Part shown: positions 1 through 64,000 of the stretch, piece after piece | Layout of the letters: every line of letters starts with the position of its first letter | Numbering within the stretch: position 1 is the stretch's first letter | DNA from: Brevibacterium sp. W7.2 | GTDB lineage: Bacteria; Actinomycetota; Actinomycetes; Actinomycetales; Brevibacteriaceae | NCBI RefSeq assembly: GCF_018137945.1 | Contig: NZ_CP073089.1 | Location: 2,356,001-2,420,000, forward strand | DNA: 64,000 nucleotides | Direction: 5' to 3' | Notes under the pieces: model-generated | Database searches by the model: none | What the model was told of the DNA's origin: nothing | The model's input: only the letters and a program-made list of their open reading frames with translations | Made by a program: the position numbers and the translations under genes

Positions 1-1
1 C

Positions 2-438
2 GTCTACGTCGTGCCGCGGCCCGATGGGGAGCTCGTCCTCGGGGCGACGTCCCGGGAGGACGGCCAGGCGGGCATCCTCGCCGAGGGCGTCCACCGTCTC
101 CTCCACGACGCCGAACGCCTCGTGCCCGGGCTCCTCGGATGTGAGATCACCGAGATCACGGCACGGGCCCGGCCCGGCTCGCCCGACGATCTCCCCCTCC
201 TCGGTCGCACCGACCCCGGTCTCGTCGTCTCCACCGGGTACTTCCGCCACGGGGTGCTCCTCGCACCGTTCGGGGCCCGCCTCGGCGCGGATCTCGTCGT
301 CGGCGCGGACTCCGCGTGGCTGCCCGTCGGTGCGCGCGAGGCTGTGGCACCGGCACGGTTCGAGTCCGACCACTCGCCATCATCACCGCAGTCACCGGCT
401 GCACCACTGCTGACAGCGCTGACAGCAAGGAAGGGATC

Positions 439-442
<4 letters not shown>
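2..442 (+). CDS. thiO: Glycine oxidase ThiO, C-terminal part (5' end outside the window)
   Basis: The frame is open from the window edge and stops at 440-442. The translated end resembles the C-terminal FAD-binding part of ThiO/DadA-type oxidases: a segment about a high-ranking redox site ending PLLGRTDPGLVVSTGY, then a glycine-rich stretch GVLLAPFGARLGADLV that would contact FAD. ThiO oxidises glycine to the imine used for the thiazole ring of thiamine. The stop overlaps the thiS start by 4 nt (ATGA at 439-442), so the two are translationally coupled. The family call rests on this tail plus the thiS-thiG-thiF genes that follow; the N-terminal Rossmann motif is not visible. Confidence 0.85.
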
Positions 443-2620
<2,178 letters not shown>

Positions 2621-2637
<17 letters not shown>

Positions 2638-3100
2638 GGCGGCGACGCAGTCCGTTCTCGCCTGCTCGCATGACGATGCCGTGCATGCCGGCGGAGATCG
2701 GCCTGAGGACCCGGACGGATCGCCGTCTGGTCGTCACGCACCAGGTCGCGGAGATCGCGGTGAGCGGCCCGGTGCGCGCCAGAGTCCAGACGCCGACGCC
2801 GCGCAGGTCGCCGTCGGCGAGGAGGCGCACCTGCCGCGGTGGACTGAGACCCTCGATGGACAGCGTGATGTCGAACGCGACGCCGAGGGGGCTGCGCACG
2901 GTGATCTCCGCGCGGCTGCCGGGGTGGACACCGGAGTCGTCCGTGGTGGCCGCGGCGATGCCCGGCCACCACTGCGGCCAGGCCTCGACTTCTGTGAGGA
3001 CCGACCACACCGCAGGAAGGGGATCGGCCACCCGCCACACCGACTCGAAGTGGAAGGGCGCGGACTCACCGGGGCGGGGGCGGGTGTGCTCGTGGCTCAT
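2621..3100 (-). CDS. SRPBCC (START-like) family protein
   Basis: 159 residues starting MSHEHTRPRPGE. The sequence FHFESVWRVADPLPAVWSVLTEVEAWPQWWPGI is the typical first helix and strand of polyketide-cyclase/START-like folds, in which tryptophan pairs line a hydrophobic ligand cavity. The C-terminus has a basic stretch (TTRRRSVRVLRP). Its ligand is not predictable. The 3' end overlaps thiF convergently by 17 nt. The start is ATG at 3100, 48 nt from the divergent mug-like gene. Confidence 0.75.
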
Positions 3101-3148
3101 GGCGGGCCTCCGTTCGATGCGTCGTCCTTCGACGGTAGTCTGGGTGGC

Positions 3149-3790
3149 GTGCCAGCCGAAAATCGCCGACCCCGCAGACCGTCGCCGCTCGGCGGGCGGA
3201 AGCCGACGAAGGACGACCTCGCGCAGTTCGCCACCGACGATCCCGACGCCATCGACGATGTTCTCCCGGCCGGACCGGGAGGACTCTCCCTGCTCATCGT
3301 CGGCATCAATCCGGGACTGTGGACGGCGGCGGTCAATGCGCCCTTCGCCCGTCCGGGCAATCGCTTCTGGCCCTCGCTCCATCGGGGCGGGCTGACCGAT
3401 CACCTCGTCGATGCCTCTCTCGGTCTCTCCGCCGAGGATGAGGAGCATCTGCTCTCCCGGGGCATCGGGATCACCAACCTCGTCGGGCGGGCCACTGCCC
3501 GGGCAGATGAGCTGACGAACGAGGAGCTGCGCGCCGGCGGTGCCCGCCTCGTCGCGCGCTTGGCCGATCTTCGGCCGGCAGCCGTGGCGATCGCCGGGAT
3601 CACCTCGTTCCGGATCGCGTTCTCCCAGCCGAAAGCGACGCTCGGCGTTCAGGACACTTCGCTCATTCCCGGGTGGCCGGAGGACGTCGCTCTGCGCGTC
3701 GTGCCGCAGCCGAGCGGCTTGAACGCGCATTACAACATCGCGGCCCTCGCCGACATCTGGCGGGAGACGTGGGCTGCCATCGAGTCGTGA
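3149..3790 (+). CDS. mug: G/U mismatch-specific uracil-DNA glycosylase (Mug/TDG family)
   Basis: 213 residues. Motif 1 is LLIVGINPGLWTAA followed by the family signature FARPGNRFWPSLH; motif 2 is VVPQPSGLNAHY (E. coli Mug has PSGLN). It would excise uracil or ethenocytosine opposite guanine during base-excision repair. The GTG start at 3149 is preceded 7 nt upstream by a -10-like TAGTCT (3136-3141) with no Shine-Dalgarno, so a leaderless transcript is likely. The first 40 residues are basic and poorly conserved. Confidence 0.88.
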   Translation: MPAENRRPRRPSPLGGRKPTKDDLAQFATDDPDAIDDVLPAGPGGLSLLIVGINPGLWTAAVNAPFARPGNRFWPSLHRGGLTDHLVDASLGLSAEDEEHLLSRGIGITNLVGRATARADELTNEELRAGGARLVARLADLRPAAVAIAGITSFRIAFSQPKATLGVQDTSLIPGWPEDVALRVVPQPSGLNAHYNIAALADIWRETWAAIES

Positions 3791-3846
3791 CCTCGCCGGG
3801 CTGACGACGGGGCCTCCGCCGGATCAGGGTGAGGCCGCTGCCGGGG

Positions 3847-4461
3847 TCATGACCCGTCCGCCCCGGGGCTCGTCGCCGCTGGCTGACCGAAATGCTCCCG
3901 GCAGCGGGCGACGTAGGTGTCGAGGCCGCCGACGTGGCTGGCGTCGATGTCGGTGGCGGCGCCGGTCGGCTGCGCGGCGATGCGCTCATGGAACACGGCG
4001 TCGCGACCGCAGATCGTGCAGACTGCGGTGAGCTTCGTGACGTCCTCGGCGAGTGCCATGAAGGTCGGCAGCGGTTCGAACGGTGCACCGTCGAAGGTCA
4101 CGCAGAGGCCTTCGACGATGACCGTGGCACCCGTGGCCAGGAGGTCGTCGACGACCGGGACGAGGTCGGGACCGAAGAACTGCGCTTCGTCGATGGCGAT
4201 GAGGTCGAAGTCCTCCGCTGCGGCCGCCGCGGCGAGATCGGAGACATTGCCGACGGGGATCGCGGGAATGTTGACCCCGATGTGCGAGGTGACGGCCGAG
4301 AGTTCGGCGCGGGTGTCGAGGGAATGGCTGATGACGAGCGCATTGACGCCGGCGATGCGAGCACGCCGGACACGGCGCATGAGCTCTTCGGACTTGCCGG
4401 AGAACATCGGACCGGTGATGACTTCGAGGCGGCCGACCGGGGGCGCAGCGCTGGCGTGCAT
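3847..4461 (-). CDS. tdk: Thymidine kinase (type II)
   Basis: 204 residues. The P-loop is GPMFSGKS (17-24), Walker B is LIAIDEAQFF, and the lasso/zinc region has CTIC and a C-terminal CREH, as in type II thymidine kinases. It phosphorylates thymidine to dTMP in the salvage pathway. Upstream on the coding strand a TAGGCT hexamer ends 6 nt before the ATG, suggesting a leaderless mRNA. It stands alone; the gene converges on mug. Confidence 0.95.
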   Translation of the reverse strand: MHASAAPPVGRLEVITGPMFSGKSEELMRRVRRARIAGVNALVISHSLDTRAELSAVTSHIGVNIPAIPVGNVSDLAAAAAAEDFDLIAIDEAQFFGPDLVPVVDDLLATGATVIVEGLCVTFDGAPFEPLPTFMALAEDVTKLTAVCTICGRDAVFHERIAAQPTGAATDIDASHVGGLDTYVARCREHFGQPAATSPGADGS

Positions 4462-4534
4462 GGGATCAGCCTAGCCCGAGGCGGTGACACACAGTGGTCG
4501 GACCGGGAAACACGGGCGTCGGACCGGGACGCGG

Positions 4535-4573
4535 CCTCAGTTGCCCTGACCTTGGTTGCCCTGACCTCAGTTG
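4535..4573. repeat. 15-bp tandem repeat at the 3' end of the PepSY lipoprotein gene
   Basis: Units CCTCAGTTGCCCTGA (4535-4549), CCTTGGTTGCCCTGA (4550-4564) and a partial CCTCAGTTG (4565-4573) follow each other. The last unit contains the TGA stop (minus strand) of the PepSY gene. Read through in frame on the minus strand, the repeat would add a short QGN-rich tail. The upstream stretch also repeats GTCGGACCGGGA. Confidence 0.7.
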
Positions 4574-5244
4574 TCGACGGTGACCGTCTTCGAGTCCACG
4601 TCCACGGTGACCTCGGTGTCGGCACTGCCGTCCTCGTAGTCGAACTGGTACTCGATGCGATCGTCGTCGGATTCGAGCTTCCAGCTCGTCAGGCGCCCTG
4701 TGCCCTGCCCGGCGGCGAGGCCGAGCGCCTCGTCGAACGTCATCGGCGAGCTGAGATCGATGGCCTGCTCGGAGTCCTCGGTGGTGTCCTCGTCGCGGCC
4801 GACGACGTCGCCGGAGTCCGCATCGACCGTGACGTCGTAGTCCGTCGTGCCGGAGAGGATCTTCACCTCGTACTGCCACGCGTCGTCACGGCGATCGTGG
4901 TCGAGTTCGATGGCGTGGACGGTGCCGTCGCCGACGTCGGCCTGCGCTGCGGTGATCGCGTCCTCGGGGGTCACCTGCGGCTGGACCCGGCTCAGGTCGG
5001 CGTCGGCCGACAGCGGCGACTGGCCGGACTGGCCGTCTTGCTCGGACTGGTCTGCTTGCGCGGACGGGCCGGCGGGGGCGCTCTCCTCAGCCGATTCGGA
5101 GCTCACCGATCCGGCCTGCGTCGGCTGGCTCGACGCGGCGTCTGCGGTCTGGGATTCGGTATTCCCGCCGGCGCACCCGGTCAGGGCGAGGCTGAAGGCG
5201 AGCGTGACGACAGCGGCGAGGTAGGTCGGCTTCGCAGTCTTCAT
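4567..5244 (-). CDS. PepSY-domain lipoprotein
   Basis: 225 residues. A signal peptide runs from MKTAKPTYLAAVVTL to a lipobox (SLALTGC), so the protein is probably lipid-anchored outside the membrane. A Ser/Gln/Ala-rich linker (about 23-80) precedes two PepSY-like repeats: EDAITAAQADVGDGTVHAIE with YEVKILSGTTDYDVTVDADSG, and FDEALGLAAGQG with IEYQFDYEDGSADTEVTVDVDS. PepSY proteins often modulate proteases or redox systems; the partner is unknown here. An in-frame GTG at 5253 is an alternative start; neither has a clear ribosome-binding site. Confidence 0.85.
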   Translation of the reverse strand: MKTAKPTYLAAVVTLAFSLALTGCAGGNTESQTADAASSQPTQAGSVSSESAEESAPAGPSAQADQSEQDGQSGQSPLSADADLSRVQPQVTPEDAITAAQADVGDGTVHAIELDHDRRDDAWQYEVKILSGTTDYDVTVDADSGDVVGRDEDTTEDSEQAIDLSSPMTFDEALGLAAGQGTGRLTSWKLESDDDRIEYQFDYEDGSADTEVTVDVDSKTVTVDN

Positions 5245-5324
5245 ACCAGTCACGGTAGCAACGCGGCCGGGAGCCCGTCAGGAAAATAAGAGAACTATCA
5301 TCGGATCGACCCGAGTCGGCAGGA

Positions 5325-5786
5325 TCAGTCGAGGCAGAACTCGTTGCCCTCGGGATCGGCCATGACGATGAAACCGGTCTCCATCGGCGGTTTCGGTTCG
5401 AACCGCTGCAGACGTTCGGCCCCGAGGGCGACGAGCCGATTGCATTCGGCTTCGAGGGCGTCCATCCGATCGGCACCCTGCAGACCGGGTGCGGCACGGA
5501 CGTCGAGGTGGATGCGGTTCTTCACCGTCTTCTCCTCGGGGACCGTCTGGAAGAACACCCGCGGGCCGCGCCCGGACGGGTCTTCGATCGCGGCGCGCAT
5601 GTCCTCCGGTCTCATCTTGACGCCGAGTCCCTCGAGGAACTCCCTCCACGCGTCGAACGGATCCTGCCCGTCGGCGAGCGAGGCACCGGGCGGCCCGGGG
5701 ATGACGTAGCCGAGGACCTCCGCCCAGAACCTCGCGACGAGGATCGGGTCATGACAGTCGACGGTGATCTGCACGGAACGGCTCAT
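5325..5786 (-). CDS. VOC-superfamily protein (glyoxalase/bleomycin-resistance-like)
   Basis: 153 residues. It opens with VQITVDCHDPILVARFWAEVLGY, the characteristic VOC start with a metal-site histidine, and ends with FIVMADPEGNEFCLD, the conserved C-terminal strand bearing the Glu ligand. The central stretch RIHLDVRA holds another His. This subfamily (often annotated glyoxalase-like) has no assigned substrate. A good ribosome-binding site (GAGGAG) precedes the ATG. The gene is single and divergent from the YrhK-like gene across 374 bp. Confidence 0.85.
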   Translation of the reverse strand: MSRSVQITVDCHDPILVARFWAEVLGYVIPGPPGASLADGQDPFDAWREFLEGLGVKMRPEDMRAAIEDPSGRGPRVFFQTVPEEKTVKNRIHLDVRAAPGLQGADRMDALEAECNRLVALGAERLQRFEPKPPMETGFIVMADPEGNEFCLD

Positions 5787-6160
5787 GATGTCTCCTCATC
5801 GAGAGTCTGGCGCGTGGTGAGTGTCGGTGGTGCTGACTGTAGCCGACGCCACTGACACGGCAGCGTCGACGCGTCCCACGGGTGACGCATGCGTGACGGT
5901 CATGTGCCGCAGAATCCGACGCCCACGGTCCCGAAGCGTCGCACCGCTCTCCCGCTGTCGCTGCCGAACAGCCCGGTCGGAAGAGCCGCATGTCCGGCGT
6001 CTGCGCCGACGACCGGCAAACCACCGACAACCATCGAGTCTCCGCGCGAGCTGAGTCTTCCTGCGAGTCCACCGCCGAGCTCTGTCTCAGATGGCGCGCG
6101 CACCGCAGCCCCGCATAAAATCGCAACGGCCCTTTTCCCACCAACCCTCTGGAGGACTGC
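5787..6160. other. Gene-free stretch upstream of the YrhK-like gene
   Basis: 374 bp between two divergent genes. Open frames here are short and lack family-like sequence. The only signal I see is a TAAAAT hexamer at 6116-6121, suited as a -10 element for the downstream gene, giving a leader of roughly 30 nt that carries GGAGGA at 6151-6156. No hairpin or riboswitch-like fold was recognised. Confidence 0.4.
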
Positions 6161-6451
6161 TTGACCACGCAGGAACACGACCTCATCATGCACATCGGAC
6201 ACGACGAGATCGTCATCCGCCAGCGCTACCAGATGATCAGCATCGCCAACGATGTCCTCATCGGCCTGTGGTTCCTCATCGGCAGCTTCATGTTCTTCTC
6301 CGACTCGCTCATGTTCGCCGGCACGTGCCTCTTCGTCCTCGGCAGCATCGAGATGCTCATCCGCCCGGTCATCCGCTTCGCCCGCCACATCCACCTGCAG
6401 AAATTCCGCACCCCGGGCACGCTGACGACCGAATCGTCCTACGACTACTGA
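6161..6451 (+). CDS. YrhK-domain-like small membrane protein
   Basis: 96 residues from a TTG start chosen because GGAGGA lies 4 nt upstream (6151-6156); an ATG at 6188 lacks such a site. Two hydrophobic helices (about 28-47 and 50-68) are separated by a short turn: NDVLIGLWFLIGSFMFFSD then AGTCLFVLGSIEMLI. The layout fits the YrhK domain, a two-helix module of unknown function. The tail is basic (RFARHIHLQKFR). No operon partner is evident. Confidence 0.75.
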   Translation: MTTQEHDLIMHIGHDEIVIRQRYQMISIANDVLIGLWFLIGSFMFFSDSLMFAGTCLFVLGSIEMLIRPVIRFARHIHLQKFRTPGTLTTESSYDY

Positions 6452-6521
6452 GCCACCGCCGGCCGCGCACCACCGACCACTCGACACCGACCACCCACCA
6501 CTGGTCTCGCGACACCGCCCA

Positions 6522-6562
6522 CGCTCAGGCGTCGGCGCCAGCCGCGCTCAGACGTCGGCGCC
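6522..6562. repeat. 18-bp direct repeat at the 3' end of the ECF ATPase gene
   Basis: CGCTCAGGCGTCGGCGCC (6522-6539) and CGCTCAGACGTCGGCGCC (6545-6562) differ at one base, with a 23-bp period. The second copy includes the TGA stop of the ATPase gene (6548-6550, minus strand). Confidence 0.7.
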
Positions 6563-8065
6563 CGTCGCGCCGAGGCGACTCCTGTCGAGAGTGACGATCC
6601 GATCGGCGGCCGATCCCGCCCACCGCCGGTCGTGGGTGACCGCGATGACGGCGCCGCCTCGCCCGCAGAAGTCCGCGACGACATCGTTGAGCCTCGCCAT
6701 CGCCGCCGCGTCCCTGCCCTGTGTCGGTTCGTCGAGCAGAAGGACCGCCGGTTCCGTGATGAGCGCCGAGGCGATGACGACGTCCTTCCGCCGCGCAGTC
6801 CCGAGGTCGAAGGGATGGGCTTCGGCCGCCTCGGTGAGGCCCAGCGTCGCCATCGCCGAGGCGACCGCCGCTGCCCGCTCCGCGACGACGGCCTCACGCT
6901 CACGCCTCCGATGTCGGGGCAGGGGTGCGGCTCGCCCCAGCTCGCTGGCGACCGTCGAGGCCGAGAGCTGGGTGCCAGGATCCTGACCGACCCATCCGAG
7001 GTGCGCGGCTCGCCGGCCGGCGGGCATGCCCGGCAGCACGATGTCCTCGCCGAGGCGGTGCACCGTCATCGCACCCGTCACCGTGGCGCCGCGGCCGAGG
7101 AGGCCGGCGAGAGCGCGCAGCAGCGTCGACTTCCCGGCACCGTTCGCACCGGTGAGCGCGAGGAGTTCACCCGGATGCAGCCGGAGATCGACGCCGTCGA
7201 GGATCACAGCCCCACCCCGTTCCACCCGCAGGCTCTCGATCGTGAGCACGGGCGCCGGCCGCGGGGTCTGCTGTCCGTCGTCGGGAAGAGCAGGCTTCGG
7301 CTCATCGGATTCGGAGGCGAGGGCCGCTGCACCTGGGGACCGGGCAGACGCACGCGCCGGCACCGACATCCACACGCCGTGCCCGGCAATCGCGGCGTCC
7401 CCGAGCGAGGCCGGTTCCGCCGCGGCGCCCAGCGTGCCCGAGGAGAGGAAGCTGACGGCGTCGCAGGCCTCGGCGACGTCGTCGAACTGGTGGCCGGTGA
7501 GGAGGACCGCTCCCCCGGAGTCCGTGTGGGCGCGCAGCCCGGCGATGAGACTCCGGCGCATCCGCGGGTCGAGCGAGAGCGCGGGCTCGTCGAGGACGAG
7601 GAGCACGGGGTCGAGGGCGAGGAGACCGGCGAGCGCGACGAGCTGCCGCTGTCCACCGGAGAGCGTGTCGAGGCGTCGGTCCCACAATTCGCCGAGACCG
7701 AATGCGCTGAGCGCGGCGGCGGCCGCCACCCGCGCGCGGTCGGCGGTCACGCCGTGGAGTCGGCTCGGCAGCTGCACCTCGTCGCCGACGATGCTCGTCA
7801 TTCCCGACAGCTGCGCCTCGGGATCGTCTCCGAGCATGACCGCGCTGTCGGTGACGACCGCGTGGCCGGTCACGGTCGCCTGCTCGGCGAGGAGTCCGAC
7901 GGTGAGCCGGGCCAGTGTCGAGATCCCCGAGCGCTGCGGACCGAGCACCGCGTGCATGCGTCCGGGATCCAGCCGCAGGCTGATGTCGGTGAGCGCCGGC
8001 GCCTGCGCAGCCCGGTACGTGACGTCGACCCCGGCGAGGTCGAGCACTGTCGCAGAAGGGTTCAT
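6548..8065 (-). CDS. ECF transporter fused ATPase (two ABC domains, asymmetric)
   Basis: 505 residues with two tandem ABC ATPase domains that would power the ECF transporter encoded just upstream. Domain 1 (about 5-240): the Walker A loop reads GPQRSGIST (42-50), so the catalytic Lys is Ile48, and the usual Q-loop glutamine is not apparent; its LSGGQRQ signature, LLVLDEP Walker B and switch His (TGHQ) are intact. Domain 2 (about 273-505): Walker A GANGAGKST, Q-loop GWVGQDP and Walker B LLLDEPT are intact, but the signature is DLGTARRKD. Pairing therefore gives one consensus ATP site and one degenerate site. The start overlaps the T-subunit stop by 4 nt. Confidence 0.93.
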   Translation of the reverse strand: MNPSATVLDLAGVDVTYRAAQAPALTDISLRLDPGRMHAVLGPQRSGISTLARLTVGLLAEQATVTGHAVVTDSAVMLGDDPEAQLSGMTSIVGDEVQLPSRLHGVTADRARVAAAAALSAFGLGELWDRRLDTLSGGQRQLVALAGLLALDPVLLVLDEPALSLDPRMRRSLIAGLRAHTDSGGAVLLTGHQFDDVAEACDAVSFLSSGTLGAAAEPASLGDAAIAGHGVWMSVPARASARSPGAAALASESDEPKPALPDDGQQTPRPAPVLTIESLRVERGGAVILDGVDLRLHPGELLALTGANGAGKSTLLRALAGLLGRGATVTGAMTVHRLGEDIVLPGMPAGRRAAHLGWVGQDPGTQLSASTVASELGRAAPLPRHRRREREAVVAERAAAVASAMATLGLTEAAEAHPFDLGTARRKDVVIASALITEPAVLLLDEPTQGRDAAAMARLNDVVADFCGRGGAVIAVTHDRRWAGSAADRIVTLDRSRLGATGADV

Positions 8066-8868
8066 CCCCGACCTCCGAGCAGCGTGTCGGCGCTCGGCAG
8101 GGGCAGGAAGCCGGCCACCGAGGCGACGATGAGGGCGACGGTGAGGAGGGGACCGCCTCGGCGGATGAAGGACTGGACCCGGTCGTCGCGGTGATCCTGC
8201 AGGTCAACGGCGTGGTCGGAGCGGGCGAAGCCGCGCTGGTCGAGGACCTCGTGGCGTTGGTCGACGCCGACGAGCAGGGAGGTGAAGAGGCCTGCGACGA
8301 TGCGCGGGAGGAGCCGGATGCGCGTTCCCCACCGGTGCGTCGGCCATCCGCGGGCGGCGAGAGCATCGAGGACGTCGGTGGTGCGTCGGCGCACCAACGG
8401 GATGAGGCTGAGCGCGGAGGCGCAGATGTAGGCCACCGTCGCGGGCAGGCGGAGGGCGATGAGGCCGTCGAAGAGCCGCGCGGAGTCGTTGCCGAGCCCG
8501 AACAGCGCACCGAGGGCGATGAGCGCGGTGACCCGCAGCCAGATCTGGGCCGCGATCGCGAGGCCTTCGACGGTGACGCGAACGGCCCCGGACTGCCAGA
8601 GCACGGTCACCGCCGTCCCGGGGTAGAAGAGGCCCTGCACGAGGCCGACGACGATGAGCAGCGGCAGGCTCAGGCCCGCCACCGTCAGCGCCCATCGGGT
8701 CAGAGAGACCCTCCTCGTCGCCACGGCTGCGATGAGCGAGCCGAGGATGACGGCGGCGGGGACGACAGGTGACGGAATCCCGAACACGAGGAAGAGGGCG
8801 CAGGCCATGACGATGAGGTCGGTGGCCGGGTGCCAGCGAGTTCGGGATTCCGGGATCGCTGTCGTCAT
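8062..8868 (-). CDS. ECF transporter transmembrane T component (EcfT/CbiQ family)
   Basis: 268 residues with several hydrophobic helices from residue 13 on (LIVMACALFLVFGIP, VVPAAVILGSLIAAV, LPLLIVVGLVQGLFYPG) and the cytoplasmic coupling region with the Ala-Arg-Gly motif (LDALAARGW) that contacts the ATPase. The final segment VALIVASVAGFLPL is another helix. It sits between the S component (gap-free) and the ATPase (4-nt overlap), so subunit stoichiometry is set by one mRNA. Confidence 0.92.
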   Translation of the reverse strand: MTTAIPESRTRWHPATDLIVMACALFLVFGIPSPVVPAAVILGSLIAAVATRRVSLTRWALTVAGLSLPLLIVVGLVQGLFYPGTAVTVLWQSGAVRVTVEGLAIAAQIWLRVTALIALGALFGLGNDSARLFDGLIALRLPATVAYICASALSLIPLVRRRTTDVLDALAARGWPTHRWGTRIRLLPRIVAGLFTSLLVGVDQRHEVLDQRGFARSDHAVDLQDHRDDRVQSFIRRGGPLLTVALIVASVAGFLPLPSADTLLGGRG

Positions 8869-9711
8869 TCAGCTCAGACGCTGGGCGCGCGCCTGCGGGG
8901 GACGGCTGTGTTCGGTGAACGGGTACCTGCCGAGGATCCGGCGGGGCAGGGTGCGGAGCACGAGATAGGCGAGGCCGAAGATCAGCGCCTTGTCGATGAT
9001 GTCGGAGACGATGCTCTGGGCGAGAGTCGCGGCGAGCATCTCCTGTCCGGCCGCTTGGAGGATCGCGACGATGCCGCCGGTGCCGGCCCCGAGTCCGCCG
9101 CCGAAGACGTAGGCGGCCACCGGGGCGCCGAGAGCCGCGGCGGGGATTCCCGCGAGCGCACCGGCGAGCACCGCGAACCAGGGGGTGCGGAAGGCGCCGA
9201 GGCGGGCGGCCCATCCGGCGGCGGCGCCGATGAAGGCAGCGCCGGTGGTGAAGGCGATGACGCTGGGGTTGAGGGTCACTCCCCAGATGAGGTTCGAGAT
9301 GATGCCGGTGAACGCTCCGGCTGCCGGTCCGGCGAGAACGCCGATCATCACGGTGCCGATGGAGTCGAGGTAGAGCGGGATCGGGGTGAGCGTGCCGACG
9401 ACCTGGCCGATGACGATGTTGAGGGCGATGGCCACGGGGATGAGCGCGATGATGCTGCGCGGAATGAGCGGCAGGGTGCCGGCCGCCAGGAGGATGCCGC
9501 CGGCGAGGTACCCGACCATGACCCACAGGGTGGTGTGGCCGAGGTCGGTGCCGAGGTTGGCGGGCTGGGTGAGGAGGACGACGAGGTAGGTCGCGAGGAT
9601 GACGGCGGTGCCGAGGACGGTGAGGGTGAGAGTGATGGGGGTTTGTCCGGGACCAGTCGGTGCGGCTGGCCCCTGCCCAGACAGAGTGCGGGTGGTCGTG
9701 TCTCTAACCAT
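8869..9711 (-). CDS. ECF transporter substrate-binding S component
   Basis: 280 residues, strongly hydrophobic. Helices include TLTVLGTAVILATYLVVLLT, VMVGYLAGGILLAAG and IIALIPVAIALNIVIGQVVG. The motif PLYLDSIGTVMIGVLAGP is characteristic of several ECF S-subunits. The gene overlaps the 3' end of the nucleoside hydrolase by 8 nt and is followed directly by the T component. The adjacent hydrolase suggests a nucleoside or nucleoside-like substrate, but the sequence does not settle this. Confidence 0.88.
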   Translation of the reverse strand: MVRDTTTRTLSGQGPAAPTGPGQTPITLTLTVLGTAVILATYLVVLLTQPANLGTDLGHTTLWVMVGYLAGGILLAAGTLPLIPRSIIALIPVAIALNIVIGQVVGTLTPIPLYLDSIGTVMIGVLAGPAAGAFTGIISNLIWGVTLNPSVIAFTTGAAFIGAAAGWAARLGAFRTPWFAVLAGALAGIPAAALGAPVAAYVFGGGLGAGTGGIVAILQAAGQEMLAATLAQSIVSDIIDKALIFGLAYLVLRTLPRRILGRYPFTEHSRPPQARAQRLS

Positions 9712-10786
9712 GGTGTGGTCCCTTCTTCAGTGTGGCGCCGAGGTGGTCGAGGAAGAGTTCGGCATCGATCGAGCGGATGATCTCTGCGTTGGGTTCTCTC
9801 CCCCACCGCCCCAGCCAGTCGGCGACGGTTTCGCCTCGTGTGAGTGTACCGGTGAGTTCGACGTCGACCGGTGCTGTGGCAGTCTGCGACCAGGGCAGGG
9901 TGCTCTCCGACCGGTCAGGATCGCGGGCCCATGCGAGGGCGCAGGCAACGACGAAGGGGTCGTGGATGTGGGCGAGGTAGCCGAGTCCGTCCCATTCGTG
10001 GAACTCGAAGTAGAAGCGCAGGGCCGCGCCGAGTTCACGGAGCACTGTGTGCCACCGGTCGTCCGCATCGCCTGAGAGGATGGCCGCCCAGCGTTCGGGG
10101 GTCATTGCCACGGCTTCGGTGGCTTCGATCGGGGCGATGACGGGCAGAGCGATGTCGGGGTGCTCGTGACGGGCCCGGTCGAAGGCCGCGAGGACGGCGG
10201 CGGTCGATTCGGGGTCGAAGGTGACGTTCCATTCCGTCGTCGGGTGCGTGTTGCCGCGGTAGTTGAAGGCCCCGCCCATGATGAAGAGGCGGCGGAGCAG
10301 GTGGGGCAGCCGGGGTTCGATCTCCAGGGCGAGCGCGAGGTTCGTCGACGGCCCGATGACGATGCCGATGAGCTCGCCGGGGTGCGCGCGGGCGGCGTCG
10401 ACCCACGCCTGTGCCGCCGAGGTGGGGCTGAGCGGCACCGTCGGTTCCGGCAGGGTGGCGTAGCCGGCACCGGTCTGGCCGTGGGTGAGATCGGCGTACT
10501 CGATGTCGACGGTGTCGGGCTCCCCCACCGCCGATCCGGATGGCATCTGTGCGGCCGTTGATCTCTGGCGAGCCAGCGGCAGGGCATGGCCCGCGTGGAC
10601 GGGGATGTCGTCGGCTCCGGCGAGCGTGAGCCATCTCCGCGTGTTCTCGACGACCTGCGCGGTGGGAACGTTCCCGCCCGAGGCGGCGATGCCGACGACA
10701 TCGACGTCGTCCTGGCACAGGAGGTAGGCGAGCGCGAGCGCGTCGTCGATGCCCGGGTCGCAGTCGAGGAAGAGCGGCAGAGTCAT
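9704..10786 (-). CDS. Inosine-uridine preferring nucleoside hydrolase family protein
   Basis: 360 residues. The N-terminal calcium-binding motif LFLDCDPGIDDALALAY is the family signature. The catalytic/His region includes HDPFVVACALAW near residue 290, and GIVIGPSTNLALALE matches the family's substrate loop. It hydrolyses the N-glycosidic bond of ribonucleosides to base and ribose. It is the first gene of a four-gene operon with an ECF transporter, consistent with uptake and salvage. A perfect inverted repeat lies 7 nt upstream of the ATG. Confidence 0.93.
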   Translation of the reverse strand: MTLPLFLDCDPGIDDALALAYLLCQDDVDVVGIAASGGNVPTAQVVENTRRWLTLAGADDIPVHAGHALPLARQRSTAAQMPSGSAVGEPDTVDIEYADLTHGQTGAGYATLPEPTVPLSPTSAAQAWVDAARAHPGELIGIVIGPSTNLALALEIEPRLPHLLRRLFIMGGAFNYRGNTHPTTEWNVTFDPESTAAVLAAFDRARHEHPDIALPVIAPIEATEAVAMTPERWAAILSGDADDRWHTVLRELGAALRFYFEFHEWDGLGYLAHIHDPFVVACALAWARDPDRSESTLPWSQTATAPVDVELTGTLTRGETVADWLGRWGREPNAEIIRSIDAELFLDHLGATLKKGPHHG

Positions 10787-10793
10787 ACGTTCA

Positions 10794-10812
10794 TTCTGCC
10801 GGATCGGCAGAA
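10794..10812. promoter_or_regulatory. Inverted repeat upstream of the nucleoside hydrolase/ECF operon
   Basis: TTCTGCCG-GAT-CGGCAGAA is a perfect 8-bp-arm palindrome. On the minus strand its edge forms a -10-like CAGAAT that ends 6 nt before the ATG at 10786. There is no Shine-Dalgarno, so a leaderless promoter covered by a repressor site is the simplest reading. A hairpin in the 5' region is the alternative. Confidence 0.6.
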
Positions 10813-10921
10813 GTGAGCATTCTTTCGGACCGGCTGCTGAGGGACTCCGCGCAGCCTGTCCGCGCAGCCTCTCTGCACACCCCGGTGCCGCATTGCCTGC
10901 GCGGTCCCCCGGGGGTTCGCC

Positions 10922-11404
10922 TCACCATCGGCGTTGTCTCCTCCAGTTTCCGCACGGCTGCGTGGATCCGCGCCGCACGAACTGACAGCAGAGGTAGATG
11001 TCGGAGGGTGCATTCTGCCCGCCCGTGGTGTCAGCACGAGCCGGATCCATCGGCAGCGCACCTGCGGCCTCGAGCTCCTCAACGCTCATGCGCGTGCCGA
11101 TGGCCTCGGCCAGAGGCCCGCGCATGAGCAGCGGTCGCTGTGCGAACGCATACGCATTGAGGAACATCTCGCAGTCACAGCAGCATGCGCCCATGCTGCC
11201 CAGACGTGCGAGGAGAGCCGTCGCCCGTGGTGCCGTGCTGTCGCGGAAGCTCTCGGCGAAGCGGTGCGTGCCGTTGCAGCCGAACTCCCCGAGCTGTCGG
11301 AAGACGTAGCACACGAGACATTCGCCTGGTCGGGGATTGAGGATGCGAGCCGACGCCGTGTCGATGACCTGCCTGATCTCTGGGTTCTCCGTGATGTTGT
11401 CCAT
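10922..11404 (-). CDS. DUF2695-like cysteine-rich protein
   Basis: 160 residues from ATG 11404. The central segment ARLGSMGACCCDCEMFLNAY matches the CDCE(V/M)xxN signature I associate with DUF2695, and other cysteines occur at ECLVCY, EFGCNGTH, IYLCCQF and TQPCGN. The function of this family is unknown; the cysteine spacing could bind a metal. A weak GAGG lies just before the ATG, and in-frame sequence continues upstream, so the start is uncertain. Its C-terminus is basic (NWRRQRRW). Confidence 0.65.
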   Translation of the reverse strand: MDNITENPEIRQVIDTASARILNPRPGECLVCYVFRQLGEFGCNGTHRFAESFRDSTAPRATALLARLGSMGACCCDCEMFLNAYAFAQRPLLMRGPLAEAIGTRMSVEELEAAGALPMDPARADTTGGQNAPSDIYLCCQFVRRGSTQPCGNWRRQRRW

Positions 11405-11606
11405 GACCTCACGGTGCCATCCGGCACTGACATGAGAGAGATTCAGGCCACAGAGAGTTTCGAGTCGCGTGCGATTCTCCTTCCCCGATGTGCGATTGCT
11501 CGAGACGCCCGCACCGGCCGCTGCCCCGGACAGCGCATCGGGCGCGGTCCCCGCGCGATCGGAGGAACCGGCGTCGACGACCACCGCCGCTCCATAGACT
11601 GGGGTG

Positions 11607-12494
11607 ATGACCACTCTCGTCATCGGTGAGGCCCTCATCGACATCGTCTCGACTCCCGACGCACCCGACAGGTACGCCCCTGGAGGCGCGCCGGCCAATG
11701 TCGCGCTCGGCCTCGGTCGCCTCGGTGACGAGGTCGCCCTGCTCACGGACCTCGGAGATGACTTCCACGGCGGATTCGTCCTCTCCCACCTGCGGGCCTC
11801 GAACGTCACCGTCCATGCGACCCCTCAGGGTGCGACCTCGACGGCGCGCGCGACCCTCTCCGCCGACGGGTCGGCCGAATACGACTTCCACCTGCGCTGG
11901 AATCCCGATCCGACACCGGTCGCAGAGGAGCCGTGGGAGGCCATCCACATCGGCTCGATCGCGGCATTCCTCCCACCCGGCGCGGAGACGATCGACGCCC
12001 TGCTCGACAACCGTCACCCATCCACTCGACTGGTGACGTTCGACCCGAACATCCGCCCGACGATCATCGGCGAGCGGACGGCGGCACTGGCCCGATTCGA
12101 GGAGCTCGCCGCACGCGTCGACGTCCTCAAGCTCAGCGATGTCGATGCCGAGTGGCTCTATCCCGACCTCGCTGAAGAAGCGCAGGTCGATCGTCTGCTC
12201 GGCCTTGGTCCGGACCTGGTGGCGATGACGCGCGGAGGTGAGGGCGCAGTCCTGGCGACCGCCTCGGCGCGGGTGACGGTGGCTTCGGCTCCGGTCGACG
12301 TCGCGGATACGATCGGCGCAGGGGACACGTTCATGGTCTCCCTCATCCACGATCTGCATGCCGCGACGTCAGCGGTGTCCGACCTCGGCACTGCGGAGCT
12401 GACGTCATTGGGCGACAGGGCGTCGGCGTTGGCCGGGATCACCGTCGGCCGTACCGGCGCCGATCTTCCGTGGGCTGCGGATCTCACGAACTGA
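11607..12494 (+). CDS. PfkB-family carbohydrate kinase (fructokinase-like)
   Basis: 295 residues. N-terminal PfkB signature YAPGGAPANVALGLGRLG (about 24-41) and C-terminal signature DTIGAGDTFMVSLIHDL with the catalytic Asp. The first line LVIGEALIDIV is typical of fructokinases and ribokinases. It would phosphorylate a sugar with ATP; the specific sugar is not determined. TAGACT (11595-11600) ends 6 nt before the ATG, so translation is probably leaderless; a GTG 3 nt earlier is also in frame. Its 3' end overlaps the SRPBCC gene convergently by 11 nt. Confidence 0.9.
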   Translation: MTTLVIGEALIDIVSTPDAPDRYAPGGAPANVALGLGRLGDEVALLTDLGDDFHGGFVLSHLRASNVTVHATPQGATSTARATLSADGSAEYDFHLRWNPDPTPVAEEPWEAIHIGSIAAFLPPGAETIDALLDNRHPSTRLVTFDPNIRPTIIGERTAALARFEELAARVDVLKLSDVDAEWLYPDLAEEAQVDRLLGLGPDLVAMTRGGEGAVLATASARVTVASAPVDVADTIGAGDTFMVSLIHDLHAATSAVSDLGTAELTSLGDRASALAGITVGRTGADLPWAADLTN

Positions 12495-12954
12495 GGAATT
12501 CGGCGAGCTGTCGCAGGCAGATGTCGTGGCCGTTCCGGTGGCCGTCGATCATTCCCTGACCGACGAAGGAGACGACCTGGTCGACGAGCTCGACTCTGGT
12601 GCCCGCTGAGGTGGCTGTCAGGGTCCAGGTGATGATGGCGGTCGAGAGGATCTCATCGTCTTTGGTGAGAGTCTCGGTGGTCACGATGTAACGCTGCGGC
12701 AAGACAGCGCAGTACTGCCCAGTCGATGCGAACTCCAGTGCTCCAGGCGCCCCGCAACGGGCGCTGATCGATCCACCGGGGCGGAATTCGTCGATGTCGC
12801 AGACCATCTCCTCCCCTTCGGGGACTCCCCACTGCACACGCTGATCTGTATCGGCGAAGGCGGCCCACACTGTCGAGACCGGGTGTTCGATATCAGCACC
12901 GAGGCTGATCGTCGCGGCCACAGGTGCTCCCTGAGCGTCTGCGAGCTCACTCAC
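12484..12954 (-). CDS. SRPBCC (AHSA1-like) protein
   Basis: 156 residues from a GTG at 12954 that overlaps the stop of a small upstream ORF (GTGA). The start of the fold is ISLGADIEHPVSTVWAAFAD, followed by DTDQRVQWGVPEG; WTLTATSAGTRVELVDQVV and QGMIDGHRNGHDICLRQLAEFL are typical AHSA1 segments. Such proteins are often co-regulated with ArsR or HxlR regulators; an hxlR gene lies about 290 bp upstream on the same strand. The ligand is unknown. An ATG at 13026 is in frame but lies inside the small ORF. Confidence 0.8.
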   Translation of the reverse strand: MSELADAQGAPVAATISLGADIEHPVSTVWAAFADTDQRVQWGVPEGEEMVCDIDEFRPGGSISARCGAPGALEFASTGQYCAVLPQRYIVTTETLTKDDEILSTAIITWTLTATSAGTRVELVDQVVSFVGQGMIDGHRNGHDICLRQLAEFLSS

Positions 12955-13082
12955 CGAAGACCACCACCTGGTTTCCGTCCGGACCGGCGCTCGGGAGAAT
13001 GCGGCACGAAGAGCCGGGAATGCCATTCGGTCGCTTGCTCCTCGCTGCCGACTCTGATGTCGGCCATGAGTCCGCTCACCAT
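12951..13082 (-). CDS. Small 43-residue ORF coupled to the SRPBCC gene
   Basis: ATG at 13082 is preceded by GAAGGAGCGATC, the best ribosome-binding site in this neighbourhood (spacing 6). The frame encodes 43 residues beginning MVSGLMADIRVGSEEQATEW and ends in TGA that overlaps the GTG start of the SRPBCC gene. I recognise no family. It could be a leader peptide that couples translation, or the remnant of a longer protein. Confidence 0.5.
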   Translation of the reverse strand: MVSGLMADIRVGSEEQATEWHSRLFVPHSPERRSGRKPGGGLR

Positions 13083-13119
13083 GATCGCTCCTTCGGGATC
13101 AGTATCGGGATCAAAGCGA

Positions 13120-13132
13120 TTGCATTATGCAA
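13120..13132. promoter_or_regulatory. TTGCATTATGCAA palindrome upstream of the small ORF/SRPBCC operon
   Basis: A perfect 6-bp-arm inverted repeat 38 nt before the ATG at 13082. A related TGCA-NN-TGCA arrangement (13766-13775) lies in the promoter region of the hxlR gene. The pair is consistent with an HxlR operator regulating both transcripts. Confidence 0.45.
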
Positions 13133-13247
13133 CTGCTTATTCCATGGAACCACACCTTGAAGGATCGGACAACAGAATCGTCCCAGCGACCTCAGCACGG
13201 CAATCCCCGATCACCGGTGCCGGCCGCAACCAGGTTCGACGACCGAC

Positions 13248-13739
13248 TCAGCTTCCGGCGATCTCCGCTTTGACAGCAGCCTGCAGCCGTTCTGAAGCGC
13301 GCGGTGAAGCCGGATCGGGACGCGGAACGCCGAGGTGAGTCTCCCTCAGCTCCTCCATGAGGCCGGAGACGAGCTGGGGGTCGTCGGTCATGAGTCTGGA
13401 TCGGATCGTCAGCTCCGGTGAGGTCTCGCGGTGGGTCATCCCCCAGGTTCCGAGTGCAACCATGACCGGCAGGGTCTGGATCCCCGCCTCGGTGAGCGAG
13501 TATTTCGCCTTCTGACCGCGGACCGCCTCCGCCTTGGTCAGGAGCCCTTCGTCCACCAGTTTCCTCAGTCGGCTGGCGAGCATGTTCGAGGCGATGCCCT
13601 CGTTGTTCTGCGTGAGCAGCTCCCGGAAGTGGCGGCGACCGCCGAAGACGATGTCGCGGAGGATGATGAGGCTCCACGAATCGCCGAGCACCTCGACGGC
13701 GGCATTGATCGCACAGCCCGACCTCGGTTGCCCAGCCAC
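13248..13739 (-). CDS. HxlR-family winged-helix transcriptional regulator
   Basis: 163 residues. The HxlR signature is clear: CAINAAVEVLGDSWSLIILR, then GGRRHFRELL, GIASNMLASRLRKLVDEGLL and KYSLTEAGIQTLPVM. Cys9 near the start is the position used for redox sensing in several family members. The C-terminal about 60 residues extend the minimal domain. It is divergent from a RibD/DHFR-like gene and upstream of the SRPBCC unit, which are likely targets. Confidence 0.9.
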   Translation of the reverse strand: MAGQPRSGCAINAAVEVLGDSWSLIILRDIVFGGRRHFRELLTQNNEGIASNMLASRLRKLVDEGLLTKAEAVRGQKAKYSLTEAGIQTLPVMVALGTWGMTHRETSPELTIRSRLMTDDPQLVSGLMEELRETHLGVPRPDPASPRASERLQAAVKAEIAGS

Positions 13740-13765
13740 GCATCCTCCTTCAAGTGATTGTGTTC

Positions 13766-13775
13766 TGCAAGTGCA
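13766..13775. promoter_or_regulatory. TGCA half-site pair in the hxlR / dihydrofolate-reductase-like divergent region
   Basis: TGCAAGTGCA resembles the TGCATTATGCA core of the palindrome at 13120-13132, with one fewer central base. It sits in the 92-bp region between the divergent hxlR and DHFR-like start codons, a natural autoregulatory position. Confidence 0.35.
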
Positions 13776-13831
13776 TCATCCTACGCTGGGTTCCATTGTC
13801 ACCGACAATCGACCTGCTCCGGAGGCCAACG

Positions 13832-14470
13832 ATGTTCCGCACGCGCATTCACAATCTCTTCGTCTCCCTCGACGGCTTCGCCGCGGGCGATCACGTCACC
13901 TTCGATGAGCCCATCGGCGACGCGGCGGCGCTCTTCTCCCGCTTCGACGGTCGCGTCATCATGGGCATCGATCGCGCTGATGCTCCGATCACCGTCGACC
14001 GTGCGCTCTTCAGCATGTGGGGGCAGGGCATCGGCGCCGAGATCATGGGCCGCAAGAAGTTCGGCCCCCAGACCGGGCCGTGGCCCGACGACGGCTGGCA
14101 GGGGTGGTGGGATGATGCGCCGCCGTTCGCGACTCCGTGCTTCATCCTCACCCACCATCCCCGGCCGCCCATCGAATTCGCCAACGGCACCGTCTTCCAC
14201 TTCATCGACGCCTACCCCGCCACGGCCCTGGAGACGGCGAGGGCCGCCGCGGGCGGACGCGATGTCCGGCTCGGCGGCGGCCCGTCGACGATCAGGCAGT
14301 TCCTCGACGCCGACCTCGTCGACTTCATGCACACGATCACGGTGCCGGTCGTCCTCGGCACCAGGGTGCACCTGTGGGACGATCCCGGCGTGCTCGACGA
14401 GCGCTTCGCACTCGAGTCGGTGAGCACGCCGAGCGGGCTGACTCACCGGCTGTGGAATCGGCTCAGCTGA
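13832..14470 (+). CDS. Dihydrofolate reductase-family (RibD C-terminal domain) protein
   Basis: 212 residues. It begins FRTRIHNLFVSLDGFAAGD, the usual first strand of the RibD-C/DHFR-like family, with IMGRKKFGPQTGPW as the nucleotide-loop region and DVRLGGGPSTIRQFL as the glycine-rich NADPH motif. These proteins are NADPH-dependent reductases of mostly unknown substrate. A GGAGG at 13821-13825 (spacing 6) fixes the ATG at 13832; a longer upstream frame would start in the promoter. The 3' end overlaps the following SDR gene convergently by 8 nt. Confidence 0.87.
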   Translation: MFRTRIHNLFVSLDGFAAGDHVTFDEPIGDAAALFSRFDGRVIMGIDRADAPITVDRALFSMWGQGIGAEIMGRKKFGPQTGPWPDDGWQGWWDDAPPFATPCFILTHHPRPPIEFANGTVFHFIDAYPATALETARAAAGGRDVRLGGGPSTIRQFLDADLVDFMHTITVPVVLGTRVHLWDDPGVLDERFALESVSTPSGLTHRLWNRLS

Positions 14471-15149
14471 GCGCCTCGGCGAGCGGGGTCGCACCGTCGT
14501 AGAAGTTCACGGTCTCCCGCACGTCGGCGTCATTGGCGATGACGTAGGTGATGACATCGGCGACGAGCTCACGCGACGTCTCCGCCTGCCCCTCACCGGG
14601 GGTGCGGCCGTCGATGTCACCGCGTTCATCGGCGATGACGACGGCGCCCGGCGACGGATCGAGGGTGAGATGACCCGGCCCGAGGATCGTGTAGTCGAGC
14701 GGGCTCTCACGCAGGTAGGCGTCCGCGCCGTGCTTGGCCTCGACGTACGGGTAGAACGCGTTCGACGGATCGACGCGGTCGCGGTCGACGCTCGCACTGG
14801 CAAAGGAGACCATGACGAAGCGCTTGACTCCGGCCTGTTCGGCGGCGTCGATCGCGCGTTTGGCGGCCTCGAGGTCGACGGCCTTGGTCCGCTCGGGGCT
14901 GCCACCGCCGGCCCCTGCGGAGAAGACGATCGCCGCGGCACCGGCGAACACCTCGGCGAGGGCATCGGTGTCCGCGGTTTCGATGTCGAGGACGACCGGA
15001 TTCGCCCCGGCGGCTTCGACGTCACCGGCCTGGTCGGGGTTGCGGATGACCGAGTCGACGGTGAAGCCGGCGGCCGTGAGCTTCGGGGCCGCCAGCAGGG
15101 CGACCTTCCCGTGTCCGCCGAGGATGACGACGCGACCTGAGTCAGACAT
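14463..15149 (-). CDS. NAD(P)-binding atypical short-chain reductase (NAD(P)H-binding family)
   Basis: 228 residues. It starts MSDSGRVVILGGHGKVALLA with a GGHGKV nucleotide loop and continues with AIVFSAGAGGG and RFVMVSFASA, like YwnB/NmrA-type atypical SDRs. YVEAKHGADAYLRESPLDYTILG carries the Y-x-x-x-K-like pair. The substrate is unknown. AAGGAG precedes the ATG at 15149; a much longer frame upstream lacks any family sequence. It is convergent with the DHFR-like gene. Confidence 0.85.
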   Translation of the reverse strand: MSDSGRVVILGGHGKVALLAAPKLTAAGFTVDSVIRNPDQAGDVEAAGANPVVLDIETADTDALAEVFAGAAAIVFSAGAGGGSPERTKAVDLEAAKRAIDAAEQAGVKRFVMVSFASASVDRDRVDPSNAFYPYVEAKHGADAYLRESPLDYTILGPGHLTLDPSPGAVVIADERGDIDGRTPGEGQAETSRELVADVITYVIANDADVRETVNFYDGATPLAEALS

Positions 15150-15338
15150 GTGCTTGCTCCTTCGTTGACGATGGGTGGTGCCCACAACAGCCGCGACCGG
15201 CGATGATTTATTCCGCCGAGGCGGCCCGGCGTTTGGTGCCGATCGCGTGCGATCGCTGTCATCCCGGGGAAGGGACGGTCTGAAGAATTCTGTGCGCGGC
15301 GCCTCTCGAACCGGCCCTGCCGGAGCACAATGGGAGGC

Positions 15339-15833
15339 ATGACGATCACTGAGCTCTTTGCCGATGTCGCCAAGCGTCCCCTCGAGACGATCGAGAACCT
15401 GCCGACTCTCACTCCCGAGGAGCTCAACGCTCACCCCGGGTCCCATCCCAATTCGGTCGCGTGGCTGCTGTGGCACATCGGGCGCGAGGTCGATGTCCAG
15501 CTCGCCGGCCTCACCGGGGAGGATCAGGTGTGGGAGCGGTTCCGCGACCGCTTCGACCTCGGTCCGATCGGCGACACCATCGGCTACGGGCACACACCCG
15601 AGCAGGCCTCGGAGATCGTCGTCAACGACCAGGGACTCCTCGTCGACTACGCCACTGCTGCGCTGAGCGCCCTCATCGACTACGCGAACCGGCTGAGCGC
15701 GGAGGACTTCGACGCCGTCATCGACGAGCACTGGACTCCCCCGGTGACCCGCGGCGTCCGTCTCGTCTCGATCGTCGACGATGCCGCCCAGCACGCCGGG
15801 CAGGCGGCCTATGCCGCCGGGATGCCGCGCTGA
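15339..15833 (+). CDS. DinB-like (DUF664-type) four-helix protein
   Basis: 164 residues. SVAWLLWHIGREVDVQLAGLTG carries the first metal-type His (WHIGRE) and SIVDDAAQHAGQAAYAAGM the C-terminal H-x3 motif, as in DinB-like proteins that may use mycothiol or related thiols in actinobacteria. A CACAAT hexamer ends 7 nt before ATG 15339, suiting a leaderless start; an ATG at 15330 is 3 codons longer. Specific function is unknown. Confidence 0.82.
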   Translation: MTITELFADVAKRPLETIENLPTLTPEELNAHPGSHPNSVAWLLWHIGREVDVQLAGLTGEDQVWERFRDRFDLGPIGDTIGYGHTPEQASEIVVNDQGLLVDYATAALSALIDYANRLSAEDFDAVIDEHWTPPVTRGVRLVSIVDDAAQHAGQAAYAAGMPR

Positions 15834-15848
15834 CCTCTGCTGATCCCT

Positions 15849-16247
15849 CTACGCCAATCCGACGAGCGTCGGGATCGCGATCGGACCGGCACCGAAGACC
15901 GCGATCACCGCGGCGAGCGTGAGGAGGAAGAGGTCGTACTCCCACCCGTTGTCGGCGGCCCAGTACTTGCTGTGCCACCGGAAGTTCTGCATCGAGATCG
16001 TGATGAGCATGAGCACGACGACGCCGATGCCGGCGAATTGGGCGAGCACACCGGTGGCGAAGGACAGGGCGGCGGCGAACTCCGCGATCGGCACGAACCA
16101 GGCCAGCGGCAGGGGCAGGCCGTCGTTCTTCGCGAAGCGGCGCACGTCCTTGAGCTTGAGCAGTGATTCGTGGAAGAACGTGAAGGCGAGCAGACCGCGC
16201 ACCAGGAGCAGGACGACGGCGATGACGAGCGGCGGCGCGGTGAACAC
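15849..16247 (-). CDS. DoxX-family membrane protein
   Basis: 132 residues with four predicted helices: PLVIAVVLLLVRGLLAFTFF, a helix around WFVPIAEFAAALSFATGV, FAGIGVVVLMLITI and FLLTLAAVIAVFGAG. The first helix, the short amphipathic stretch (ESLLKLKDVRRFAKNDGLP) and helix 2 are a standard DoxX layout. DoxX proteins are small quinone-linked or redox-associated membrane proteins; no partner gene lies here. It is convergent with the DinB-like gene. Confidence 0.85.
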   Translation of the reverse strand: MFTAPPLVIAVVLLLVRGLLAFTFFHESLLKLKDVRRFAKNDGLPLPLAWFVPIAEFAAALSFATGVLAQFAGIGVVVLMLITISMQNFRWHSKYWAADNGWEYDLFLLTLAAVIAVFGAGPIAIPTLVGLA

Positions 16248-16298
16248 GGCAGACCCCCTTCTGCGCGGACGGCTGACCCGACGCAGTCTACGCGCCGA

Positions 16299-17024
16299 TC
16301 ACACTGCTTGCGCCTCGATGATGATGAGCGGTTCGGTTCCGACGAATGGTCGGCGTGACCAAGAACCCCACACCTCGGTGACGGTGAACCCGGCTACGGT
16401 CAGCTGTGCTTCCAGCGTTTCCCTGCTGCGGAAGACGAAGGTCTCGTCCTCGACGAGGACCTCATCGGTGTCGGCGAAACGATTCGAGAACCGGACGTGG
16501 ATGCGACCTTCGCCGAGGTCGTCGACATCGGCCCATTCCTCCAGCGGCCCGTGTCCGGTCATCCGCGTCGTCGCCTCGGGCTGCGACCACGTCTCCCACG
16601 CGCGGGCACTCGGATTGCGGCTCTCGAAGGCCAGGACTCCATTTGTGCGCAGTGCAGCGCGGACGTCGAGGAGAGTGCCCTGCCAGTCGGGGTCGCTGAT
16701 GTGCTGGGCGACGTTTCCCGACATGATGACGAGGTCGAAGCGCTCGGCCGGGACCGCAGTCGAATCGCCGTTGATCCATTCGACGCGCTGTCCTTCATCT
16801 CGACTCGCCGCGAAGTCGATCATCGCGGCCGACGGATCGATTCCGACGACTCGGCGTCCGTCCACGGCGAGTGAGCGCGTGAGCAATCCCGTCCCGCAGC
16901 CGAGGTCGAGGATCCGTCGGGCACCCATTCGGTGAGCGAGCGCACGGAAGTGCTCGTGGTCGGCGCCGCCGGGATTGTCGCTGTCATAGAGCTCGACGAT
17001 CCACGGATGGTAGTCAACCATCAT
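16299..17024 (-). CDS. Class I SAM-dependent methyltransferase
   Basis: 241 residues. Motif I is RILDLGCGTGLLTRSLA, motif II VVGIDPSAAMIDFA, and the post-II region DLVIMSGNVAQHISD. The closest relative in this window is the methyltransferase at 47209-47937, which shares the unusual TGNVAQ and RAWE.W motifs, so the two are paralogues. The substrate is unknown. The start overlaps the upstream GNAT stop by about 10 nt (ATG codons at 17024 and 17021), making it the last gene of a three-gene operon. Confidence 0.88.
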   Translation of the reverse strand: MMVDYHPWIVELYDSDNPGGADHEHFRALAHRMGARRILDLGCGTGLLTRSLAVDGRRVVGIDPSAAMIDFAASRDEGQRVEWINGDSTAVPAERFDLVIMSGNVAQHISDPDWQGTLLDVRAALRTNGVLAFESRNPSARAWETWSQPEATTRMTGHGPLEEWADVDDLGEGRIHVRFSNRFADTDEVLVEDETFVFRSRETLEAQLTVAGFTVTEVWGSWSRRPFVGTEPLIIIEAQAV

Positions 17025-17553
17025 CACTCGCCAGCGAAATTGAACGTCGTCCACGGCCAGGACGGAGCGGCGGCTCGGCCGTCCGCATCCATCGCACCTC
17101 CCCGTCGACGACGGTGTCGGTGGCGTTCATGCCGAGGCTCTCCGCGATCCGCTGCGAGGCCGTGTGGGCGGGGTGGATGTGGGCGATGATCTCACCGACT
17201 CCGTCATCGACGAGGTCGGTCATCAGCCTCGTCGCCGCCTGCGTGGCGATGCCCTGCCGCTGCCACGGGGTTCCGACCACCCAGGCGATCTCCGCTGTGC
17301 CGCCGGCCTCGGTCACGGTCGCCTGAACATAGCCGACGGGCTGACGCTGCACACCCCATTCGATGATGAGGTTGATCCACTCTTCGCTGCCATCCGATGA
17401 GCGTCCGCGCACTTGGGCGGCGTACTGCTTCACCAGGGCCTCGCGGGTCGGCGGGCGGCCGCCGGTGAACTCGTAGAGCGCGGGATCGGCGAGGACTGCG
17501 GCCATCACCTCGGCGTCCTCGACGCGCAGCGGACGCAGCTCAATCCGGGTCAT
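17014..17553 (-). CDS. GNAT-family N-acetyltransferase
   Basis: 179 residues. The fold is clear: IELRPLRVEDAEVMAAVLAD, QPVGYVQATV, AEIAWVVGTPWQRQGIATQAA (acetyl-CoA loop Q-x-x-G-x-A) and SQRIAESLGMNATDT. The acceptor cannot be deduced. The gene overlaps the previous GNAT by 14 nt and the following methyltransferase by about 10 nt, so all three are probably translated from one mRNA. The start is ATG at 17553. Confidence 0.85.
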   Translation of the reverse strand: MTRIELRPLRVEDAEVMAAVLADPALYEFTGGRPPTREALVKQYAAQVRGRSSDGSEEWINLIIEWGVQRQPVGYVQATVTEAGGTAEIAWVVGTPWQRQGIATQAATRLMTDLVDDGVGEIIAHIHPAHTASQRIAESLGMNATDTVVDGEVRWMRTAEPPLRPGRGRRSISLASDDG

Positions 17554-18112
17554 GCTCCCACTCCCTCCGCAGCAGACCGTAGACCCAGGAATCGGAGACC
17601 ACACCAGCTACGATGCAGTCCTCGCGCAGGGTCCCCTCCCGGCGAAAGCCGAGCTTCTCGAGCACGCGGGCCGAACCGATGTTGCGCGTGTCGGCTTCGG
17701 CCTGCACGCGATTGAGGTCGAGGGCGTCGAACGCCCATGCCAGCAGAGCCCGGGCCGCCTCGGTCGCGTAACCGCGTCCCCAGACCTCCTCGGCGAAGCA
17801 GAATCCCAGGGATCCGCTCCGGAAATCGGGGTTCCAGCTGTTGAACGTGACCCAGCCGATGAACGCGGCGTCTTCGTTCCGCTCGACGGCCACCCGTGCA
17901 CCGGTCCCGTTCTCCGCCATGCTCCGGCAGCCGGCCATGAAGCGCGCGATCATCGTCCGGTCGGTCCACGGCGGTGAATCCCAGTACTCGAGCACCCGCG
18001 CATTCGACTGCAACTCATAGAGCGCCTCGGCGTCGGCATCTGCAAACGGCCGCAGGCGAAGACGGTCCGTGGTGAGCGTCGGGGTCGGGAGCATCGTTGT
18101 CGCCGGTGACAT
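17540..18112 (-). CDS. GNAT-family N-acetyltransferase (RimJ/RimL-type)
   Basis: 190 residues. LTTDRLRLRPFADADAEALYEL is the RimJ/RimL opening, EEVWGRGYATEAARALLAWAF the acetyl-CoA loop, and DTRNIGSARVLEKLGFRREG the C-terminal signature. This subfamily acetylates protein N-termini or small molecules; specificity is unknown. It is the first gene of the GNAT-GNAT-methyltransferase operon. An internal ATG (18094) is an alternative start; neither has a strong ribosome-binding site. Confidence 0.86.
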   Translation of the reverse strand: MSPATTMLPTPTLTTDRLRLRPFADADAEALYELQSNARVLEYWDSPPWTDRTMIARFMAGCRSMAENGTGARVAVERNEDAAFIGWVTFNSWNPDFRSGSLGFCFAEEVWGRGYATEAARALLAWAFDALDLNRVQAEADTRNIGSARVLEKLGFRREGTLREDCIVAGVVSDSWVYGLLRREWEHDPD

Positions 18113-18290
18113 GGGCTCATCGTGTCACATCCGCTGGGCTCACAGCCGATTCCCGGCCCCCGGGGCGCCGCCGGTCCCTTGTGTACGCACTCACGGTCAA
18201 CTAGGTTGAAGCCGTACCGAGCAGCAAGATGCCTTGCACATCTGCTGCCAGCCGGGGACAACCTCGGCGACACTCTGCGGAAGGAATCCC

Positions 18291-19151
18291 ATGGCCAACT
18301 CAGCACAGGACCGCCAGCCCACCCCGGACCCGGCGGAGAACAACGCCTACTTCCCGTCGCCGTACTCGCTGTCGCAGTACACGGCGCCGACGACCGATTT
18401 CGACGGCCTCGGCACCGACGAGACGTACACGGGCGGCAAGTGGAAGGTGCTCGTCATCGCCACCGACGAGCGCTACATGCTCATGCAGAACGAGACGTTC
18501 TTCTCCACCGGCAACCACCCCGTCGAAACGCTCCTGCCGATGTACCACATCGCCCAGGCCGGCTACGCGATCGACATCGCGACCCTCGACGGCGAACCGG
18601 GCAAGTTCGAATGGTGGGCCTACCCGAAGGACGACGAGGCCGTCACCGCGGAGTGGGAGGCGACGAAGGAGGCGTTCAAGGCGCCGAAGAAGCTCACCGA
18701 GGTGCTCGAACAGGGTCTCGACGACTATGCGGCGATCTTCATCCCCGGCGGTCATGGTGCGATGAACGGCATCCCCTTCAGCGCCGTCCTCGGCGAGACC
18801 CTCGACTACTTCCTCGACAACGACCGGCTCATCATCACCCTCTGCCATGGCCCGGCCGCACTGCTGGCCTCCGGTGTCGGCCGCGATGAGAACCCCTTCG
18901 CCGGATACCGGATCGTCGCCTTCCCGGACACCCTCGACGAGGGCGCGAACATCGAGATCGGCTACCTGCCGGGCAAGATGCCGTGGGCGCTGGGGAAGGC
19001 GCTGACGAAGGCGGGCATCGAGATCGCGAACAAGGACATGACCGGAGCGACGACGCGCGACCGCAACCTCCTCACCGGCGACAGCCCCCTCGCGGCGAAC
19101 CAGCTCGGAAAGGACTCCGCGCAGGCGCTGCTCGAGCAGTTCGGGAACTGA
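18291..19151 (+). CDS. hchA: Glyoxalase III / DJ-1-type HchA protein
   Basis: 286 residues, close to the 283 of E. coli Hsp31/HchA. The nucleophile elbow is [14 protein letters not shown], with the catalytic Cys followed by His. [14 protein letters not shown] and [20 protein letters not shown] are other HchA signatures. Hsp31 proteins convert methylglyoxal to lactate and act as chaperones or deglycases. The ATG is preceded by GGAAGGAA. The gene is single; the downstream GNAT faces it. Confidence 0.92.
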
Positions 19152-19176
19152 CCCCGGTCGGGCGCCGTCGCCAGTG

Positions 19177-19250
19177 CCGGGGCGCTCAGCCGCGGGGCGC
19201 GTTGGCGCGGGGCGCTCAGTTGCGGGGCACGCTGTCCCGGGGCACTTAGT
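19177..19250. repeat. 30-bp tandem repeat reaching the stop codon of the GNAT gene
   Basis: Three copies with 30-bp spacing begin at 19177, 19207 and 19237, each opening with a G-rich core (CGGGGCGCTCAG or, in the last, CGGGGCACTTAG). The third copy contains the minus-strand stop (TTA at 19246-19248). Read from the stop on the minus strand in the gene frame, the copies form pentads such as APR-x-N and APR-x-stop, i.e. a 15-nt half-period with stop codons inside. Confidence 0.7.
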
Positions 19251-19713
19251 CCCGCGTCACTCCGTCCCGGGCCAATGTCATGTGAAGCAGCGGATACGGC
19301 AGTCCGGCGGCGTCGACGGGGCTGCGTCCGGTGACGGTGAAGCCGCGACTCAGATAGAACCCGTAGGCCTGCTCATTCTGCTCGTTGACGTCGACGGCCG
19401 TCACATCGTCGGCGGAGACGACATGGTCGAGAAGCCTCGTCCCGACTCCCTCGCCTCGGTGGTCGGCGTCGATGAAGAGCATCTCGAGGCTTCCATCGGC
19501 GGTGCCGGCGAAGCCGACGGCGACTCCGCCGCGCTCGGCGACGGTGAGACGGACATGCGGGAAGTAGTCCGAGGCCAGCCGCTCCTCGATGGCGTCGCGG
19601 TGGTCGTCGGCGAGGAAATCGTGCGTCGCGAGCACCGACGAACGCCAGATGTCGACGAGCCGCGGGTAGTCCTCGGCGCCTCGTGCCGGGCGGATGAGCA
19701 GGGAGTCGGCCAT
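19246..19713 (-). CDS. GNAT-family N-acetyltransferase
   Basis: 155 residues. LLIRPARGAEDYPRLVDIWRSSV is the opening strand-helix; EMLFIDADHRGEGVGTRLLDHVV is the acetyl-CoA loop (R-G-E-G-V-G); NEQNEQAYGFYLSRGF the C-terminal signature. It resembles the YjaB/YafP type of small acetyltransferase. The ATG at 19713 has AAGGTGG upstream, and a TAAGGT hexamer that could also give a leaderless message. The 3' end runs into a tandem repeat. Confidence 0.87.
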   Translation of the reverse strand: MADSLLIRPARGAEDYPRLVDIWRSSVLATHDFLADDHRDAIEERLASDYFPHVRLTVAERGGVAVGFAGTADGSLEMLFIDADHRGEGVGTRLLDHVVSADDVTAVDVNEQNEQAYGFYLSRGFTVTGRSPVDAAGLPYPLLHMTLARDGVTRD

Positions 19714-19741
19714 GGCGACCACCTTAGTCGACCACGGGCGC

Positions 19742-20980
19742 TCATCCGCGCACAGTCCCCGACCGTCCCGCGCCGAGGACGGTGCTGAGACCGAGCCCGG
19801 CGAGCACGATGACGAGGATGGCGCTCAATCCGATCATCGCCGTCGTCGACGGCAGGACGGTGACCGCCAGGCCCAGGCCGACGACGGGGACGATGAGACC
19901 GAGGTAGGCGACGAGGAAGAGACCGGCCAGGGCCGCTCCGCGACGGTCCGCCGAGGTGGTCGCGAGGATCGTGCCGACCGCGCCCTTGAAGAGGAAGCCG
20001 GCGCCGGCGCCGGCGACCGCTCCTCCGACGAGGAAGAGCACGAGGCTGGCCGAGACCGTGCCGGCGACGAGGAAGCCGAAGCCGAGGATCTCGGCAAGCA
20101 CTCCGACCCTCAGCCGCACCGGGGGTGCCATCCGCTGGGTCGCGGTCTGGGCGAGCGCGGCGGCGGCGAAGACGACGAACGTCACCGCACCGGCGATGAG
20201 TCTGCTGGGTTCGTGGAGCGCCTCGGCGAGGAACTCCGGGGTCACCGAGGTGAAGACACCGAAGACGGAGAAGGCCGCCAGTGCCGCAACGGCGGCCTGC
20301 CAGAAGCCGCCCCCGGCCCTGGCCCCGCCGGGCAGCTGGGGCCGGTAGCTCGGACGCGACGGCTGCACGTCGACGGTCTCGGGGGCAAGGGCGACGGCGA
20401 CGATCGACGCGATGAGGAGGACGAGGAACACGAGGTAGGGCACGACGAGGGGGCCGGTGACGTATTGGGCGAGGAAGCCGGCGATCAGCGGGCCGAGTCC
20501 GAGCCCGCCGATGTTCGCAGCGATCGAGACGACCTCGGAGCGGGCGGAGTCGGTCGCATGCGGGCGGTGGCGGCTGTGGAGTTCGTGGAGGTGCGCCGTC
20601 GCCGTGGCGGTGAGCATGCCGATGCCCAGTCCCGAGATGAACCGGGCGGCGATGAGCCCGGGCAGATCCGGCCAGAGGAGGAAGATGACCGCCGAGGCGG
20701 CCTCGAGGGCGAGCGCGGGGATGATGATGCGCTTGCGGCCCACCCAGTCGGAGATGTGGCCGACGAGGATGAGGCTGATGACGACGCCGACGGCATAGAC
20801 GGAGAAGACGATGGTGACGACGAACGTCGAGAAGCCGTCGCGCTCGGCGTAGAGCGGGTAGAGCGGGGTCGGCAGCGTCGAGTAGGCCATGCCGATGAGG
20901 AAGGCGGCGGCGACGAGCCAGAAGCCGAGGCCATGTCGGGTGCTCGTTGTCGTGGGCGTGCTGTGCAGTGTCGTCGTCAT
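19742..20980 (-). CDS. Major facilitator superfamily transporter
   Basis: 412 residues, about 12 hydrophobic helices. The loop 2-3 motif reads GHISDWVGRKRIIIPALALE, the MFS A-motif, and ARFISGLGIGMLTATATAHLHEL is a second MFS feature. It probably exports a small toxic compound or drug. It is divergent from the LysR gene at 21110 across 129 bp, the usual arrangement for LysR control. The ATG at 20980 starts just before the first helix; an open frame runs further upstream without family sequence. Confidence 0.9.
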   Translation of the reverse strand: MTTTLHSTPTTTSTRHGLGFWLVAAAFLIGMAYSTLPTPLYPLYAERDGFSTFVVTIVFSVYAVGVVISLILVGHISDWVGRKRIIIPALALEAASAVIFLLWPDLPGLIAARFISGLGIGMLTATATAHLHELHSRHRPHATDSARSEVVSIAANIGGLGLGPLIAGFLAQYVTGPLVVPYLVFLVLLIASIVAVALAPETVDVQPSRPSYRPQLPGGARAGGGFWQAAVAALAAFSVFGVFTSVTPEFLAEALHEPSRLIAGAVTFVVFAAAALAQTATQRMAPPVRLRVGVLAEILGFGFLVAGTVSASLVLFLVGGAVAGAGAGFLFKGAVGTILATTSADRRGAALAGLFLVAYLGLIVPVVGLGLAVTVLPSTTAMIGLSAILVIVLAGLGLSTVLGAGRSGTVRG

Positions 20981-21064
20981 GCGGGGTCGTGCCTCTCGAT
21001 CGTCAGGGGCGCCCATTGGAGGGGCGCTTCTTCCACTGTCCACCCGAACAGTCATCGTGTCCAA

Positions 21065-21075
21065 CGAATAATTCG
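21065..21075. promoter_or_regulatory. CGAAT-A-ATTCG inverted repeat between MFS and LysR genes
   Basis: A perfect 5-bp-arm repeat in the divergent region. GATAAT (21098-21103) ends 6 nt before the LysR ATG and is a -10 candidate. The repeat is suited as a LysR contact, though LysR sites usually have T-N11-A spacing. Confidence 0.35.
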
Positions 21076-21109
21076 GATATGAGAAATCGCCTCGTGCGAT
21101 AATTGGCGG

Positions 21110-22054
21110 ATGGATCTTCGCCAGCTCGAGTACTTCGTCGCTGTGGCGAATGCGCAGAGCTTCACCCGTGCCGCCGAGTCCCTCCACGTCTCGCAGTCGA
21201 CCGTCTCAGCGGGGATCCAGGCCCTCGAGCGGGAGGTGGGCGTGCCGCTCATCATCAGGACGACGCGGCAGTTCCATCTCTCCCCCGCAGGAGAGGAACT
21301 CCTCGTCCGCGGACAAGGGCTTCTCGCCGACGAGCAGGCCGCGCTCGCGGCCGTCCGGCAGGTCGACGGGGTCGTCAGCGGTCGGCTCCGCCTCGGTGCG
21401 CCGACGTTCGAGCCCCCGTTCGATCTCCCCGAACTCCTCGCCCGCTTCCGGCAGCGCTACCCGGCGGTCGAGCTGCAGCTGATCTCCTCCCCGACTGGGT
21501 CGGTGGGGATGCGCCAGGACGTCGTCGACAACCAGCTCGATGCGGCGTTCTCCTCGGATGCCGCGCCCCATCCGGCGCTGTCGGTGCGCGAGATCGCGCG
21601 CACTCCGGTCGTCCTCGTCGTCGCAGGCGACCATGAGCTGGCGTCCAGGCGCTCCGCGACGCTGGCCGACATCGCGGCCGAACCGTTCATCGACTTCCCA
21701 CCGGGATTCGGGCTCCGCGCGATCGCCGACGAGGCCTTCCGCAGGTCGGGACTGCGCCGCTCGGTCATGGTCGAATCATCGACGGCGGCGATGATCCTCG
21801 CGTTCGTCCGCAACGGCCTCGGCATCGCTCTGCTCCCCGAATCCGCTGACGGCGAGCAGCCCGGAATCGTCACCCTCTCCCTCAGCGACGCCGACCTGAC
21901 GTGGACCGTCTCACTCATCTGCCATGCGCGCCGGTGGCAGCCTCCCGCCCTCGGCGCTCTCATCGGACTTCTCGATGACGCCGAGGCGGAGGACGGCGGC
22001 AGCAGCGGCAAAGCCGCCGGCCATGGGAGTCCAAGCAGAGCCGAACATCGCTGA
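21110..22054 (+). CDS. LysR-family transcriptional regulator
   Basis: 314 residues. The helix-turn-helix is at 1-60: MDLRQLEYFVAVANAQSFTR, then AESLHVSQSTVSAGIQALE. The C-terminal effector domain begins about residue 90 (GRLRLGAPTFEP) and includes GLGIALLPES. The last 30 residues are Gly/Ser/Ala-rich and variable. GATAAT ends 6 nt before the ATG, so the message is probably leaderless. It most likely controls the divergent MFS gene. Confidence 0.92.
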   Translation: MDLRQLEYFVAVANAQSFTRAAESLHVSQSTVSAGIQALEREVGVPLIIRTTRQFHLSPAGEELLVRGQGLLADEQAALAAVRQVDGVVSGRLRLGAPTFEPPFDLPELLARFRQRYPAVELQLISSPTGSVGMRQDVVDNQLDAAFSSDAAPHPALSVREIARTPVVLVVAGDHELASRRSATLADIAAEPFIDFPPGFGLRAIADEAFRRSGLRRSVMVESSTAAMILAFVRNGLGIALLPESADGEQPGIVTLSLSDADLTWTVSLICHARRWQPPALGALIGLLDDAEAEDGGSSGKAAGHGSPSRAEHR

Positions 22055-22080
22055 CGTGATCGAACAGTCACCTTGTCGGG

Positions 22081-22109
22081 TGGACACGCCTCGGCGACGG
22101 GCATAGACT
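22081..22109 (+). promoter_or_regulatory. Promoter for gldA
   Basis: TGGACA (22081-22086) and TAGACT (22104-22109) are separated by 17 nt, a good match to the housekeeping sigma consensus. The predicted start, about 7 nt further, gives a leader of about 100 nt before the ATG at 22216. Confidence 0.6.
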
Positions 22110-22215
22110 GGCCGCGCGCTCCGGCACAGGAGCGATCCCCATCGGCTGACCGACGGGTCTCATCCACGGCTCGCTGCGTCGGCTCGGGAAGCCACTCGCA
22201 GGAAGGACAGACCCC

Positions 22216-23352
22216 ATGTACGCATTCTCCAGCCCCTCGCACTACGTCCAAGGGAAGAACGTCATCGCCGACCTCGCCGACCATCTCGCACCCCTCGGCA
22301 CCACTCCGCTGCTCATCGCCGACGACACCGTCTGGGGTCTCGTCGAAGCACCGATCGAGAAGAGCTTCACCGACGCGGGCGTCGACGTCGTCCGCGAGTC
22401 ATTCAGCGGCTTCGCCACCCCCGAGACGATCGACGGACTGGTCGAGCGCATCCGGTCGGGCGGTCATGATGTCATCGTCGGCCTCGGCGGAGGTTCGGCG
22501 ATCGATTCGGCCAAGGCCGCCGGGCACAAAGCCGGCATCAAGTGGGCATCGATTCCCACCGCGGCGTCCTCGGATGCTCCCACCTCGGGGCTGTCGGTCG
22601 TCTACACCGCTGACGGCGAGTTCCTCGAGTACCGCTTCTTCCACAAAAACCCCGACCTCGTCCTCATCGACACCCAGCTCGTGGCCAACGCACCGGTGAA
22701 CTTCCTCATCGCCGGCATCGGCGATGCGCTCGCGACCTGGATCGAAGCGCGGGCCACCGCACGCGGCACCGGTGAGACGATGTCCGGTGGGCGCCCGACC
22801 CAGGCGGGCACCGCGCTGGCGCATCTGAGCTGGGAGATCCTCCACGAGAACGCCCTCGCAGCGATCGACGCGGTCAACGCGAAGACTGTCACCCCGGCCC
22901 TCGAGGCCGTCGTCGAGGCGAACACCCTGCTCTCCGGTCTCGGCTTCGAGGCCGGCGGCCTGGCGGCTGCCCATGCGATCCACGACGGGCTGACGGCGGC
23001 TCCGCAGACCCACGGTCTCGCCCACGGGCAGAAGGTCAACGTCGGCACTCTCGCCCAGCTGATCATGGAAGGCGCCGATGCCGAGGAGATCGAGGACTTC
23101 ATCGAGTTCACGACCCGTGTCGGTCTGCCCAACACGCTCACCGAGGTGGGGCTGAGTCCTGATGACGCGAAGGAGCTTGAGGCGGTGGCGAAGGCGGCGA
23201 CCGTGCCCGAGGAGACGATCCACAATATGCCGTTCCCGGTGACCCCGGAGATGGTCGTCGACGCCCTGCGCGCGGTCGAATCCGTCTCCCGCCGGGTGCG
23301 GGCCGAGCGCGGGCTCCCCGAGCCGAAGAAGTACGAAGCGAAGGGGCACTGA
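22216..23352 (+). CDS. gldA: Glycerol dehydrogenase (GldA-type, metal-dependent)
   Basis: 378 residues. NAD loop VIVGLGGGSAIDSAKAAGH and the GldA signature IPTAASSDAPTSGLSVVYT are clear, with the metal ligands D in GIGDALATW and two His in AAHAIHDGL and THGLAHGQKV. It oxidises glycerol to dihydroxyacetone with NAD. The ATG follows GGAAGGACAG. The C-terminus (ERGLPEPKKYEAKGH) is slightly longer than in E. coli. No dihydroxyacetone kinase lies in the window. Confidence 0.93.
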   Translation: MYAFSSPSHYVQGKNVIADLADHLAPLGTTPLLIADDTVWGLVEAPIEKSFTDAGVDVVRESFSGFATPETIDGLVERIRSGGHDVIVGLGGGSAIDSAKAAGHKAGIKWASIPTAASSDAPTSGLSVVYTADGEFLEYRFFHKNPDLVLIDTQLVANAPVNFLIAGIGDALATWIEARATARGTGETMSGGRPTQAGTALAHLSWEILHENALAAIDAVNAKTVTPALEAVVEANTLLSGLGFEAGGLAAAHAIHDGLTAAPQTHGLAHGQKVNVGTLAQLIMEGADAEEIEDFIEFTTRVGLPNTLTEVGLSPDDAKELEAVAKAATVPEETIHNMPFPVTPEMVVDALRAVESVSRRVRAERGLPEPKKYEAKGH

Positions 23353-23405
23353 GCCTCTTGTGCCCTGCCCGCACTGAGCGGACTCCTCGATAGGTCGACG
23401 TGATG

Positions 23406-23435
23406 CGAACCCCGGCGTTGTGATGTCGGGGTTCG
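23406..23435. terminator. Hairpin downstream of gldA
   Basis: CGAACCCCG (23406-23414) pairs with CGGGGTTCG (23427-23435) across a 12-nt loop. No T-tract follows, as is common in actinobacteria. It lies between gldA and the DUF3263 gene. Confidence 0.5.
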
Positions 23436-23469
23436 TGTGCGTCGATGAGTTCGTGCGAGACTGTGCGTC

Positions 23470-23739
23470 GTGATTCCAGGCACCGTCAACGAACTCTCCG
23501 CCCATGATCGGATGATCCTCGACTTCGAGCGATCACCGTCATCGGCGGCCACCCGCATGGTTCTGTGCCGACGCATCGAACTGGCCGTCGAGAGGTATTC
23601 CGCGGTGCTCGAAGGACTCGCTGACACCGACGCGGCATTCGGCTACGCCCCGGATGTCGTCACTCGCATCCGCCGACTGCGGTCGGAACGCTTCGCCTTC
23701 GAACGACGGAAGGGCCGCTGGCGCTCGTTCATGCCGTAA
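23470..23739 (+). CDS. DUF3263-like protein
   Basis: 89 residues from a GTG. The pattern LSAHDRMILDFERS near the start and VVTRIRRLRSERF near the end fits DUF3263, an actinobacterial family resembling a DNA-binding helical bundle and of unknown function. GAGACT ends 7 nt before the GTG, so a leaderless start is likely. The central part (SSAATRMVLCRRIELAVERY) is divergent from the family consensus W-x-x-x-G-x-K-E as I recall it. Confidence 0.75.
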   Translation: MIPGTVNELSAHDRMILDFERSPSSAATRMVLCRRIELAVERYSAVLEGLADTDAAFGYAPDVVTRIRRLRSERFAFERRKGRWRSFMP

Positions 23740-23764
23740 GACGCTCGTTCATCCGGTACCGCGC

Positions 23765-24913
23765 TCAGCCGAAGGTCTTGCGAAGCGTGGCCACCGAGAT
23801 GTGCGGCCAGCCGACGATCCCCTGGTCCGGCATGAGCAGGATGCGGAAGTTGAGGACGCACATCTGCGCGTATTGGATCTGCATGATCGTCGGCTGATCC
23901 GGATGGGTGAGCCGCTCGACCCACATGGTCGCGTAGACGAGCGTGGTCTGCGCATTCGGCCCTTTGTCTCCCGTCGGTACTCCCCCGAGCAGAAAGGGCG
24001 AGTTCGTCAGGCCTCCGTCGGCGAGTTGCGGTTCGACGGTGACGTGCGGGCCGTACGGATCGTTCCGGTGTCTGCGGAAGCCGACCTTGGCCTGCGTCAT
24101 CACGTTGATCGCGACCCCATCGATCGAGTAACCGGCCTCGACTTTGTCATGGATATCGGCCTGGAGAAGGCGAATGGGATCGTTGACGACATCCTGCATC
24201 GGCACGCCGAGGATCTGGTCGGGAAGCGGTGGCTCCGGCGGGTGCGTGTTGTAGGGAGTGCGGGGGTTCTCCGGGCCTTCGGCGATGCTGAGGTCGAACT
24301 GCTGGAACGGTTTGAGGTGATCGGTGCGTGAGGTCCCGGCCTCCGAGCTGCCGGCCGCGTTCATGATCGCTTCCTCAGGCGGTGTCACCCCGGTGATCGG
24401 GGTGCTGTTGAAGGAGAGGAAGTCCGAGTATCCGTACGGCTGGTCGCCGATGGGAAGCACCGGTGGCGCACCGGAGAACGGCACGACCGTTCCCTGGGCG
24501 ATGAGGGTGTTGCCGTGCGGGATCGACGACATGCGGTAGACGATCTGCCCGTTCGAGGGATTGCGCAGAGGCGGATACTCGGCCGGCGGTTGGATCATCC
24601 ACATGCCGGGTTCGATGTGCAGCGCGCTGTGGGTGTCCTTGTCGCTGACCTTGTGCAGGTACGTGAGGCCGTGGAGATCGACACCGTCTCCGCCGCAGGC
24701 ACGGTTGGGCACCGGTGAACCGATCGGCGTGACGTCGTAGGTTTCCTCGGTCTGGTTGAGCTGGAGATAGAGATTCGCGTGCCCGGAGTAGTCAGGTCGG
24801 GAGATCAGGTTGAATCCGTGTCCGCGCCAGGAGCCCGCGAGTTCCTGCAGACCACCCAGACACGAGAGCACATTGCTGTTGTCCGGGCTGAAGCGAACCG
24901 TTGACTCCGACAT
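23765..24913 (-). CDS. Heme-binding-protein-like protein
   Basis: 382 residues from the ATG at 24913, which has GAAGGAGA 7 nt upstream. LQELAGSWRGHGFNLISRPD, then IGSPVPNRACGG, GLTYLHKVSD, LHIEPGMWMIQP and IPHGNTLIAQGTV resemble a bacterial family often labelled heme-binding protein with a lipocalin/nitrobindin-like barrel start. The function is unproven, and no heme ligand can be assigned from sequence. It has no signal peptide, so it is cytoplasmic. The gene is a single unit. I hold the family label loosely. Confidence 0.5.
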   Translation of the reverse strand: MSESTVRFSPDNSNVLSCLGGLQELAGSWRGHGFNLISRPDYSGHANLYLQLNQTEETYDVTPIGSPVPNRACGGDGVDLHGLTYLHKVSDKDTHSALHIEPGMWMIQPPAEYPPLRNPSNGQIVYRMSSIPHGNTLIAQGTVVPFSGAPPVLPIGDQPYGYSDFLSFNSTPITGVTPPEEAIMNAAGSSEAGTSRTDHLKPFQQFDLSIAEGPENPRTPYNTHPPEPPLPDQILGVPMQDVVNDPIRLLQADIHDKVEAGYSIDGVAINVMTQAKVGFRRHRNDPYGPHVTVEPQLADGGLTNSPFLLGGVPTGDKGPNAQTTLVYATMWVERLTHPDQPTIMQIQYAQMCVLNFRILLMPDQGIVGWPHISVATLRKTFG

Positions 24914-25090
24914 CGCGCACTCTCCTTCGAGGAAACCGGAATTCTCGGATCGAGCGGGCACGGCGGTCAGCCGCCGTCCGGGTCACCGCACTCTTCGGCC
25001 CCGGTGCTGCTTCCGAGGAAAGCCATCTTGCCACATGTCTGCATCGGCTGAACAGGTCTGCTCGGGAGAGCTCGGGCACCGAACAGCGTT

Positions 25091-25119
25091 CTTCCCGGCG
25101 CGGGTCCATCGCCGGGAAG
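25091..25119. terminator. Hairpin after the DUF1801 gene
   Basis: CTTCCCGGCG (25091-25100) pairs perfectly with CGCCGGGAAG (25110-25119) around a 9-nt loop. It begins 17 nt past the stop of the minus-strand DUF1801 gene and is placed to end that transcript. Confidence 0.55.
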
Positions 25120-25136
25120 AGCGCCGTGCGATGCGG

Positions 25137-25490
25137 TCAGCCGGACACCGAGCGAACGATCTCCGCGATCCGCTTCTCCGTGGCGGCATCGACGGTCTCG
25201 AAGTACCAGGCCGCGGGCATCAGCGACCCGTCGTCACCACCGGCTGAGTGGAACGGAGCCTTCTCGGTGAGTGCGAGGTTCAGCCGTTCGTCGTTGCGCA
25301 GGGTGATGAGTGCCGGAGTGCTCGCGGAGGCCGCGTAGGCAGGCATCCCGTACCAGATCCGGGGTTTGAGCTCCGGTGCAGTCGCCACGATGAGGTCGTG
25401 CACCTGTCGCATGATCGAGCGCCTCGGCTCGTCCATGGCTGCGATCTTGTCGAGGACCTGGCTGAGGTTCTTCTCATCCTTCGATGACAT
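25137..25490 (-). CDS. DUF1801-family protein
   Basis: 117 residues. LSQVLDKIAAMDEPRRSIMRQVHDLI followed by APELKPRIWYGMPAYA and ALITLRNDERLNLALTEKA is the DUF1801 (YdhG-like, iron-chaperone-fold) layout. The ATG at 25490 has AAAGGA upstream; an in-frame ATG at 25505 would add five residues. The function is unproven. Confidence 0.82.
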   Translation of the reverse strand: MSSKDEKNLSQVLDKIAAMDEPRRSIMRQVHDLIVATAPELKPRIWYGMPAYAASASTPALITLRNDERLNLALTEKAPFHSAGGDDGSLMPAAWYFETVDAATEKRIAEIVRSVSG

Positions 25491-25735
25491 GTCGTGTCCT
25501 TTCATCGGCCGATGTCGAACATCGGCGGGCAGAAGTCGGCGCATTGGAGCGCCGCACCCCATCCGGACTTGTCCTGAGGAACTCAAGTCTCTCCGCGATG
25601 ATTCACGTGATCCTCACGTGGAAGTGCAGTCGGTGACACTGAGCGCCACCGAGTTCAGTTTAGATGACACTCGTCATCTGGTGCCACGGCACGTCCGCAG
25701 TCCGCAGTATGCCAGCCAAGCTGCGCGGATGACCC

Positions 25736-26137
25736 TCACCTCAACCGAAGCAGCCCCGCCTGCGTCGGTTGGAACCCGTTCGCTTTGAGGTAGAAGTCTG
25801 CAAGGCCGGGTTCGAAATCGACGTGCATCCACTCACAGCCTCGGTCACGGGCTTCGGCAACGGCAATGTCGATGAGCTTGGAGCCAATTCCTTGACCTTG
25901 GTACGCCGGGAGGACTGCGGCATCGAGTATGAAAGCGTGGGCGCCCCCGTCCCCAACGACATTGACGAAACCGACGAGACCCGACTCGACCTCTGCCGTC
26001 ACCCAGAAGATGCTGTGCCGTTCGAGACGAGCCGACCATGGGACGACTGCTGTCGACTCTGATCCGAATGCCTGATGATGCAGGTCCGAGAGCGTCCGAT
26101 CGTCGAGTCCGGGCGAAATCTGAAACTCAGCAGTCAT
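25736..26137 (-). CDS. GNAT-family N-acetyltransferase
   Basis: 133 residues. LDDRTLSDLHHQAFG, VGFVNVVGDGGAHAFILDAAV, LPAYQGQGIGSKLIDIAV (acetyl-CoA loop Q-G-Q-G-I-G) and DFYLKANGFQPTQAGLLRL form a complete short GNAT. The acceptor is unknown. An ATG six codons upstream (26155) is an alternative start. Confidence 0.83.
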   Translation of the reverse strand: MTAEFQISPGLDDRTLSDLHHQAFGSESTAVVPWSARLERHSIFWVTAEVESGLVGFVNVVGDGGAHAFILDAAVLPAYQGQGIGSKLIDIAVAEARDRGCEWMHVDFEPGLADFYLKANGFQPTQAGLLRLR

Positions 26138-26320
26138 CGGAACTCTGCCCGGCATGAATCGCGACAGACGACGTCAGCGACGGTGTGTCGGTCACGGATC
26201 GTCATTCGTCGTCCCTGGCTCAAGTGTCATCATCCTTCTCCGAGGTCGGCAGAGCTTCAGCTCCATCGCAATGATCAGCGAATCCCTGACTTCATCAGCG
26301 ATTTCCTACTCTGGTGTCGA

Positions 26321-26881
26321 TCAGCGTATCGCGTTCAATAGCGAAGGAACGAGATCCGTCAAAGGCCAGGAGCTCCACCGAGTTTTGGTGCCAAACCAAC
26401 CTCGCGCGCCTACAGAGAGTGGCTTGACCATGATCAGGCATGGCGTGGCTTCACCCCAGAGATCGGTCTCCTCCAGCGGGAGAAAACCCCACTTCTCGTA
26501 GAACTGCCGCGTGCGGGCGTAATGCGGGTCCGAATGCGAGGCCCCCAGAGTCTTCACCTGCAACAAGGCCACGCGGCGGCGAACCGCGTCGTCCTCAATA
26601 GCCCGCAGCATCGCGGTGCCGACACCCGCCCCATGAACTGCCCGATCGACGACGATTAGATGCACCTCGGCAACGTGAGCGAAGTGACGTTCGACCAGCG
26701 TGACGCCAACGACACGGTCTCGGTCGTCCCGGACCGTCCAAGTCTCTTTCGAACGTGCGGCCTCGATGTACTCGGCGTTGGACTCAGACTGCCCGAACCT
26801 TTCGGGAACTGCAGCAAGCAAACGAGCCAGATCATCGGGCACTTGCTGGTCGAGCTCAGCGACCCAACCAATGCCACTCAC
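26321..26881 (-). CDS. GNAT acetyltransferase coupled to higA
   Basis: 186 residues from a GTG that overlaps the higA stop (GTGA at 26878-26881). VVGVTLVERHFAHVAEVHLIVV, AVHGAGVGTAMLRAIEDDAV (acetyl-CoA loop) and YARTRQFYEKWGFLPLEETD mark a GNAT. The C-terminal 30 residues (LSVGARGWFGTKTRWSSW) are atypical. The coupling to an antitoxin gene is notable: the enzyme may be an accessory of the HigBA module, but GNAT toxins usually pair with RHH antitoxins, so a toxin role is not assumed. Confidence 0.82.
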   Translation of the reverse strand: MSGIGWVAELDQQVPDDLARLLAAVPERFGQSESNAEYIEAARSKETWTVRDDRDRVVGVTLVERHFAHVAEVHLIVVDRAVHGAGVGTAMLRAIEDDAVRRRVALLQVKTLGASHSDPHYARTRQFYEKWGFLPLEETDLWGEATPCLIMVKPLSVGARGWFGTKTRWSSWPLTDLVPSLLNAIR

Positions 26882-27180
26882 GCGACGCTCAGCGGGGTGA
26901 TCGAAGCGATCTGCTCCCCCGCGAGTTCTTCCGCACGGTCGAGCTCGTAGTGACTCTGCAGGTTGATCCAGAATTCCGCAGATGTGCCGAAGTACCGCGC
27001 GAGACGCAGTGCGGTGTCTGCGGTGATCCCGCGCTTGCCGTGCACGATCTCATTGATCCGCCTGGGAGGGACGCCGATCGACACGGCGAGTTTGTTCTGG
27101 GTGATACCGAATCCCTCGATGAAGTCCTCCATGAGGACCTCCCCTGGGTGGATCGGCTCGATCTTGTCAGTGGTAGTCAA
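26878..27180 (-). CDS. higA: HigA-type XRE antitoxin
   Basis: 100 residues from a TTG at 27180, within the 3' end of higB and preceded by GGAGGTGGAGATCG. It reads TTTDKIEPIHPGEVLMEDF then GITQNKLAVSIGVPPRRINEIVHGKRGITADTALRLARYFG, the standard HigA/VapI helix-turn-helix order. It neutralises HigB and represses the operon. It overlaps higB by 14 nt and the GNAT by 4 nt. Confidence 0.9.
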   Translation of the reverse strand: MTTTDKIEPIHPGEVLMEDFIEGFGITQNKLAVSIGVPPRRINEIVHGKRGITADTALRLARYFGTSAEFWINLQSHYELDRAEELAGEQIASITPLSVA

Positions 27181-27448
27181 CGATCTCCACCTCCTCTGGT
27201 CCGGCGTCGGTCCACGCGAAGCAGATCCGCCACCGGTCGTTGATCCTGATGCTGTGCTGACCGGCCCGATCACCCTTGAGTGCCTCGAGCCGATTGCCGG
27301 GCGGGACACGGAGGTCCACAAGGTACTCTGCGGACCCCACCTGACGCAGCTTGCGCAACGCGACTCGGAGAATCCTCGGATCGATCGAGCGCACGCGTTC
27401 ACGGTGCCACAGCCGCTCGGTCTCCTTGTCGCCGAACGATCTGATCAC
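27167..27448 (-). CDS. higB: HigB-type mRNA interferase toxin (RelE superfamily)
   Basis: 93 residues from a GTG. MIRSFGDKETERLWHRERV opens the family, LRKLRQVGSAEYLVDLRVPPGNRLEALKGDRAGQHSIRINDRWRICFAWTD carries the conserved basic/aromatic catalytic face of HigB (R-x-x-P-G-N-R, IRINDRWRICF). It cleaves mRNA on ribosomes. TACACT ends 6 nt before the GTG, so the mRNA is probably leaderless, and a palindrome lies just upstream of it. Confidence 0.9.
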   Translation of the reverse strand: MIRSFGDKETERLWHRERVRSIDPRILRVALRKLRQVGSAEYLVDLRVPPGNRLEALKGDRAGQHSIRINDRWRICFAWTDAGPEEVEIVDYH

Positions 27449-27460
27449 GACTCCAGTGTA

Positions 27461-27475
27461 TGACGGGTTCCGTCA
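27461..27475. promoter_or_regulatory. TGACGG-GTT-CCGTCA operator upstream of higB
   Basis: A perfect 6-bp-arm inverted repeat directly upstream of the -10-like TACACT (27460-27455 on the minus strand) of higBA. The position, between the -10 and -35 regions, fits HigA autorepression. Confidence 0.6.
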
Positions 27476-27554
27476 ATAACGCTAGACGTCAAACCGGATC
27501 CACCGAGTTCCGGCACATTCCAACCTCTGCAGTTTGGCTGACGCGCGTCAGCCG

Positions 27555-28436
27555 TCAGCGCGTCGTCGGGTGCGCTCCCTGGCTTGGAGCCGCCAAGCTC
27601 GACAGCAGCTTCAAGCTTTCCTCGTGCGGCGAGCCGGGTTCAGCCGTGTAGATCGACAGGTCATGCCTGGCGCGCTTGCCCGTGGGGAGACCGACTGACT
27701 GGTATGTCAATTCGATCTCGCCAACCTCGGGGTGCTGCAGGCGCTTAGTGCCTTCGTGTCGGATGCGGATGTCATGGGAGGCCCAGTATGCGGAGAACGC
27801 CTCACTTGCCGTGGACAGCTCGCCGATGAGTTCGCGCAGGATCTTATCGTAAGGATCGCGTCCGGCCTCGGCCCGCAGGAGCGCCACAGTTACGGCGGCT
27901 CCTGACTCCCAGTCGATGAAGAAGTCCTTGGATCCTTCGTCGAGGAAGTGGTAGCGGGCGAAGTTCGCTGTCCCATCCACAGAGGTAGGGCTGGCGAACA
28001 TCGGTGAGTGCAGAGCGCGACCGAGGGCATTGGAGCCGATGACGTCGAGGCGCCCATTGCGCACGAAAGCGGCGGAGCCGATGATCGAGTCGAGCATCCA
28101 CTGCACCTGTGGCGCGATCGGGACCTCGCGGCGACGGACAGACCTCCGGTGGGTGGGCTTGGCGGCGCGGGCGAGGTCGTTCAGGTAGGTGCGTTCGTCG
28201 TCATCGAGTCGCAGCGCTTCGGCGACCGCGTCGAGGACCTCGGCAGACACTTCGCCGATGTGGCCCTTCTCCAGGCGGGTGTACCACTCGGTGCTCACCC
28301 CGGCGAGAACAGCGACCTCTTCGCGGCGCAGTCCCGGCACACGCCGGCGAGTGCTGGTAGGAAGCCCGACCATATCGGGCGTCAGCTTCGCGCGGCGGCT
28401 GGAAAGGAAGCCTTTGATGTCGTCGCGATTGTCCAT
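27555..28436 (-). CDS. XRE-family regulator with MmyB-like ligand-binding domain
   Basis: 293 residues. N-terminal helix-turn-helix (about 5-80): FLSSRRAKLTPDMVGLP, then RRVPGLRREEVAVLAGVSTEWYTRLEKG. The C-terminal domain (about 105-280) has the MmyB features WMLDSIIGSAAFVRNGRLDVIGSNALGRAL and FIDWESGAAVTVALLRAEAGRDPYD, a possible fatty-acid or small-ligand pocket. It is divergent from the MFS-ADH pair and probably represses it. TACTCT ends 6 nt before the ATG (leaderless). Confidence 0.92.
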   Translation of the reverse strand: MDNRDDIKGFLSSRRAKLTPDMVGLPTSTRRRVPGLRREEVAVLAGVSTEWYTRLEKGHIGEVSAEVLDAVAEALRLDDDERTYLNDLARAAKPTHRRSVRRREVPIAPQVQWMLDSIIGSAAFVRNGRLDVIGSNALGRALHSPMFASPTSVDGTANFARYHFLDEGSKDFFIDWESGAAVTVALLRAEAGRDPYDKILRELIGELSTASEAFSAYWASHDIRIRHEGTKRLQHPEVGEIELTYQSVGLPTGKRARHDLSIYTAEPGSPHEESLKLLSSLAAPSQGAHPTTR

Positions 28437-28445
28437 GGTTCAAGA

Positions 28446-28486
28446 GTAGAAGGGTTCCCATGCGCGAAGGGGGGTCGATCTTCTAC
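28446..28486. promoter_or_regulatory. Inverted heptamers between the XRE regulator and MFS gene
   Basis: GTAGAAG (28446-28452) and CTTCTAC (28480-28486) are perfect inverted arms with 27 nt between. The first overlaps the -10 candidate of the regulator, so the pair could hold two subunits of the XRE repressor. Confidence 0.35.
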
Positions 28487-28573
28487 CCCCTATGAACTCG
28501 ACCTTCCCTGCCTGCGCGAACGGATGCCAAATGGATATCGAGCAAACATCGTCCAACCGTCAATGAGGTATCC

Positions 28574-29818
28574 ATGCACAACGAAGCCGCCACGGCTTTC
28601 ATCCCGACGCAAACCGCACCCAGTGACGACACGCCCAAACTCCGCCTTCCGCTCGTCGTCTACGTCCTGGCGCTGGGCACGTTCCTGATGCTCACGACCG
28701 AGTTCGTGATCGCGGGCATCCTGCCCGAGATCGCCGGCGACCTGGACATCTCGCTCGGCCAAGCCGGGTCATTGATCACAGTGTTCGCAACCGGCATGGT
28801 CATCGGCGCACCGCTGCTGACTATGGTGACATTGCGGCTGTCGAAGAAGCTCACGCTCCTCATCGCACTGATCGTGTTCGTCGCCGGGCATCTGGTCGTC
28901 GCGCTCGCCGAGGACCTCACAGTCCTCACCGGCGCGCGCTTCGTCACCGCACTCGCCACCGGCGCCTTCTGGGCCGTCTCCGCAGTCGTGGCCTCGAACG
29001 TCGTCGGCTCGTCGTTGAAGTCCTCCGCGGTGGGAGTGGTCGCCGCCGGAGGTTCGCTGGCCACAGTGATTGGAGTTACGATCGGAGCGTACCTCGCCCA
29101 ACATGTAGGCTGGCGGGGCACCTTCTGGGCGCTCGGGATCGCCGCGGCGGTCGCCGTGGTATTCGTCGCCCGACTGGTCCCGGCGGACGAGGCACAGCCC
29201 GAGGAGTCTTCCGTGCTGTCCGGGCTCGCGGATCTGCGAACACCGCGCCTCTGGCTCGTGTTGGCCGCCTGCCTGACCACCACGGGCGGCGTGCTCGCCG
29301 CGTACTCGTTCATCGCACCGATTCTCACCATCCAGGCCGGAGTTTCTGCTGGTCTCGTGCCGCTGGTGCTGGCAGGTTTCGGCATCTGCTCCTTCCTCGG
29401 CACCCTACTCGGCGGACGACTGGGCGACAAGCATGCCCACGCCGTGACGATCGCGGCCCCCGCGCTGACGACGCTCGTGCTGCTGGCGATGTCCCTGCTG
29501 CCTGGGTCGACCTGGACCACCGTCGTGCTCGTCGTGCTGCTGGGGGCATTCGGACTCAGCGCCAACAGTGTGCTCATCCACCTCGCCGTCGGCTACGCCG
29601 GCCGCGCGGCCACTCTCGGCTCAGGACTCGCTGTCGCAGCATTCAACGCCGGTACCGCCATCGGCACCACCATCGCCGGAGCCACCCTGACCACTTCGCT
29701 GGGCCTGTCCGGTCCCCCGGTCGCGGGCACGGTGATCGTCGCGCTGTCCCTGATTCCGGCATTCGTCCTCGCGGTCATGACACGCAGAAGCATCGCCGAG
29801 CCAACCCGGTCCGTCTGA
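28574..29818 (+). CDS. Major facilitator superfamily efflux transporter
   Basis: 414 residues, 12 predicted helices. It starts LPLVVYVLALGTFLMLTTEFVIAGILPEIAGDL, the opening of the DHA1/AraJ-Cmx group of exporters, and RLVPADEA marks the central loop. GGRLGDKHAHA resembles the second A-like motif in the C-terminal half. Substrate may be a drug or sugar. The zinc alcohol dehydrogenase follows 34 nt later, and the divergent XRE gene is the likely regulator. Confidence 0.92.
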   Translation: MHNEAATAFIPTQTAPSDDTPKLRLPLVVYVLALGTFLMLTTEFVIAGILPEIAGDLDISLGQAGSLITVFATGMVIGAPLLTMVTLRLSKKLTLLIALIVFVAGHLVVALAEDLTVLTGARFVTALATGAFWAVSAVVASNVVGSSLKSSAVGVVAAGGSLATVIGVTIGAYLAQHVGWRGTFWALGIAAAVAVVFVARLVPADEAQPEESSVLSGLADLRTPRLWLVLAACLTTTGGVLAAYSFIAPILTIQAGVSAGLVPLVLAGFGICSFLGTLLGGRLGDKHAHAVTIAAPALTTLVLLAMSLLPGSTWTTVVLVVLLGAFGLSANSVLIHLAVGYAGRAATLGSGLAVAAFNAGTAIGTTIAGATLTTSLGLSGPPVAGTVIVALSLIPAFVLAVMTRRSIAEPTRSV

Positions 29819-29852
29819 CCACTCAACATCACCCCACGAAGGAGAACACACC

Positions 29853-30896
29853 ATGCGCGCAACGCTCATGTACAAAGCAGGCGACGTCCGGATCGAGGAT
29901 GTCCCCGACTCGATCATCAAGCATCCGACAGACGCTCTGGTGCGTGTCACCGCGTCCTGCATCTGTGGCTCAGACCTGCACCCCTACCACCAGATGACCC
30001 ATGAGAATGGCCCTGCCCGCATGGGCCACGAGCTCATCGGCGTAATCGAAGATCTCGGCAGCGAGGTCACCACTCTGAAGAAGGGCGATTTGGTCGTCTC
30101 CCCGTTCGCTATCTCGGACAACGTGTGCGAGTTCTGCCGTGAGAGTCTCCAGACCTCCTGCATCCACCACGAGGCGACTTTCCTCGACGGCATCGCCGAC
30201 GAGGGCGGCCAGGCCGAAGCCATCCGCATTCCGCTCGCGGACGGCACCCTGGTGAAGCTGCCCGTCGCCGAAGACTCAGCGCTCGTCCCCTCGCTGCTGA
30301 CCCTGGCCGACGTGCTCGGCACCGGTCACCACGCCGCGAAGATGGCCGGAGTCACGCCCGGTCAGCGCGTGACGGTGATCGGCGACGGCGCGGTCGGCCT
30401 CATGGCAGTCCTGTCCGCCAAGCGACTCGGCGCAGAACAGATCATCCTGATGGGTCGTCACACTGGCCGCACCAGCCTCGGACGCGAGTTCGGGGCCACC
30501 GACATCGTCGCCGAGCGCGGCGAGGAGGGCATCGCGAAGGTCCGAGACCTCACCGCCGGCCACGGCGCCCACGCCGTGCTCGAGGCCGTCGGCCATTTGC
30601 CGGCTTACGAGCAGGCGCTCGGCGTCGTCCGCCCAGGCGGTGTGATCAGCCGAGTCGGTGTCCCGCAGTACGAAGACGCCCCGATCGGATTCGGCAGCTT
30701 GTTCCGGCACAACATCCGCCTCGCCGGCGGACCCGCTCCGGTCCGCGCTTACATCGAGGACCTCATGCCTGACATCCTCGATGGCACCATCAACCCCGGC
30801 GAGGTCTTCGATGTCGAGACGGATCTCGACGGTGTCCCGGACGGATACCGCGACATGGACGAGCGACGGAGTCTGAAGGTCCTTATCCGTCCGTAA
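29853..30896 (+). CDS. Zinc-dependent alcohol dehydrogenase (MDR family)
   Basis: 347 residues. Catalytic zinc ligands appear in SCICGSDLHPYH (Cys and the following His) and MGHELIGVIE; a structural-zinc-like CEFCRESLQTSC has three, not four, cysteines. The Rossmann loop is VTVIGDGAVGLMAVL. It resembles IMP-dehydrogenase-unrelated, glutathione-independent aldehyde/alcohol dehydrogenases linked to XRE operons. The substrate is unknown. AAGGAG precedes the ATG. It is probably co-transcribed with the MFS gene. Confidence 0.92.
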   Translation: MRATLMYKAGDVRIEDVPDSIIKHPTDALVRVTASCICGSDLHPYHQMTHENGPARMGHELIGVIEDLGSEVTTLKKGDLVVSPFAISDNVCEFCRESLQTSCIHHEATFLDGIADEGGQAEAIRIPLADGTLVKLPVAEDSALVPSLLTLADVLGTGHHAAKMAGVTPGQRVTVIGDGAVGLMAVLSAKRLGAEQIILMGRHTGRTSLGREFGATDIVAERGEEGIAKVRDLTAGHGAHAVLEAVGHLPAYEQALGVVRPGGVISRVGVPQYEDAPIGFGSLFRHNIRLAGGPAPVRAYIEDLMPDILDGTINPGEVFDVETDLDGVPDGYRDMDERRSLKVLIRP

Positions 30897-30900
30897 CCCT

Positions 30901-31197
30901 GTGAGCGGCGGCGGAGTTGCACTGCCCGCCGTTGCGACGACAAACGGCCTCGCCATCCATGCACTCGCCCGCGACGGGGACCGGGAGTTCCTGTCCTCCC
31001 GCGTCGCGCTGTTCGCTGCTGACGCCACCGACCCGACTTTCATCGAAGCAGCGGCCCAGCGCATCGACCTTGTCGTGCTCGCCCACGCCGCCCACAGCTC
31101 CCCACGAGGAGTTGGAGAAAGTCGACTTCGGCGAGGTGATGCCGGTGCTCGAGGTGATCAAGTGCCATGACATCGCGATCGTGCTGTTGACACACTT
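30901..31197 (+). pseudogene. Frameshifted NAD(P)-binding (SDR-like) remnant
   Basis: Four nt after the dehydrogenase stop, a frame from GTG 30901 reads VSGGGVALPAVATTNGLAIH and IDLVVLAHAAHSS, a Rossmann-like start. The continuation (PHEELEKVDFGEVMPVLEVI) is in another frame after a slip near 31101-31106 (CCCC). The protein then breaks off about 100 residues in. It looks like a decayed short-chain reductase once in the MFS-dehydrogenase operon. The family assignment is tentative. Confidence 0.4.
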
Positions 31198-31198
31198 C

Positions 31199-31297
31199 GA
31201 GTCACCGCGCCGACGCAGCTCCACAACCAGGAACTGGGCATCTTCGAACTCAGGCGCCGCAGCGAATAGCTCGTCCGTCGGAATCAAAAACAGCGAA
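31199..31297 (-). pseudogene. Fragment downstream of the original ychF stop
   Basis: Eleven nt after the stranded ychF stop, a TTG-initiated frame (31287) reads IPTDELFAAAPEFEDAQFLV then VELRRRGDSK and dissolves into sequence antisense to the SDR remnant. The compact, acidic/hydrophobic composition of the first 30 residues looks coding, so it may be the start of a truncated gene. I recognise no family. Confidence 0.3.
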
Positions 31298-31326
31298 CTA
31301 GATGTTGAAGCGGAACTCCACCACGT
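31298..31326 (-). repeat. Left copy of the ychF 3' end (original chromosomal end)
   Basis: 31304-31326 is identical over 23 bp to 36258-36280 inside ychF. On the minus strand it encodes VVEFRFN, followed here by ATC TAG (Ile, stop) rather than GTG TGA (Val, stop). This is what is left of the host's own ychF end after an element inserted. It defines the left boundary of the island; only the 23-bp match is seen directly, integration is inferred. Confidence 0.85.
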
Positions 31327-31453
31327 TCCGTAGCCGAATCACCTTTGGCGACAGCGACTCGCGCTTTGGCGAGCGTACGTCGCTCGTGATGCGCCATCGC
31401 ACGCCTATCCTGGGCAAGAGGGTGACCACAGGCGCGCGAGGAGGACCGAGGGA

Positions 31454-32210
31454 ATGGCATTGAGTCCGTCGCAGGGGCGCCGACCGGGACTGCACCCGGC
31501 GTTGTCGACGCGTCAGGGGTTCGCGCTCCTTGGGGAGGCCGGGTCAGTGCGCAACCTCCTGCGCGACTCCGTGGAGGCGATCCGAAGCCTTCGCTTCGTC
31601 TCCCTGCACGGTGATGGCGTATTCACTCTGGGTAGCATCGGCGTGGAGAAGGCCATGAAGGTCATGCTCGGCTGCACCGAGGTCGAGGCCGCGGGCTCAT
31701 GGCCCTCCAAGAAGACCCTCAAAGACGGACCGGGGCCACGACATCCAGAGGTTAAGTCAGCTGCTCGACACGGCGATCGAACGCGGCCTGACGCGGTCCA
31801 CCCACACCGGGTACGCGGAGAGTCTCTTTGATCGGATCAGCGGAAGCACCACGCTCCCGCTTCTCTTCGCGACGTTCGCTCGGTACGGGAAGTCGGGGCG
31901 CTTCCACCACTTGGACGTCCTCGCCACCAACGAGCCCGGCTCGGACGATCCACCGTCCGAGTACTGGGAGCGAGTCGAGTTCCACGTGAGGACCACAAAT
32001 CGAGAGATCGCCGAAGTCCCTTATGGAGACAATCAGGCGCTGAACGAGTACGAGGCCCGACTGCGGGGCCGAATCGCCGACGAGCTGGAGGCCTGGTGGT
32101 CCTGCGTCCACCGCCTCGGCGTCCAGGGCTGCTTCGGCGACCTTGGCGAGAAGATCGGCTGGGAGATCTGGGAGCCAGGGCGCTCCGGGCCGCCAATCGT
32201 GAAGAACTAG
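31454..32210 (+). pseudogene. HEPN-like protein, frameshifted at a G4 run
   Basis: The first frame (31454 on) reads LLRDSVEAIRSLRFVSLHGDG and TLGSIGVEKAMKVMLGC, then TLKDGPG before a shift; the second frame resumes GHDIQRLSQLLDTAI and ends at 32210. Removing one G from GGGG (31732-31735) restores a 251-residue protein. Helical content, the GVEKAMK motif and GHDI resemble HEPN-like toxins, but I cannot place the family. The start has GAGGAGG upstream. It may be a true pseudogene, a phase-variable gene or a sequencing error. Confidence 0.5.
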
Positions 32211-32303
32211 TCCAACATCATGTCCCCCGGGTAATCACAGACGAGTCCTAGTACCAGGCGGGCAGGCCAAGCGTAGGCCGGGCTTCCTCAGTGTGGCGCT
32301 TCA

Positions 32304-32309
32304 TATACT
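32304..32309 (+). promoter_or_regulatory. TATACT -10 element of the Mrr-like gene
   Basis: A perfect -10-type TATACT ending 6 nt before the ATG at 32316, with no Shine-Dalgarno. This suggests a leaderless transcript. I see no convincing -35 hexamer. Confidence 0.55.
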
Positions 32310-32315
32310 GACTAC

Positions 32316-33128
32316 ATGGAGAAGGTGCCCGAACAACCACTCGACGATGAGGCGATGGACGTCGCCGGGCCTGAGCGCGACTTCGCCCTCGGCTCCCTTG
32401 ACTTCGAAGGGCTATCGCCCACCGATTTCGAAGAGTTCTGCTTCGATCTCATGGCCGAGAGTGGCTTCTCCAATGTGGACTGGAGAAAGGGGACTCCGCT
32501 CGCCGCATCGCCGTCCGATCGTGGCCGAGATATCGTCGCGCGCCGGTCCATGAAGGACATTGACGGGCACGAGTACGAGGAGCGCTGGTTCGTCGACTGC
32601 AAGCACTACAAGCGCGGCGTTCCTCCCGACGTGCTCCAGGGGGCCATCGCCTGGGCCAGTGCTGAGCGCCCGTCAGTGCTCCTCTTCATTGCATCCGGCT
32701 ATCTCACCAACGGGGCTAAGGATTGGATCGCGGACTACCAGCGCTCAAACAATCCGCCCTTCCGGATCCGCATATGGGAGAAGCCGCAGCTCCTTCGACT
32801 CGTTGAGCAGAACCTAGATCTAGCTTTCAAGCACGATGTTGGGACGAGCACGCTGCGACGGGTGTCAGAGATTCTGGAGGCCGAGTCAATGCTCATGGAT
32901 CGGCTCTGGTACGGGCGCAAACCGGCGGACGAGAACGTGGACCACTACGATTGGCCCGATAACATCAAAGCCGGAATGCTCGCAGCAAAGCGCCAAGTCG
33001 AGGAGCAGTACGGCAAGGAAGAGCTAGCGAAGGATGTGGAGTCAGACTGGGCGTGGGGCTACCTCTCGGGACGGATCTCCGCTGTGCGCTGGGTGCTGGG
33101 GGACGACTGGCACAACCTCGACAGCTGA
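32316..33128 (+). CDS. Mrr-like restriction endonuclease-fold protein
   Basis: 270 residues. The PD-(D/E)xK-type core is at about 33-140: LSPTDFEEFCFDLMAESGF, then RGRDIVARR (Asp72) and WFVDCKHYKRG (Asp94-Cys-Lys96), then PSVLLFIASGYLTNGAKDWI. This is the Mrr_cat layout, where the enzyme cleaves modified or foreign DNA. The C-terminal half (about 175-270) is acidic and predicted helical, ending RWVLGDDWHNLDS, and has no recognised fold. It lies on the island between the HEPN-like gene and a convergent AAA+ operon. Confidence 0.8.
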   Translation: MEKVPEQPLDDEAMDVAGPERDFALGSLDFEGLSPTDFEEFCFDLMAESGFSNVDWRKGTPLAASPSDRGRDIVARRSMKDIDGHEYEERWFVDCKHYKRGVPPDVLQGAIAWASAERPSVLLFIASGYLTNGAKDWIADYQRSNNPPFRIRIWEKPQLLRLVEQNLDLAFKHDVGTSTLRRVSEILEAESMLMDRLWYGRKPADENVDHYDWPDNIKAGMLAAKRQVEEQYGKEELAKDVESDWAWGYLSGRISAVRWVLGDDWHNLDS

Positions 33129-33266
33129 CGAATAATGATCGAACCACACGGGGGACTTCCTATTGCGAGATGGCTACTTAGATGCTTCATCGTGCAGTCG
33201 TGCGCCCGGTCCGCCATCCCCGATGCGGTAACCACAACGTCATGACCCACGACGACCATTACAAAA

Positions 33267-33629
33267 TCACCAGTAAATCGCTACCACTTCGGCCTCAAGG
33301 AAGTTCACTGGCGCGTTCTCTACGTTACCTTCTGGCCCGTCGGTGACAGCCGACTCGTTGAGCAATGCGAGTCGCGCGACGGCCTGGTACGCCTGTCGAA
33401 GCGTCCGCACCAGTTGCCGGTCGATCGGAGCCGGCTCGGTTGACTCGGCGAGTGAAGGAGAAGCCTCGACCGCCGCGACTACCTTTTCGAACCCTCTTCG
33501 CACGATCCCGATGTCCCGCAGTTCCTCTAACGTGCCTACGGATTTTGCAGCGTCTGTGGAGACCTCCGAAAGCATTTCCGCTGAGGTATCCCGGGTTGTC
33601 AGCTGGGCGAGGTCGCGTCCGAACGGCAC
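33267..33629 (-). CDS. Small helical protein following the DUF6414-like gene
   Basis: 120 residues from GTG 33629, in the same frame as the preceding gene and separated from it by TAA and two codons. SAEMLSEVSTDAAKSVGTLE, LRDIGIVRRGFEKVVAAVEA and QLVRTLRQAYQAVARLAL are amphipathic helices. No family is recognised and no ribosome-binding site is visible, so it is probably translated by reinitiation after the upstream stop. It may alternatively be the C-terminal domain of a once longer protein. It is the last gene of the AAA+ operon. Confidence 0.6.
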   Translation of the reverse strand: MPFGRDLAQLTTRDTSAEMLSEVSTDAAKSVGTLEELRDIGIVRRGFEKVVAAVEASPSLAESTEPAPIDRQLVRTLRQAYQAVARLALLNESAVTDGPEGNVENAPVNFLEAEVVAIYW

Positions 33630-33635
33630 AAGCGC

Positions 33636-34691
33636 TTAGTCGCGGAGTACCTCGGAAACCGCTGGGGCGTCAGCCTGCTGAGTAACACTTCGAGCCTTCT
33701 CGAACAGGTACGAGAGATCGCGAATTTGGTCCCCGACCTCGGGGAGGAAGCGGTCGAAGACATCAGCGAGCTTGACCGGTGACCAGGATGTCTGGATCCC
33801 AGGTCTGGATAGCCGAGCGTAGACCGAGTAGGCCGAGTCGCCGAAGAGTACGCGGCGAACGTCCTTCCAATAGAGCGGCAGCTCCGTCACTCCCACGAGG
33901 TGTACTTCGCTCGCATCGTGGTCGAGCACGCTACCGTTAGCGATCATTGACGCGTCGACGAGCCATGAAGCGTCCTCGACCACGACCACGCGGTGGCTGG
34001 TCACACGGGCTTGGAGGGGCACCAAGTCAACGAGAAGACGAGATAGCAATTCGAGTACCCGCTGAACCTCTCCCACGGCGCTCTCCTCAATGCCAAACAT
34101 CTCGGCGCGCCCTTCGACAAGGTCGATCATCGATGACACGGCTGCCGTGAACTGGTAGCTCCACTCGGGGCTGAGTTCGACTTGGACCTCGACGACGTCC
34201 CCACGGAGGAGGTCTTGGGCGCGCACTGCACGGCGTTGTTTCTCGAGCTTAGGGAGGTGATGTGCCAAGGACTTTACGGTGGCAACTGCTGCCGGCTTCG
34301 GACGATCTGGCTGGTCTTCGACTGAGACTCTCAGGTCTGCGTCGCCGATCCGTAGTGTGCGGAAGGTGCCCTGGGCGACCGCACGGCGCACCACCTCTTG
34401 CGATGTGGTTCGAGAGGATGCCGATCGCGTTGACATGCCTAACCCGGGACCCGCGGGCGTTGACGGAAGCGCGAGCGAGGTACCCGCGTCGGAGGAGGTG
34501 GTGGCACTGAGAGTGTCTTTGAACGACTCGGGCACCGAGCCGTGCCGAGCGGCCACCAAGCTGGTGACACTGGTCTCGTCGAGGTACACGAACTCACGGC
34601 GCTTGTGCTTCCACTCCTGGGACTGCCGTCGCCGCCGCCAAGCACGTCCAACTGCGATGAAGGGAGCTTTAACGATGGTGAGAATGCTCAT
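33636..34691 (-). CDS. DUF6414-like protein
   Basis: 351 residues. Basic N-terminus (RAWRRRRQSQEWKHKRREF), then FVYLDETSVTSLVAARHGS, which I associate with DUF6414 (YLDE-x-SV-x-SL motif). A Ser/Thr-rich segment (about 60-95) follows, then two alpha/beta parts: VVEVQVELSPEWSYQFTAAV and VHLVGVTELPLYWKDVRRVLF. The C-terminus ends WSPVKLADVFDRFLPEVGDQI. Function unknown. The ATG overlaps the AAA+ stop (ATGA at 34688-34691), so the two are made together and probably interact. Confidence 0.7.
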   Translation of the reverse strand: MSILTIVKAPFIAVGRAWRRRRQSQEWKHKRREFVYLDETSVTSLVAARHGSVPESFKDTLSATTSSDAGTSLALPSTPAGPGLGMSTRSASSRTTSQEVVRRAVAQGTFRTLRIGDADLRVSVEDQPDRPKPAAVATVKSLAHHLPKLEKQRRAVRAQDLLRGDVVEVQVELSPEWSYQFTAAVSSMIDLVEGRAEMFGIEESAVGEVQRVLELLSRLLVDLVPLQARVTSHRVVVVEDASWLVDASMIANGSVLDHDASEVHLVGVTELPLYWKDVRRVLFGDSAYSVYARLSRPGIQTSWSPVKLADVFDRFLPEVGDQIRDLSYLFEKARSVTQQADAPAVSEVLRD

Positions 34692-35932
34692 TCACGCCCC
34701 TCCTGGCGTCGGGAGATTTCGCGGTTGCGAGCGGCCCGCGCTAGCCCGGCAGTGACGTCTTCAGCACAGAGTTCATCTCGCTCGTCAAGCACCGCCAACA
34801 CACCGGCCTCGGTCCAGATCATTGCCAGTTCTGCTGCGCTCCAACGGTCGGTAGTTTCGACCAAGAGTTGCCAGTCGGCACAGTCGGCACCATGTACCCC
34901 GCGGGCAGATGCCTGAAGGATCTTCAGTCGATCTTCGGGGCTGGGGTTACCCTCAAACTCGAGTTTGTATGTAAGTCGCCCGGGTCGAAGAAGTGCGGTA
35001 TCGAGCGCGCCGGGGAGGTTGGTGGAGGCAATCACTAGCACGCCCTTTCTGGCGTCGAACCCGTCAAGGGCCGTTAGGAACTGCCAGACGAAGCGGCTCG
35101 CATACTCCGGGGCGTCATCTCCTCGACTGGCTACAATACTGTCGAGCTCGTCAAAGAAAATGATGGCAGGGGCGTGTTCCTCGGCGTGCCGGAACAACGA
35201 CCGCAGCCGTTGCTCGCTCTCGCCCACCCACTTGTTGATAATTTCCGGCCCGTCGACCAAGTAGAAGCGAGTGCCGATCTCTTTGCTCAAAACACGAGCA
35301 AGGTGCGTCTTGCCGGTGCCAGACGGACCGCTAAAGAGGATGCCCTTCACAGGGTTAACGCCGATTCGTTGAAGACGCTGCACAGGATCAAGAGCGACGC
35401 GCGCCAGTTCAAGCGCTCGCTCGACCAACGCGCTCGAACCCCCAAAGTCGGCCAAAGAGACCTCACCCGGGTCTTTAACGAAGCTCGTGGGATCGAGCTC
35501 GTCCTCGGCGCGGCCGAAACGGTCGATGGGCTTGCTACTCAAAACTGGCCCTGGTCGACCGTCCACATCGACGGCAAGTGTCTGCCCTTTGACGAAAGGG
35601 GTCGTCTCGCGCTGAGCGAATGTCTGGAGCCTGCCGTTGATTTCAAGCACGGCGGTCGATCCATCCTCGCTGATCAAACTCACGGTTGCAACGTCTCCCC
35701 CGCGAATCAGCCAGTCTTCTTCGGTGAGCAACCTGACCGGGTCGTCATCGTCGACCTCGTCGGGAACGTAGAGGATCTGGCCAGCCTCAACATTGTCCAT
35801 CAGCGACTGGCGAAACCAGCCCGAGGCGCCATCGCGACGGTCGAACCAGACCAGGCCGGCTTCCTCGTCAACTCTCCTCACTCGCAAAATCGAGCCGTAG
35901 CTAAGGTCTACCTCGTCGCTCGTGTTGCTCAC
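34688..35932 (-). CDS. Classic-clade AAA+ ATPase with N-terminal beta domain
   Basis: 414 residues from GTG 35932. The N-terminal about 140 residues (SYGSILRVRRVDEEAGLVWF, then VATVSLISEDGSTAVLEING) look like two small beta-barrel (OB-like) units, as in Mpa/ARC or p97-type regulators. The AAA+ module: Walker A GPSGTGKT (202-209), pore loop KWVGES (234-239), Walker B IIFFDE (257-262), second-region-of-homology ending ALLRPGRL with arginine finger. It should be a hexameric unfoldase or remodeller. It lacks the C-terminal proteasome-docking tail. Start: TATACT (35945-35940) ends 7 nt before the GTG; an upstream TTG (35962) would lie above it. Confidence 0.85.
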   Translation of the reverse strand: MSNTSDEVDLSYGSILRVRRVDEEAGLVWFDRRDGASGWFRQSLMDNVEAGQILYVPDEVDDDDPVRLLTEEDWLIRGGDVATVSLISEDGSTAVLEINGRLQTFAQRETTPFVKGQTLAVDVDGRPGPVLSSKPIDRFGRAEDELDPTSFVKDPGEVSLADFGGSSALVERALELARVALDPVQRLQRIGVNPVKGILFSGPSGTGKTHLARVLSKEIGTRFYLVDGPEIINKWVGESEQRLRSLFRHAEEHAPAIIFFDELDSIVASRGDDAPEYASRFVWQFLTALDGFDARKGVLVIASTNLPGALDTALLRPGRLTYKLEFEGNPSPEDRLKILQASARGVHGADCADWQLLVETTDRWSAAELAMIWTEAGVLAVLDERDELCAEDVTAGLARAARNREISRRQEGRE

Positions 35933-35939
35933 GCCCGGC

Positions 35940-35945
35940 AGTATA
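35940..35945 (-). promoter_or_regulatory. TATACT -10 element of the AAA+ operon
   Basis: A perfect TATACT on the minus strand ending 7 nt before GTG 35932, the same arrangement as at the Mrr-like gene. It supports the leaderless GTG as the true start rather than the upstream TTG. Confidence 0.5.
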
Positions 35946-36251
35946 TCTGCGAGTTCCGGCAACTCCGCGTGGCAACACGCCCCCGCGACGCATCCCGGGG
36001 ACGTGTCTCACCTATCCGTCGTTGCGTCGATCGCTGGCAGCTGTGGGCGACTCGCGGCGCACCGAGCCGCCGAACCGGCCCTAGCCACCGGGATCAACGA
36101 AGAGGCGCGGTTGCCAATCGCCTCGCGGGTCTCACGCGCCCCCAGAGACCAGACGGGCAGAGCCATAGTCCCGCGAAGGGGCAAACCGATGTGGTGTGGA
36201 CGGGATCGCGAAGCAGACCGCTAGCCCGACACGAACTCAGTAGCGCCAAGT
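35946..36251. other. Gene-free stretch between the AAA+ operon and ychF
   Basis: About 300 bp at the right edge of the island. Open frames here show no family sequence, and I see no strong hairpin or tRNA-like piece. It is presumably the upstream region of the AAA+ operon plus the element end. Confidence 0.4.
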
Positions 36252-37337
36252 TCACACGTTGAAGCGGAACTCCACCACGTCCCCATCGACCATGACGTAG
36301 TCCTTGCCTTCCATCCGCACCTTGCCGGCGGACTTGGCGGCCGCCATCGAGCCGGTGGCGTCGAGATCGTCGAAGGAGACGACCTCGGCCTTGATGAAGC
36401 CCTTCTGGAAGTCGGTGTGGATGACTCCGGCCGCCTCGGGGGCAGTCGCACCCTTCGGGATCGTCCACGCGCGCGATTCCTTCGGCCCTGCGGTCAGATA
36501 GGTCTGGAGACCGAGCGTGTCGAACCCGACGCGGGCGAGTTGATCGAGTCCGCTCTCCTCCTGACCGGTCGACTCGAGCATCTCCCGCGCCTCGTCCTCG
36601 TCGAGCTCTGCGAGCTCGGACTCGAACTTCGCATCGAGGAAGATCGCCTCGACCGGGGCCACCAGCGCCCGCATCTCGTCCTTCTTCGCCTCATCGCCGA
36701 GCACCTCGTCATCGACATTGAAGACGTAGAGGAACGGCTTCGTCGTCATCAGCTGAAGCTCCCGCAGCGGCGAGACGTCGAACTTGTCCGTGTGCATCGC
36801 CTGGTAGAGCGTCCGCCCGCTCTCGAGGATCTCCGTGGCGGCATCCATCGCCGTGAGCAGCTCGGCCGGCGCCCGCTTGCCCTTGACGTCCTTCTCGATC
36901 CGCGGGCGCGCCTTCTCCAGCGTCTGGAGGTCGGCGAGGATGAGCTCGGTGTTGATCGTGTCGATGTCATCGGCCGGGCTGATCTTGCCGTCGACGTGGA
37001 CGACATCGTCATCGACGAAACCGCGGATGACCTGGCAGATCGCGTCGGCTTCGCGGATGTTCGCAAGGAACTGGTTGCCCAGCCCCTCACCCTCGGAGGC
37101 ACCGCGCACGATTCCGGCGATGTCGACGAAGTCGACGGTCGCGTTGAGGATCCGCTCCGACCCGAAGATCTCGGCCAGGCGCGTCAGCCGCGCATCCGGC
37201 AGGGGCACAACGCCCACATTCGGCTCGATCGTCGCGAACGGATAGTTCGCCGCGAGAACCTGGTTCTTGGTCAGTGCATTAAACATGGTCGACTTGCCGA
37301 CATTGGGCAGTCCCACGATTCCGATTGTCAGTGCCAC
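36252..37337 (-). CDS. ychF: Redox-regulated ATPase/GTPase YchF
   Basis: 361 residues from GTG 37337 (ALTIGIVGLPNVGKSTMFNAL), the usual YchF start; a TTG three codons upstream is in frame. G1 loop GLPNVGKS, DIAGIVRGASEGEGLGNQFL and FNVDDEVLGDEA match Obg-family YchF, with a C-terminal TGS domain. It binds ATP and acts in translation and stress. Its last residues VVEFRFNV come from the right repeat (36258-36280); the original ending I-stop is stranded at 31298. A TAGACT sits about 8 nt before the GTG. Confidence 0.96.
   Translation of the reverse strand: MALTIGIVGLPNVGKSTMFNALTKNQVLAANYPFATIEPNVGVVPLPDARLTRLAEIFGSERILNATVDFVDIAGIVRGASEGEGLGNQFLANIREADAICQVIRGFVDDDVVHVDGKISPADDIDTINTELILADLQTLEKARPRIEKDVKGKRAPAELLTAMDAATEILESGRTLYQAMHTDKFDVSPLRELQLMTTKPFLYVFNVDDEVLGDEAKKDEMRALVAPVEAIFLDAKFESELAELDEDEAREMLESTGQEESGLDQLARVGFDTLGLQTYLTAGPKESRAWTIPKGATAPEAAGVIHTDFQKGFIKAEVVSFDDLDATGSMAAAKSAGKVRMEGKDYVMVDGDVVEFRFNV
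36258..36280. repeat. Right copy of the 23-bp ychF-end repeat
   Basis: Identical to 31304-31326. It lies within the ychF coding end, so the insertion kept the gene in frame while exchanging the last codon and stop. Confidence 0.85.
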
Positions 37338-37410
37338 GGTAGTCAAGTCTATCCCGGCGCCGAGGCGGTCCCCGAATCCTCGTGTCCGTGCCGTCTGTCA
37401 CCCTGAAGTC

Positions 37411-38577
37411 ATGAATGCATTTCCCGCCGCCGGCGTCATTGCCGCCTTCTTCCTGGCGATCCTCCTCAGCGCTGCCCTCGGGTTCCTCCTCGGCCGCGCC
37501 CTCACCCGCTCCCGCTACGTCGAGCGCCTGACCCGCGCGGAGACGGCCTCCCAGATCCTCTCCACCCGGACCGAGGACCTCGAAGCCGACGCCCAGATGG
37601 CCGGCGAGATCACTGCGGCCATCGGCCCCCTCGCCGCCAGTGTCCGGCAGCTGCACGAGAGCGTCCGCACTCAGGACAGGGCTCAGGTCGAGCAGATCAC
37701 GCGGCTCAACGCCCAGATCTCGCATTTGAGCCAGCAGAATCTGCGGCTGCAGGAATCGACCGGGTCGCTCGCGAATGCTCTGAACTCCACGACGCAGCGC
37801 GGCGATTGGGGCGAGGTGCAGCTGCGGCGCATCGTCGAATACGCGGGACTCCTCCCCCACGTCGACTTCGATGCGCAGGTCAGCGTCGAACGCGATGGAC
37901 AGCGCCACCGTCCCGACATGATCGTGCATCTGCCCGGCGGGGGCACCATCGTCATCGATGCGAAGACCCCGCTGTCGGCGCGGATCGGCGAGGGAGAGGA
38001 GGCCGACGGCAGTCATGCCCGCGCGCTCCTGCGCCATGTCGATGCGCTCGCGTCGAAGGAGTACTGGAAGGCGTTCGAGACCGCACCGGACTTCGTCGTG
38101 TGCTTCGTCCCCACCGACGGTCTGCTCTCGGCCGCGGCCGCGACCTATCCGAAGATGATCGATCATGCCCTGGGCAAGAACGTCGTCCTCACCTCCCCTG
38201 CCACGCTCCTCGTCCTGCTCAAGACCGTCGCGCTCAACTGGCGGCAGGCGGAGATGAGCACGTCGGCGGCTGAGGTCCTGCGTCTCGGCACGGAACTCTA
38301 CGAACGCGTCGGCACACTCGTCTCGCATGTGTCGAAGATGGGTTCGAGCCTCGACCGCTCCGTCGAGGACTACAACCGGTTCGTCTCCTCGTTCGAATCG
38401 CGCTTCCTCGTCACGGCCCGGAAGTTCCCGTCGACGGGCATCGTCAGCGAGGAACTCGACGCGGTCGCCGAACTCGACTCCCGAGCGCGTGGCGTCAGTG
38501 CAGCCGAACTCTCACGCCCGAGCTTCGCCACAGACGATCCGCCACAGCTGAGGAGGAGGCACACCGGCACAGACTGA
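37411..38577 (+). CDS. rmuC: DNA recombination protein RmuC
   Basis: 388 residues from ATG 37411. A membrane helix at about 5-28 (AGVIAAFFLAILLSAALGFLLG) is followed by a coiled coil (about 35-120) and the RmuC nuclease-like domain: STTQRGDWGEVQLRRIVEYAG, IVIDAKTPLSARIGEG and FVPTDGLLSAA. RmuC limits inversions and rearrangements at repeats. It is divergent from ychF with 73 bp between starts. The C-terminal 30 residues are variable. Confidence 0.92.
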   Translation: MNAFPAAGVIAAFFLAILLSAALGFLLGRALTRSRYVERLTRAETASQILSTRTEDLEADAQMAGEITAAIGPLAASVRQLHESVRTQDRAQVEQITRLNAQISHLSQQNLRLQESTGSLANALNSTTQRGDWGEVQLRRIVEYAGLLPHVDFDAQVSVERDGQRHRPDMIVHLPGGGTIVIDAKTPLSARIGEGEEADGSHARALLRHVDALASKEYWKAFETAPDFVVCFVPTDGLLSAAAATYPKMIDHALGKNVVLTSPATLLVLLKTVALNWRQAEMSTSAAEVLRLGTELYERVGTLVSHVSKMGSSLDRSVEDYNRFVSSFESRFLVTARKFPSTGIVSEELDAVAELDSRARGVSAAELSRPSFATDDPPQLRRRHTGTD

Positions 38578-38612
38578 GACGAGCACACAGTGACGCCATC
38601 CGGCCGATCAGC

Positions 38613-38666
38613 GCGTCCGGTGAGGGTCGAACAGCTCACGCGTCCGGCTAAGGGGCGAACAGCTCA
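38613..38666. repeat. About 27-bp tandem repeat at the 3' end of ispH
   Basis: GCGTCCGG-N-GAACAGCTCA occurs at 38613-38638 and again at 38640-38666 with a few changes. The second copy contains the ispH stop (TCA at 38664-38666, minus strand). Confidence 0.6.
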
Positions 38667-39743
38667 GATGATGTCGTGCTGACGGTCAGCGCCGTCGCGC
38701 TTGTTCGACGTCTTCTTGCCTGCCGCCTTGAGATCCTTGCGCAGTTCCCGCGGCAGCGAGAACATGAGATCCTCTTCGGCGGTAACGACTTCCTCGACCG
38801 ACGCGAAGCCGTAGTCGGCGAGAAGTCCGAGCAGCTCCTGCACGAGGCCGTCGGGGACGCTCGCTCCCGAGGTGACGCCGACGGTGGCGACGTCGTGGAA
38901 CCAGGTCTCGTCGACCTCGCGGGCGAAGTCGATGCGGTGGGCCGCTTTCGCCCCGTGCTCAAGAGCGACTTCGACGAGGCGCACTGAGTTCGATGAGTTC
39001 GCGGACCCGACGACGAGCACGAGATCGGCCTGCGGGGCGATCTTCTTCACCGCGACCTGACGGTTCTGTGTGGCGTAGCAGATGTCATCGCTCGGCGGAT
39101 CCTGCAGCTGCGGGAAGCGCTGACGGAGGATGTCGACGGTCGCCATGGTCTCGTCGACGCTCAGCGTCGTCTGCGAGATCCACACGAGGTTCTCTGTGTC
39201 CTCGACCTCGACGGTCTTCGCTTCCTCCGGGTTCTGGATGAGCGTGATGTGGTCCGGGGCCTCGCCCATCGTGCCCTCGACCTCTTCGTGACCGGCATGG
39301 CCGACGAGGAGGATGCGGTAGCCGTCGCGAGCGAACCGGACGGCCTCCCGGTGGACCTTCGTCACCAGCGGGCACGTCGCGTCGATCGTCGCCAGATCGC
39401 GGGCGGCCGCCTCGGCGTGCACGGCCGGGGAGACACCGTGAGCGGAGAACACGACTCGCGCGCCCTCGGGAACCTCATCGGTCTCATTGACGAAGATCGC
39501 GCCGCGCTCCGACAATGTTTCGACGACGTGCCGGTTGTGGACGATCTCCTTGCGCACATAGATGGGGGCCCCGTAGTGCTCGAGCGCGCGCTCGACCGCG
39601 ATCACGGCGCGATCGACTCCGGCGCAGTAGCCGCGCGGAGCGGCGAGCAGCACCTTCTGGTCGCTGCCGGCCGGGGTCCGAATATCGTCCGGGGCGATGC
39701 GCTTGCGCGGGATCGTGGGCATGGGAACAGAAACGGCAGTCAC
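38664..39743 (-). CDS. ispH: 4-Hydroxy-3-methylbut-2-enyl diphosphate reductase
   Basis: 359 residues from GTG 39743, or 352 from ATG 39722. The three [4Fe-4S] cysteines lie in [26 protein letters not shown] and [11 protein letters not shown]. The catalytic/His loops SAHGVSP and [15 protein letters not shown] are intact. It makes IPP and DMAPP in the non-mevalonate pathway. The N-terminal about 20 residues ([18 protein letters not shown]) are actinobacterial-style and variable. Its 3' end runs into a short tandem repeat. Confidence 0.96.
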
Positions 39744-39898
39744 AGGAACAGTCTAAGTGTCGCGGCTGAGCATCAGCCACAAAGGTGAACCATTCCACAG
39801 GCAGTCACCTTGCCCGACTGCTGCCCGTGACCCGCCTGGCGGCGCTGACCCTCCATGTCCGAGGCGTTCGTTAGGCTGGGTCGGGACAAGGAGATGAC

Positions 39899-41200
39899 AT
39901 GGCGCAACGAATATCCGGCACCCCCGGGACGCTCGGCGAGTCCGTCGACCCGCAGGAGCTGCCGGCGACGGCGGCGGAGACCACCGCGGAGAACCCGTGG
40001 CCGCTCAGTGTGCTGTCGAACAAGATGAAGTCCTACATCGACCGCATGTCGAGCGTGTGGATCGAAGGCCAAGTCGTCGAACTCAACCATCGCGGCAAGG
40101 CCAGTTACCTCACGCTGCGTGACACCGACGTCGAGATGTCCCTGCCCGTCCAGATCTGGAAGAACGTCCTCGACCGCACGGGAGCGCAGCTGTCCGAAGG
40201 CAGCCATGTCGTCGCGAACCTCAAGGCCGACTTCTGGACGAAGACCGGCCGCCTGACGATGCGCGCCAACGACATCCGCGCCGTCGGGCTCGGCGAGCTC
40301 CTCGCCCGTCTCGAACGGCTGAAGAAGCAGCTCGCCGCCGAAGGCCTGTTCGACCCCAACCGCAAGAAGCGCCTGCCGTTCCTCCCGAATCGCATCGGGC
40401 TCATCACCGGACGCGATTCCGATGCCCAGAAGGACGTCGTGCGCAACGTCCACCTCCGCTGGCCCGCCGCCGACTTCGAGATCCGCAATACCGCAGTTCA
40501 GGGGCCCGACGCCGTGCCCGGAGTGATGAAGAACCTCGCCGAGCTCGACGCGGATCCGACGATCGACGTCATCGTCATCGCCCGCGGCGGCGGCAGCATG
40601 GAGGACCTCCTCCCGTTCTCCAACGAAGCGCTGGTGCGCGCCGTGTCCAATGCTCAGACACCGGTCGTCTCGGCGATCGGCCACGAAGCAGACCGCCCCA
40701 TCCTCGACGAGGTCGCCGATCTCCGCGCGTCGACACCGACCGATGCCGCCAAGCGCATCGTCCCCGACGTCGCCGAGGAGGCCATGGGCATCCTCAATGC
40801 CCGGGCCATGCTCGATGCCGCAGTCAATCGCATCATCGACCGCGAGCAGGAGATGCTCACCGCCGTGCGCTCGCGACCTGTCCTCGCCGAACCCCAGACG
40901 ATGGTCGATGCCCGGGAGGACGAACTCCTCATGCTCCGGCGCCGCAGCCTGCAGGCGATGTTCGGTCAGCTCAACCAGGGACAGAACGAGATCAACCATC
41001 TGCGGTCGCAGGCCCGGTCGCTCTCGCCGCTGCGCACCCTCGAACGCGGCTACGCGGTCGTGCAGACGGACAGCGGTCAGGCCGTGCGCGATGCCGACGA
41101 AGTCCACACTGGATCGACCGTCCACATCAGAGTCGCCCGCGGACGCTTCGACGCCGAGGTGACGACCATCGACGATGCCACAGAAGAGACAAGGAGCTGA
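39899..41200 (+). CDS. xseA: Exodeoxyribonuclease VII large subunit
   Basis: 433 residues. The N-terminal OB domain includes IDRMSSVWIEGQVVELNHRG and KASYLTLRDTDVEM; the catalytic core has NRIGLITGRDSDAQKDVV, VIVIARGGGSMEDLLPF and ISAIGHEADRPILDEVADLRASTPTDAAK, all XseA hallmarks. It degrades single-stranded DNA with XseB. AAGGAGATGAC precedes the ATG. xseB follows 2 nt after the stop. Confidence 0.97.
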   Translation: MAQRISGTPGTLGESVDPQELPATAAETTAENPWPLSVLSNKMKSYIDRMSSVWIEGQVVELNHRGKASYLTLRDTDVEMSLPVQIWKNVLDRTGAQLSEGSHVVANLKADFWTKTGRLTMRANDIRAVGLGELLARLERLKKQLAAEGLFDPNRKKRLPFLPNRIGLITGRDSDAQKDVVRNVHLRWPAADFEIRNTAVQGPDAVPGVMKNLAELDADPTIDVIVIARGGGSMEDLLPFSNEALVRAVSNAQTPVVSAIGHEADRPILDEVADLRASTPTDAAKRIVPDVAEEAMGILNARAMLDAAVNRIIDREQEMLTAVRSRPVLAEPQTMVDAREDELLMLRRRSLQAMFGQLNQGQNEINHLRSQARSLSPLRTLERGYAVVQTDSGQAVRDADEVHTGSTVHIRVARGRFDAEVTTIDDATEETRS

Positions 41201-41202
41201 CC

Positions 41203-41439
41203 ATGACCGAACCCGCAACCCAGCAGAGCGAACCCGACATCAGCACGCTGAGCTACGAACAGGCACGTGAGGAGCTCGTCACCACGGTCAAGCGCCTCGA
41301 GGCCGGCAACCTGCCCCTCGAGGAGTCGCTGCGCCTCTGGGAAAGCGGAGAGGCCCTGGCCGATCGGTGCCAGGCGTGGCTCGACGGTGCGCGCGAACGC
41401 CTCGACAAGGCCCGCGAGGACAGCACCGACGACGAATGA
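41203..41439 (+). CDS. xseB: Exodeoxyribonuclease VII small subunit
   Basis: 78 residues. LSYEQAREELVTTVKRLEAGNLPLEESLRLWESGEALADRCQAWL is the XseB helical hairpin. Its many copies coat the XseA rods. It lies 2 nt after xseA with AAGGAG overlapping the upstream stop region. Confidence 0.95.
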   Translation: MTEPATQQSEPDISTLSYEQAREELVTTVKRLEAGNLPLEESLRLWESGEALADRCQAWLDGARERLDKAREDSTDDE

Positions 41440-41467
41440 CGGTGCCCGCCTCAGCTGCAGTCACGGC

Positions 41468-42037
41468 TCAGGCGAGGTCGGCTGACACCTGATCGGCGAA
41501 GTAGTTGACCGTGTCCGGAGTGGCGATCGCCGTGATGACGACGAAGACGTCGCCCTTCGACGTCACCCACTGCACCTTCGCATCATCGGTCCGGTACACC
41601 TGGTAGGTGTAGCCGCTGACATCGACGGTCTCGGCGGCGGTCGCATCCTGGACCCTACCGTCGGCCCAGGCCTGCGACGCCTGCGCCTGCTCGATGCTCA
41701 CCCACTGATCGTCGGGCCCGAGGAACGACACGTACCACGAGGTGACGCCGGTGTCGCCGATGCGGTCGAGGTTCGCTTCATTCGACGTCCACCCCGAGGG
41801 CACGTCGGGAACGACGAGTGGATAGTCCGTGTTGGCCTGGGACGCCTCGGCGATCGCGCGGTAGTCGACGACCCGTTCGGAGTTGACCTCCGGCTGCGGG
41901 GCGAGGAGGAGAACACCGCCGACGAGAGCCAGGCAGGCCATGATCGCCACGGTCATGTTCACCCAGTTCGAGTTCTTCCGCAGCAGACGCATCTCTTCCC
42001 GCGACCCGGGAAGGACGACTCCGGACTGGTCGGACAT
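41468..42037 (-). CDS. DUF4245-family membrane-anchored protein
   Basis: 189 residues from ATG 42037 with AAGGAG 6 nt upstream. A single helix (about 27-46: [19 protein letters not shown]) is followed by an extracytoplasmic domain with [19 protein letters not shown] and [21 protein letters not shown], characteristic of DUF4245. The function is unknown; it is a constant neighbour of glpX and xseAB in actinobacteria as I recall. It is divergent from glpX. Confidence 0.85.
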
Positions 42038-42304
42038 GGAAACTCCTTCGCGGCCGGTCCCCTGCTGCTGCCGGGAACCCGTTTCGTCGGTGGTGGAACG
42101 GACATTCACCCCTCCATTGTCCCCGTGCGGCCCACCAGGGGCCAATCGGCGGTGCCCCTGACCCCGCCGGCGCACGGGTGCACCGTTGGGCAACCGACAC
42201 TCAGCCGCTCGACGTGGTCGGCTGTCGCTCCGCATCCGAAGAGGTGTCAGCACTCACCGAGGAGGTGTCGGAGACCACCTGAGGAGGGTGGCACAATTGG
42301 AGGC

Positions 42305-43429
42305 ATGAGTGACCCACAGGATTCAGTTGACGTGAAATCGCATCATGATCGGGGCCGAGTGGACGCGGAAGCGCCACCCGTCGCAGTCACCGACGCATGG
42401 TCCCAGCAGGCCCAGGTCGGAGCCGATGCTCCCGACCGCAACCTCGCCCTCGAACTCGTGCGCGTCACCGAAGCCGCCGCCATCGCCGCCGCCCCCTGGG
42501 TGGGCCGCGGGGACAAGAACGCCGCCGACGGCGCCGCCGTGGCCGCGATGCGCAATGTCATCTCCAGCGTCCGCATGGCCGGAACCGTCGTCATCGGCGA
42601 AGGCGAGAAGGACGAAGCGCCGATGCTCTTCAACGGCGAGCAGGTCGGCGATGGCGGCGGAGCCCGCTGCGATGTCGCCGTCGACCCGATCGACGGCACC
42701 CGCCTGACCGCGCTCGGCATGCCCAACGCGATCTCCGTCATGGCCGTGACCGAAGACGGCGCGATGTACGACCCGTCGGCCGTGTTCTACATGGAGAAGC
42801 TCGTCACCGGCCCTGCCGCCGCCGACGCCGTCGACCTTCGCCTGCCGATCGCGGAGAACATCCGCCGCGTCGCCAAGGCGAAGGGAACGAAGGATCCCGC
42901 CTCGGTGACGGTGATGATCCTCGACCGCCCCCGCCACGAGAAGACGATCGCGGAGATCCGCGCCGCCGGCGCCCGCATCCGTCTCATCACCGACGGCGAC
43001 GTCGCCGGCGCCATCGCCGCCTGCCGACCCGACACGGGCGTCGACATGCTCATGGGCATCGGCGGCACCCCCGAGGGCATCATCACCGCGTGTGCGATCA
43101 AGGCCCTCGGCGGAGTCATCCAGGGCCGCCTGTGGCCGCAGGACGACAGCGAGCGCGAAGCCGCGGCGAAGGCCGGCCTCGACATCGACCAGGTGCTCGG
43201 CACCGATGACCTCGTGACCGGGGACAACTGCTACTTCGTCGCCACCGGCATCACCCAGGGCGACCTGCTCGACGGCGTGAAGTTCCACGGCAGCCACGTC
43301 TCGACGCACTCGCTCGTCATGCGGTCGAAGTCCGGCACCGTGCGCTCGGTCTTCGCCGAGCACCAGTCGGCGAAGACCCACTCCTACGTCGAGGCCGCCG
43401 AAGAGGCCGCCCGCCGCGGACTCGTCTGA
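42305..43429 (+). CDS. glpX: Class II fructose-1,6-bisphosphatase
   Basis: 374 residues. [23 protein letters not shown] opens the GlpX domain (about 45), with [14 protein letters not shown] and [16 protein letters not shown] carrying metal-ligand acids, and [18 protein letters not shown]. It is the gluconeogenic fructose-bisphosphatase in actinobacteria. The N-terminal about 40 residues are a poorly conserved extension. CACAAT ends 7 nt before the ATG, so a leaderless start is likely. Confidence 0.96.
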
Positions 43430-43537
43430 CCCGAACTCCATCACCGGTGCCGGTCGCCCCGGCGCCGGTCCCAGACACAGCGGGTGCGATGCCGCTCGCT
43501 CCACCATCACCGGCCCAGGGAAGCAGGTCAGGACGCA

Positions 43538-44164
43538 ATGCCCAATCAGGCTTGGAAGCGCTTGCAGGAAGGCAACCGCCGGTTCGTCAACGACGAGCCC
43601 GAACATCCCAACCAGGACACGGCCCGCCGCGAGGCGGTGACGGCGGACCAGAAGCCGTTCGTCACCCTCTTCGGCTGCGCCGACTCCCGGGTGGCCGCGG
43701 AGATGATCTTCGACGTCGGGATCGGTGACATGTTCGTCGTGCGCAATGCCGGACAGGTCATCGACCCCGTCACCCTCGGTTCGCTCGAGTACGGGGTCGA
43801 AATGCTCGGCACTCCCCTGCTCGTCGTCCTCGGCCACGACAGCTGCGGGGCGGTGACGGCGGCCTACAACGCCTACGACACCGGGGAGACCCCGCCCGGG
43901 TTCATCTCCGACGTCGTCGCCCGCATCCTCCCGACCGTGGCCCGGGCGCGGAAGAACCACCGCACCACCGTCAATGAGACTGTCGTGCAGAACACCATCG
44001 ACACCGTCGAGAAGATCATGCAGCTCTCCACGCTGATCTCCCGCGCCGTCGAGGAGGGCCGACTCATCATCGTCGGCATGACCTACCAGCTCCACGACGG
44101 TCACACGACCGTCGTCGCCCAGTACGGAGGCGACGAGGCCGCGGTCTCGACCTACGCTTCCTGA
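43538..44164 (+). CDS. Beta-class carbonic anhydrase
   Basis: 208 residues. Zinc ligands lie in [17 protein letters not shown] (CADSR) and [18 protein letters not shown] (H-x-x-C), with [15 protein letters not shown] and GMTYQLHDG completing the family. It interconverts CO2 and bicarbonate, supplying bicarbonate to carboxylases. ATG at 43538; a longer frame begins upstream without family sequence. It sits between glpX and fumC. Confidence 0.94.
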
Positions 44165-44244
44165 CCCGCGGCCGGAACGTGAGGGCGCCGCGGCGTCAGC
44201 ACGTCGCGGCCGCACACACCATCACGAAAGGACAGTGCCCAAGC

Positions 44245-45648
44245 ATGAGCGAAGAGTTCCGCATCGAACACGACACCATGGGTGAAGTGAAGGTTCCCAA
44301 GGACGCCCTCTACAGCGCGCAGACCCAGCGCGCCGTCGAGAACTTCCCGATCTCCGGCAAGACGCTCGAATCCGCGCACATCGCCGCCCTCGCGCAGGTG
44401 AAGAAGGCAGCGGCCAAGGCCAACCGGGAGCTCGGCGTCCTCGACGCCGACCGCGCCGAGGCGATCGAGAACGCCGCCGACGAGGTCATCGCCGGCAAGC
44501 ACGATGCGCAGTTCCCCATCGACGTCTTCCAGACCGGATCCGGCACCTCGTCGAACATGAACACCAACGAGGTGCTCGCGACGCTGGCGACGAAGGCCCT
44601 GGCCGACAAGGGCATCGACGTCCACCCCAACGACCACGTCAACGCCTCGCAGTCGTCGAACGACGTCTTCCCCACCTCGGTCCACGTCGCCGTGACGAAG
44701 GCCCTGGTGACAACGCTCATCCCGGCCATGGACACGCTGGCGACGTCGCTGGAGAAGAAGGCCGAGGAGTTCGCCTCGGTCGTCAAGTCCGGGCGCACCC
44801 ACCTCATGGACGCCACCCCGGTCACCCTCGGCCAGGAGTTCGGCGGCTACGCCGCGCAGGTCCGCTACGGCATCGAGCGCATCGAATCGGCTCTCCCCCG
44901 CGTCGCCGAGGTGCCGCAGGGCGGAACCGCCGTGGGCACCGGCATCAACACCCCTGACGGGTTCTCCTCGCGCGTCGTCGAGATCCTCGCCGAGGAGACC
45001 GGCCTGCCGATCACCGAGGCCCGCAACCACTTCGAGGCCCAGGCCAACCGCGACGGCCTCATCGAGGCCTCGGGTCAGCTGCGCACGATCGCCTACGGCT
45101 ACATGAAGATCTGCAACGACCTGCGGTGGATGGGCTCGGGACCGAACACCGGCCTCGGCGAGATCGCCATCCCCGACCTCCAGCCCGGCTCCTCGATCAT
45201 GCCCGGCAAGGTCAACCCGGTCATCTGCGAGGCGACGATCCAGGTCGCAGCCCAGGTCATCGGCAACGACACGACCGTGGCCCTGTCGTCGACGAACGGC
45301 GCGTTCGAGCTCAACGTCGGCATCCCCGTCATGGCCTCGAACCTCCTCGAGTCGATCCGCCTGCTCGCCAACGCCTCGACGGTGATGGCGGAGAAGATGA
45401 TCGACGGGCTGACCGCGAACGTCGAGCGGGCGCGCTTCCTCGCCGAGGCGTCCCCGTCGATCGTCACCCCGCTCAACAAGGTCATCGGCTACGAGAACGC
45501 CGCGAAGATCGCCAAGCACGCGGTCGCGAACAAGATGACCGTCAAGGAGGCGACGATCGATCTCGGCTTCGTCGAGAACGGCTCGATCACCGAGGCCGAC
45601 CTCGACAAGGCGCTCGACGTCATGACGATGATCGGCACCTACAAGTGA
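44245..45648 (+). CDS. fumC: Class II fumarate hydratase
   Basis: 467 residues. [23 protein letters not shown] opens Fum[38 protein letters not shown] and the signature [11 protein letters not shown] are all intact, with the tail of FumC/Asp ammonia-lyase fold. It converts fumarate to malate in the TCA cycle. It follows the carbonic anhydrase by 80 bp with AAAGGACAG upstream. A strong hairpin follows it. Confidence 0.97.
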
Positions 45649-45665
45649 GCTGAGCCGCTCACCGC

Positions 45666-45709
45666 ACAGCGCCCGCCGCCGGTCACCACCGACCGCCGAC
45701 GGGCGCTGT
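45666..45709. terminator. Hairpin between convergent fumC and phoH
   Basis: ACAGCGCCCG (45666-45675) pairs perfectly with CGGGCGCTGT (45700-45709). It has no U-tract and lies between the two stop codons, so it can serve both strands. Confidence 0.6.
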
Positions 45710-45725
45710 CGCGTCTGAGCACACC

Positions 45726-47033
45726 CTAGGACCGGAACGGGTCGAACTCCTCGAGGACGTCGGTGACGAGGGCGGCGATGTCCGAGCGCTCCGAACGGGT
45801 GAGCGTGACGTGCGAGAAGAGGTCGTGGCCCTTGAGCTTCTCGATGACCGCGGCGATCCCGTCATGGCGCCCCACCCGCAGATTGTCCCGCTGCGCGACG
45901 TCGTGGGTGAGCACGACCTTCGAGTTCATCCCGATGCGCGAGAGCACAGTGAGCAGCACATTGCGTTCGAGCGACTGCGCCTCATCGACGATGACGAAAG
46001 CATCGTGGAGCGACCGGCCGCGGATGTGCGTGAGCGGCAGCACCTCGAGGATCCCCCGGTTGACGACCTCGTCGATGACGTTCTTGCTCACCAGCGCGCT
46101 GAGCGTGTCGAAGACCGCCTCGGCCCAGGGGTTCATCTTCTCCCCCTCGCTGCCGGGCAGGTAGCCGAGGTTCTGGCCGCCGACGGCGTAGAGCGGGCGG
46201 AAGACCATGATCTTCGAGTGCTTGTTCTCCTCGAGCACCTTCTGCAGCCCCGCCATGAGAGCGAGCGCGGACTTCCCCGTTCCGGCTCGCCCACCCAGCG
46301 ACACGATGCCCAACTCGTCATCGAGCAGCATGTCGATGGCCACCCGCTGCTCGGCCGACCGCCCGTGGACGCCGAAGATGTCCCGGTCCCCGCGCACGAG
46401 GCTGACCGTGTTGTTCGCCCGCACCCGGCCGAGAGCCGACCCCCGCGGTGAGGTGATGACGACGCCGGTGTTGACGACCTCGTCGGCCACCGCATCGGTC
46501 TGGATCGACCCCGAATCGTAGAACTCCGACATCTCCTCATCGCCGAGTGCGAGATCGCTCATCCCCGTGAATCCCGAATCCGTGGCGAGTTCGGCCAGGT
46601 ACTCCTCGGCCTGGAGGCCGAGCGCCGAGGCCTTGACGCGCATCGGCACATCCTTCGTCACGACGACGACGTCGTGGCCCTCCGCGGCGAGGTTGCGGGC
46701 GACCGCGAGGATCCGCGTGTCGTTCTCCGACCGGTCGAAGCCGACGGGCATCGTCGAGGCGTCGATGTGGTTGAGTTCGACGCGCACCGTGCCCCCGGCA
46801 TCGCCGACGGGGATCGGCTCGTCGAGACGGTCGTAGTCGGAGCGGAAGTCGTCGAGGATGTGGAGGGCCTTGCGGGCGGTGAACCCGAGTTCAGGATGGT
46901 GCCGTTTCGCCTCGAGCTCCGAGACCACGACGAGAGGGATGACGATGTGATGCTCTGCGAATCTCAGCAGTGCTCCCGGATCCGAGAGAAGCACCGAGGT
47001 GTCGAGAACGTATGTGTGGACCTTTTCGGCCAT
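45726..47033 (-). CDS. PIN-PhoH domain protein (PhoH2-type)
   Basis: 435 residues from ATG 47033. The N-terminal PIN RNase domain (about 5-140) begins [19 protein letters not shown] with catalytic acids; [15 protein letters not shown] is a second PIN feature. The PhoH ATPase domain (about 230-430) has [20 protein letters not shown] (Walker A) and [15 protein letters not shown] (Walker B). It is an RNA helicase with linked ribonuclease, PhoH2 type in mycobacteria. An ATG/TTG upstream would add a few residues. Confidence 0.92.
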
Positions 47034-47208
47034 GAGGACCCCTGTTGCGTGCGTAGCGCCGAGGTCCAAGTCCTGACATCCCCCGAACCCCGGGTTGGTG
47101 TCGACCAACTACAGCCAACCTAACCCCGGTCTCGGGCGTGTCCCGGTACCGGCACGCGCATCCGCGTCATGAACTTCGCATGAATGGGATGGGTGATAGT
47201 TTCGGCCC

Positions 47209-47937
47209 ATGGCCGATGCGATCTTCGAGAACCCGCAGCTCGTCGCCGTCTACGATGCCTTCGACGCTCCCCGCGACGATCTCGACCTCTACACCTCACT
47301 CGCCGAGGAGGTCGCGGCATCGGCGGTCATGGACCTCGGGTGCGGCACCGGTGTGCTCGCCCGCAGGCTCGCCCGCGCCGGCCGTCACGTCCTCGGCATC
47401 GATCCGGCCCGGGCGTCGATCGATCTCGCGAAGGCGCACGCCGCCGAGGAGGGGCTCAGCATCGATCACCGCGTCGGCACCGCAGCGGACATCCCCACCG
47501 CTGTCGCCGATCTCGTGACGATGACCGGCAACGTCGCCCAGGTCTTCCTCGGCCTCGACGACCTGCGCGCCGTGTTCGCCGACTGCGCCCGCGGCCTGCG
47601 CTCCGGTGGTCACCTCGTCGTCGAGACCCGCGACCCCGCCGTCCGGGCCTGGGAGGCGTGGGGACGGCACCAGCCGCGCACCCTCGACGTCGACGGCATC
47701 GGCGAGGTCACGGAGACCCTGGCACTGGGTCAGGTCGACCTGCCGTTCGTCTCCTTCTCCCACCTCTACCGCTTCGCGGCCACGGGCGATGTCATCGGCT
47801 CGCGCTCCCGGCTGCGCTTCCATGAGCAGGGCGAGGTCGCCTCGGCGCTCGAGGCCGCCGGCTTCGCCGTCCGCGACATCCGGGACGCACCGGACCGCCC
47901 CGGTGCCGAATGGGTGTTTCTCGCGCAGAAGCGCTGA
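47209..47937 (+). CDS. Class I SAM-dependent methyltransferase
   Basis: 242 residues. Motif I VMDLGCGTGVLARRLA and VLGIDPARASIDLA are intact, with VTMTGNVAQVFLGLDD and VVETRDPAVRAWEAW. It is paralogous to the methyltransferase at 16299-17024. The substrate is unknown. TAGTTT (47197-47202) ends 6 nt before the ATG, so it is probably leaderless. It lies alone, convergent with uppS. Confidence 0.9.
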   Translation: MADAIFENPQLVAVYDAFDAPRDDLDLYTSLAEEVAASAVMDLGCGTGVLARRLARAGRHVLGIDPARASIDLAKAHAAEEGLSIDHRVGTAADIPTAVADLVTMTGNVAQVFLGLDDLRAVFADCARGLRSGGHLVVETRDPAVRAWEAWGRHQPRTLDVDGIGEVTETLALGQVDLPFVSFSHLYRFAATGDVIGSRSRLRFHEQGEVASALEAAGFAVRDIRDAPDRPGAEWVFLAQKR

Positions 47938-47979
47938 GCCCGGCGACCACGGACGAAGCGTTGATCCGGGACTCGGGGT

Positions 47980-48741
47980 CTACCGGCCGAAGCGGCGCTG
48001 GCGCAGCCCGTAGTCACGGACCGCGCGGAGGAAGTCGGTGCGCCGGAAGTCGGGCCAATAGGTTTCGCAGAAGTAAAACTCCGAGTACGCGCTCTGCCAC
48101 ATGAGGAATCCGGAGAGCCGCTGTTCGCCCGAGGAGCGGATGATGAGGTCCGGATCGGGCTGACCCTTCGTGTAGAGGTGCGCCCCGATCTGCTCGGGTG
48201 AGAGTTCGGCGATGATCGTCTCGAGGTCGACGCCGTCGTCGGTCCGGGTCCGCAGCAGGGACTTCACGGCGTTGACGATCTCCTGCCGCCCCCCGTAGCC
48301 GACGGCGACGTTGACGCGCATCCCGCGTCCGTCCGAGGAGGCCGCGGCTTCGAGGCAGGCGCGCAGGTCAGGCGGCAGGATGTCGAGGTCGCCGACGAGC
48401 TGGACCCACACCCCGTCGAGCTTCGCGATCCGCTCGACCATGTCGGAGATGATCTCGATGAGCACGGCCACCTCGTCGGCCGAGCGGGCGAGGTTCTCCT
48501 TCGAGAGCACGTAGAGGGTGACGATCTCGACGTCGACCTCCGTGCACCAGCCGAGGAACTCGACGATCTTGTCGGCCCCGGCGCGATGGCCGTCGGCGGT
48601 CGTCGCACCGAACTCCTTCGCCCAGCGGCGGTTGCCGTCGGTGATGACCCCGACGTGCCGGGGCACGGGCACCGAGGTGTCGAGCTCGCGCAGGAGTCTC
48701 CGCTCGTAGAGGCGGTAGAGCAAGCTCAGCGGTCGTGCCAC
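47980..48741 (-). CDS. uppS: Isoprenyl diphosphate synthase (cis-prenyltransferase, UppS family)
   Basis: 253 residues from GTG 48741, which has AAGG upstream; an ATG at 48783 is also in frame. HVGVITDGNRRWAKEFG holds the catalytic Asp (D-G-N), LYVLSKENLARS and LIIRSSGEQRLSGFLMWQSAYSEFYF are family signatures. It makes a long-chain Z-polyprenyl diphosphate for cell-wall carrier lipid. Many actinobacteria have two such genes; which chain length this makes is unclear. Confidence 0.94.
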   Translation of the reverse strand: MARPLSLLYRLYERRLLRELDTSVPVPRHVGVITDGNRRWAKEFGATTADGHRAGADKIVEFLGWCTEVDVEIVTLYVLSKENLARSADEVAVLIEIISDMVERIAKLDGVWVQLVGDLDILPPDLRACLEAAASSDGRGMRVNVAVGYGGRQEIVNAVKSLLRTRTDDGVDLETIIAELSPEQIGAHLYTKGQPDPDLIIRSSGEQRLSGFLMWQSAYSEFYFCETYWPDFRRTDFLRAVRDYGLRQRRFGR

Positions 48742-48917
48742 GTCGCCTTCTTTCTCCTGCGGTCCCGGTCGGTCGAACATCATCCAGAGTACTATCCTCC
48801 GACCGCCTCACCTGCGGTCGGTCTCAGCCGGTGACTCTCCGAGGTCAGCGCTGAACTGCCACGACCGGCACATGGGCCGCTGGGGATCCTGCCAGGAGAA
48901 GCCAGTAGATTGAAGCC

Positions 48918-49691
48918 ATGAACGCTCCCGTCACGGACCCGCCTGCGCTCGACCGTCCCGATTCGCCGGACCGCCAGCCCCGCTCCGGCGGCGCGTATCC
49001 CGTGCGGATCGCCCGGCGCCGCACCGCGCTGCGCTCGGAGCTCGGCAAACTCGCCGGACAGGTCAAGCCGAAGCTGCGCGGCTGGTTCCATGCCGGAGCG
49101 TTCCCCCTGGCGATGATCGGCGGGTTCGCCCTCGTCATCATCTCCCCGACGATCGAATCGCGGCTGGCGGCCTCGGTCTTCGCCGTCACCGGGATGCTCC
49201 TCTTCGGCACCTCCGCGGTCTATCACCGCGGCCGCTGGCGGACCCGCGCCCGCCTCATCCTCCGCCGCCTCGACCACGCGAACATCTTCCTCATCACCGC
49301 CGGGACCTACACCCCGCTCGCTGTCCTCATGCTCCGACCGGACCAGGCGATCCTCCTGCTCTCGGTGCTCTGGGGTGCGGCGGCCCTCGGGGTGGCGTTC
49401 CGGACGATCTTCACGACCGCGCCGAGGTGGCTCTTCGTCCCCGTCTACGTCTTCTTCGGCGTCGCCGGGGTCGGCTACATCCCGCAGATCTGGACGACGA
49501 TCCCGGCCGTCGGCATCCTCATCGTCGTCGGCGGCGTCTGCTACATCGCCGGTGCCGTCATCTACGGCATCAAACGGCCCAACCCGGCACCGAGGTGGCT
49601 CGGGTTCCATGAGATCTTCCACATCCTCACGATCGCCGGCTACGGCTGCCACCTCGCCGCGCTCCTCGTCGCGGCCGTCGCGGCGTACTGA
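48918..49691 (+). CDS. Hemolysin III / PAQR family membrane protein
   Basis: 257 residues, seven predicted helices starting at about residue 58 (GWFHAGAFPLAMIGGFALVI). Metal-type motifs are GTSAVYHRGRW, RRLDHANIFLITAGTYTPL and GFHEIFHILTIAGYGCHLAAL, typical of the TrhA/YqfA group. Such proteins influence membrane fluidity and are not proven toxins. TAGATT (48906-48911) ends 6 nt before the ATG, so it is likely leaderless. It is divergent from uppS. Confidence 0.92.
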   Translation: MNAPVTDPPALDRPDSPDRQPRSGGAYPVRIARRRTALRSELGKLAGQVKPKLRGWFHAGAFPLAMIGGFALVIISPTIESRLAASVFAVTGMLLFGTSAVYHRGRWRTRARLILRRLDHANIFLITAGTYTPLAVLMLRPDQAILLLSVLWGAAALGVAFRTIFTTAPRWLFVPVYVFFGVAGVGYIPQIWTTIPAVGILIVVGGVCYIAGAVIYGIKRPNPAPRWLGFHEIFHILTIAGYGCHLAALLVAAVAAY

Positions 49692-49741
49692 GCGCCGGCG
49701 GCCGCGCAGGCGTCGCACCGGCCGAGCACACAGCGCACACA

Positions 49742-49791
49742 ACAGCGCCGGACCCGGCGACCGCCTCGGCGATCATCGGATCCGGCGCTGT
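49742..49791. terminator. Hairpin after the hemolysin III gene
   Basis: ACAGCGCCGGA (49742-49752) pairs perfectly with TCCGGCGCTGT (49781-49791). It sits between two convergent genes and can terminate both. Confidence 0.55.
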
Positions 49792-49841
49792 GGACTGCCG
49801 GTGAGGTCGGGATGGGCACTCACCCCGGGCCTCTCAGCGGT

Positions 49842-50207
49842 TCAGCCGTCCTGCTTCCGGGTCTTCTCGGTTCCACCATCGGCATCGGCCTGGTCGGATT
49901 CGGAAGAATCGCCGGTGGCCTCGGGGGCGTTGGCCCCGGAGAGCTTCGACTGGTTGGGCACCGCGTACTTGCGCAGCGGGATCGGGTAGGCGTCGCTGGC
50001 CCGGGACCGCGCCCGCACCCGGCGCACGCGCTTGAGGGCGTCGCGGATGAGGAAGATCGCGACGACGACGATCGCGAACGTCGTGAGGAAGCCGATCGTG
50101 CCCGGAGTGACGAGGTCCGGATCGGGCCCACCCGACGGGGTCGCCGTCCCCGTCGCCGCGAGCACCGCGACCGCTGACAGGCTCGACTCGGTTGCCATGA
50201 CGCTCAT
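49842..50207 (-). CDS. Small membrane protein coupled to mca
   Basis: 121 residues. A hydrophobic N-terminal stretch (LSAVAVLAATG) and one helix (about 37-54: IGFLTTFAIVVVAIFLIRDAL) are followed by a basic, disordered tail (KRVRRVRARSRA, then a Ser/Asp/Glu/Lys-rich end). I recognise no family, but a small membrane protein in this position after mca is common in actinobacteria. The ATG overlaps the mca stop by 4 nt (ATGA). Confidence 0.7.
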   Translation of the reverse strand: MSVMATESSLSAVAVLAATGTATPSGGPDPDLVTPGTIGFLTTFAIVVVAIFLIRDALKRVRRVRARSRASDAYPIPLRKYAVPNQSKLSGANAPEATGDSSESDQADADGGTEKTRKQDG

Positions 50208-51187
50208 GCGCTCTCTCCCTGGTATTCGTCGACGGAGGGTGAGGCCGGGAGCATGCCCTCGGCCGGGACCGTGCTGCCGTCGTCGCGTCGGACTCCGGCG
50301 AAGAGATCGGACTCCTGGAAGTCGACGCCCGGAGTCAGCGGCGGCCGGTCGGTGCGGTCGACGGCGAGTTCGAACTCCTCGGTCGGCCAGTACTTCCGGG
50401 CCGCGACCCGCGAGGCGGAGAAGAACCCGCCTTCGGGATCGATCTGGGTGGCGTGGGAGAGCAGGGCGCGATCACGGGCGTCGAAGTACTCAACGCAGTC
50501 GATGCGCGTCGACAGCCAGTTGACGCGTTCGGCATCGCGCTTCCTGAAGTCCTCGATATGGTCGGCGAACGGCGACTCGAGACCGGCCTCGGTCATCTTC
50601 TCGTGGATCGTGATCCACTTCTTCGCCGAGAGGTCCTGGTTGTAGTAGACCTTCTGCACCTGCCACGGCTCGCCGAGCTCGGGATAGGCCTGCGGATCTG
50701 CGGCGGCGTCGACGGCGGCCATCGTCACCGCGTGGTTCTTGATGTGGTCGGGGTGCGGGTAGCCGCCGAGCTCGTCGTACGTCGTCACCACCTGGGGCCG
50801 GAACTGCCGGATGATGTGGACGAGAGGCAGCATCGCGATCTCGTCGGGCACCCGGTAGAAGCAGCCGGGCGGCGTCTGGTTCTCGAAGTCGCCGTCGGGC
50901 AGACCCGAATCGACGTGGCCGACCCACACGTGCTCAGCGCCGAGCGCGGCAGCGGCGGCCGCCATCTCCTCACGGCGCAGTCCCGCGATGTCGCGGGTGG
51001 CCTTGGGCGATTGGAGGAGCGCCGGATTGAGGATGTCGCCGGCCTCTCCCCCGGTCATCGAGGCGATGAGGACGCGCGCGCCGAGATCCGCGTACTTCGC
51101 GCTCGTCGCGGCCCCCTTCGACGACTCGTCGTCGGGGTGGGCGTGAACTGCCAGCAGACGCAGACCCTCATATGGAAGCGCAGTCAT
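50204..51187 (-). CDS. mca: Mycothiol S-conjugate amidase
   Basis: 327 residues. Zinc ligands: RLLAVHAHPDDESSK (H17, D20) and GGYPHPDHIKNHAV. SMTGGEAGDILNPA and WVGHVDSGLPDGDF are conserved in the Mca/MshB family. Mca cleaves mycothiol conjugates for detoxification, marking a mycothiol-using actinobacterium. It starts at ATG 51187; MshB would usually lack the long C-terminus with WPTEEFELAVDR. Confidence 0.95.
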   Translation of the reverse strand: MTALPYEGLRLLAVHAHPDDESSKGAATSAKYADLGARVLIASMTGGEAGDILNPALLQSPKATRDIAGLRREEMAAAAAALGAEHVWVGHVDSGLPDGDFENQTPPGCFYRVPDEIAMLPLVHIIRQFRPQVVTTYDELGGYPHPDHIKNHAVTMAAVDAAADPQAYPELGEPWQVQKVYYNQDLSAKKWITIHEKMTEAGLESPFADHIEDFRKRDAERVNWLSTRIDCVEYFDARDRALLSHATQIDPEGGFFSASRVAARKYWPTEEFELAVDRTDRPPLTPGVDFQESDLFAGVRRDDGSTVPAEGMLPASPSVDEYQGESA

Positions 51188-51311
51188 TTCTCGGAAGATC
51201 CCTTTCGATTCGCCGTGAGCCGTTCCTCACTCCGCGTGCCCGTGGACATGATCGCAGAACTCGGATCGACTACTCTAGGTTAGTGCGCGAGACTGACAGA
51301 TGAGGAATTCA

Positions 51312-51734
51312 ATGACTGAGGTTACAGCCGCAGACCCCCAGAGCGACCGGTACGGCCGCAGCCGCACTCCGCAGCGCCGCCTCAGCCGCCGGGCCACGAT
51401 CATCGGCGCAGCGGTCATCGCCGTGGCCGTCGTCGTCATCGGCGTCATCAACTTCCAGCCGTCGCAGGAGCCCACGGATCCCCGGACGCTCAACTATGCC
51501 ATCGTCGATTCCGCGAAGACTCAGGTCAGCGTCGCCATCTACCCTGATCAGACCCGCAGCGTGCACTGCATCGTGCAGGCGACGAACGATCGCGAGGCGA
51601 TCGTCGGCTTCACCGAGGTCAGCCTCGAGGCCGACCCGCAGGCCGACCCCACCTCGCCCAAGCAGATCGACGTCACCCTCGCGACGACGCAGCTCGCGGC
51701 CTCGGGACACGCCGACGCCTGCTGGTTCGAGTGA
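51312..51734 (+). CDS. DUF4307-family membrane protein
   Basis: 140 residues from ATG 51312, chosen for GAGGA upstream. One helix (about 29-51: ATIIGAAVIAVAVVVIGVIN) is followed by an extracytoplasmic domain with LNYAIVDSAKTQVSVAIYPD and VHCIVQATNDREAIVGFTEV, typical DUF4307. It is divergent from mca. The function is unknown. Confidence 0.85.
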   Translation: MTEVTAADPQSDRYGRSRTPQRRLSRRATIIGAAVIAVAVVVIGVINFQPSQEPTDPRTLNYAIVDSAKTQVSVAIYPDQTRSVHCIVQATNDREAIVGFTEVSLEADPQADPTSPKQIDVTLATTQLAASGHADACWFE

Positions 51735-51903
51735 GCCGGCCGGCACTGAGCGCGAACTCTGCCCCGCCCTTGAGCCGCAAGGTCACCTGTTCCCACTGAT
51801 TCCTCGCCGAGGCGGTCTGACGTGGACGATCTCAGTGTCCGGATGGTGATCCAGATCATCGTATTTCGCCGCAGATGCGTTAGACTGTAGTTTCATTCAC
51901 CAC

Positions 51904-51929
51904 CCGGGCGTACCCCACGCCCGGTTTTT
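51904..51929 (+). terminator. Intrinsic terminator in the greA leader
   Basis: CCGGGCGT (51904-51911) and ACGCCCGG (51917-51924) form a perfect 8-bp stem, 5-nt loop, followed by TTTTT (51925-51929), a canonical Rho-independent terminator. It lies about 50 nt before the greA ATG and downstream of a -10-like TAGACT (51881-51886). Transcription from that point would be attenuated or would release a short RNA. Confidence 0.7.
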
Positions 51930-51976
51930 CGTTGCCTGACGTGCCGTCAGTGCACCGAACCGAAGAAGGAGAAGTC

Positions 51977-52471
51977 ATGACCGAGGATGTCACCCAGGAA
52001 GAGACATGGTTGACACAGGAAGCCTTCGACCGTCTGTCGAAGGAACTGGAACACCTCTCCGGACCGGGACGTGCAGAGATTGCTGAGAAAATCGAAGCCG
52101 CCCGCGACGAGGGTGACTTGAAGGAGAACGGCGGCTATCACGCGGCGCGCGAAGAGCAGGGCAAGCAGGAGGCCCGCATTCGCCAGCTCGAACAGCTGCT
52201 CCGGTCCGCGAAGGTCGGAGAGAGCGAGAGCGACGGCAAGACGGTGTCCCCCGGGTCCGTCGTGACCGCGAAGGTCGCCGGCAACGAGATGCGCTTCCTG
52301 CTCGGCAGCCGCGAGATCGCCGGCGATTCCGACATCGACGTGTTCTCGGAGAAGTCGCCGCTCGGTGCGGCCGTGCTCGGTGTCGCCGTCGGCGACAAGA
52401 CGAGCTACGAGGCCCCCAACGGCAAGGAGATCTCCGTCGAGGTCGTCGACATCGAGGCCTTCTCCGGCTGA
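51977..52471 (+). CDS. greA: Transcription elongation factor GreA
   Basis: 164 residues. The coiled-coil N-terminal domain carries WLTQEAFDRLSKELEHLSGPGR and RDEGDLKENGGYHAAREEQG (the D-x-x-E tip), the C-terminal FKBP-like domain KTVSPGSVVTAKVAGNEM and SPLGAAVLGVAVGDKTSYEAP. GreA rescues backtracked RNA polymerase. AAGGAG precedes the ATG. It has an unusual leader terminator and a very strong terminator after it. Confidence 0.97.
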   Translation: MTEDVTQEETWLTQEAFDRLSKELEHLSGPGRAEIAEKIEAARDEGDLKENGGYHAAREEQGKQEARIRQLEQLLRSAKVGESESDGKTVSPGSVVTAKVAGNEMRFLLGSREIAGDSDIDVFSEKSPLGAAVLGVAVGDKTSYEAPNGKEISVEVVDIEAFSG

Positions 52472-52489
52472 GACCGGCTGCGATGCAGC

Positions 52490-52534
52490 GAAGACCGGTG
52501 GGCGGGTGCATCATGCACCCGCCCACCGGTCTTC
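52490..52534. terminator. Strong terminator hairpin after greA
   Basis: A perfect 21-bp stem: 52490-52510 pairs with 52514-52534 around a 3-nt loop (TCA). It begins 19 nt after the greA stop. No clear T-tract follows, as is usual in high-GC actinobacteria. Confidence 0.75.
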
Positions 52535-52567
52535 TCTTCTCCGCGTGCGGACGACGCCCCACGACAC

Positions 52568-52597
52568 GGTGCTGAGCGGTCGAGGCCGCTCAGCACC
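52568..52597. terminator. Hairpin after the AI-2E family gene
   Basis: GGTGCTGAGCGG (52568-52579) pairs with CCGCTCAGCACC (52586-52597) around 6 nt. It lies 9 nt past the minus-strand stop of the permease gene (52606). Confidence 0.6.
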
Positions 52598-52605
52598 GGG
52601 CGGAC

Positions 52606-54021
52606 TCAGCGCTGCGGATCGTCGCGGCCGGCGCCGCTGCGACCGCTCGGGGTCTCCGATCCGGGGAGGTCCTCGGGTTCGGCCGAATCGCGGCCCTCTG
52701 CGGCGCTCCTGGCCTCCGCCGCGTCGACCTTGGACTGTGCGGAGTCGAGGACGGCGTCCGCCTCGGTGGTGTCCGGTCTCTCCTCCGGGGGTGCCGCACC
52801 TCCCCGCGGACCGTTGGCGTGGACGATATAGCTGACGACGGTGTTGAGCACGGCGACGAGCGGAACCGCGAAGAGGGCGCCGACGATGCCGAAGAGGAAG
52901 CCGCCGGCGGCCACGGCGAGGACGACGGCGAGCGGGTGGACGGAGACGGCCTTGCCCATGAGGAACGGCTGGAGGACATGGCCTTCGAGTTGCTGGACGC
53001 CGATGACGACGGCGAGCATGATGATCGCCGAGACGAGCCCGTTCGACACGAGCGCGACGACGACGGCGACGATGCCCGAGGCGACCGCACCGACGATCGG
53101 GACGAACGAGGAGAGGAAGACGAGCAGCGTCATCGGGATGACGAGCGGCACGCCGAGGATCGCGGCGCCTATGCCGATGCCGATCGCGTCGACGGCGGCG
53201 ACGAGGATCTGCACCCGCACGTACTGCGTCAGCGTCGTCCAGCCGCGACGGGCGGCGCCGATCGCGACCGGCTGGGCGGGGATCGGGAGGAGGTTCGCGA
53301 CCCACCCGAAGATGCGCTTGCCGTCGTAGAGGAAGAAGAACGTCGCGAACAGGGTCATGAGGAGACCGGCGAGGAACGACCCCACCGAGGTGGTCGCCTG
53401 GACCGCTCCGCCGAGCAGCTGCGAGCCGTTGTTCTGGAGGAACTGGGTCGCCGACTGGACCGCGTCGTCGATGTAGGTCGAGATCGTTCCCGAGTCGATG
53501 CCGAACGGATTGTGCGCGAGCCAGTCGCTGATGCTCGAGAACCCGGTGATGACCTGATCGATGAGATCGGGCATGCCGGAGTAGATCTGCTGTCCGACGA
53601 GGGTGAAGAGCCCGACGACGACGACGATGAAGCCGACGAAGGAGATGGCGGCGGCGAGACCGCGCGGCATCCGCTTCGCGAGCCAATCGGTGAGCGGACC
53701 GAGCAGTGCCGCCAGCAGCAGCGCGATGAGCACCGGCAGGAGGACGTCCCAGACCTTCGACAGCAGCCAGAAGGCCACGCCGATGCCGACGAGGACGACG
53801 ATCGAGCGCCATGACCACGCGGCGGCGACTCGCAGGCCCGGGGAGACGTACGGTTCGGAATTGGCGTCGAGGCGAGCGTGCGCGACGTCGGTGGCGCTGA
53901 CGTCCCCGGCGCGCACCGCTTCGTCGTCATTGCTCCGGCGAGAGCGGCTGCGATCTCCGCGGGCGGAGTTCCATGCCCCCTTCAACCGGAATCGGGATTC
54001 GGTGTTCTCGTTGTCTGACAT
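52606..54021 (-). CDS. AI-2E family transporter
   Basis: 471 residues. A charged N-terminus (about 1-65) precedes two helices (RSIVVLVGIGVAFWLLSKVW and LLPVLIALLLAALLG) and the AI-2E core with LVIPMTLLVFLSSFVPIVGAV and QQLEGHVLQPFLMGKAVSVHP, the family hallmark. Substrates vary (autoinducer-2, Na+/H+). The C-terminal 70 residues are disordered and acidic. ATG 54021 is chosen because a long upstream frame shows no family sequence. Confidence 0.9.
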   Translation of the reverse strand: MSDNENTESRFRLKGAWNSARGDRSRSRRSNDDEAVRAGDVSATDVAHARLDANSEPYVSPGLRVAAAWSWRSIVVLVGIGVAFWLLSKVWDVLLPVLIALLLAALLGPLTDWLAKRMPRGLAAAISFVGFIVVVVGLFTLVGQQIYSGMPDLIDQVITGFSSISDWLAHNPFGIDSGTISTYIDDAVQSATQFLQNNGSQLLGGAVQATTSVGSFLAGLLMTLFATFFFLYDGKRIFGWVANLLPIPAQPVAIGAARRGWTTLTQYVRVQILVAAVDAIGIGIGAAILGVPLVIPMTLLVFLSSFVPIVGAVASGIVAVVVALVSNGLVSAIIMLAVVIGVQQLEGHVLQPFLMGKAVSVHPLAVVLAVAAGGFLFGIVGALFAVPLVAVLNTVVSYIVHANGPRGGAAPPEERPDTTEADAVLDSAQSKVDAAEARSAAEGRDSAEPEDLPGSETPSGRSGAGRDDPQR

Positions 54022-54043
54022 GCTCCAACAATAGTTGTTGAGC
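54020..54043. promoter_or_regulatory. Inverted repeat between the permease and SGNH gene
   Basis: TGCTCCAACAA-TAG-TTGTTGAGCA is a near-perfect palindrome (one base bulge) directly at the permease start codon and 45 nt from the divergent SGNH gene. It fits an operator for both. Confidence 0.4.
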
Positions 54044-54087
54044 ATGGCTGTGAGGTGGAATGATGACAGCACAGGAAGGGATTCTTT

Positions 54088-55056
54088 GTGAGAAAGCGCA
54101 TCTTCTACGCCGCCGCCACCATGACAGGGGCGGCTGTCGGCATCGGCGCATCGGCCGCCGGGCTGCTCCGCCGCCAGGCCTCGTCCCTGCGTCGGGGGTT
54201 CGACGCCGACGCCGACCGTCGCCACATCACCGTCGCCGAGGATGTTCCTCCACCGGGCACCGATGACGGGGATGTGGCCTCCCTCGCCGTCATCGGCGAT
54301 TCGTGGCTGTGCGGCGTCGACATCGACGATCCCGCCCAGACCCCTGCCATGCTCATCGCCCGCGGCCTCGGCAGGCTGCTCGGGACCACGGTCCGGGTGG
54401 AGTCGACCGCCCGTCCCTCGGCGCTGTCGGATCAGCTCTCGGCACAGGTCGATGAGATCCTCCGCTCGTCCCGACTCGCCCGGCAGGGCGCGGAGTCGTG
54501 GACCCAGGACCGTCGCTTCGCGATCATCTCGATCGGCACCGGGGACGTCATCCATCCCATCCACGGCCCGATCGGCGTGCCGGCGCTCACCCAGGCGATC
54601 AACCGGCTCCAACGCGAGGGCCGGTACACGGTGTTCGTCCTCGTCTGCCCCAACCTCGGCGGTCTTCCGGGGCTGCGCGACCCGCTGAAGACGACGCTGC
54701 GGCGCTCGTCCCGCGTGCTCGCCGGCTCGCAGTGGCTGGCGGCCCTGTCGGCCCGCGCTGTGCCGCTGCTCGCCACCGGATCGCTGACGGGCACGACCCG
54801 GAAGTCGCTGCTCAACGAGTCCGGCCGGTTCCCCAGCGCCCTCGGCTACGCCCAGCTCGCGTCGACGGTGCTCGCCGCGATCGCCGAGCGCATCGCCGCC
54901 CCTATCGCCGTCGACCGCTCGCAGGACATCCCCGACGACACGCGCGAAGAGCCTGCCGACCTTATCCCAGGACAGGGCCGCGCCGCCGATGAGGACGCGT
55001 CTGCGACCGCACCCGCCGACCCCACGCCGCCGGCCTCCGAGGGCACGGCCCCGTGA
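54088..55056 (+). CDS. SGNH/GDSL-type hydrolase
   Basis: 322 residues from GTG 54088 (GGAAGGG upstream). An N-terminal basic-hydrophobic segment (RKRIFYAAATMTGAAVGIGAS) may be a signal or anchor. The block-I motif is LAVIGDSWLCGVDID (catalytic Ser); block III reads AIISIGTGDVIHP, with G-x-G-D instead of the usual G-x-N-D. A lipase/esterase role is likely but unproven. It overlaps maf by 4 nt. The C-terminus is disordered. Confidence 0.82.
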   Translation: MRKRIFYAAATMTGAAVGIGASAAGLLRRQASSLRRGFDADADRRHITVAEDVPPPGTDDGDVASLAVIGDSWLCGVDIDDPAQTPAMLIARGLGRLLGTTVRVESTARPSALSDQLSAQVDEILRSSRLARQGAESWTQDRRFAIISIGTGDVIHPIHGPIGVPALTQAINRLQREGRYTVFVLVCPNLGGLPGLRDPLKTTLRRSSRVLAGSQWLAALSARAVPLLATGSLTGTTRKSLLNESGRFPSALGYAQLASTVLAAIAERIAAPIAVDRSQDIPDDTREEPADLIPGQGRAADEDASATAPADPTPPASEGTAP

Positions 55057-55730
55057 TCCCGGTCGTCCTCGCTTCCCAGTCCCCCTCCCGCCGGCAGATC
55101 CTCGCTGCCTCGGGCATCGACCCCACCGTCATCGTCTCCGAGGTCGACGAGCGCGCGATCGAGGAGTCCTTCACCGGGTCCGTCGGGGACCTGACGACGG
55201 AGCTCTCAGCGGCGAAGGCCCGGGCGGTCGTCGCCCGACTCGAGACGATGCCTGCCGCCGACCTGCCCGAATCGCTGCGCGGGGCCCTGACCTGCGTCGT
55301 CATCGCCGGCGATTCCCTGCTCGAACACGACGGCGCGGCGATCGGGAAACCGGGCACACCGGAGCGCACACGCGAGATCTGGGCGTCGATGGCCGGCGCC
55401 TGGACGACGCTGCACAGCGGTCACTCGCTTGCGCTGCTCGACCGCACCGACCTCGCTGCGCCCTTCCGGCTCCGCGACCTCCGCTCGCAGCGGTCGGCCA
55501 CCTCGGTGCTCATCGGCACCCCCAGCCCGGAGGAGCTCGAGGCCTACATCGCCACGGAGGAGCCCTTCCACGTCGCCGGTGCCCTGACGATCGACGGCTT
55601 CGGCGGTGCCTTCGTCGACCGGCTCGACGGGGACCATCTCACGGTGCTCGGGCTCAGCCTGCCGGTTGTGAGGGATCTCGCGCGTGACATGGGCCTGTTC
55701 TGGCCCGATTTCTGGTCCGTCCGGGACTAG
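55053..55730 (+). CDS. Maf-family nucleotide pyrophosphatase
   Basis: 225 residues from GTG 55053, overlapping the SGNH stop. VVLASQSPSRRQILAASGI is the Maf signature, TCVVIAGDSLLEHDGAAIGKPG holds the catalytic Asp, and EEPFHVAGALTIDGFGGAF completes the fold. Maf proteins hydrolyse non-canonical (d)NTPs such as dTTP/UTP and m5UTP. The coupling to an SGNH hydrolase is unusual. Confidence 0.9.
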   Translation: MIPVVLASQSPSRRQILAASGIDPTVIVSEVDERAIEESFTGSVGDLTTELSAAKARAVVARLETMPAADLPESLRGALTCVVIAGDSLLEHDGAAIGKPGTPERTREIWASMAGAWTTLHSGHSLALLDRTDLAAPFRLRDLRSQRSATSVLIGTPSPEELEAYIATEEPFHVAGALTIDGFGGAFVDRLDGDHLTVLGLSLPVVRDLARDMGLFWPDFWSVRD

Positions 55731-55826
55731 ACTCGAAGCGGTCGAGCGGACACGCCCGGCGCCTTTGAAGTTTTCTCATGAGGTTTTTATCGCTGGCCTA
55801 CAAACGGTTTGCGGCGATCCCTAAAT

Positions 55827-55839
55827 TGATCTGAGATCA
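55827..55839. promoter_or_regulatory. TGATCT-G-AGATCA palindrome upstream of the acyl-CoA carboxylase gene
   Basis: A perfect 6-bp-arm repeat 15 nt before the ATG at 55855, overlapping the leader. It may be a repressor site for the carboxylase, since FasR/related regulators control such genes in actinobacteria; the FasR motif itself is not obvious. Confidence 0.4.
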
Positions 55840-55854
55840 TACAAAAGGAGCGCC

Positions 55855-57663
55855 ATGACCACAGTTCTCCCCGACGAGACGACCGATTCGCTGTCCACCC
55901 ACGTCCCCACGGCCCCCGTGCGCCGCGTCCTCATCGCCAACCGCGGTGAGATCGCCCTGCGCATTATCCGGGCGGCTCACGACCTGGGCATCAAAGCGGT
56001 CGCCGTCTACACCCGAGCCGACGCGGACGCCGAGTTCGTGTCGCTCGCCGACGACGCCTGGCTGCTCGAGGGCACCGGCGCCGGGGAGACCTACCTCGAC
56101 ATCGACAAGATCCTCGACCTCGCCACGCGCTCCGGGGCCGATGCCATCCACCCCGGCTACGGCTACCTCGCCGAGAACGCGCTGTTCGCGCAGGCTGTCA
56201 TCGATGCCGGGCTGACGTGGGTCGGCCCTCCCCCGGCCGCCATCGAGCTCCTCGGCGACAAGTCCGGTGCCCGTGAGGTCGCCGAGGCGGTCTCCGCTCC
56301 CGTCGCACCGGGCTCCGACGGCGCCGTCGCCGATCTCGCCGAGGCCGCCGCGGTCGCCGAGCGCATCGGCTATCCCGTCGTCATCAAGGCCGTCCACGGC
56401 GGCGGCGGCCGCGGCTTCCGCGCCTGCCCGACCGCCGACGACCTCGAAGCGGCGTACACCGCGGCCACCCGCGAGGCCCTGGCCGCGTTCGGGCGCGGCG
56501 AATGCCTCATCGAGAAGCAGATCGTCCACCCCCGGCACATCGAGACGCAGTGCCTCGCCGACTCCTTTGGCAACGTCCGCGTCCTCTCGACCCGCGACTG
56601 CACGCTGCAGCGCCGGAACCAGAAGATCGTCGAAGAGGCTCCCGCCCCGTTCCTCACCGCGGAGCAGGAGCGCATCGTCACCGAGGCCTCGATCCGCGTG
56701 CTCGCCCACGTCGGCTACGTCGGCGCCGCCACGTGCGAGTTCCTCCTCGGCACCGACGGGACGATCATCTTCATGGAGGCCAACGCGCGCATCCAGGTCG
56801 AGCACACCGTCACCGAGGAGGTCACCGGCGTCGATCTCGTCGGCTGGCAGCTGCGCATCGCCTCCGGTGAGCGCCTCCCCGAGACGTTCCCCGCTGTGCG
56901 CGGACACGCGATCCAGTTCCGCATCAACGCCGAGGATCCCACGACGTTCTTCCCCGCCACCGGCACCGTGAAGAACTACCGGGCGCCGGCCGGGCCAGGG
57001 GTGCGCCTCGACTCCGGCATCGGCGAGGGCAGCGTCGTCGGCACCGACTTCGACCCGATGCTCGCCAAGCTCATCATCACCGGCGCCGACCGCGACCAGG
57101 CGCTGGCGCGCTCGCGTCGCGCCCTGAGCGAGTACCGCATCGACGGGGTCTCCACCCTGCTGCCCCTCCACCGCATCCTCGCCTCGGAACCGGCATTCGC
57201 CGGAGACTTCGCGGTGTGGACCAACTGGCTCGAAACCGCGTTCGTCAATCCGCTCGCCGCACCGACCACAGGAGATCACATGAGCACCACCGCTGACAGC
57301 TTCAGTGTCGTCGTCGAGGTCGACGGCCGCCGGATGACCGTGTCGGTTCCCAAGGACGTCATCTCCGACCTCGGTCACGTCCCGAGCCCGAGCGTGCCCC
57401 GCCGCAAGCGCAACCTGCGCCGCAAGGGCGCGCAGCTGACCGACGAGTCGAACGCGCTCAACGCCCCGATGCAGGGCACGATCGTCTCCGTCGCCGTGGC
57501 CGCCGGCGACACCGTCGAGGCCGGGGACACGCTGGCCGTCATCGAGGCGATGAAGATGGAGCAGCCGCTCAAGGCGGGCCACTCGGGCACGGTCTCCGAG
57601 GTCCTCGTCGACGCCGGCACCGCCGTGAAGTCGGGAGAGCCGATCATCCGGTTCGCCGCCTGA
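55855..57663 (+). CDS. Acetyl/propionyl-CoA carboxylase alpha subunit (biotin carboxylase + BCCP)
   Basis: 602 residues. Biotin-carboxylase domain (about 24-480): RRVLIANRGEIALRIIRAAHD, IHPGYGYLAENALFAQ, VHGGGGRGFRACPT and FMEANARIQVEHTVTEEVTG. The C-terminal biotinyl domain (about 525-602) has the biotin lysine in IEAMKMEQPL (K567). It carboxylates biotin and delivers it to a beta subunit for acetyl-/propionyl-CoA carboxylation. The central linker is Pro/Arg/Ser-rich. AAAAGGAGCG precedes the ATG. No beta subunit lies in the window. Confidence 0.95.
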   Translation: MTTVLPDETTDSLSTHVPTAPVRRVLIANRGEIALRIIRAAHDLGIKAVAVYTRADADAEFVSLADDAWLLEGTGAGETYLDIDKILDLATRSGADAIHPGYGYLAENALFAQAVIDAGLTWVGPPPAAIELLGDKSGAREVAEAVSAPVAPGSDGAVADLAEAAAVAERIGYPVVIKAVHGGGGRGFRACPTADDLEAAYTAATREALAAFGRGECLIEKQIVHPRHIETQCLADSFGNVRVLSTRDCTLQRRNQKIVEEAPAPFLTAEQERIVTEASIRVLAHVGYVGAATCEFLLGTDGTIIFMEANARIQVEHTVTEEVTGVDLVGWQLRIASGERLPETFPAVRGHAIQFRINAEDPTTFFPATGTVKNYRAPAGPGVRLDSGIGEGSVVGTDFDPMLAKLIITGADRDQALARSRRALSEYRIDGVSTLLPLHRILASEPAFAGDFAVWTNWLETAFVNPLAAPTTGDHMSTTADSFSVVVEVDGRRMTVSVPKDVISDLGHVPSPSVPRRKRNLRRKGAQLTDESNALNAPMQGTIVSVAVAAGDTVEAGDTLAVIEAMKMEQPLKAGHSGTVSEVLVDAGTAVKSGEPIIRFAA

Positions 57664-57677
57664 GTCCGCTGCGCTCA

Positions 57678-57720
57678 CTCACTGCCCGGATCACCCGTCG
57701 TCGGTGATCCGGGCAGTGAG
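57678..57720. terminator. Bidirectional hairpin between the carboxylase and the sigma gene
   Basis: An 18-bp perfect stem (57678-57695 with 57703-57720, 7-nt loop). It overlaps the 3' coding end of the convergent ECF42 sigma gene, which ends at 57691. Confidence 0.65.
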
Positions 57721-58965
57721 GTAGTCGGACTCGGCATCATTGCCCGGACACGCCAGTGCGCTGCGCAGCGCCGCCTCGGCGTCGTCCTCACGTCCCAGCT
57801 CACGCAGCGTGATCGCCCGGGCGATGTGATAGGGACGATGACGCTGCAGCTGCGCCTGCCCGCCGAGCGCATCGAGGGCGGAAAGCCCCGTCGCCGGACC
57901 GCTGACCTTCCCCCGCACCACCGCGATGTTGAGGGCGACGACCGGGGTCGGCTCGAACCGCTCGAGCAGCCGGTAGAGGACGAGGATCTGCGGCCAGTCG
58001 GTCTCGGCGAACGTCGGTGCTTCGGCATGGACGGCCGCGATCGCCGCCTGCACCGTGTACGCCCCCGCGCCCTGTTCACCGGCCGCTGCCTGCGCCAACC
58101 CGAGGCCTTCGGCGATGAGCCGCGAATCCCAGCGCCGCCGGTCCTGGTGCGCGAGCGGGATCGGGCGCCCGTGCTCATCGACCCGCGCCTCCGCCCGAGC
58201 CCGGGTGAGCAGGAGCAGGGCGAGCAGACCGCGGGCCTCCGTCCGGTCCGGCAGCAGCCGCACGAGCAGGCGCGCCAACCGGATCGCCTCCTCCTGCAGG
58301 TCGGTGCGCGCATGCACCGGTCCGGCTGTCGCGGCGAACCCCTGCGTGAAGATGAGGTAGACGACGCGCAGCACCCCGGGCAGTCGGTCACCGAGGACCT
58401 CCTCGGTGGGGGTGCCGAACGGAATCCCCGTCACCGTGATCCGCTTCTTCGCCCGCACGATCCGCTGCTGCATCGTCGTCGTGTCGACGAGGAAGGCGGC
58501 AGCCACCTCGGCGGTGCTCAGTCCGGCGAGGAAGCGGAGGATGAGGGCGATCCGCTCGGGCTCTTTCAGGGTCGGATGCGCGCAGGTGAAGAAGAGACCG
58601 AGCCGATCATCGGGGATGCGGGCGGAATCGAGGTCTGCGCCGAGGCGGTCGGCGTGGTCCTCGTGATCGCCGGGACGCCGCTCATCCTCGATCCGCAGCC
58701 GTGCGAGGTGCCGTGCTCTGCGGGCATCGGCGCGGATGAGGTCGATCGCGCGGTTCTTCGCCGTCGTCATCAGCCACGCCTGGGGGCTGGCGGGGACTCC
58801 CCTGTCCGGCCAGGTCTCGACAGCGCGGACGATCGCGTCGGCGAGGGCCTCCTCGGCGAGATCGAGGTCGTGGAAGGTCCGGGCCAGAGCCGCGAGCAGG
58901 CGCCCGTGGTCCTCCTCGCCGATCGCGGTGAGGGCTCGGGCGGCTGCCGCGGACTCGGTGGCCAT
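57691..58965 (-). CDS. ECF42-group extracytoplasmic-function sigma factor with C-terminal extension
   Basis: 424 residues, much longer than a minimal ECF sigma. Region 2 (about 20-85): RTFHDLDLAEEALADAIVRAVETWP and NRAIDLIRADARRAR. Region 4 (about 135-190): RIALILRFLAGLSTAEVAAAFLVDTTTMQQRIVRAKKRI. The C-terminal about 230 residues (VVYLIFTQGFAATAGPVHARTDL, then RLLERFEPTPVVALNIAVVRG) are the DUF6596/TPR-type extension that defines ECF42. It lies 8 nt after a DGPF-family gene, the group's partner. Confidence 0.93.
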   Translation of the reverse strand: MATESAAAARALTAIGEEDHGRLLAALARTFHDLDLAEEALADAIVRAVETWPDRGVPASPQAWLMTTAKNRAIDLIRADARRARHLARLRIEDERRPGDHEDHADRLGADLDSARIPDDRLGLFFTCAHPTLKEPERIALILRFLAGLSTAEVAAAFLVDTTTMQQRIVRAKKRITVTGIPFGTPTEEVLGDRLPGVLRVVYLIFTQGFAATAGPVHARTDLQEEAIRLARLLVRLLPDRTEARGLLALLLLTRARAEARVDEHGRPIPLAHQDRRRWDSRLIAEGLGLAQAAAGEQGAGAYTVQAAIAAVHAEAPTFAETDWPQILVLYRLLERFEPTPVVALNIAVVRGKVSGPATGLSALDALGGQAQLQRHRPYHIARAITLRELGREDDAEAALRSALACPGNDAESDYLTARITDDG

Positions 58966-58973
58966 TGCCGGAC

Positions 58974-59315
58974 TCAGTAGTCGGCGAGCGGCCGGATCTC
59001 GATGTGCCCGAACTTCGCGCCGGGGCTGCGCTTCGCCCAGCCGATCGCATCGTCGATCGTCGGCACCTCGATGACGTAGCTGCCGCCGACGAACTCGCTC
59101 GATTCGGCGAACGGCCCCGAGGTGACCAGCGCCTGCCCCTCCGCTTCGCTCACTCTCACCCCGTGCTCGGGGCCTTCGAGGGCGAAGCCGCCGACGACGA
59201 TGCCGGCGGCGCTGATCTCCTCGTCGAAGCGCATGAACTCGCTCGGGTCGGGTCCGCCGTCCTCACCGCAGTCGGCGTCGGCGGTCCTGCCCATGAGCAG
59301 CAGTGCGTATTTCAT
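58974..59315 (-). CDS. YCII-related DGPF-domain protein
   Basis: 113 residues. MKYALLLMGRTADADCG opens the DGPF/YCII fold; LVTSGPFAESSEFVGGSYVIEVPTIDDAI holds the D-G-P-F-like motif (here TSGPFAES). In ECF42 systems, DGPF proteins are co-transcribed with the sigma and are part of its regulon. It is the first gene of the pair, with the conserved promoter just upstream. Confidence 0.92.
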   Translation of the reverse strand: MKYALLLMGRTADADCGEDGGPDPSEFMRFDEEISAAGIVVGGFALEGPEHGVRVSEAEGQALVTSGPFAESSEFVGGSYVIEVPTIDDAIGWAKRSPGAKFGHIEIRPLADY

Positions 59316-59389
59316 CTCTGACTCCCCTTCGCTTGCGGATGCGCCTCGCGCACCCGGTGGCGCCGGACGGGATCGTCCGACACCACTGT

Positions 59390-59416
59390 GACGTCCCTGA
59401 GGTCAGGATATCGACA
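59390..59416 (-). promoter_or_regulatory. ECF42-type promoter upstream of the DGPF-sigma operon
   Basis: On the minus strand TGTCGA (59416-59411) and CGTC (59393-59390) are 17 nt apart. ECF42 sigma factors are known to use a TGTCGA -35 and a CG(A/T)C -10 element, so this is the expected autoregulatory promoter, about 75 nt before the DGPF ATG. Confidence 0.7.
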
Positions 59417-59435
59417 CCGGGAGGCGAAAAGATCT

Positions 59436-60869
59436 CTAGAGGTGCCGGTGGAGGCGCCGCGACGCCTCGGTGAGCGATCCGCTGAGCGAGGGGTAGACGA
59501 CGAATGATGCCGAGAGCTGATCGACGGTCAGGCGGTTCTCCACGGCCATCGTGATGGGGAGGATGAGCTCGCTGGCGCGGGGTCCGACGACGACTCCGCC
59601 GAGGATGGAGCCCGAACCGCGACGCGCGAAGATCTTGACGAAGCCGTCCTCGATGCCGAGCATCTTCGCCCGCGGGTTGGTGTCGAGCGGCAGCATGACG
59701 GTGTCGATGTCGGTGGGGTTCTCGCGGTAGTTCTGCTGGGTGAAGCCGACGGTCGCGATCTCCGGGGCGGTGAAGACGTTCGAGGCGACGTTGCGCAGCT
59801 TGAGCGGCTGGACGGCATCGCCGAGGGCGTGGGACATCGCGATGCGCCCCTGCATCGCCGCCACCGAGGCGAGGGGCAGGACGCCGGTGCAGTCACCGGC
59901 GGCGTAGATGCCGGGGCGGTTGGTCCGGGAGACGCCGTCGACGACGATGTGCCCGGAGTCGTTGACCTTGACGCCGGCGGCGTCGAGGCCGAGGTCGGCG
60001 GTGTTGGGGATCGACCCGACGGCCATGAGGCAGTGCGAGCCCTGGACCCGGCGGCCGTCGGCGAGGGTGACCTCGACGCCGTCGTCGGTCCGCTCGACCG
60101 ATTGGGCGCGGGAGCGGGAGAGCACGTTCATGCCCTTGTTGCGGAAGACGAACTCGAGGACGTCGGCGGCGTCCTCGTCCTGCCCGGGCAGGACCTTCTC
60201 GCGGGAGGACACGAGGGTGACGTTGGCCCCGAGGGCGCGGTACGCCGAGGCGAACTCGGCACCGGTGACACCCGACCCGACGACGATGAGGTGCTCGGGC
60301 AGCTCCTCGAGTTCGTAGAGCTGGGTCCATGACAGGATCCGCTCGCCGTCGGGCTTGGCGGTGTCGAGTTCGCGCGGGTGGGCGCCGACGGCGAGCAGGA
60401 TCGTCGAGGCCCGCAGGGTGTATTCGGTGCCGCTCTCCTCGACGACCTCGACCCGATCGCGGTCGACGAGCTTCGCGCTGCCCTTGATGATCTTCACCCC
60501 GGCGCGGATGAGACCGTCGTAGATGTCGTCGGACTGGGCGGTGGCGAGCGAGAGGATGCGGTCGTTGACCGCTTTGAGGTCCGCAGTCACCCGGTCGTGG
60601 TCCGGGTGCTCCTCGGTCGTCTCGTCCTTGCCGGTGATCCTGATGCCGAGACTCGACGAGCGCGTGATCTCGTCCATCATCTCCGCCGTCGCGATGAGCG
60701 ACTTCGAGGGCACGACGTCGGTGACGACGGCGGCGCCGCCGGTGCGGTGGCGCTCGATGAGCATGACGTCGGCGCCCAGCTGTGCGGCGGCGAGAGCGGC
60801 TTCGTAGCCTCCCGGTCCACCGCCGATGACGACGACACGATCTGCTGCGGATTCAAATTCTTCGTTCAC
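59436..60869 (-). CDS. lpdA: NAD(P)H-quinone dehydrogenase LpdA (redox-cysteine-free flavoprotein disulfide reductase relative)
   Basis: 477 residues. FAD loop VVVIGGGPGGYEAALAA, second loop LIVVGSGVTGAEFASAYRALG and TNRPGIYAAGDCTG are intact, but the redox-active C-x4-C is replaced by Ala47 and Val52 (GGAAVVTDVVP). This matches mycobacterial LpdA (Rv3303c), which reduces quinones rather than disulfides. It should protect against oxidative stress. The ATG is 60869. Confidence 0.92.
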   Translation of the reverse strand: MNEEFESAADRVVVIGGGPGGYEAALAAAQLGADVMLIERHRTGGAAVVTDVVPSKSLIATAEMMDEITRSSSLGIRITGKDETTEEHPDHDRVTADLKAVNDRILSLATAQSDDIYDGLIRAGVKIIKGSAKLVDRDRVEVVEESGTEYTLRASTILLAVGAHPRELDTAKPDGERILSWTQLYELEELPEHLIVVGSGVTGAEFASAYRALGANVTLVSSREKVLPGQDEDAADVLEFVFRNKGMNVLSRSRAQSVERTDDGVEVTLADGRRVQGSHCLMAVGSIPNTADLGLDAAGVKVNDSGHIVVDGVSRTNRPGIYAAGDCTGVLPLASVAAMQGRIAMSHALGDAVQPLKLRNVASNVFTAPEIATVGFTQQNYRENPTDIDTVMLPLDTNPRAKMLGIEDGFVKIFARRGSGSILGGVVVGPRASELILPITMAVENRLTVDQLSASFVVYPSLSGSLTEASRRLHRHL

Positions 60870-60950
60870 GGCTCAATCCTCTCAAATCGCCACCCCGGGA
60901 GCGAATGAACTCTCGGGGCGGAAAGTGCGTCGTCAGGCGGGCGGCGCCGG

Positions 60951-61502
60951 TCAGGAACCGGCGGGGTCGACCGCCTCGGCGGTGTCTCGGTGGAGCGCGG
61001 AGAGGGAGACATAGGCCTGCGCATTGGCTCTGACCTTCTCGACGCCGTCGTCGGTCATCTCGCGTCGCACCTTGCCCGGCACGCCGGCGACGAGTGAGCG
61101 CGGCGGGATGTCGGTGCCTTCGAGGACGACCGTGCCGGCGGCGATGAGCGACTCGGAGCCGATGTGCGCGTCGTTGAGGACCGTCGCATGCATGCCGATG
61201 AGCACATCGTCGTCGACGGTGGCCCCGTGGACGAGGGCCTGGTGGCCGATCGAGACCCGGCGGCCGACGACGACCGGTTTGCCCTCGTCGGTGTGCATGA
61301 CGGTGTTGTCCTGGACGTTCGAGTCCTCGCCGATGGTGATCGGGGCCTTCTCCGCCCGGAGCACACAGCCGTAGAAGATGCCGGCGCCGCGTTCGACGCG
61401 CACGTCCCCGACGAGGGTGGCACCGGCGGCAACGAAGGCCTCGGGATCGATCTGCGGGGTGTGCCCGCCGACAGAGATGATGCGTGCCTGCGATTCCGTC
61501 AT
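60951..61502 (-). CDS. Gamma-carbonic anhydrase-family hexapeptide-repeat protein
   Basis: 183 residues. A left-handed beta-helix made of hexapeptide repeats (AGATLVGDVRVERGAGIFYG, then NVQDNTVMH, IGHQALVHG and IGMHATVL). The three metal-type His occur in TVMHTDE, GHQALVHG and GMHATV, matching YrdA/PaaY-type trimers. Activity is not assured for this group. Start ATG 61502; the preceding gene-free stretch leads to whiB1. Confidence 0.9.
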   Translation of the reverse strand: MTESQARIISVGGHTPQIDPEAFVAAGATLVGDVRVERGAGIFYGCVLRAEKAPITIGEDSNVQDNTVMHTDEGKPVVVGRRVSIGHQALVHGATVDDDVLIGMHATVLNDAHIGSESLIAAGTVVLEGTDIPPRSLVAGVPGKVRREMTDDGVEKVRANAQAYVSLSALHRDTAEAVDPAGS

Positions 61503-61917
61503 GAGTCCTCCATCGGCTCTCGGTGCTGGTTCGGGTGCCTGCCAGTCTACCCACGGCGGTGGTTCCTGCGGCAGGCGTCTCACGTGCAGTTCTCCTCGCA
61601 GTGATAGTCTCCGCCCACCTCGTGGCGGTGCTCTCCGCCTGCCGCGGGATGTCCTCCTGCGGGGACGTGCGACTTCACGGTCCCTCCCCTCTCCGTTCAT
61701 CCTGGCGACACCGTGCTTCTGCAGAGTGAGACGCGTTTTGGACGGATTTGCAACGAGCACGCCTTAGCAGGAAAATGGACAGAATATTTGTCAGAAACTT
61801 CACACTGCCAGACTCTTGTGTGCCTTTTGCGGTTATGTGAACCTTGACTGTGAGAGTTGCGCGCCGCTGCTGTCGTGCGCGCACACCGCTTTCACTTATC
61901 ACCGTCGAAAGGCCACC
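61503..61917. other. Gene-free stretch upstream of whiB1
   Basis: 415 bp between the divergent gamma-CA-like gene and whiB1. Open frames are short and unconvincing. TTGTCA (61788-61793) followed 17 nt later by GACTCT (61811-61816) is a candidate promoter, giving whiB1 a leader of about 95 nt. I did not find a clear Crp-type TGTGA-N6-TCACA site. Confidence 0.4.
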
Positions 61918-62166
61918 ATGGATTGGCGTCATCGCGCTGCATGCCTCAATGAGGACCCCGAACTGTTCTTCCCCATCGGAAACACGGGTCCGGCATTGCT
62001 TCAGATCGAAGAGGCCAAGACTGTGTGCCGTCGCTGCGAAGTGGCGGAGACCTGCCTCCAGTGGGCACTCGAATCCGGACAGGACGCCGGTGTCTGGGGC
62101 GGCCTCAGCGAAGACGAGCGCCGCGCCCTCAAGCGTCGCGCCGCCCGCGCCCGCCGCGCCGGCTGA
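61918..62166 (+). CDS. whiB1: WhiB1-type transcriptional regulator
   Basis: 82 residues from ATG 61918. The [4Fe-4S] cysteines are C9, C37, C40 and C46 (AACLNEDPELFFP, CRRCEVAETC), with the turn GVWGG and a basic tail KRRAARARRAG. It is close to M. tuberculosis WhiB1 in length and motif spacing. WhiB1 senses NO and regulates with SigA. A GAAAGG lies upstream. A longer in-frame start at 61816 is not used. Confidence 0.93.
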   Translation: MDWRHRAACLNEDPELFFPIGNTGPALLQIEEAKTVCRRCEVAETCLQWALESGQDAGVWGGLSEDERRALKRRAARARRAG

Positions 62167-62316
62167 CCTCGGCTGCGTTCTGCACCACCGATACCGCAGC
62201 ACTTCCGCTCCTCCGCACTCGCAGCGCAGTTCCACAGTCCGAACCTCGCCAGAGTCCCCTGCTCGAACCACGATCTTCGCGATCCGAGCTGGGGACTTTG
62301 TCGTGCCCGCACCCGC

Positions 62317-62463
62317 CGCACCACCTCGGCGCGCATCTCATCCCCGCAGCCGCACACACAACCCTGGGTCGCACACACAACCCGGAGCTTCGCATCTCCT
62401 CCGCGGAGCGCGATAACCACCCCGTGCACGCGTAGGGTATGGCGCTCCGCGTAGGGATGCGCA
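62317..62463. repeat. Tandem intergenic element, copy 1
   Basis: A 147-bp unit rich in GCACACACAACC motifs and ending in two CGCGTAGGG segments. About six mismatches separate it from copy 2 (62488-62672), apart from a 38-nt insertion there. It does not encode a recognised protein. It lies between whiB1 and the kinase gene. Confidence 0.75.
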
Positions 62464-62487
62464 ATCCGTCGGGCGCAGACACTCAGA

Positions 62488-62672
62488 CGCACCACCTCGG
62501 CGCGCATCTCAGCCCCGCAGCCGCACACACAACCGGCCCCCGCATGCACACCTTGGACATGCACACACAACCCTGGGTCGCACACACAACCCGCAGCTTC
62601 GCATCTCCTCCGCACAGCGCGATAACCACCCCGTGCACGCGTAGGGTATGACGCTCCGCGTAGGGGTGCGCA
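62488..62672. repeat. Tandem intergenic element, copy 2
   Basis: The second copy of the 62317-62463 unit, 24 nt further on, with a 38-nt insertion that adds another GCACACACAACC. Conservation of both flanks suggests a recent duplication or selected function. Confidence 0.75.
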
Positions 62673-62709
62673 CCCAGCAGCAGCCGGGACGGGGCACCGA
62701 GGCGGACCG

Positions 62710-64000
62710 TCAGTCGTAGGAGTCGGGGCGGAGCGGGACGTCGAGGATCGCCTCGGTGCCCCCGCCCTCACGCTCCCGCCACTGGATCGACCCGGCGAGA
62801 TCCGCCGAGACGAGGGTGCGCACGATCTGCGTGCCCAGGCCGTTGCCCGGGCTCTGCTGGTCGCCCAGCCCCACGCCGTCGTCGGCGATCGTGACGTGGA
62901 GGTGGTCGCCGTCGCGCTCGGGCACGACCCACACATGACCGGTGAGCGTCTCCCCCGGCGCCAGCCCTTCCTGCTCCTCGAGCGGGAAGCCGTGCTCGAT
63001 CGCGTTCGTGATGAGCTCGGTGATCGCCAGCGCCAGGGACGTCGCGTCGGCGGATGAGATCGTCCCGAAGCTGCCCTGGCGCTGCAGGGAGATCTGGACG
63101 AGCGGACTCGTCAGCTCCGGGGTCAGTCGCAGTCCCTTGTCGACGACCTCGTCGAAGTCGACCTCGGACTCGACTCCCTGGCTGAGCACATCGTGGACCA
63201 CGGCGATGATCGACACCCGCCGCATCGCCTCCGACAGCGCCGCCTTCGCCGCGGGATTGTCGATGCGCCGCGTCTGCAGGCGCAGCAGAGCGGACACCGT
63301 CTGGAGATTGTTCTTCACCCGGTGGTGCATCTCCTTGATCATCGCGTCGCGCGAGAGCAGCTCCCGCTTGCGCCGCCGGATCTCCGAGACGTCCCTGGCC
63401 AGCACGATCGCCCCGGTGCGCTCACCGTCGTCGGTGAGCGGAATCGCGCGCAGAGAGACACTCGTGCGGCCCACCTCGAGTTCGGTCCGCCACGGCGCGC
63501 GTCCGGTGAGCACGAGCGGCAGGGTCTCATCGACCTGGCGCAGCTCGGTGCTCAGGCTCGACACCACCTCGGAGAGGTAGGAGCCTTCGATCTCCCCGCC
63601 GTGCCCGAGGCGATTCATCAGCGACACGGCGTTCGGGGAGGCGTACTGCACCCGGGAGTCACGGTCGAGGACGAAGATGCCGTCACCGACCCGCGGCTCG
63701 CCGTGGCGCACTCCGCTCGGCGCCTCCCGATCGGGGAACGCGCCCTGGGCGATCATCGTCAGCAGCGCCTTCGCCGCGTCCCGGTAGTGCTTCTCGAGCC
63801 GCGAGGTTCCGCGCCGGCGCATCTCCTCGGAGTACCTGACCATGACGGCGAGCGTCTCACCGCGGCGGACGAGCGGCACCGCCTCGGCGCTCACCTCGGT
63901 CTCCTCGGTGCCCGCGTTGACGCCGAGGTCCTTGGCCGGGGCCACCTCGGTGACGATGGTCCGGGTCTCCACCGCCGCCTCGAGGAGCTCGCGTTCGAGC
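62710..64000 (-). CDS. PdtaS-type sensor histidine kinase (5' end outside the window)
   Basis: At least 430 residues, open to the window edge. A GAF-like N-terminal part, then a PAS domain (about VGDGIFVLDRDSRVQYASPN), a HisKA_2 dimerisation/phospho-acceptor region (MIKEMHHRVKNNLQTVSALLRLQTRR, His in EMHHRVKNN) and an HATPase_c domain with LAITELITNAIEHGFP, TIADDGVGLG and GNGLGTQIVRTLV. This is the PdtaS architecture, whose partner PdtaR binds RNA via ANTAR. It would sense nitric oxide or copper in relatives. It is downstream of whiB1 and the duplicated element. Confidence 0.92.
   Translation of the reverse strand, partial: LERELLEAAVETRTIVTEVAPAKDLGVNAGTEETEVSAEAVPLVRRGETLAVMVRYSEEMRRRGTSRLEKHYRDAAKALLTMIAQGAFPDREAPSGVRHGEPRVGDGIFVLDRDSRVQYASPNAVSLMNRLGHGGEIEGSYLSEVVSSLSTELRQVDETLPLVLTGRAPWRTELEVGRTSVSLRAIPLTDDGERTGAIVLARDVSEIRRRKRELLSRDAMIKEMHHRVKNNLQTVSALLRLQTRRIDNPAAKAALSEAMRRVSIIAVVHDVLSQGVESEVDFDEVVDKGLRLTPELTSPLVQISLQRQGSFGTISSADATSLALAITELITNAIEHGFPLEEQEGLAPGETLTGHVWVVPERDGDHLHVTIADDGVGLGDQQSPGNGLGTQIVRTLVSADLAGSIQWREREGGGTEAILDVPLRPDSYD

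Follow-up and report, generated by a model that had tools for sequence, protein, structure and literature searches.

How a 5-kb block of DNA came to lie between two copies of the end of a housekeeping gene is the question raised by ychF (36252..37346, minus strand; an open reading frame with Pfam YchF-GTPase_C and MMR_HSR1 matches) in a 64-kb stretch of the Brevibacterium sp. W7.2 genome, hereafter the window. The 23-mer GTTGAAGCGGAACTCCACCACGT occurs exactly twice in the window (31304-31326 and 36258-36280), with no copy on the other strand. The right copy is the minus-strand 3′ end of ychF, encoding VVEFRFNV followed by TGA, while the left copy encodes VVEFRFNI followed by TAG. From this pair, the initial annotation had concluded that an element with a ychF-like end entered the gene, gave it new last codons and a new stop, and left the host’s own end behind.

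An empty site in a related genome

The empty site predicted by this reading is real. The relative G042, whose YchF protein is 100% identical to that of the window, is without exactly the 4,954-bp block: its ychF, with the ending FNV-TAG, is followed at once by the window sequence from beyond the left repeat, two alignment blocks (97.3% and 98.0% identity) meeting in a 28-bp overlap at the ychF end. An element bearing a ychF-like end therefore did enter the ychF gene of the window, and the exchange of ends took place as proposed.

That a chance repeat and unrelated indels produced this picture, with no system behind it, is next to inconceivable, and nothing emerged in favour of it. A 50-position repeat model recovered 131 copies (score >25) downstream of ychF in stretches of 56 Brevibacterium genomes. 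Reading the other strand of this 1.16 Mb at an equal threshold gave 2 copies, which share a single contig that has inverted copies of ychF; shuffled sequence scored 7.5 at most. Chance is further contradicted by the empty site in G042 and by the cassette identity between genera described below.

The block is one unit of a cassette array

While the insertion stands, the notion of a lone island does not: the block belongs, as one unit, to an array of several cassettes. Its composition, described as unlike its surroundings, differs only mildly from the far flanks (G+C 0.619 versus 0.67), and its immediate left neighbour (27503-31320), a member of the same array, is intermediate (0.654).

Crossover mapping placed an attB-type site, B-GT-B′, at the ychF end (36249..36300, minus strand; central GT 36275-36274). 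Cassette 1, the block absent from G042, spans 4,954 bp from crossover to crossover (31321..36274), and the last ychF codons and stop, right of the crossover, derive from it. Its cargo includes an AAA+ ATPase (34688..35962, minus strand; Pfam AAA, E 1.4e-36) that is IetA-like and an anti-phage candidate (PADLOC IetA, E 9.4e-29; NCBIfam IteA_antiphage at 86 bits, below the cutoff of 510 and outscored by other AAA models). Next to it lie a DUF6414 protein (33636..34691, minus strand; PF19952, E 5.5e-33), a small minus-strand ORF (33267..33629) and, on the plus strand, a protein with an Mrr-type restriction endonuclease domain (32316..33128; Pfam Mrr_cat, E 1.4e-13; PADLOC PDC-M58A, E 3.5e-13) and two short ORFs (31454-31831 and 31911-32210, together 31454..32210). 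Neither Pfam nor PADLOC assigned a family to the small ORF or the two short ones, and no integration or transfer genes were among the Pfam matches of the six cassette-1 ORFs scanned.

At the far end of cassette 1 is a junction site, P-GT-B′ (31295..31346, minus strand; central GT 31321-31320), formed by the cassette end as P arm and by the abandoned ychF end as B′ arm. Beyond it, cassette 2 (27503..31320; 3,818 bp), which in G042 is the first cassette behind ychF (98.0% identical), encodes a zinc alcohol dehydrogenase (29853-30896) and an MFS transporter (28574-29818), both on the plus strand, and an MmyB-type regulator (27555-28436, minus strand). A degenerate third site (27477..27528, minus strand; left-half score 11.2, full score <8) has a 3-bp deletion in its right arm. 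It borders a probable cassette 3 of about 1.1 kb (26378..27502), with minus-strand genes for a HigB toxin (27167-27448), an HTH antitoxin-type protein (within 26878-27402) and a GNAT acetyltransferase (26321-26881), the ORF of which runs through a weak, degenerate fourth site (26352..26403, minus strand; left-half score 14.1).

Such sites lie behind ychF in 46 of 56 Brevibacterium genomes; a tyrosine recombinase, which the initial annotation suggested seeking near further islands, was not found in the stretches searched, one weak match apart (see below). Nine single-contig Brevibacterium genomes contained the pattern; each of their 17 matches was located either at ychF itself or no more than 21 kb downstream of it. 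GTDB contigs, when searched for exact matches, yielded 101 stretches, every one bearing an actinomycete title, and in a class-wide sample (≤2 mismatches) the cassette-end pattern occurred, wherever located, in 21 of 388 genomes, with control matches in 2 genomes. Array units have a median length of 1.7 kb and often hold one or two genes, several measuring only 0.3-1 kb. Queried with one 61-base site, a plasmid collection returned four weak records (in one, a Tsukamurella record, the match falls under ychF) and a phage collection returned four phage-labelled records. Two of the three records retrieved from these matches carry ychF and therefore look like bacterial DNA; in one of them (L114) another site follows after 1.2 kb. 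With this query, neither collection yielded an integrase-bearing attP.

Cut at the crossover, cassettes were 97-99.6% identical over their full length across genera, including Microbacterium, Brevibacterium, Brachybacterium, Nesterenkonia, Nocardioides and Thermocrispum, and both flanks were unrelated in four of the five intergenus pairs checked. Small cassettes have thus been exchanged recently between these genera.

Exchange maps to the centre of an imperfect palindrome

The P arm shares 20 of 25 positions with the reverse complement of P′, against a maximum of 15 among 20,000 shuffles, whereas P and the B consensus agree at only 12 of 25; the P arm is not ychF sequence. For crossover mapping, site pairs were matched strictly, at ≥97%. 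Fourteen right-sharing pairs, with only the following DNA in common, were linked from site position 8 rightwards (linkage 1.0 at positions 8-10, 12-14 and 17) and unlinked at 6-7. Among 16 left-sharing pairs, with only the preceding DNA in common, the first difference lay at position 11 in five and at position 9 in one. Single pairs were not all clean: position 20 differs in 7 of the 14 right-sharing pairs, and 5 of the 16 left-sharing pairs are still alike past position 10. Taken together, the pairs bracket the exchange to positions 8-10 (GGT), within which lies the palindrome centre, GT, at positions 9-10. Recombination at the ychF-end repeat therewith holds, but over GGT/GT inside it (36274-36275 and 31320-31321) and not over the whole repeat.

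Two other readings of the site were dropped. A crossover at positions 21-23 had been suggested by loose thresholds, which mixed distant toxin-antitoxin cassettes; at a tighter threshold of 90%, 43 right-sharing pairs still stayed near background at positions 12-20 and were fully linked only from 21. An attC-like hairpin was abandoned because the exchange mapped to the palindrome centre.

The same mapping bears on homologous or illegitimate recombination between ychF 3′ ends brought in with foreign DNA. Copies of 150-163 codons of the ychF end within the arrays of two genomes (G022 and G025) do look like homologous exchange. The usual repeats, however, are short, exchange occurs at an almost constant point with unrelated flanks on both sides, most informative close pairs break at the same place, and the P arm is not ychF-derived, all of which renders this route highly improbable. 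Slightly less probable still is movement by a tyrosine integrase, Xer or a classical integron integrase, to which the CGGAAC and GTTCCG around an 8-bp spacer, reminiscent of tyrosine recombinase core sites, and the integron-like arrays of small cassettes might point. Against it speak the crossovers bracketed to the central GGT and the recombinase searches: no tyrosine-recombinase-like ORF in 60 Brevibacterium stretches and the window piece (best E 0.047), and one weak match in 83 further loci (L191, E 3.1e-5). Four genomes with arrays (G000, G003, G022 and G025) have just two PF00589 genes each, and the two in the window genome both lie far from the block, which has no tyrosine recombinase nearby, as initially annotated.

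A crossover at GGT in the centre of an imperfect palindrome would be expected of a large serine integrase. The recombinase of the window block was likely such an enzyme acting from elsewhere, rather than a tyrosine recombinase.

A serine integrase clade associates with the ychF sites

A candidate is integrase clade A1, whose members L218, L047 and L248 match Resolvase (PF00239) and Recombinase (PF07508) above cutoffs in a Pfam scan. S15 in a YLR[IV]S motif, which we take to be the nucleophile, is invariant in a four-row alignment of the clade. Integrase searches were single-pass; an iterated profile was discarded, as it drew in ORFs overlapping other genes. Intact clade A1 integrases occurred in 5 of 12 Brevibacterium genomes with a P′-type ychF tail (RSGLTSGGKK and variants), versus none of the 43 whose tails were of other types (Fisher p 2.3e-4), marking this tail as the integrase-side one; the other 7 of the 12 lack an intact copy. 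Outside Brevibacterium, all seven integrase-bearing genomes have the integrase ≤15 kb downstream of ychF, and all seven have a P′-type tail. RSGLTSGGKK had been considered the ancestral ychF end; its association with the integrase overturned this and identifies the tail as the inserted P′ arm. Three loci (L071, L074 and L075) each contain one unit whose end is a ychF-like left arm in place of a P arm.

No clade A1 member was found in the window genome (21 of 21 candidates scored) or in 50 further genomes of the 57 Brevibacterium genomes covered. Integrase N-terminal remnants of about 60 aa, 90-95% identical, lie just inside the cassette P arm in Brevibacterium and Acidipropionibacterium. Of the elements, that of L050 (Brevibacterium) encodes the integrase, a MobA/VirD2-type relaxase and a NikA-like gene, and that of L047 the integrase, ArdA and a Rep-type protein, with no relaxase family in six further ORFs scanned. 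Given mobilization genes in at least one integrase-bearing element, we name these integrative mobilizable elements (IMEs). Both loci show composite layouts of an element with adjacent cassettes.

A proposed route for cassettes without a recombinase

Very probably, judging from the sequences compared here, the ychF 3′ end is the attB of large serine integrases on small elements that leave carried-over cassettes behind. We infer that clade A1 integrases act on these sites, with attB being B-GT-B′ in ychF and attP the palindrome P-GT-P′. Insertion would create B-P′ at ychF, giving the gene a new tail, in most cases RSGLTSGGKK, and would place P-B′ at the other end. An array unit starts with a B′ arm and finishes in a P arm; since the B′ arm encodes the last ychF codons, insertion swaps the end of ychF without breaking the gene. 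On excision, the B-P′ junction of the element might pair with any of several P-B′ junctions, and through this choice the element may take neighbouring cassettes along. Following presumed conjugative transfer, and once the element had left the next host again, carried cassettes would persist there in the form B-B′ cassette P-B′. Cassette 1 of the window may have come by such carry-over or by direct trans-acting insertion, its integrase element having since been lost.

No single standard attP x attB reaction yields the B-B′ cassette P-B′ layout; reaching it takes either carry-over or recombination of attR with attB. The latter underlies an alternative that we regard as possible, if distinctly less probable: cassettes would exist as free circles with a P-B′ site, which a large serine integrase acting in trans inserts into, and removes from, the B-B′ site of ychF, an integron-like cycle without element carry-over and a serine-recombinase counterpart of the integron. 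This route yields exactly the observed layout and suits both the units of 0.3-1 kb, too short for recombinase or transfer genes, and the full-length identical units with unrelated neighbours. Yet attR x attB is, to our knowledge, not a standard serine-integrase reaction, and the composite layouts expected from carry-over exist (L047 and L050). Were the free-circle reading true, many actinomycetes would share a cassette pool crossing genera and orders at one housekeeping gene.

Discussion

The ychF system resembles both SCC islands and the accretion of CIMEs, yet differs from each in a defining feature. SCC and composite SCC elements use a large serine recombinase at the 3′ end of the housekeeping gene rlmH/orfX, with direct repeats at the junctions and tandem recombinase-less units. 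The ychF arrays likewise sit at a conserved housekeeping-gene 3′ end, in tandem, with direct repeats and units without recombinase; here, though, the target is ychF, the hosts are actinomycetes and units often comprise one or two genes. Measured against the ccrA/B/C criterion that defines SCC, the ychF integrases score far below cutoffs (CcrB, 58-67 bits versus 900; in three of four proteins, CcrA, 29-46 versus 700, and CcrC, 32-45 versus 900).

Classical CIME examples use tyrosine integrases. As PMC5704250 describes them, CIMEs are units stripped by decay of their genes for integration and transfer; they pile up in tandem at one site and can move with an incoming element. Cassette 1 is similarly devoid of such genes among its six Pfam-scanned ORFs; unlike a CIME, which keeps attL and attR, its left junction is of the attB type, B-B′, and not B-P′. 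With Tn4451/TndX-type IMEs, the elements described here share a serine recombinase and, in L050, the relaxase and NikA-like gene. According to PMC5704250, the site-specific serine-recombinase IMEs examined to date interrupt genes that are dispensable, whereas ychF is kept through its re-supplied end.

The arrays also recall Streptomyces AICEs at a tRNA-Arg gene, for which sections of PMC9513070 describe successive integration at one site, decay and possible cis-mobilization. The ychF arrays are alike in these respects, cis-mobilization again as a possibility; the target differs, and the traB, Rep and integrase genes by which AICEs are classified are mostly missing from the ychF cassettes. Integrons and CALINs comprise short exchangeable cassettes, often toxin-antitoxin, in one site orientation, with a palindromic site and no nearby integrase. 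These features recur at ychF, but no IntI-type tyrosine integrase was found near the arrays in the stretches searched, the weak L191 match apart, and the clade found beside the exchange point, a central GGT/GT, is one of serine integrases.

In the open-access literature searched, no report of the ychF 3′ end serving as a serine-integrase site came to light, and ychF goes unmentioned in the text, as distinct from supplementary survey tables, of PMC5704250, PMC12884075, PMC10083194 and PMC9513070. Pneumococcal elements are reported to integrate upstream of ychF.

The proposed system would account for integrase-less islands behind ychF in actinomycetes, making the 5-kb island one unit of a widespread exchange system, and it provides a sequence rule for finding such islands: P-B′ sites centred on GT. 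Natural serine integrases with one conserved target and preservation of the gene entered could serve genome engineering. Whether recombinase-less cassettes move via a visiting element’s choice of junction is a question that can now be tested.

A block inserted at the ychF end and its empty counterpart

In the window, whose source genome is a single contig of 3.86 Mb, ychF lies at 36252-37346 on the minus strand. The identical 23-bp copies that the initial annotation had placed at 31304-31326 and 36258-36280 are both present, and the 64-kb window holds no further copy. Of the genes they enclose, one encodes an AAA+ ATPase that scores as IetA-like, one a DUF6414 protein and one a protein containing an Mrr-type endonuclease domain; the others are small ORFs. 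From the family names alone we would guess this cargo to resemble phage defence. The YchF protein of G042, a related genome, is identical to that of the window. In an alignment with G042, the reverse-oriented window stretches 70-1745 and 6672-10487 matched at 97.3% and 98.0% identity and were joined there at the ychF end with an overlap of 28 bp. Since G042 lacks the 4,954-bp block and has its flanks joined at this point, the empty site that had been predicted in relatives exists.

Arrays of units with diverse cargo

The block is inserted DNA, as originally proposed, but not a lone island: it is one unit of a multi-unit array, and many relatives carry additional ychF-end copies downstream of ychF. 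With a 50-position site model built from 69 distal copies (score >25), the stretches of 46 out of 56 genomes, G013 being left out as no true ychF was obtained, contained at least one distal copy. The total was 131, with a maximum of eight per genome, and takes in a few copies from longer ychF duplications (L083, L084). The opposite-strand control gave two copies, both from L059, a locus with an inverted ychF. The model also returned two further sites, weak and degenerate, close to 27503 and 26378, so that the window array comprises two clear units (31321-36274 and 27503-31320) and probably a third one.

Unit 2 of the window carries an alcohol dehydrogenase, an MFS protein and a regulator, and is the first unit behind ychF in G042, where two more small units separate it from a toxin-antitoxin unit. 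In the initial set of 102 intervals from the genus, whole integrase elements among them, lengths ranged from 320 to 15,000 bp (median 1,698); the commonest ORF cluster of this set, on the basis of sequence and one Pfam scan, was of the HigB/HigA type (16/279 ORFs). Since no Pfam or PADLOC family occurred in more than 3 of the 104 cassette ORFs scanned (172 listed), the cargo is very diverse.

Several individual units stood out. At 27450-27510 (minus strand) of the window, the HigBA unit begins directly at the array site and carries an inverted repeat there, TAG CGttattgacgg..., which also precedes HigB in many other units and is probably its operator. In three genomes a 1,936-bp unit with an ORF of 595-615 aa (oriented positions 1635-3571 in L071, 1652-3588 in L074 and 1602-3538 in L075) follows a P'-type ychF tail, and its far end is formed by a ychF-like arm in place of a P arm. 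Two very large units of 14-15 kb (oriented 1677-15863 in L079 and 4169-19169 in L075) encode several proteins of 650-1,360 aa and are possibly multi-gene defence systems. The arrays of G022 and G025 contain ychF 3'-end copies of 150-163 codons, far exceeding the usual repeat (L083 9550-9999; L084 3928-4413 and 18304-18750, with ychF oriented plus), which may reflect either homologous exchange or an element of a distinct type. A 24-kb contig of G046 (C3; L059, L060) bears several ychF copies in both orientations and may be an assembly artefact, this genome being listed with 5% contamination.

Site anatomy and point of exchange

A distal site runs approximately AGAGGTTnnTCnG...CGGAACnnG-GT-nGAGTTCCG and then into the end of ychF. 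To map the crossover, 333 unique sites were compared pairwise at flank identity thresholds of 90% and 97%. At 90%, 39 pairs sharing only the preceding DNA were alike through position 10 and at background at 11, and 43 pairs sharing only the following DNA showed no linkage up to position 11, values close to background at 12-20 and complete linkage from 21 on. At 97%, 14 pairs sharing only the following DNA were unlinked at positions 6-7 and linked from 8 on (1.0 at 8-10, 12-14 and 17; 0.86 at 11; 0.93 at 18; 0.5 at 20). The 16 pairs sharing only the preceding DNA first differed at 11 (five pairs), at 9 (one), earlier (five) or later (five), counts that fall in a region conserved anyway. The 97% comparisons thus bracket the exchange to positions 8-10, GGT, and the palindrome is centred exactly on the GT.

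The ychF end could be read in 55 genomes. Twelve of them have a C-terminus of a second type, VVEFRSGLTSGGKK or a variant of it; the remaining 43 comprised 40 FNV and three odd ends. To the right of GT, the DNA of this second tail is close to a reverse-complemented P arm, with consensus agreement at 20/25 positions (19/25 inside G006 alone) against 15/25 for the best of 20,000 shuffles; P and the ychF B arms agreed at only 12/25. Judged from sequence, the layout is that of serine-integrase sites: attP (P-P'), attB (B-B'), attL (B-P') and attR (P-B').

An integrase clade accompanies P'-type ychF tails

Among the matches listed, PF00239 hits in open frames of 510-600 aa adjoin ychF or a site in P'-tailed genomes. 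Four such integrases formed alignment A1 (57, 48 and 50% identity to the first); Resolvase and Recombinase domains are present in both members that were scanned, and TP901-1, PhiC31 and further serine recombinases are among the PDB matches. Across 57 Brevibacterium genomes, A1 retrieved five intact copies (G001, G006, G019, G032, G040) and a broken one (G039), other matches being partial and far weaker. Intact copies occurred in 5/12 P'-tailed versus 0/43 other-tailed genomes (p = 2.3e-4). Four of them share a contig with ychF and lie 1.1-19.4 kb downstream of it; the G006 integrase is on another contig, where its gene starts ~33 bp away from a P-B' core.

When the best three candidates per genome were scored at E 1e-80, A1 matched 1/394 genomes of the class sample and 8/396 of the order sample, two of the eight being Brevibacterium. 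In all seven non-Brevibacterium genomes the gene lies downstream of ychF, at ≤0.2 kb (G431, G584, G591, G653) or 8.7-14.4 kb (G556, G694, G725), and all seven ychF ends, each of which was readable, are of the P' type. G431 has a P-B'-type junction (score 30) 9.7 kb further on. Two elements carry further genes: relaxase, NikA-like and helicase/Rep-like genes (L050, 8.0 kb), and ArdA with a Rep-type protein (L047, 9.2 kb).

Just inside the P arm, some units keep a remnant of the integrase N-terminus (first ~60 residues), in Brevibacterium (L039, L058, L081, L229) and Acidipropionibacterium (L181 and, by a weaker search, L180), which marks them as decayed elements. L096 (G049:C62:5000-8800), L097 (G017:C38) and L098 (G015:C14:5500-9000) hold two or three adjacent tyrosine recombinase genes, resembling recombinase-in-trio (RIT) elements.

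Exchange between genera and spread

When cut at the crossover, 174 loci gave 285 units, part of the DNA being counted twice through contig/genome overlap. Among the full-length matches between genera were those linking Brachybacterium and Nesterenkonia (99.6%, 1,167 bp), Microbacterium and Brevibacterium (99.5%, 1,313 bp), Thermocrispum and Brachybacterium (99.0%, 1,875 bp), and Brevibacterium and Nocardioides (97.1%, 612 bp). Of five pairs tested, four have unrelated DNA on both sides (identity 0.23-0.40 over 200 bp; a single left flank spans only 40 bp), and the fifth also has its left neighbour in common. What is transferred is thus the cassette delimited by two crossovers.

In the GTDB contig collection, a cassette-end pattern built to exclude ychF itself matched 101 stretches; every one bears an actinomycete title, and together they represent >30 named genera. 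Among 83 fetched loci (L114-L196, three of them phage-collection records), 33 contained ychF. With 38 further genomes checked, all but 12 of these 83 loci were covered, and ychF was matched in 37 of the 38: in 27 a site shares the strand of ychF and lies 0.9-26 kb downstream, and in 10 the coordinates of ychF and site do not fit, probably because the two are on different contigs. An alternative pattern (≤2 mismatches) matched 38/57 Brevibacterium genomes with no control matches, and in the nine single-contig genomes with matches all 17 lay at ychF or ≤21 kb downstream. In the class-wide sample 21/388 genomes matched, with control matches in two, so the system is patchy across the class and some of these matches may be due to chance. 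One record from the phage collection, whose label names a human faecal phage (L114, MT836021.1), contains ychF and a further site 1.2 kb downstream, and so looks like a bacterial chromosome with a ychF array.

Known systems and a model of cassette carry-over

A description of the ychF-end site was not found in searches of an open-access library; supplements of large integrase surveys may list ychF as a target. SCC islands work similarly, but the ychF system lacks their Ccr and rlmH hallmarks. Integron arrays look similar, but are defined by a tyrosine integrase, and none was found in the ychF loci searched apart from a weak match in L191. CIME accretion is likewise similar, but a CIME has its own attL, unlike the ychF cassettes.

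The site anatomy, the crossover bracket, the association of integrase and tail type, the empty site and the exchange of units are all visible in the sequences. From these we infer that an element with P-P' would insert at the B-B' of ychF. On excision, its B-P' end could pair with any P-B' site of the array, carrying off the intervening DNA; in the next host, the element may excise via the nearer P-B', leaving the cassettes behind as B-B' cassette P-B'. For such a carry-over cycle the two standard reactions, attP x attB and attL x attR, would suffice, and it resembles the accretion and mobilization of CIMEs described in PMC5704250. Circles bearing P-B' might instead be inserted directly, which we consider less likely than carry-over; if true, direct insertion of such circles would be the more novel of the two.

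What the first reader, a model, noticed from the sequence alone, without database searches (positions are those of the whole stretch)
33267..35932. Candidate novel AAA+/DUF6414-like/small-protein module
Seen: a classic-clade AAA+ ATPase with intact Walker A/B, pore loop and arginine finger, an N-terminal double beta unit, a 4-nt overlap to a DUF6414-like protein, then a 120-residue helical protein. Known: island-borne AAA+ ATPases with uncharacterised partners often belong to phage-defence systems. Inferred: the ATPase remodels or regulates the DUF6414-like protein. I know no described system with this exact set.
Basis: partly seen in the sequence, partly recalled or inferred. Interest (0 to 1): 0.8.

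Follow-up and report, generated by a model that had tools for sequence, protein, structure and literature searches.

The report
AAA+ ATPase–DUF6414 pair, gene two broken
A widespread and apparently undescribed two-gene module, a protein-unfolding ATPase and its constant partner, sits in a small island that looks like part of a phage-defence store; in this genome a stop codon has split the partner gene, so the 'third small gene' is only the partner's cut-off tail.

Summary
The AAA+ ATPase and the DUF6414 gene with its 4-nt overlap are real. The 'third gene' is not: ORF3 lies in the same frame as the DUF6414 gene, one TAA (33636-33638) downstream. It carries the C-terminal end that every intact homologue has in one chain (...AIYW). 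The module is therefore AAA+/DUF6414, and gene 2 is nonsense-interrupted here.

The pair is tightly conserved. In 61 of 61 testable loci found by DUF6414 patterns alone, the ATPase lies directly upstream (Actinomycetota, Chloroflexota, Acidobacteriota, Pseudomonadota, Ignavibacteria, haloarchaea). The two proteins' distances correlate at r=0.92. Neighbours include type I and III R-M, Gabija and CBASS genes, while a random-region control shows almost none. No relative was found in viral contigs or phages, in PADLOC 2023, or in open-access text. The ATPase is not Mpa/ARC: the genome has its own Mpa beside the 20S proteasome.

Best reading: an undescribed candidate defence module in which an unfoldase ring acts on its obligate partner; function is inferred, not shown. 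The island (31304-36257) lies between copies of the ychF 3' end, in what looks like an integron-like tandem array with defence and toxin-antitoxin cargo and no recombinase inside. That array may be the more interesting lead.

The parts
34688..35962 (-). Classic-clade AAA+ ATPase, single AAA domain, N-terminal double beta unit (second unit OB-like). Alternative GTG start at 35932.
   Evidence: PF00004 1.4e-36; model pLDDT 87.6, Rpt/PAN/p97-like, Z about 28; 59-sequence alignment.
33636..34691 (-). DUF6414 gene, N-terminal 351 codons; ATGA overlap with the ATPase gene.
   Evidence: PF19952 5.5e-33; homologues continue in one frame to ...AIYW.
33636..33638 (-). In-frame TAA stop that interrupts the DUF6414 gene; the aligned codon in the closest relative (Nocardioides alpinus, L110) is AAG (Lys).
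33267..33629 (-). ORF3 = severed C-terminal part of the DUF6414 protein (helical segment plus final core strand ...FLEAEVVAIYW). Could be re-initiated at GTG 33629, 6 nt after the stop.
   Evidence: same frame; DUF-family profile hit; last strand at residues 463-473 of the 474-residue model, final blocks pLDDT 96.
32316..33128 (+). Mrr_cat restriction-endonuclease-like protein in the same island, on the opposite strand.
   Evidence: PF04471 1.4e-13; PADLOC PDC-M58A 3.5e-13.
31454..32210 (+). Possibly one frameshifted gene of unknown family (ORFs 31454-31831 and 31911-32210).
   Evidence: no family match. That the two ORFs are one gene was not tested.
36258..36283 (-). Proximal att-like repeat = 3' end of ychF (gene 36252-37346, minus).
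   Evidence: D2; none expected by chance in shuffles
31304..31329 (-). Distal att-like repeat (25 of 26 identical), with inverted arms CGGAAC..GTTCCG; with the proximal copy it bounds a 4,954-bp unit.
27480..27519 (-). Third, degenerate repeat copy, followed by a HigB/HigA toxin-antitoxin pair (27170-27448 and 26881-27180, minus).

Best explanation
The locus carries a two-gene module: a classic AAA+ unfoldase (of the kind that forms hexamers) and its obligate partner, a DUF6414 protein. The partner's predicted core is a beta sheet closed by the protein's own last strand, ending in a near-invariant Tyr-Trp-COOH. The most likely working is that the ATPase ring docks on the partner and uses ATP to remodel it, loading, activating or resetting it. 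This would resemble the way TRIP13 remodels HORMA proteins, and the purpose would be defence against phage or other mobile DNA. The pair travels as cargo of small islands. In this genome gene 2 is cut by a TAA at codon 352, recent enough that the downstream reading frame has not decayed, so this copy is probably inactive unless the tail is made by re-initiation. Shown: pairing, conservation, the stop, the island ends, defence neighbourhoods. Inferred: complex formation, remodelling, defence.
For: ATPase gene directly upstream in 61/61 testable loci recovered with DUF6414 patterns only, 35/61 with a 4-nt overlap, and in 6/6 plasmid loci examined. ATPase and partner distances correlate (r=0.918; best of 2000 permutations 0.34). 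No other gene recurs. Neighbours within 4 genes match 242 and 334 PADLOC models at E<=1e-10 against 20 in an equal random-region control; identified genes include HsdR, E1-E2 of CBASS, GajA, REase_III, LmuB, a Hachiman-like helicase and PDC-S06. All intact AAA-linked partners end in YW while orphan DUF6414s end in YR, or YR plus a tail, as expected if the last residue serves the ATPase. The C-terminal strand is a confident part of the model. Identity downstream of the stop (61%, against 76% upstream) matches the ratio in intact pairs (59-69% against 70-74%).
Against: No functional data. Fewer than half the loci were shown to have a strong known defence gene close by, and the tally could not be resolved for every locus. 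The partner has no recognisable catalytic motif or clear fold match, so effector, adaptor and substrate cannot be told apart. The control regions came from Actinobacteria only, while the loci span phyla. In this genome the module is probably broken.
Confidence: 0.5

Rival explanations
1. The DUF6414 protein is an adaptor or nucleic-acid-binding platform, not a substrate: its OB-like core recognises phage DNA or a nucleoprotein and delivers it to the ATPase, which pulls the complex apart.
For: Weak but repeated OB-type rows (PriB, SSB, MCM OB, CST) span 113/164-474 of the model (Z 3.6-5); the pair often lies beside DNA-targeting systems.
Against: Z values below 8 may only mean a common arrangement; no positively charged or ssDNA-binding motif was tested.
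Confidence: 0.2
2. Toxin-regulator pair: DUF6414 is a growth-inhibiting effector, held in check or released by the ATPase, acting by abortive infection.
For: Independent DUF6414-side breakages with an intact ATPase gene: window TAA, Halorientalis TAA, Solirubrobacteraceae L086. Translational coupling with the ATPase first.
Against: No toxin-like fold or motif found; orphan DUF6414 genes without the ATPase exist, which argues against toxicity of the domain itself; one ATPase-side breakage was also seen (L084).
Confidence: 0.15
3. A proteasome-linked or quality-control ATPase (Mpa/ARC/PAN type) with an accessory protein, unrelated to defence.
For: Rpt/PAN-like AAA and OB domain; the genome has a 20S proteasome.
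Against: TIGR03689 score 103 bits against a cut-off of 504.75; a true Mpa sits beside the proteasome genes; no HbYX tail in 59/59 ATPases; patchy distribution on islands and plasmids.
Confidence: 0.07
4. The split is functional: the TAA with a GTG 6 nt further on makes a two-chain DUF6414 protein by re-initiation, so the first reader's small protein exists as a separate chain.
For: Stop-start spacing suits re-initiation; the downstream frame is still coding-like; Halorientalis has an in-frame TAA followed by nearly the same bases (TAAGCGCGTGTG against TAAGCGCTTGTG).
Against: The cut falls inside a predicted helix (345-364); no obvious Shine-Dalgarno close to the GTG; nearly all other homologues are single-chain.
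Confidence: 0.12

Closest known systems
DUF6414 (Pfam PF19952)
   Same: Gene 2 matches well above the gathering score; shares the N-terminal REFVYLDE-type strand and the C-terminal A-I-Y strand.
   Different: AAA-linked members have about 100-150 extra residues before the last strand and end in YW; orphan members are about 290-350 aa and end in YR or a YR tail.
IetAS anti-phage system
   Same: The best PADLOC hits of the ATPase are IetA models (9e-29), on the AAA domain only.
   Different: The partner is not a subtilisin-like protease; the NCBIfam IetA cut-off is not reached (86 of 510 bits).
TRIP13 / HORMA of CBASS
   Same: Two-gene logic of an AAA+ remodeller with a dedicated partner; weak TRIP13 hit (3e-11).
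   Different: Partner shows no HORMA match; no cyclase noticed in this island; different N-domain.
Mpa/ARC, PAN, Rpt proteasomal ATPases
   Same: Same AAA subclass and OB-type N-domain by predicted structure.
   Different: No HbYX tail, far below the family cut-off, not linked to proteasome genes.
Chromosomal integron cassette arrays / tandem att-bounded genomic islands
   Same: Same-orientation att-like repeats at intervals, variable cargo, toxin-antitoxin cassettes.
   Different: Repeats copy the ychF 3' end, not attC sites; no integrase found in or next to the array.

Membership tests
DUF6414 (PF19952) | Score above the Pfam gathering cut-off | tested here: met
   115.4 bits against 25
AAA-linked DUF6414 pair (family defined here) | ATPase gene directly upstream, single-chain partner ending in YW | tested here: inconclusive
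   ATPase and YW end are present, but the partner is not single-chain here because of the TAA
Proteasome ATPase Mpa/ARC (TIGR03689) | Equivalog score cut-off 504.75 | tested here: not met
   103 bits; the genome's true Mpa scores 762 at 1921867-1923393
Proteasome ATPase Mpa/ARC/PAN | C-terminal HbYX docking tail | tested here: not met
   0 of 59 homologues
Cdc48/p97 | Two AAA domains, TIGR01243 cut-off 802.65 | tested here: not met
   one AAA domain, 178 bits
IetAS | IetA equivalog score (NF042959, cut-off 510) | tested here: not met
   86 bits
IetAS | Subtilisin-like protease partner IetS | tested here: not met
   no PADLOC or Pfam protease hit for gene 2, ORF3 or the Mrr gene
CBASS TRIP13/HORMA | HORMA-domain partner | tested here: not met
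   no hit of the partner to any PADLOC model at E<=1
Anti-phage defence system | Protects cells against phage | not testable with these tools
   needs a plating assay
Anti-phage defence system | Enriched next to known defence genes | tested here: met
   242 and 334 PADLOC models matched against 20 in the control; named examples
Site-specific genomic island | Flanking direct repeats that restore the target gene | tested here: met
   25 of 26-nt repeat, ychF kept intact
Site-specific genomic island | Own integrase in the element | tested here: not met
   the two tyrosine and five serine recombinase matches of the genome all lie outside the window

The most novel reading that the evidence does not exclude
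An undescribed anti-phage system spread over bacteria and haloarchaea: a proteasome-type AAA+ ring, uncoupled from any protease, works on a dedicated partner whose core is closed by its own C-terminal strand and whose last residue (Trp instead of the orphan family's Arg) is read by the ring. In this genus it is carried as a cassette of an integron-like array at the ychF 3' end.
Probability: 0.3. Interest if true: 0.75.

Novelty: new variant of a known kind. Interest (0 to 1): 0.52.

Why it matters
The pair is conserved across phyla and both prokaryotic domains, absent from PADLOC 2023 and from open-access text, and repeatedly next to known defence systems, so it is a well-defined candidate for a plating assay. 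It would add an unfoldase-plus-partner logic to bacterial immunity and give the uncharacterised DUF6414 family a first function. The correction matters too: anyone cloning the three 'genes' from this genome would be testing a broken copy.

Tried and rejected
Third gene as an independent protein: rejected (same frame, conserved C-terminus). HbYX-type role for the partner's IYW tail in 20S docking: considered because the tail fits hydrophobic-Tyr-X, set aside because the tail is a confidently predicted strand, is shared (AIYR) by orphan DUF6414s, and the pair also occurs in Novosphingobium, Devosia and Rhizobium, which from general knowledge lack a 20S proteasome. Sequence search of the partner against PDB: nothing below E 0.06. 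Foldseek against PDB and BFVD: nothing at E<=1e-3; VIA-align rows reach Z 6 at best, with short helical or OB-type matches. Literature: no paper names DUF6414; other searches gave no description of the pair or of a ychF array. Phages: no DUF6414, viral contigs none; phage hits of the ATPase cover the AAA domain only. Standalone DUF6414 neighbours were clustered without a recurrent partner.

Full report
OBSERVATION. The window's minus strand holds an AAA+ gene (34688-35962) overlapping by ATGA a DUF6414 gene (33636-34691). ORF3 (33267-33629) is in the same frame as DUF6414...EVLRD-TAA-ALVPFGRD.... Intact homologues run through this point without a stop and end in the same ...[DE]x[VI]AIYW; in the nearest relative, Nocardioides alpinus L110 (ATPase 82%, partner 69% identical), the stop codon is AAG. 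ORF3 is therefore the partner's C-terminal quarter.

HOW BROKEN IS IT. The AlphaFold model of the read-through protein (pLDDT 85, pTM 0.72) puts the stop inside helix 345-364. It puts the last residues 463-473 in a strand; the final blocks of ten have pLDDT 96. The cut thus removes a confident structural element. The part beyond the stop has not decayed: window/L110 identity is 76% before and 61% after, against 70-74% and 59-69% in intact pairs. The interruption is recent, or the tail is still made; a GTG lies 6 nt after the TAA. A similar in-frame TAA splits the Halorientalis marina copy, by chance or not with nearly the same following bases, and the Solirubrobacteraceae copy L086 is also split.

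THE PAIR IS REAL. A scan of 84,980 species genomes with DUF6414 patterns only (no ATPase information) returned 62 loci. In all 61 where the upstream side is held the ATPase gene is next door, 35 with a 4-nt overlap. Hosts are Actinomycetota, Chloroflexota, Acidobacteriota, Pseudomonadota, an Ignavibacterium and haloarchaea. The six annotated plasmid loci examined agree. ATPase and partner distance matrices correlate at r=0.918 (best of 2000 permutations 0.34). No third gene recurs, apart from three loci where the pair sits at the end of a type I R-M operon. AAA-linked partners end in YW (58 of 59 rows, the exception being cut by its contig end), whereas the orphan DUF6414 proteins whose end could be read finish in YR or a YR tail.

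DEFENCE NEIGHBOURHOOD. Genes within four positions of the pair matched 242 and 334 PADLOC models at E<=1e-10 in two sets of 106 and 108 proteins. An equally built control of 108 proteins from 20 regions at fixed arbitrary coordinates of actinobacterial genomes matched 20, mostly generic. Individually confirmed: type I HsdR (L085), CBASS E1-E2 (L082), GajA (L097), type III REase (L108), LmuB (L081), a Hachiman-like/PDC-M23 helicase (L075) and PDC-S06 (L094). In the window the neighbour is an Mrr_cat protein. Limits: tallies are by protein, not by locus; control genomes are all actinobacterial.

WHAT THE ATPASE IS. The model (pLDDT 87.6) has two beta units and one AAA module; the best structural neighbours are Rpt, PAN, FtsH and p97 AAA modules, with the second beta unit aligning to the Rpt OB domain. 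It is not the housekeeping Mpa/ARC: 103 bits against a cut-off of 505, no HbYX tail in 59 homologues, and the genome's Mpa (762 bits) lies beside its 20S genes elsewhere. It is not IetA by the curated cut-off, and the IetS protease is missing.

MECHANISM. The obligate pairing, coupled translation and matched evolution argue for a physical complex. A threading ring with no protease tail and a partner closed by its own conserved C-terminal strand argue for remodelling of the partner, with TRIP13/HORMA (remodelling of HORMA proteins by TRIP13: PMC4439613, abstract) as the nearest working analogy, not a family membership. The terminal Trp confined to ATPase-linked partners is the most testable contact. 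Rivals: adaptor with an OB-like nucleic-acid platform; effector held by the ATPase; functional split.

THE ISLAND. The module lies between two copies of a 26-nt repeat, the 3' end of ychF at 36258-36283 and a copy at 31304-31329, 25 of 26 identical, none expected by chance. Across the genus the same repeat recurs downstream of ychF, always in the same orientation, at 0.5-10 kb spacing, with up to five copies in 20 kb. The units carry candidate defence genes (PDC-S06, Old, Abi_2, GajA, ApeA), regulators, enzymes and a recurrent HigBA-type unit. A degenerate third copy and HigBA stand at about 27.5 kb in the window. No tyrosine recombinase lies in these arrays; this genome has two, presumably the Xer pair (inferred from their presence in every genome of the set), and G114 has only those two and no serine resolvase hit, yet three repeats. 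What moves these units is unexplained.

VERDICT. A real, conserved, apparently undescribed two-gene module, probably defensive, misread as three genes because this copy is interrupted.

Noticed in passing
window 26881-36283; L178-L197 (20 kb downstream of ychF in 20 same-genus genomes): Integron-like tandem array at the 3' end of ychF: same-orientation repeats GGRACGTGGTGGAGTTCCGSTTYAAC, distal copies with inverted arms CGGAAC..GTTCCG, at 0.5-10 kb spacing, 2-5 copies in 13 of 20 genomes, cargo of candidate defence genes, toxin-antitoxin and metabolic genes, no recombinase inside.
   Followed up: partly
window 26881-27448: HigB/HigA toxin-antitoxin pair directly behind a degenerate repeat copy; related units follow the repeat in several relatives (L178, L179, L180, L187 and others).
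   Followed up: partly
own genome 1504613-1504631 and 1511709-1511727 (L200, L201): Two further same-orientation repeat-like sites 7.1 kb apart, each in a frame ending in a similar C-terminus (..HAVEFRTGIPSGSKK*..NFVEFRSGLTSGGKK*), possibly a second array.
   Followed up: no
L062 2058-2069; window 33627-33638: Two independent in-frame TAA codons in DUF6414 genes are followed by nearly identical bases (TAAGCGCGTGTG and TAAGCGCTTGTG), at different places in the protein; chance or a re-initiation context is not resolved.
   Followed up: no
window 31454-32210: Possible frameshifted gene of unknown family inside the island, together with the broken partner suggesting decay of the cargo.
   Followed up: no
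L026-L050: Orphan DUF6414 proteins (about 290-350 aa, ending AIYR or AVYR, or a YR tail) are common in Actinomycetes with no recurrent neighbour.
   Followed up: partly
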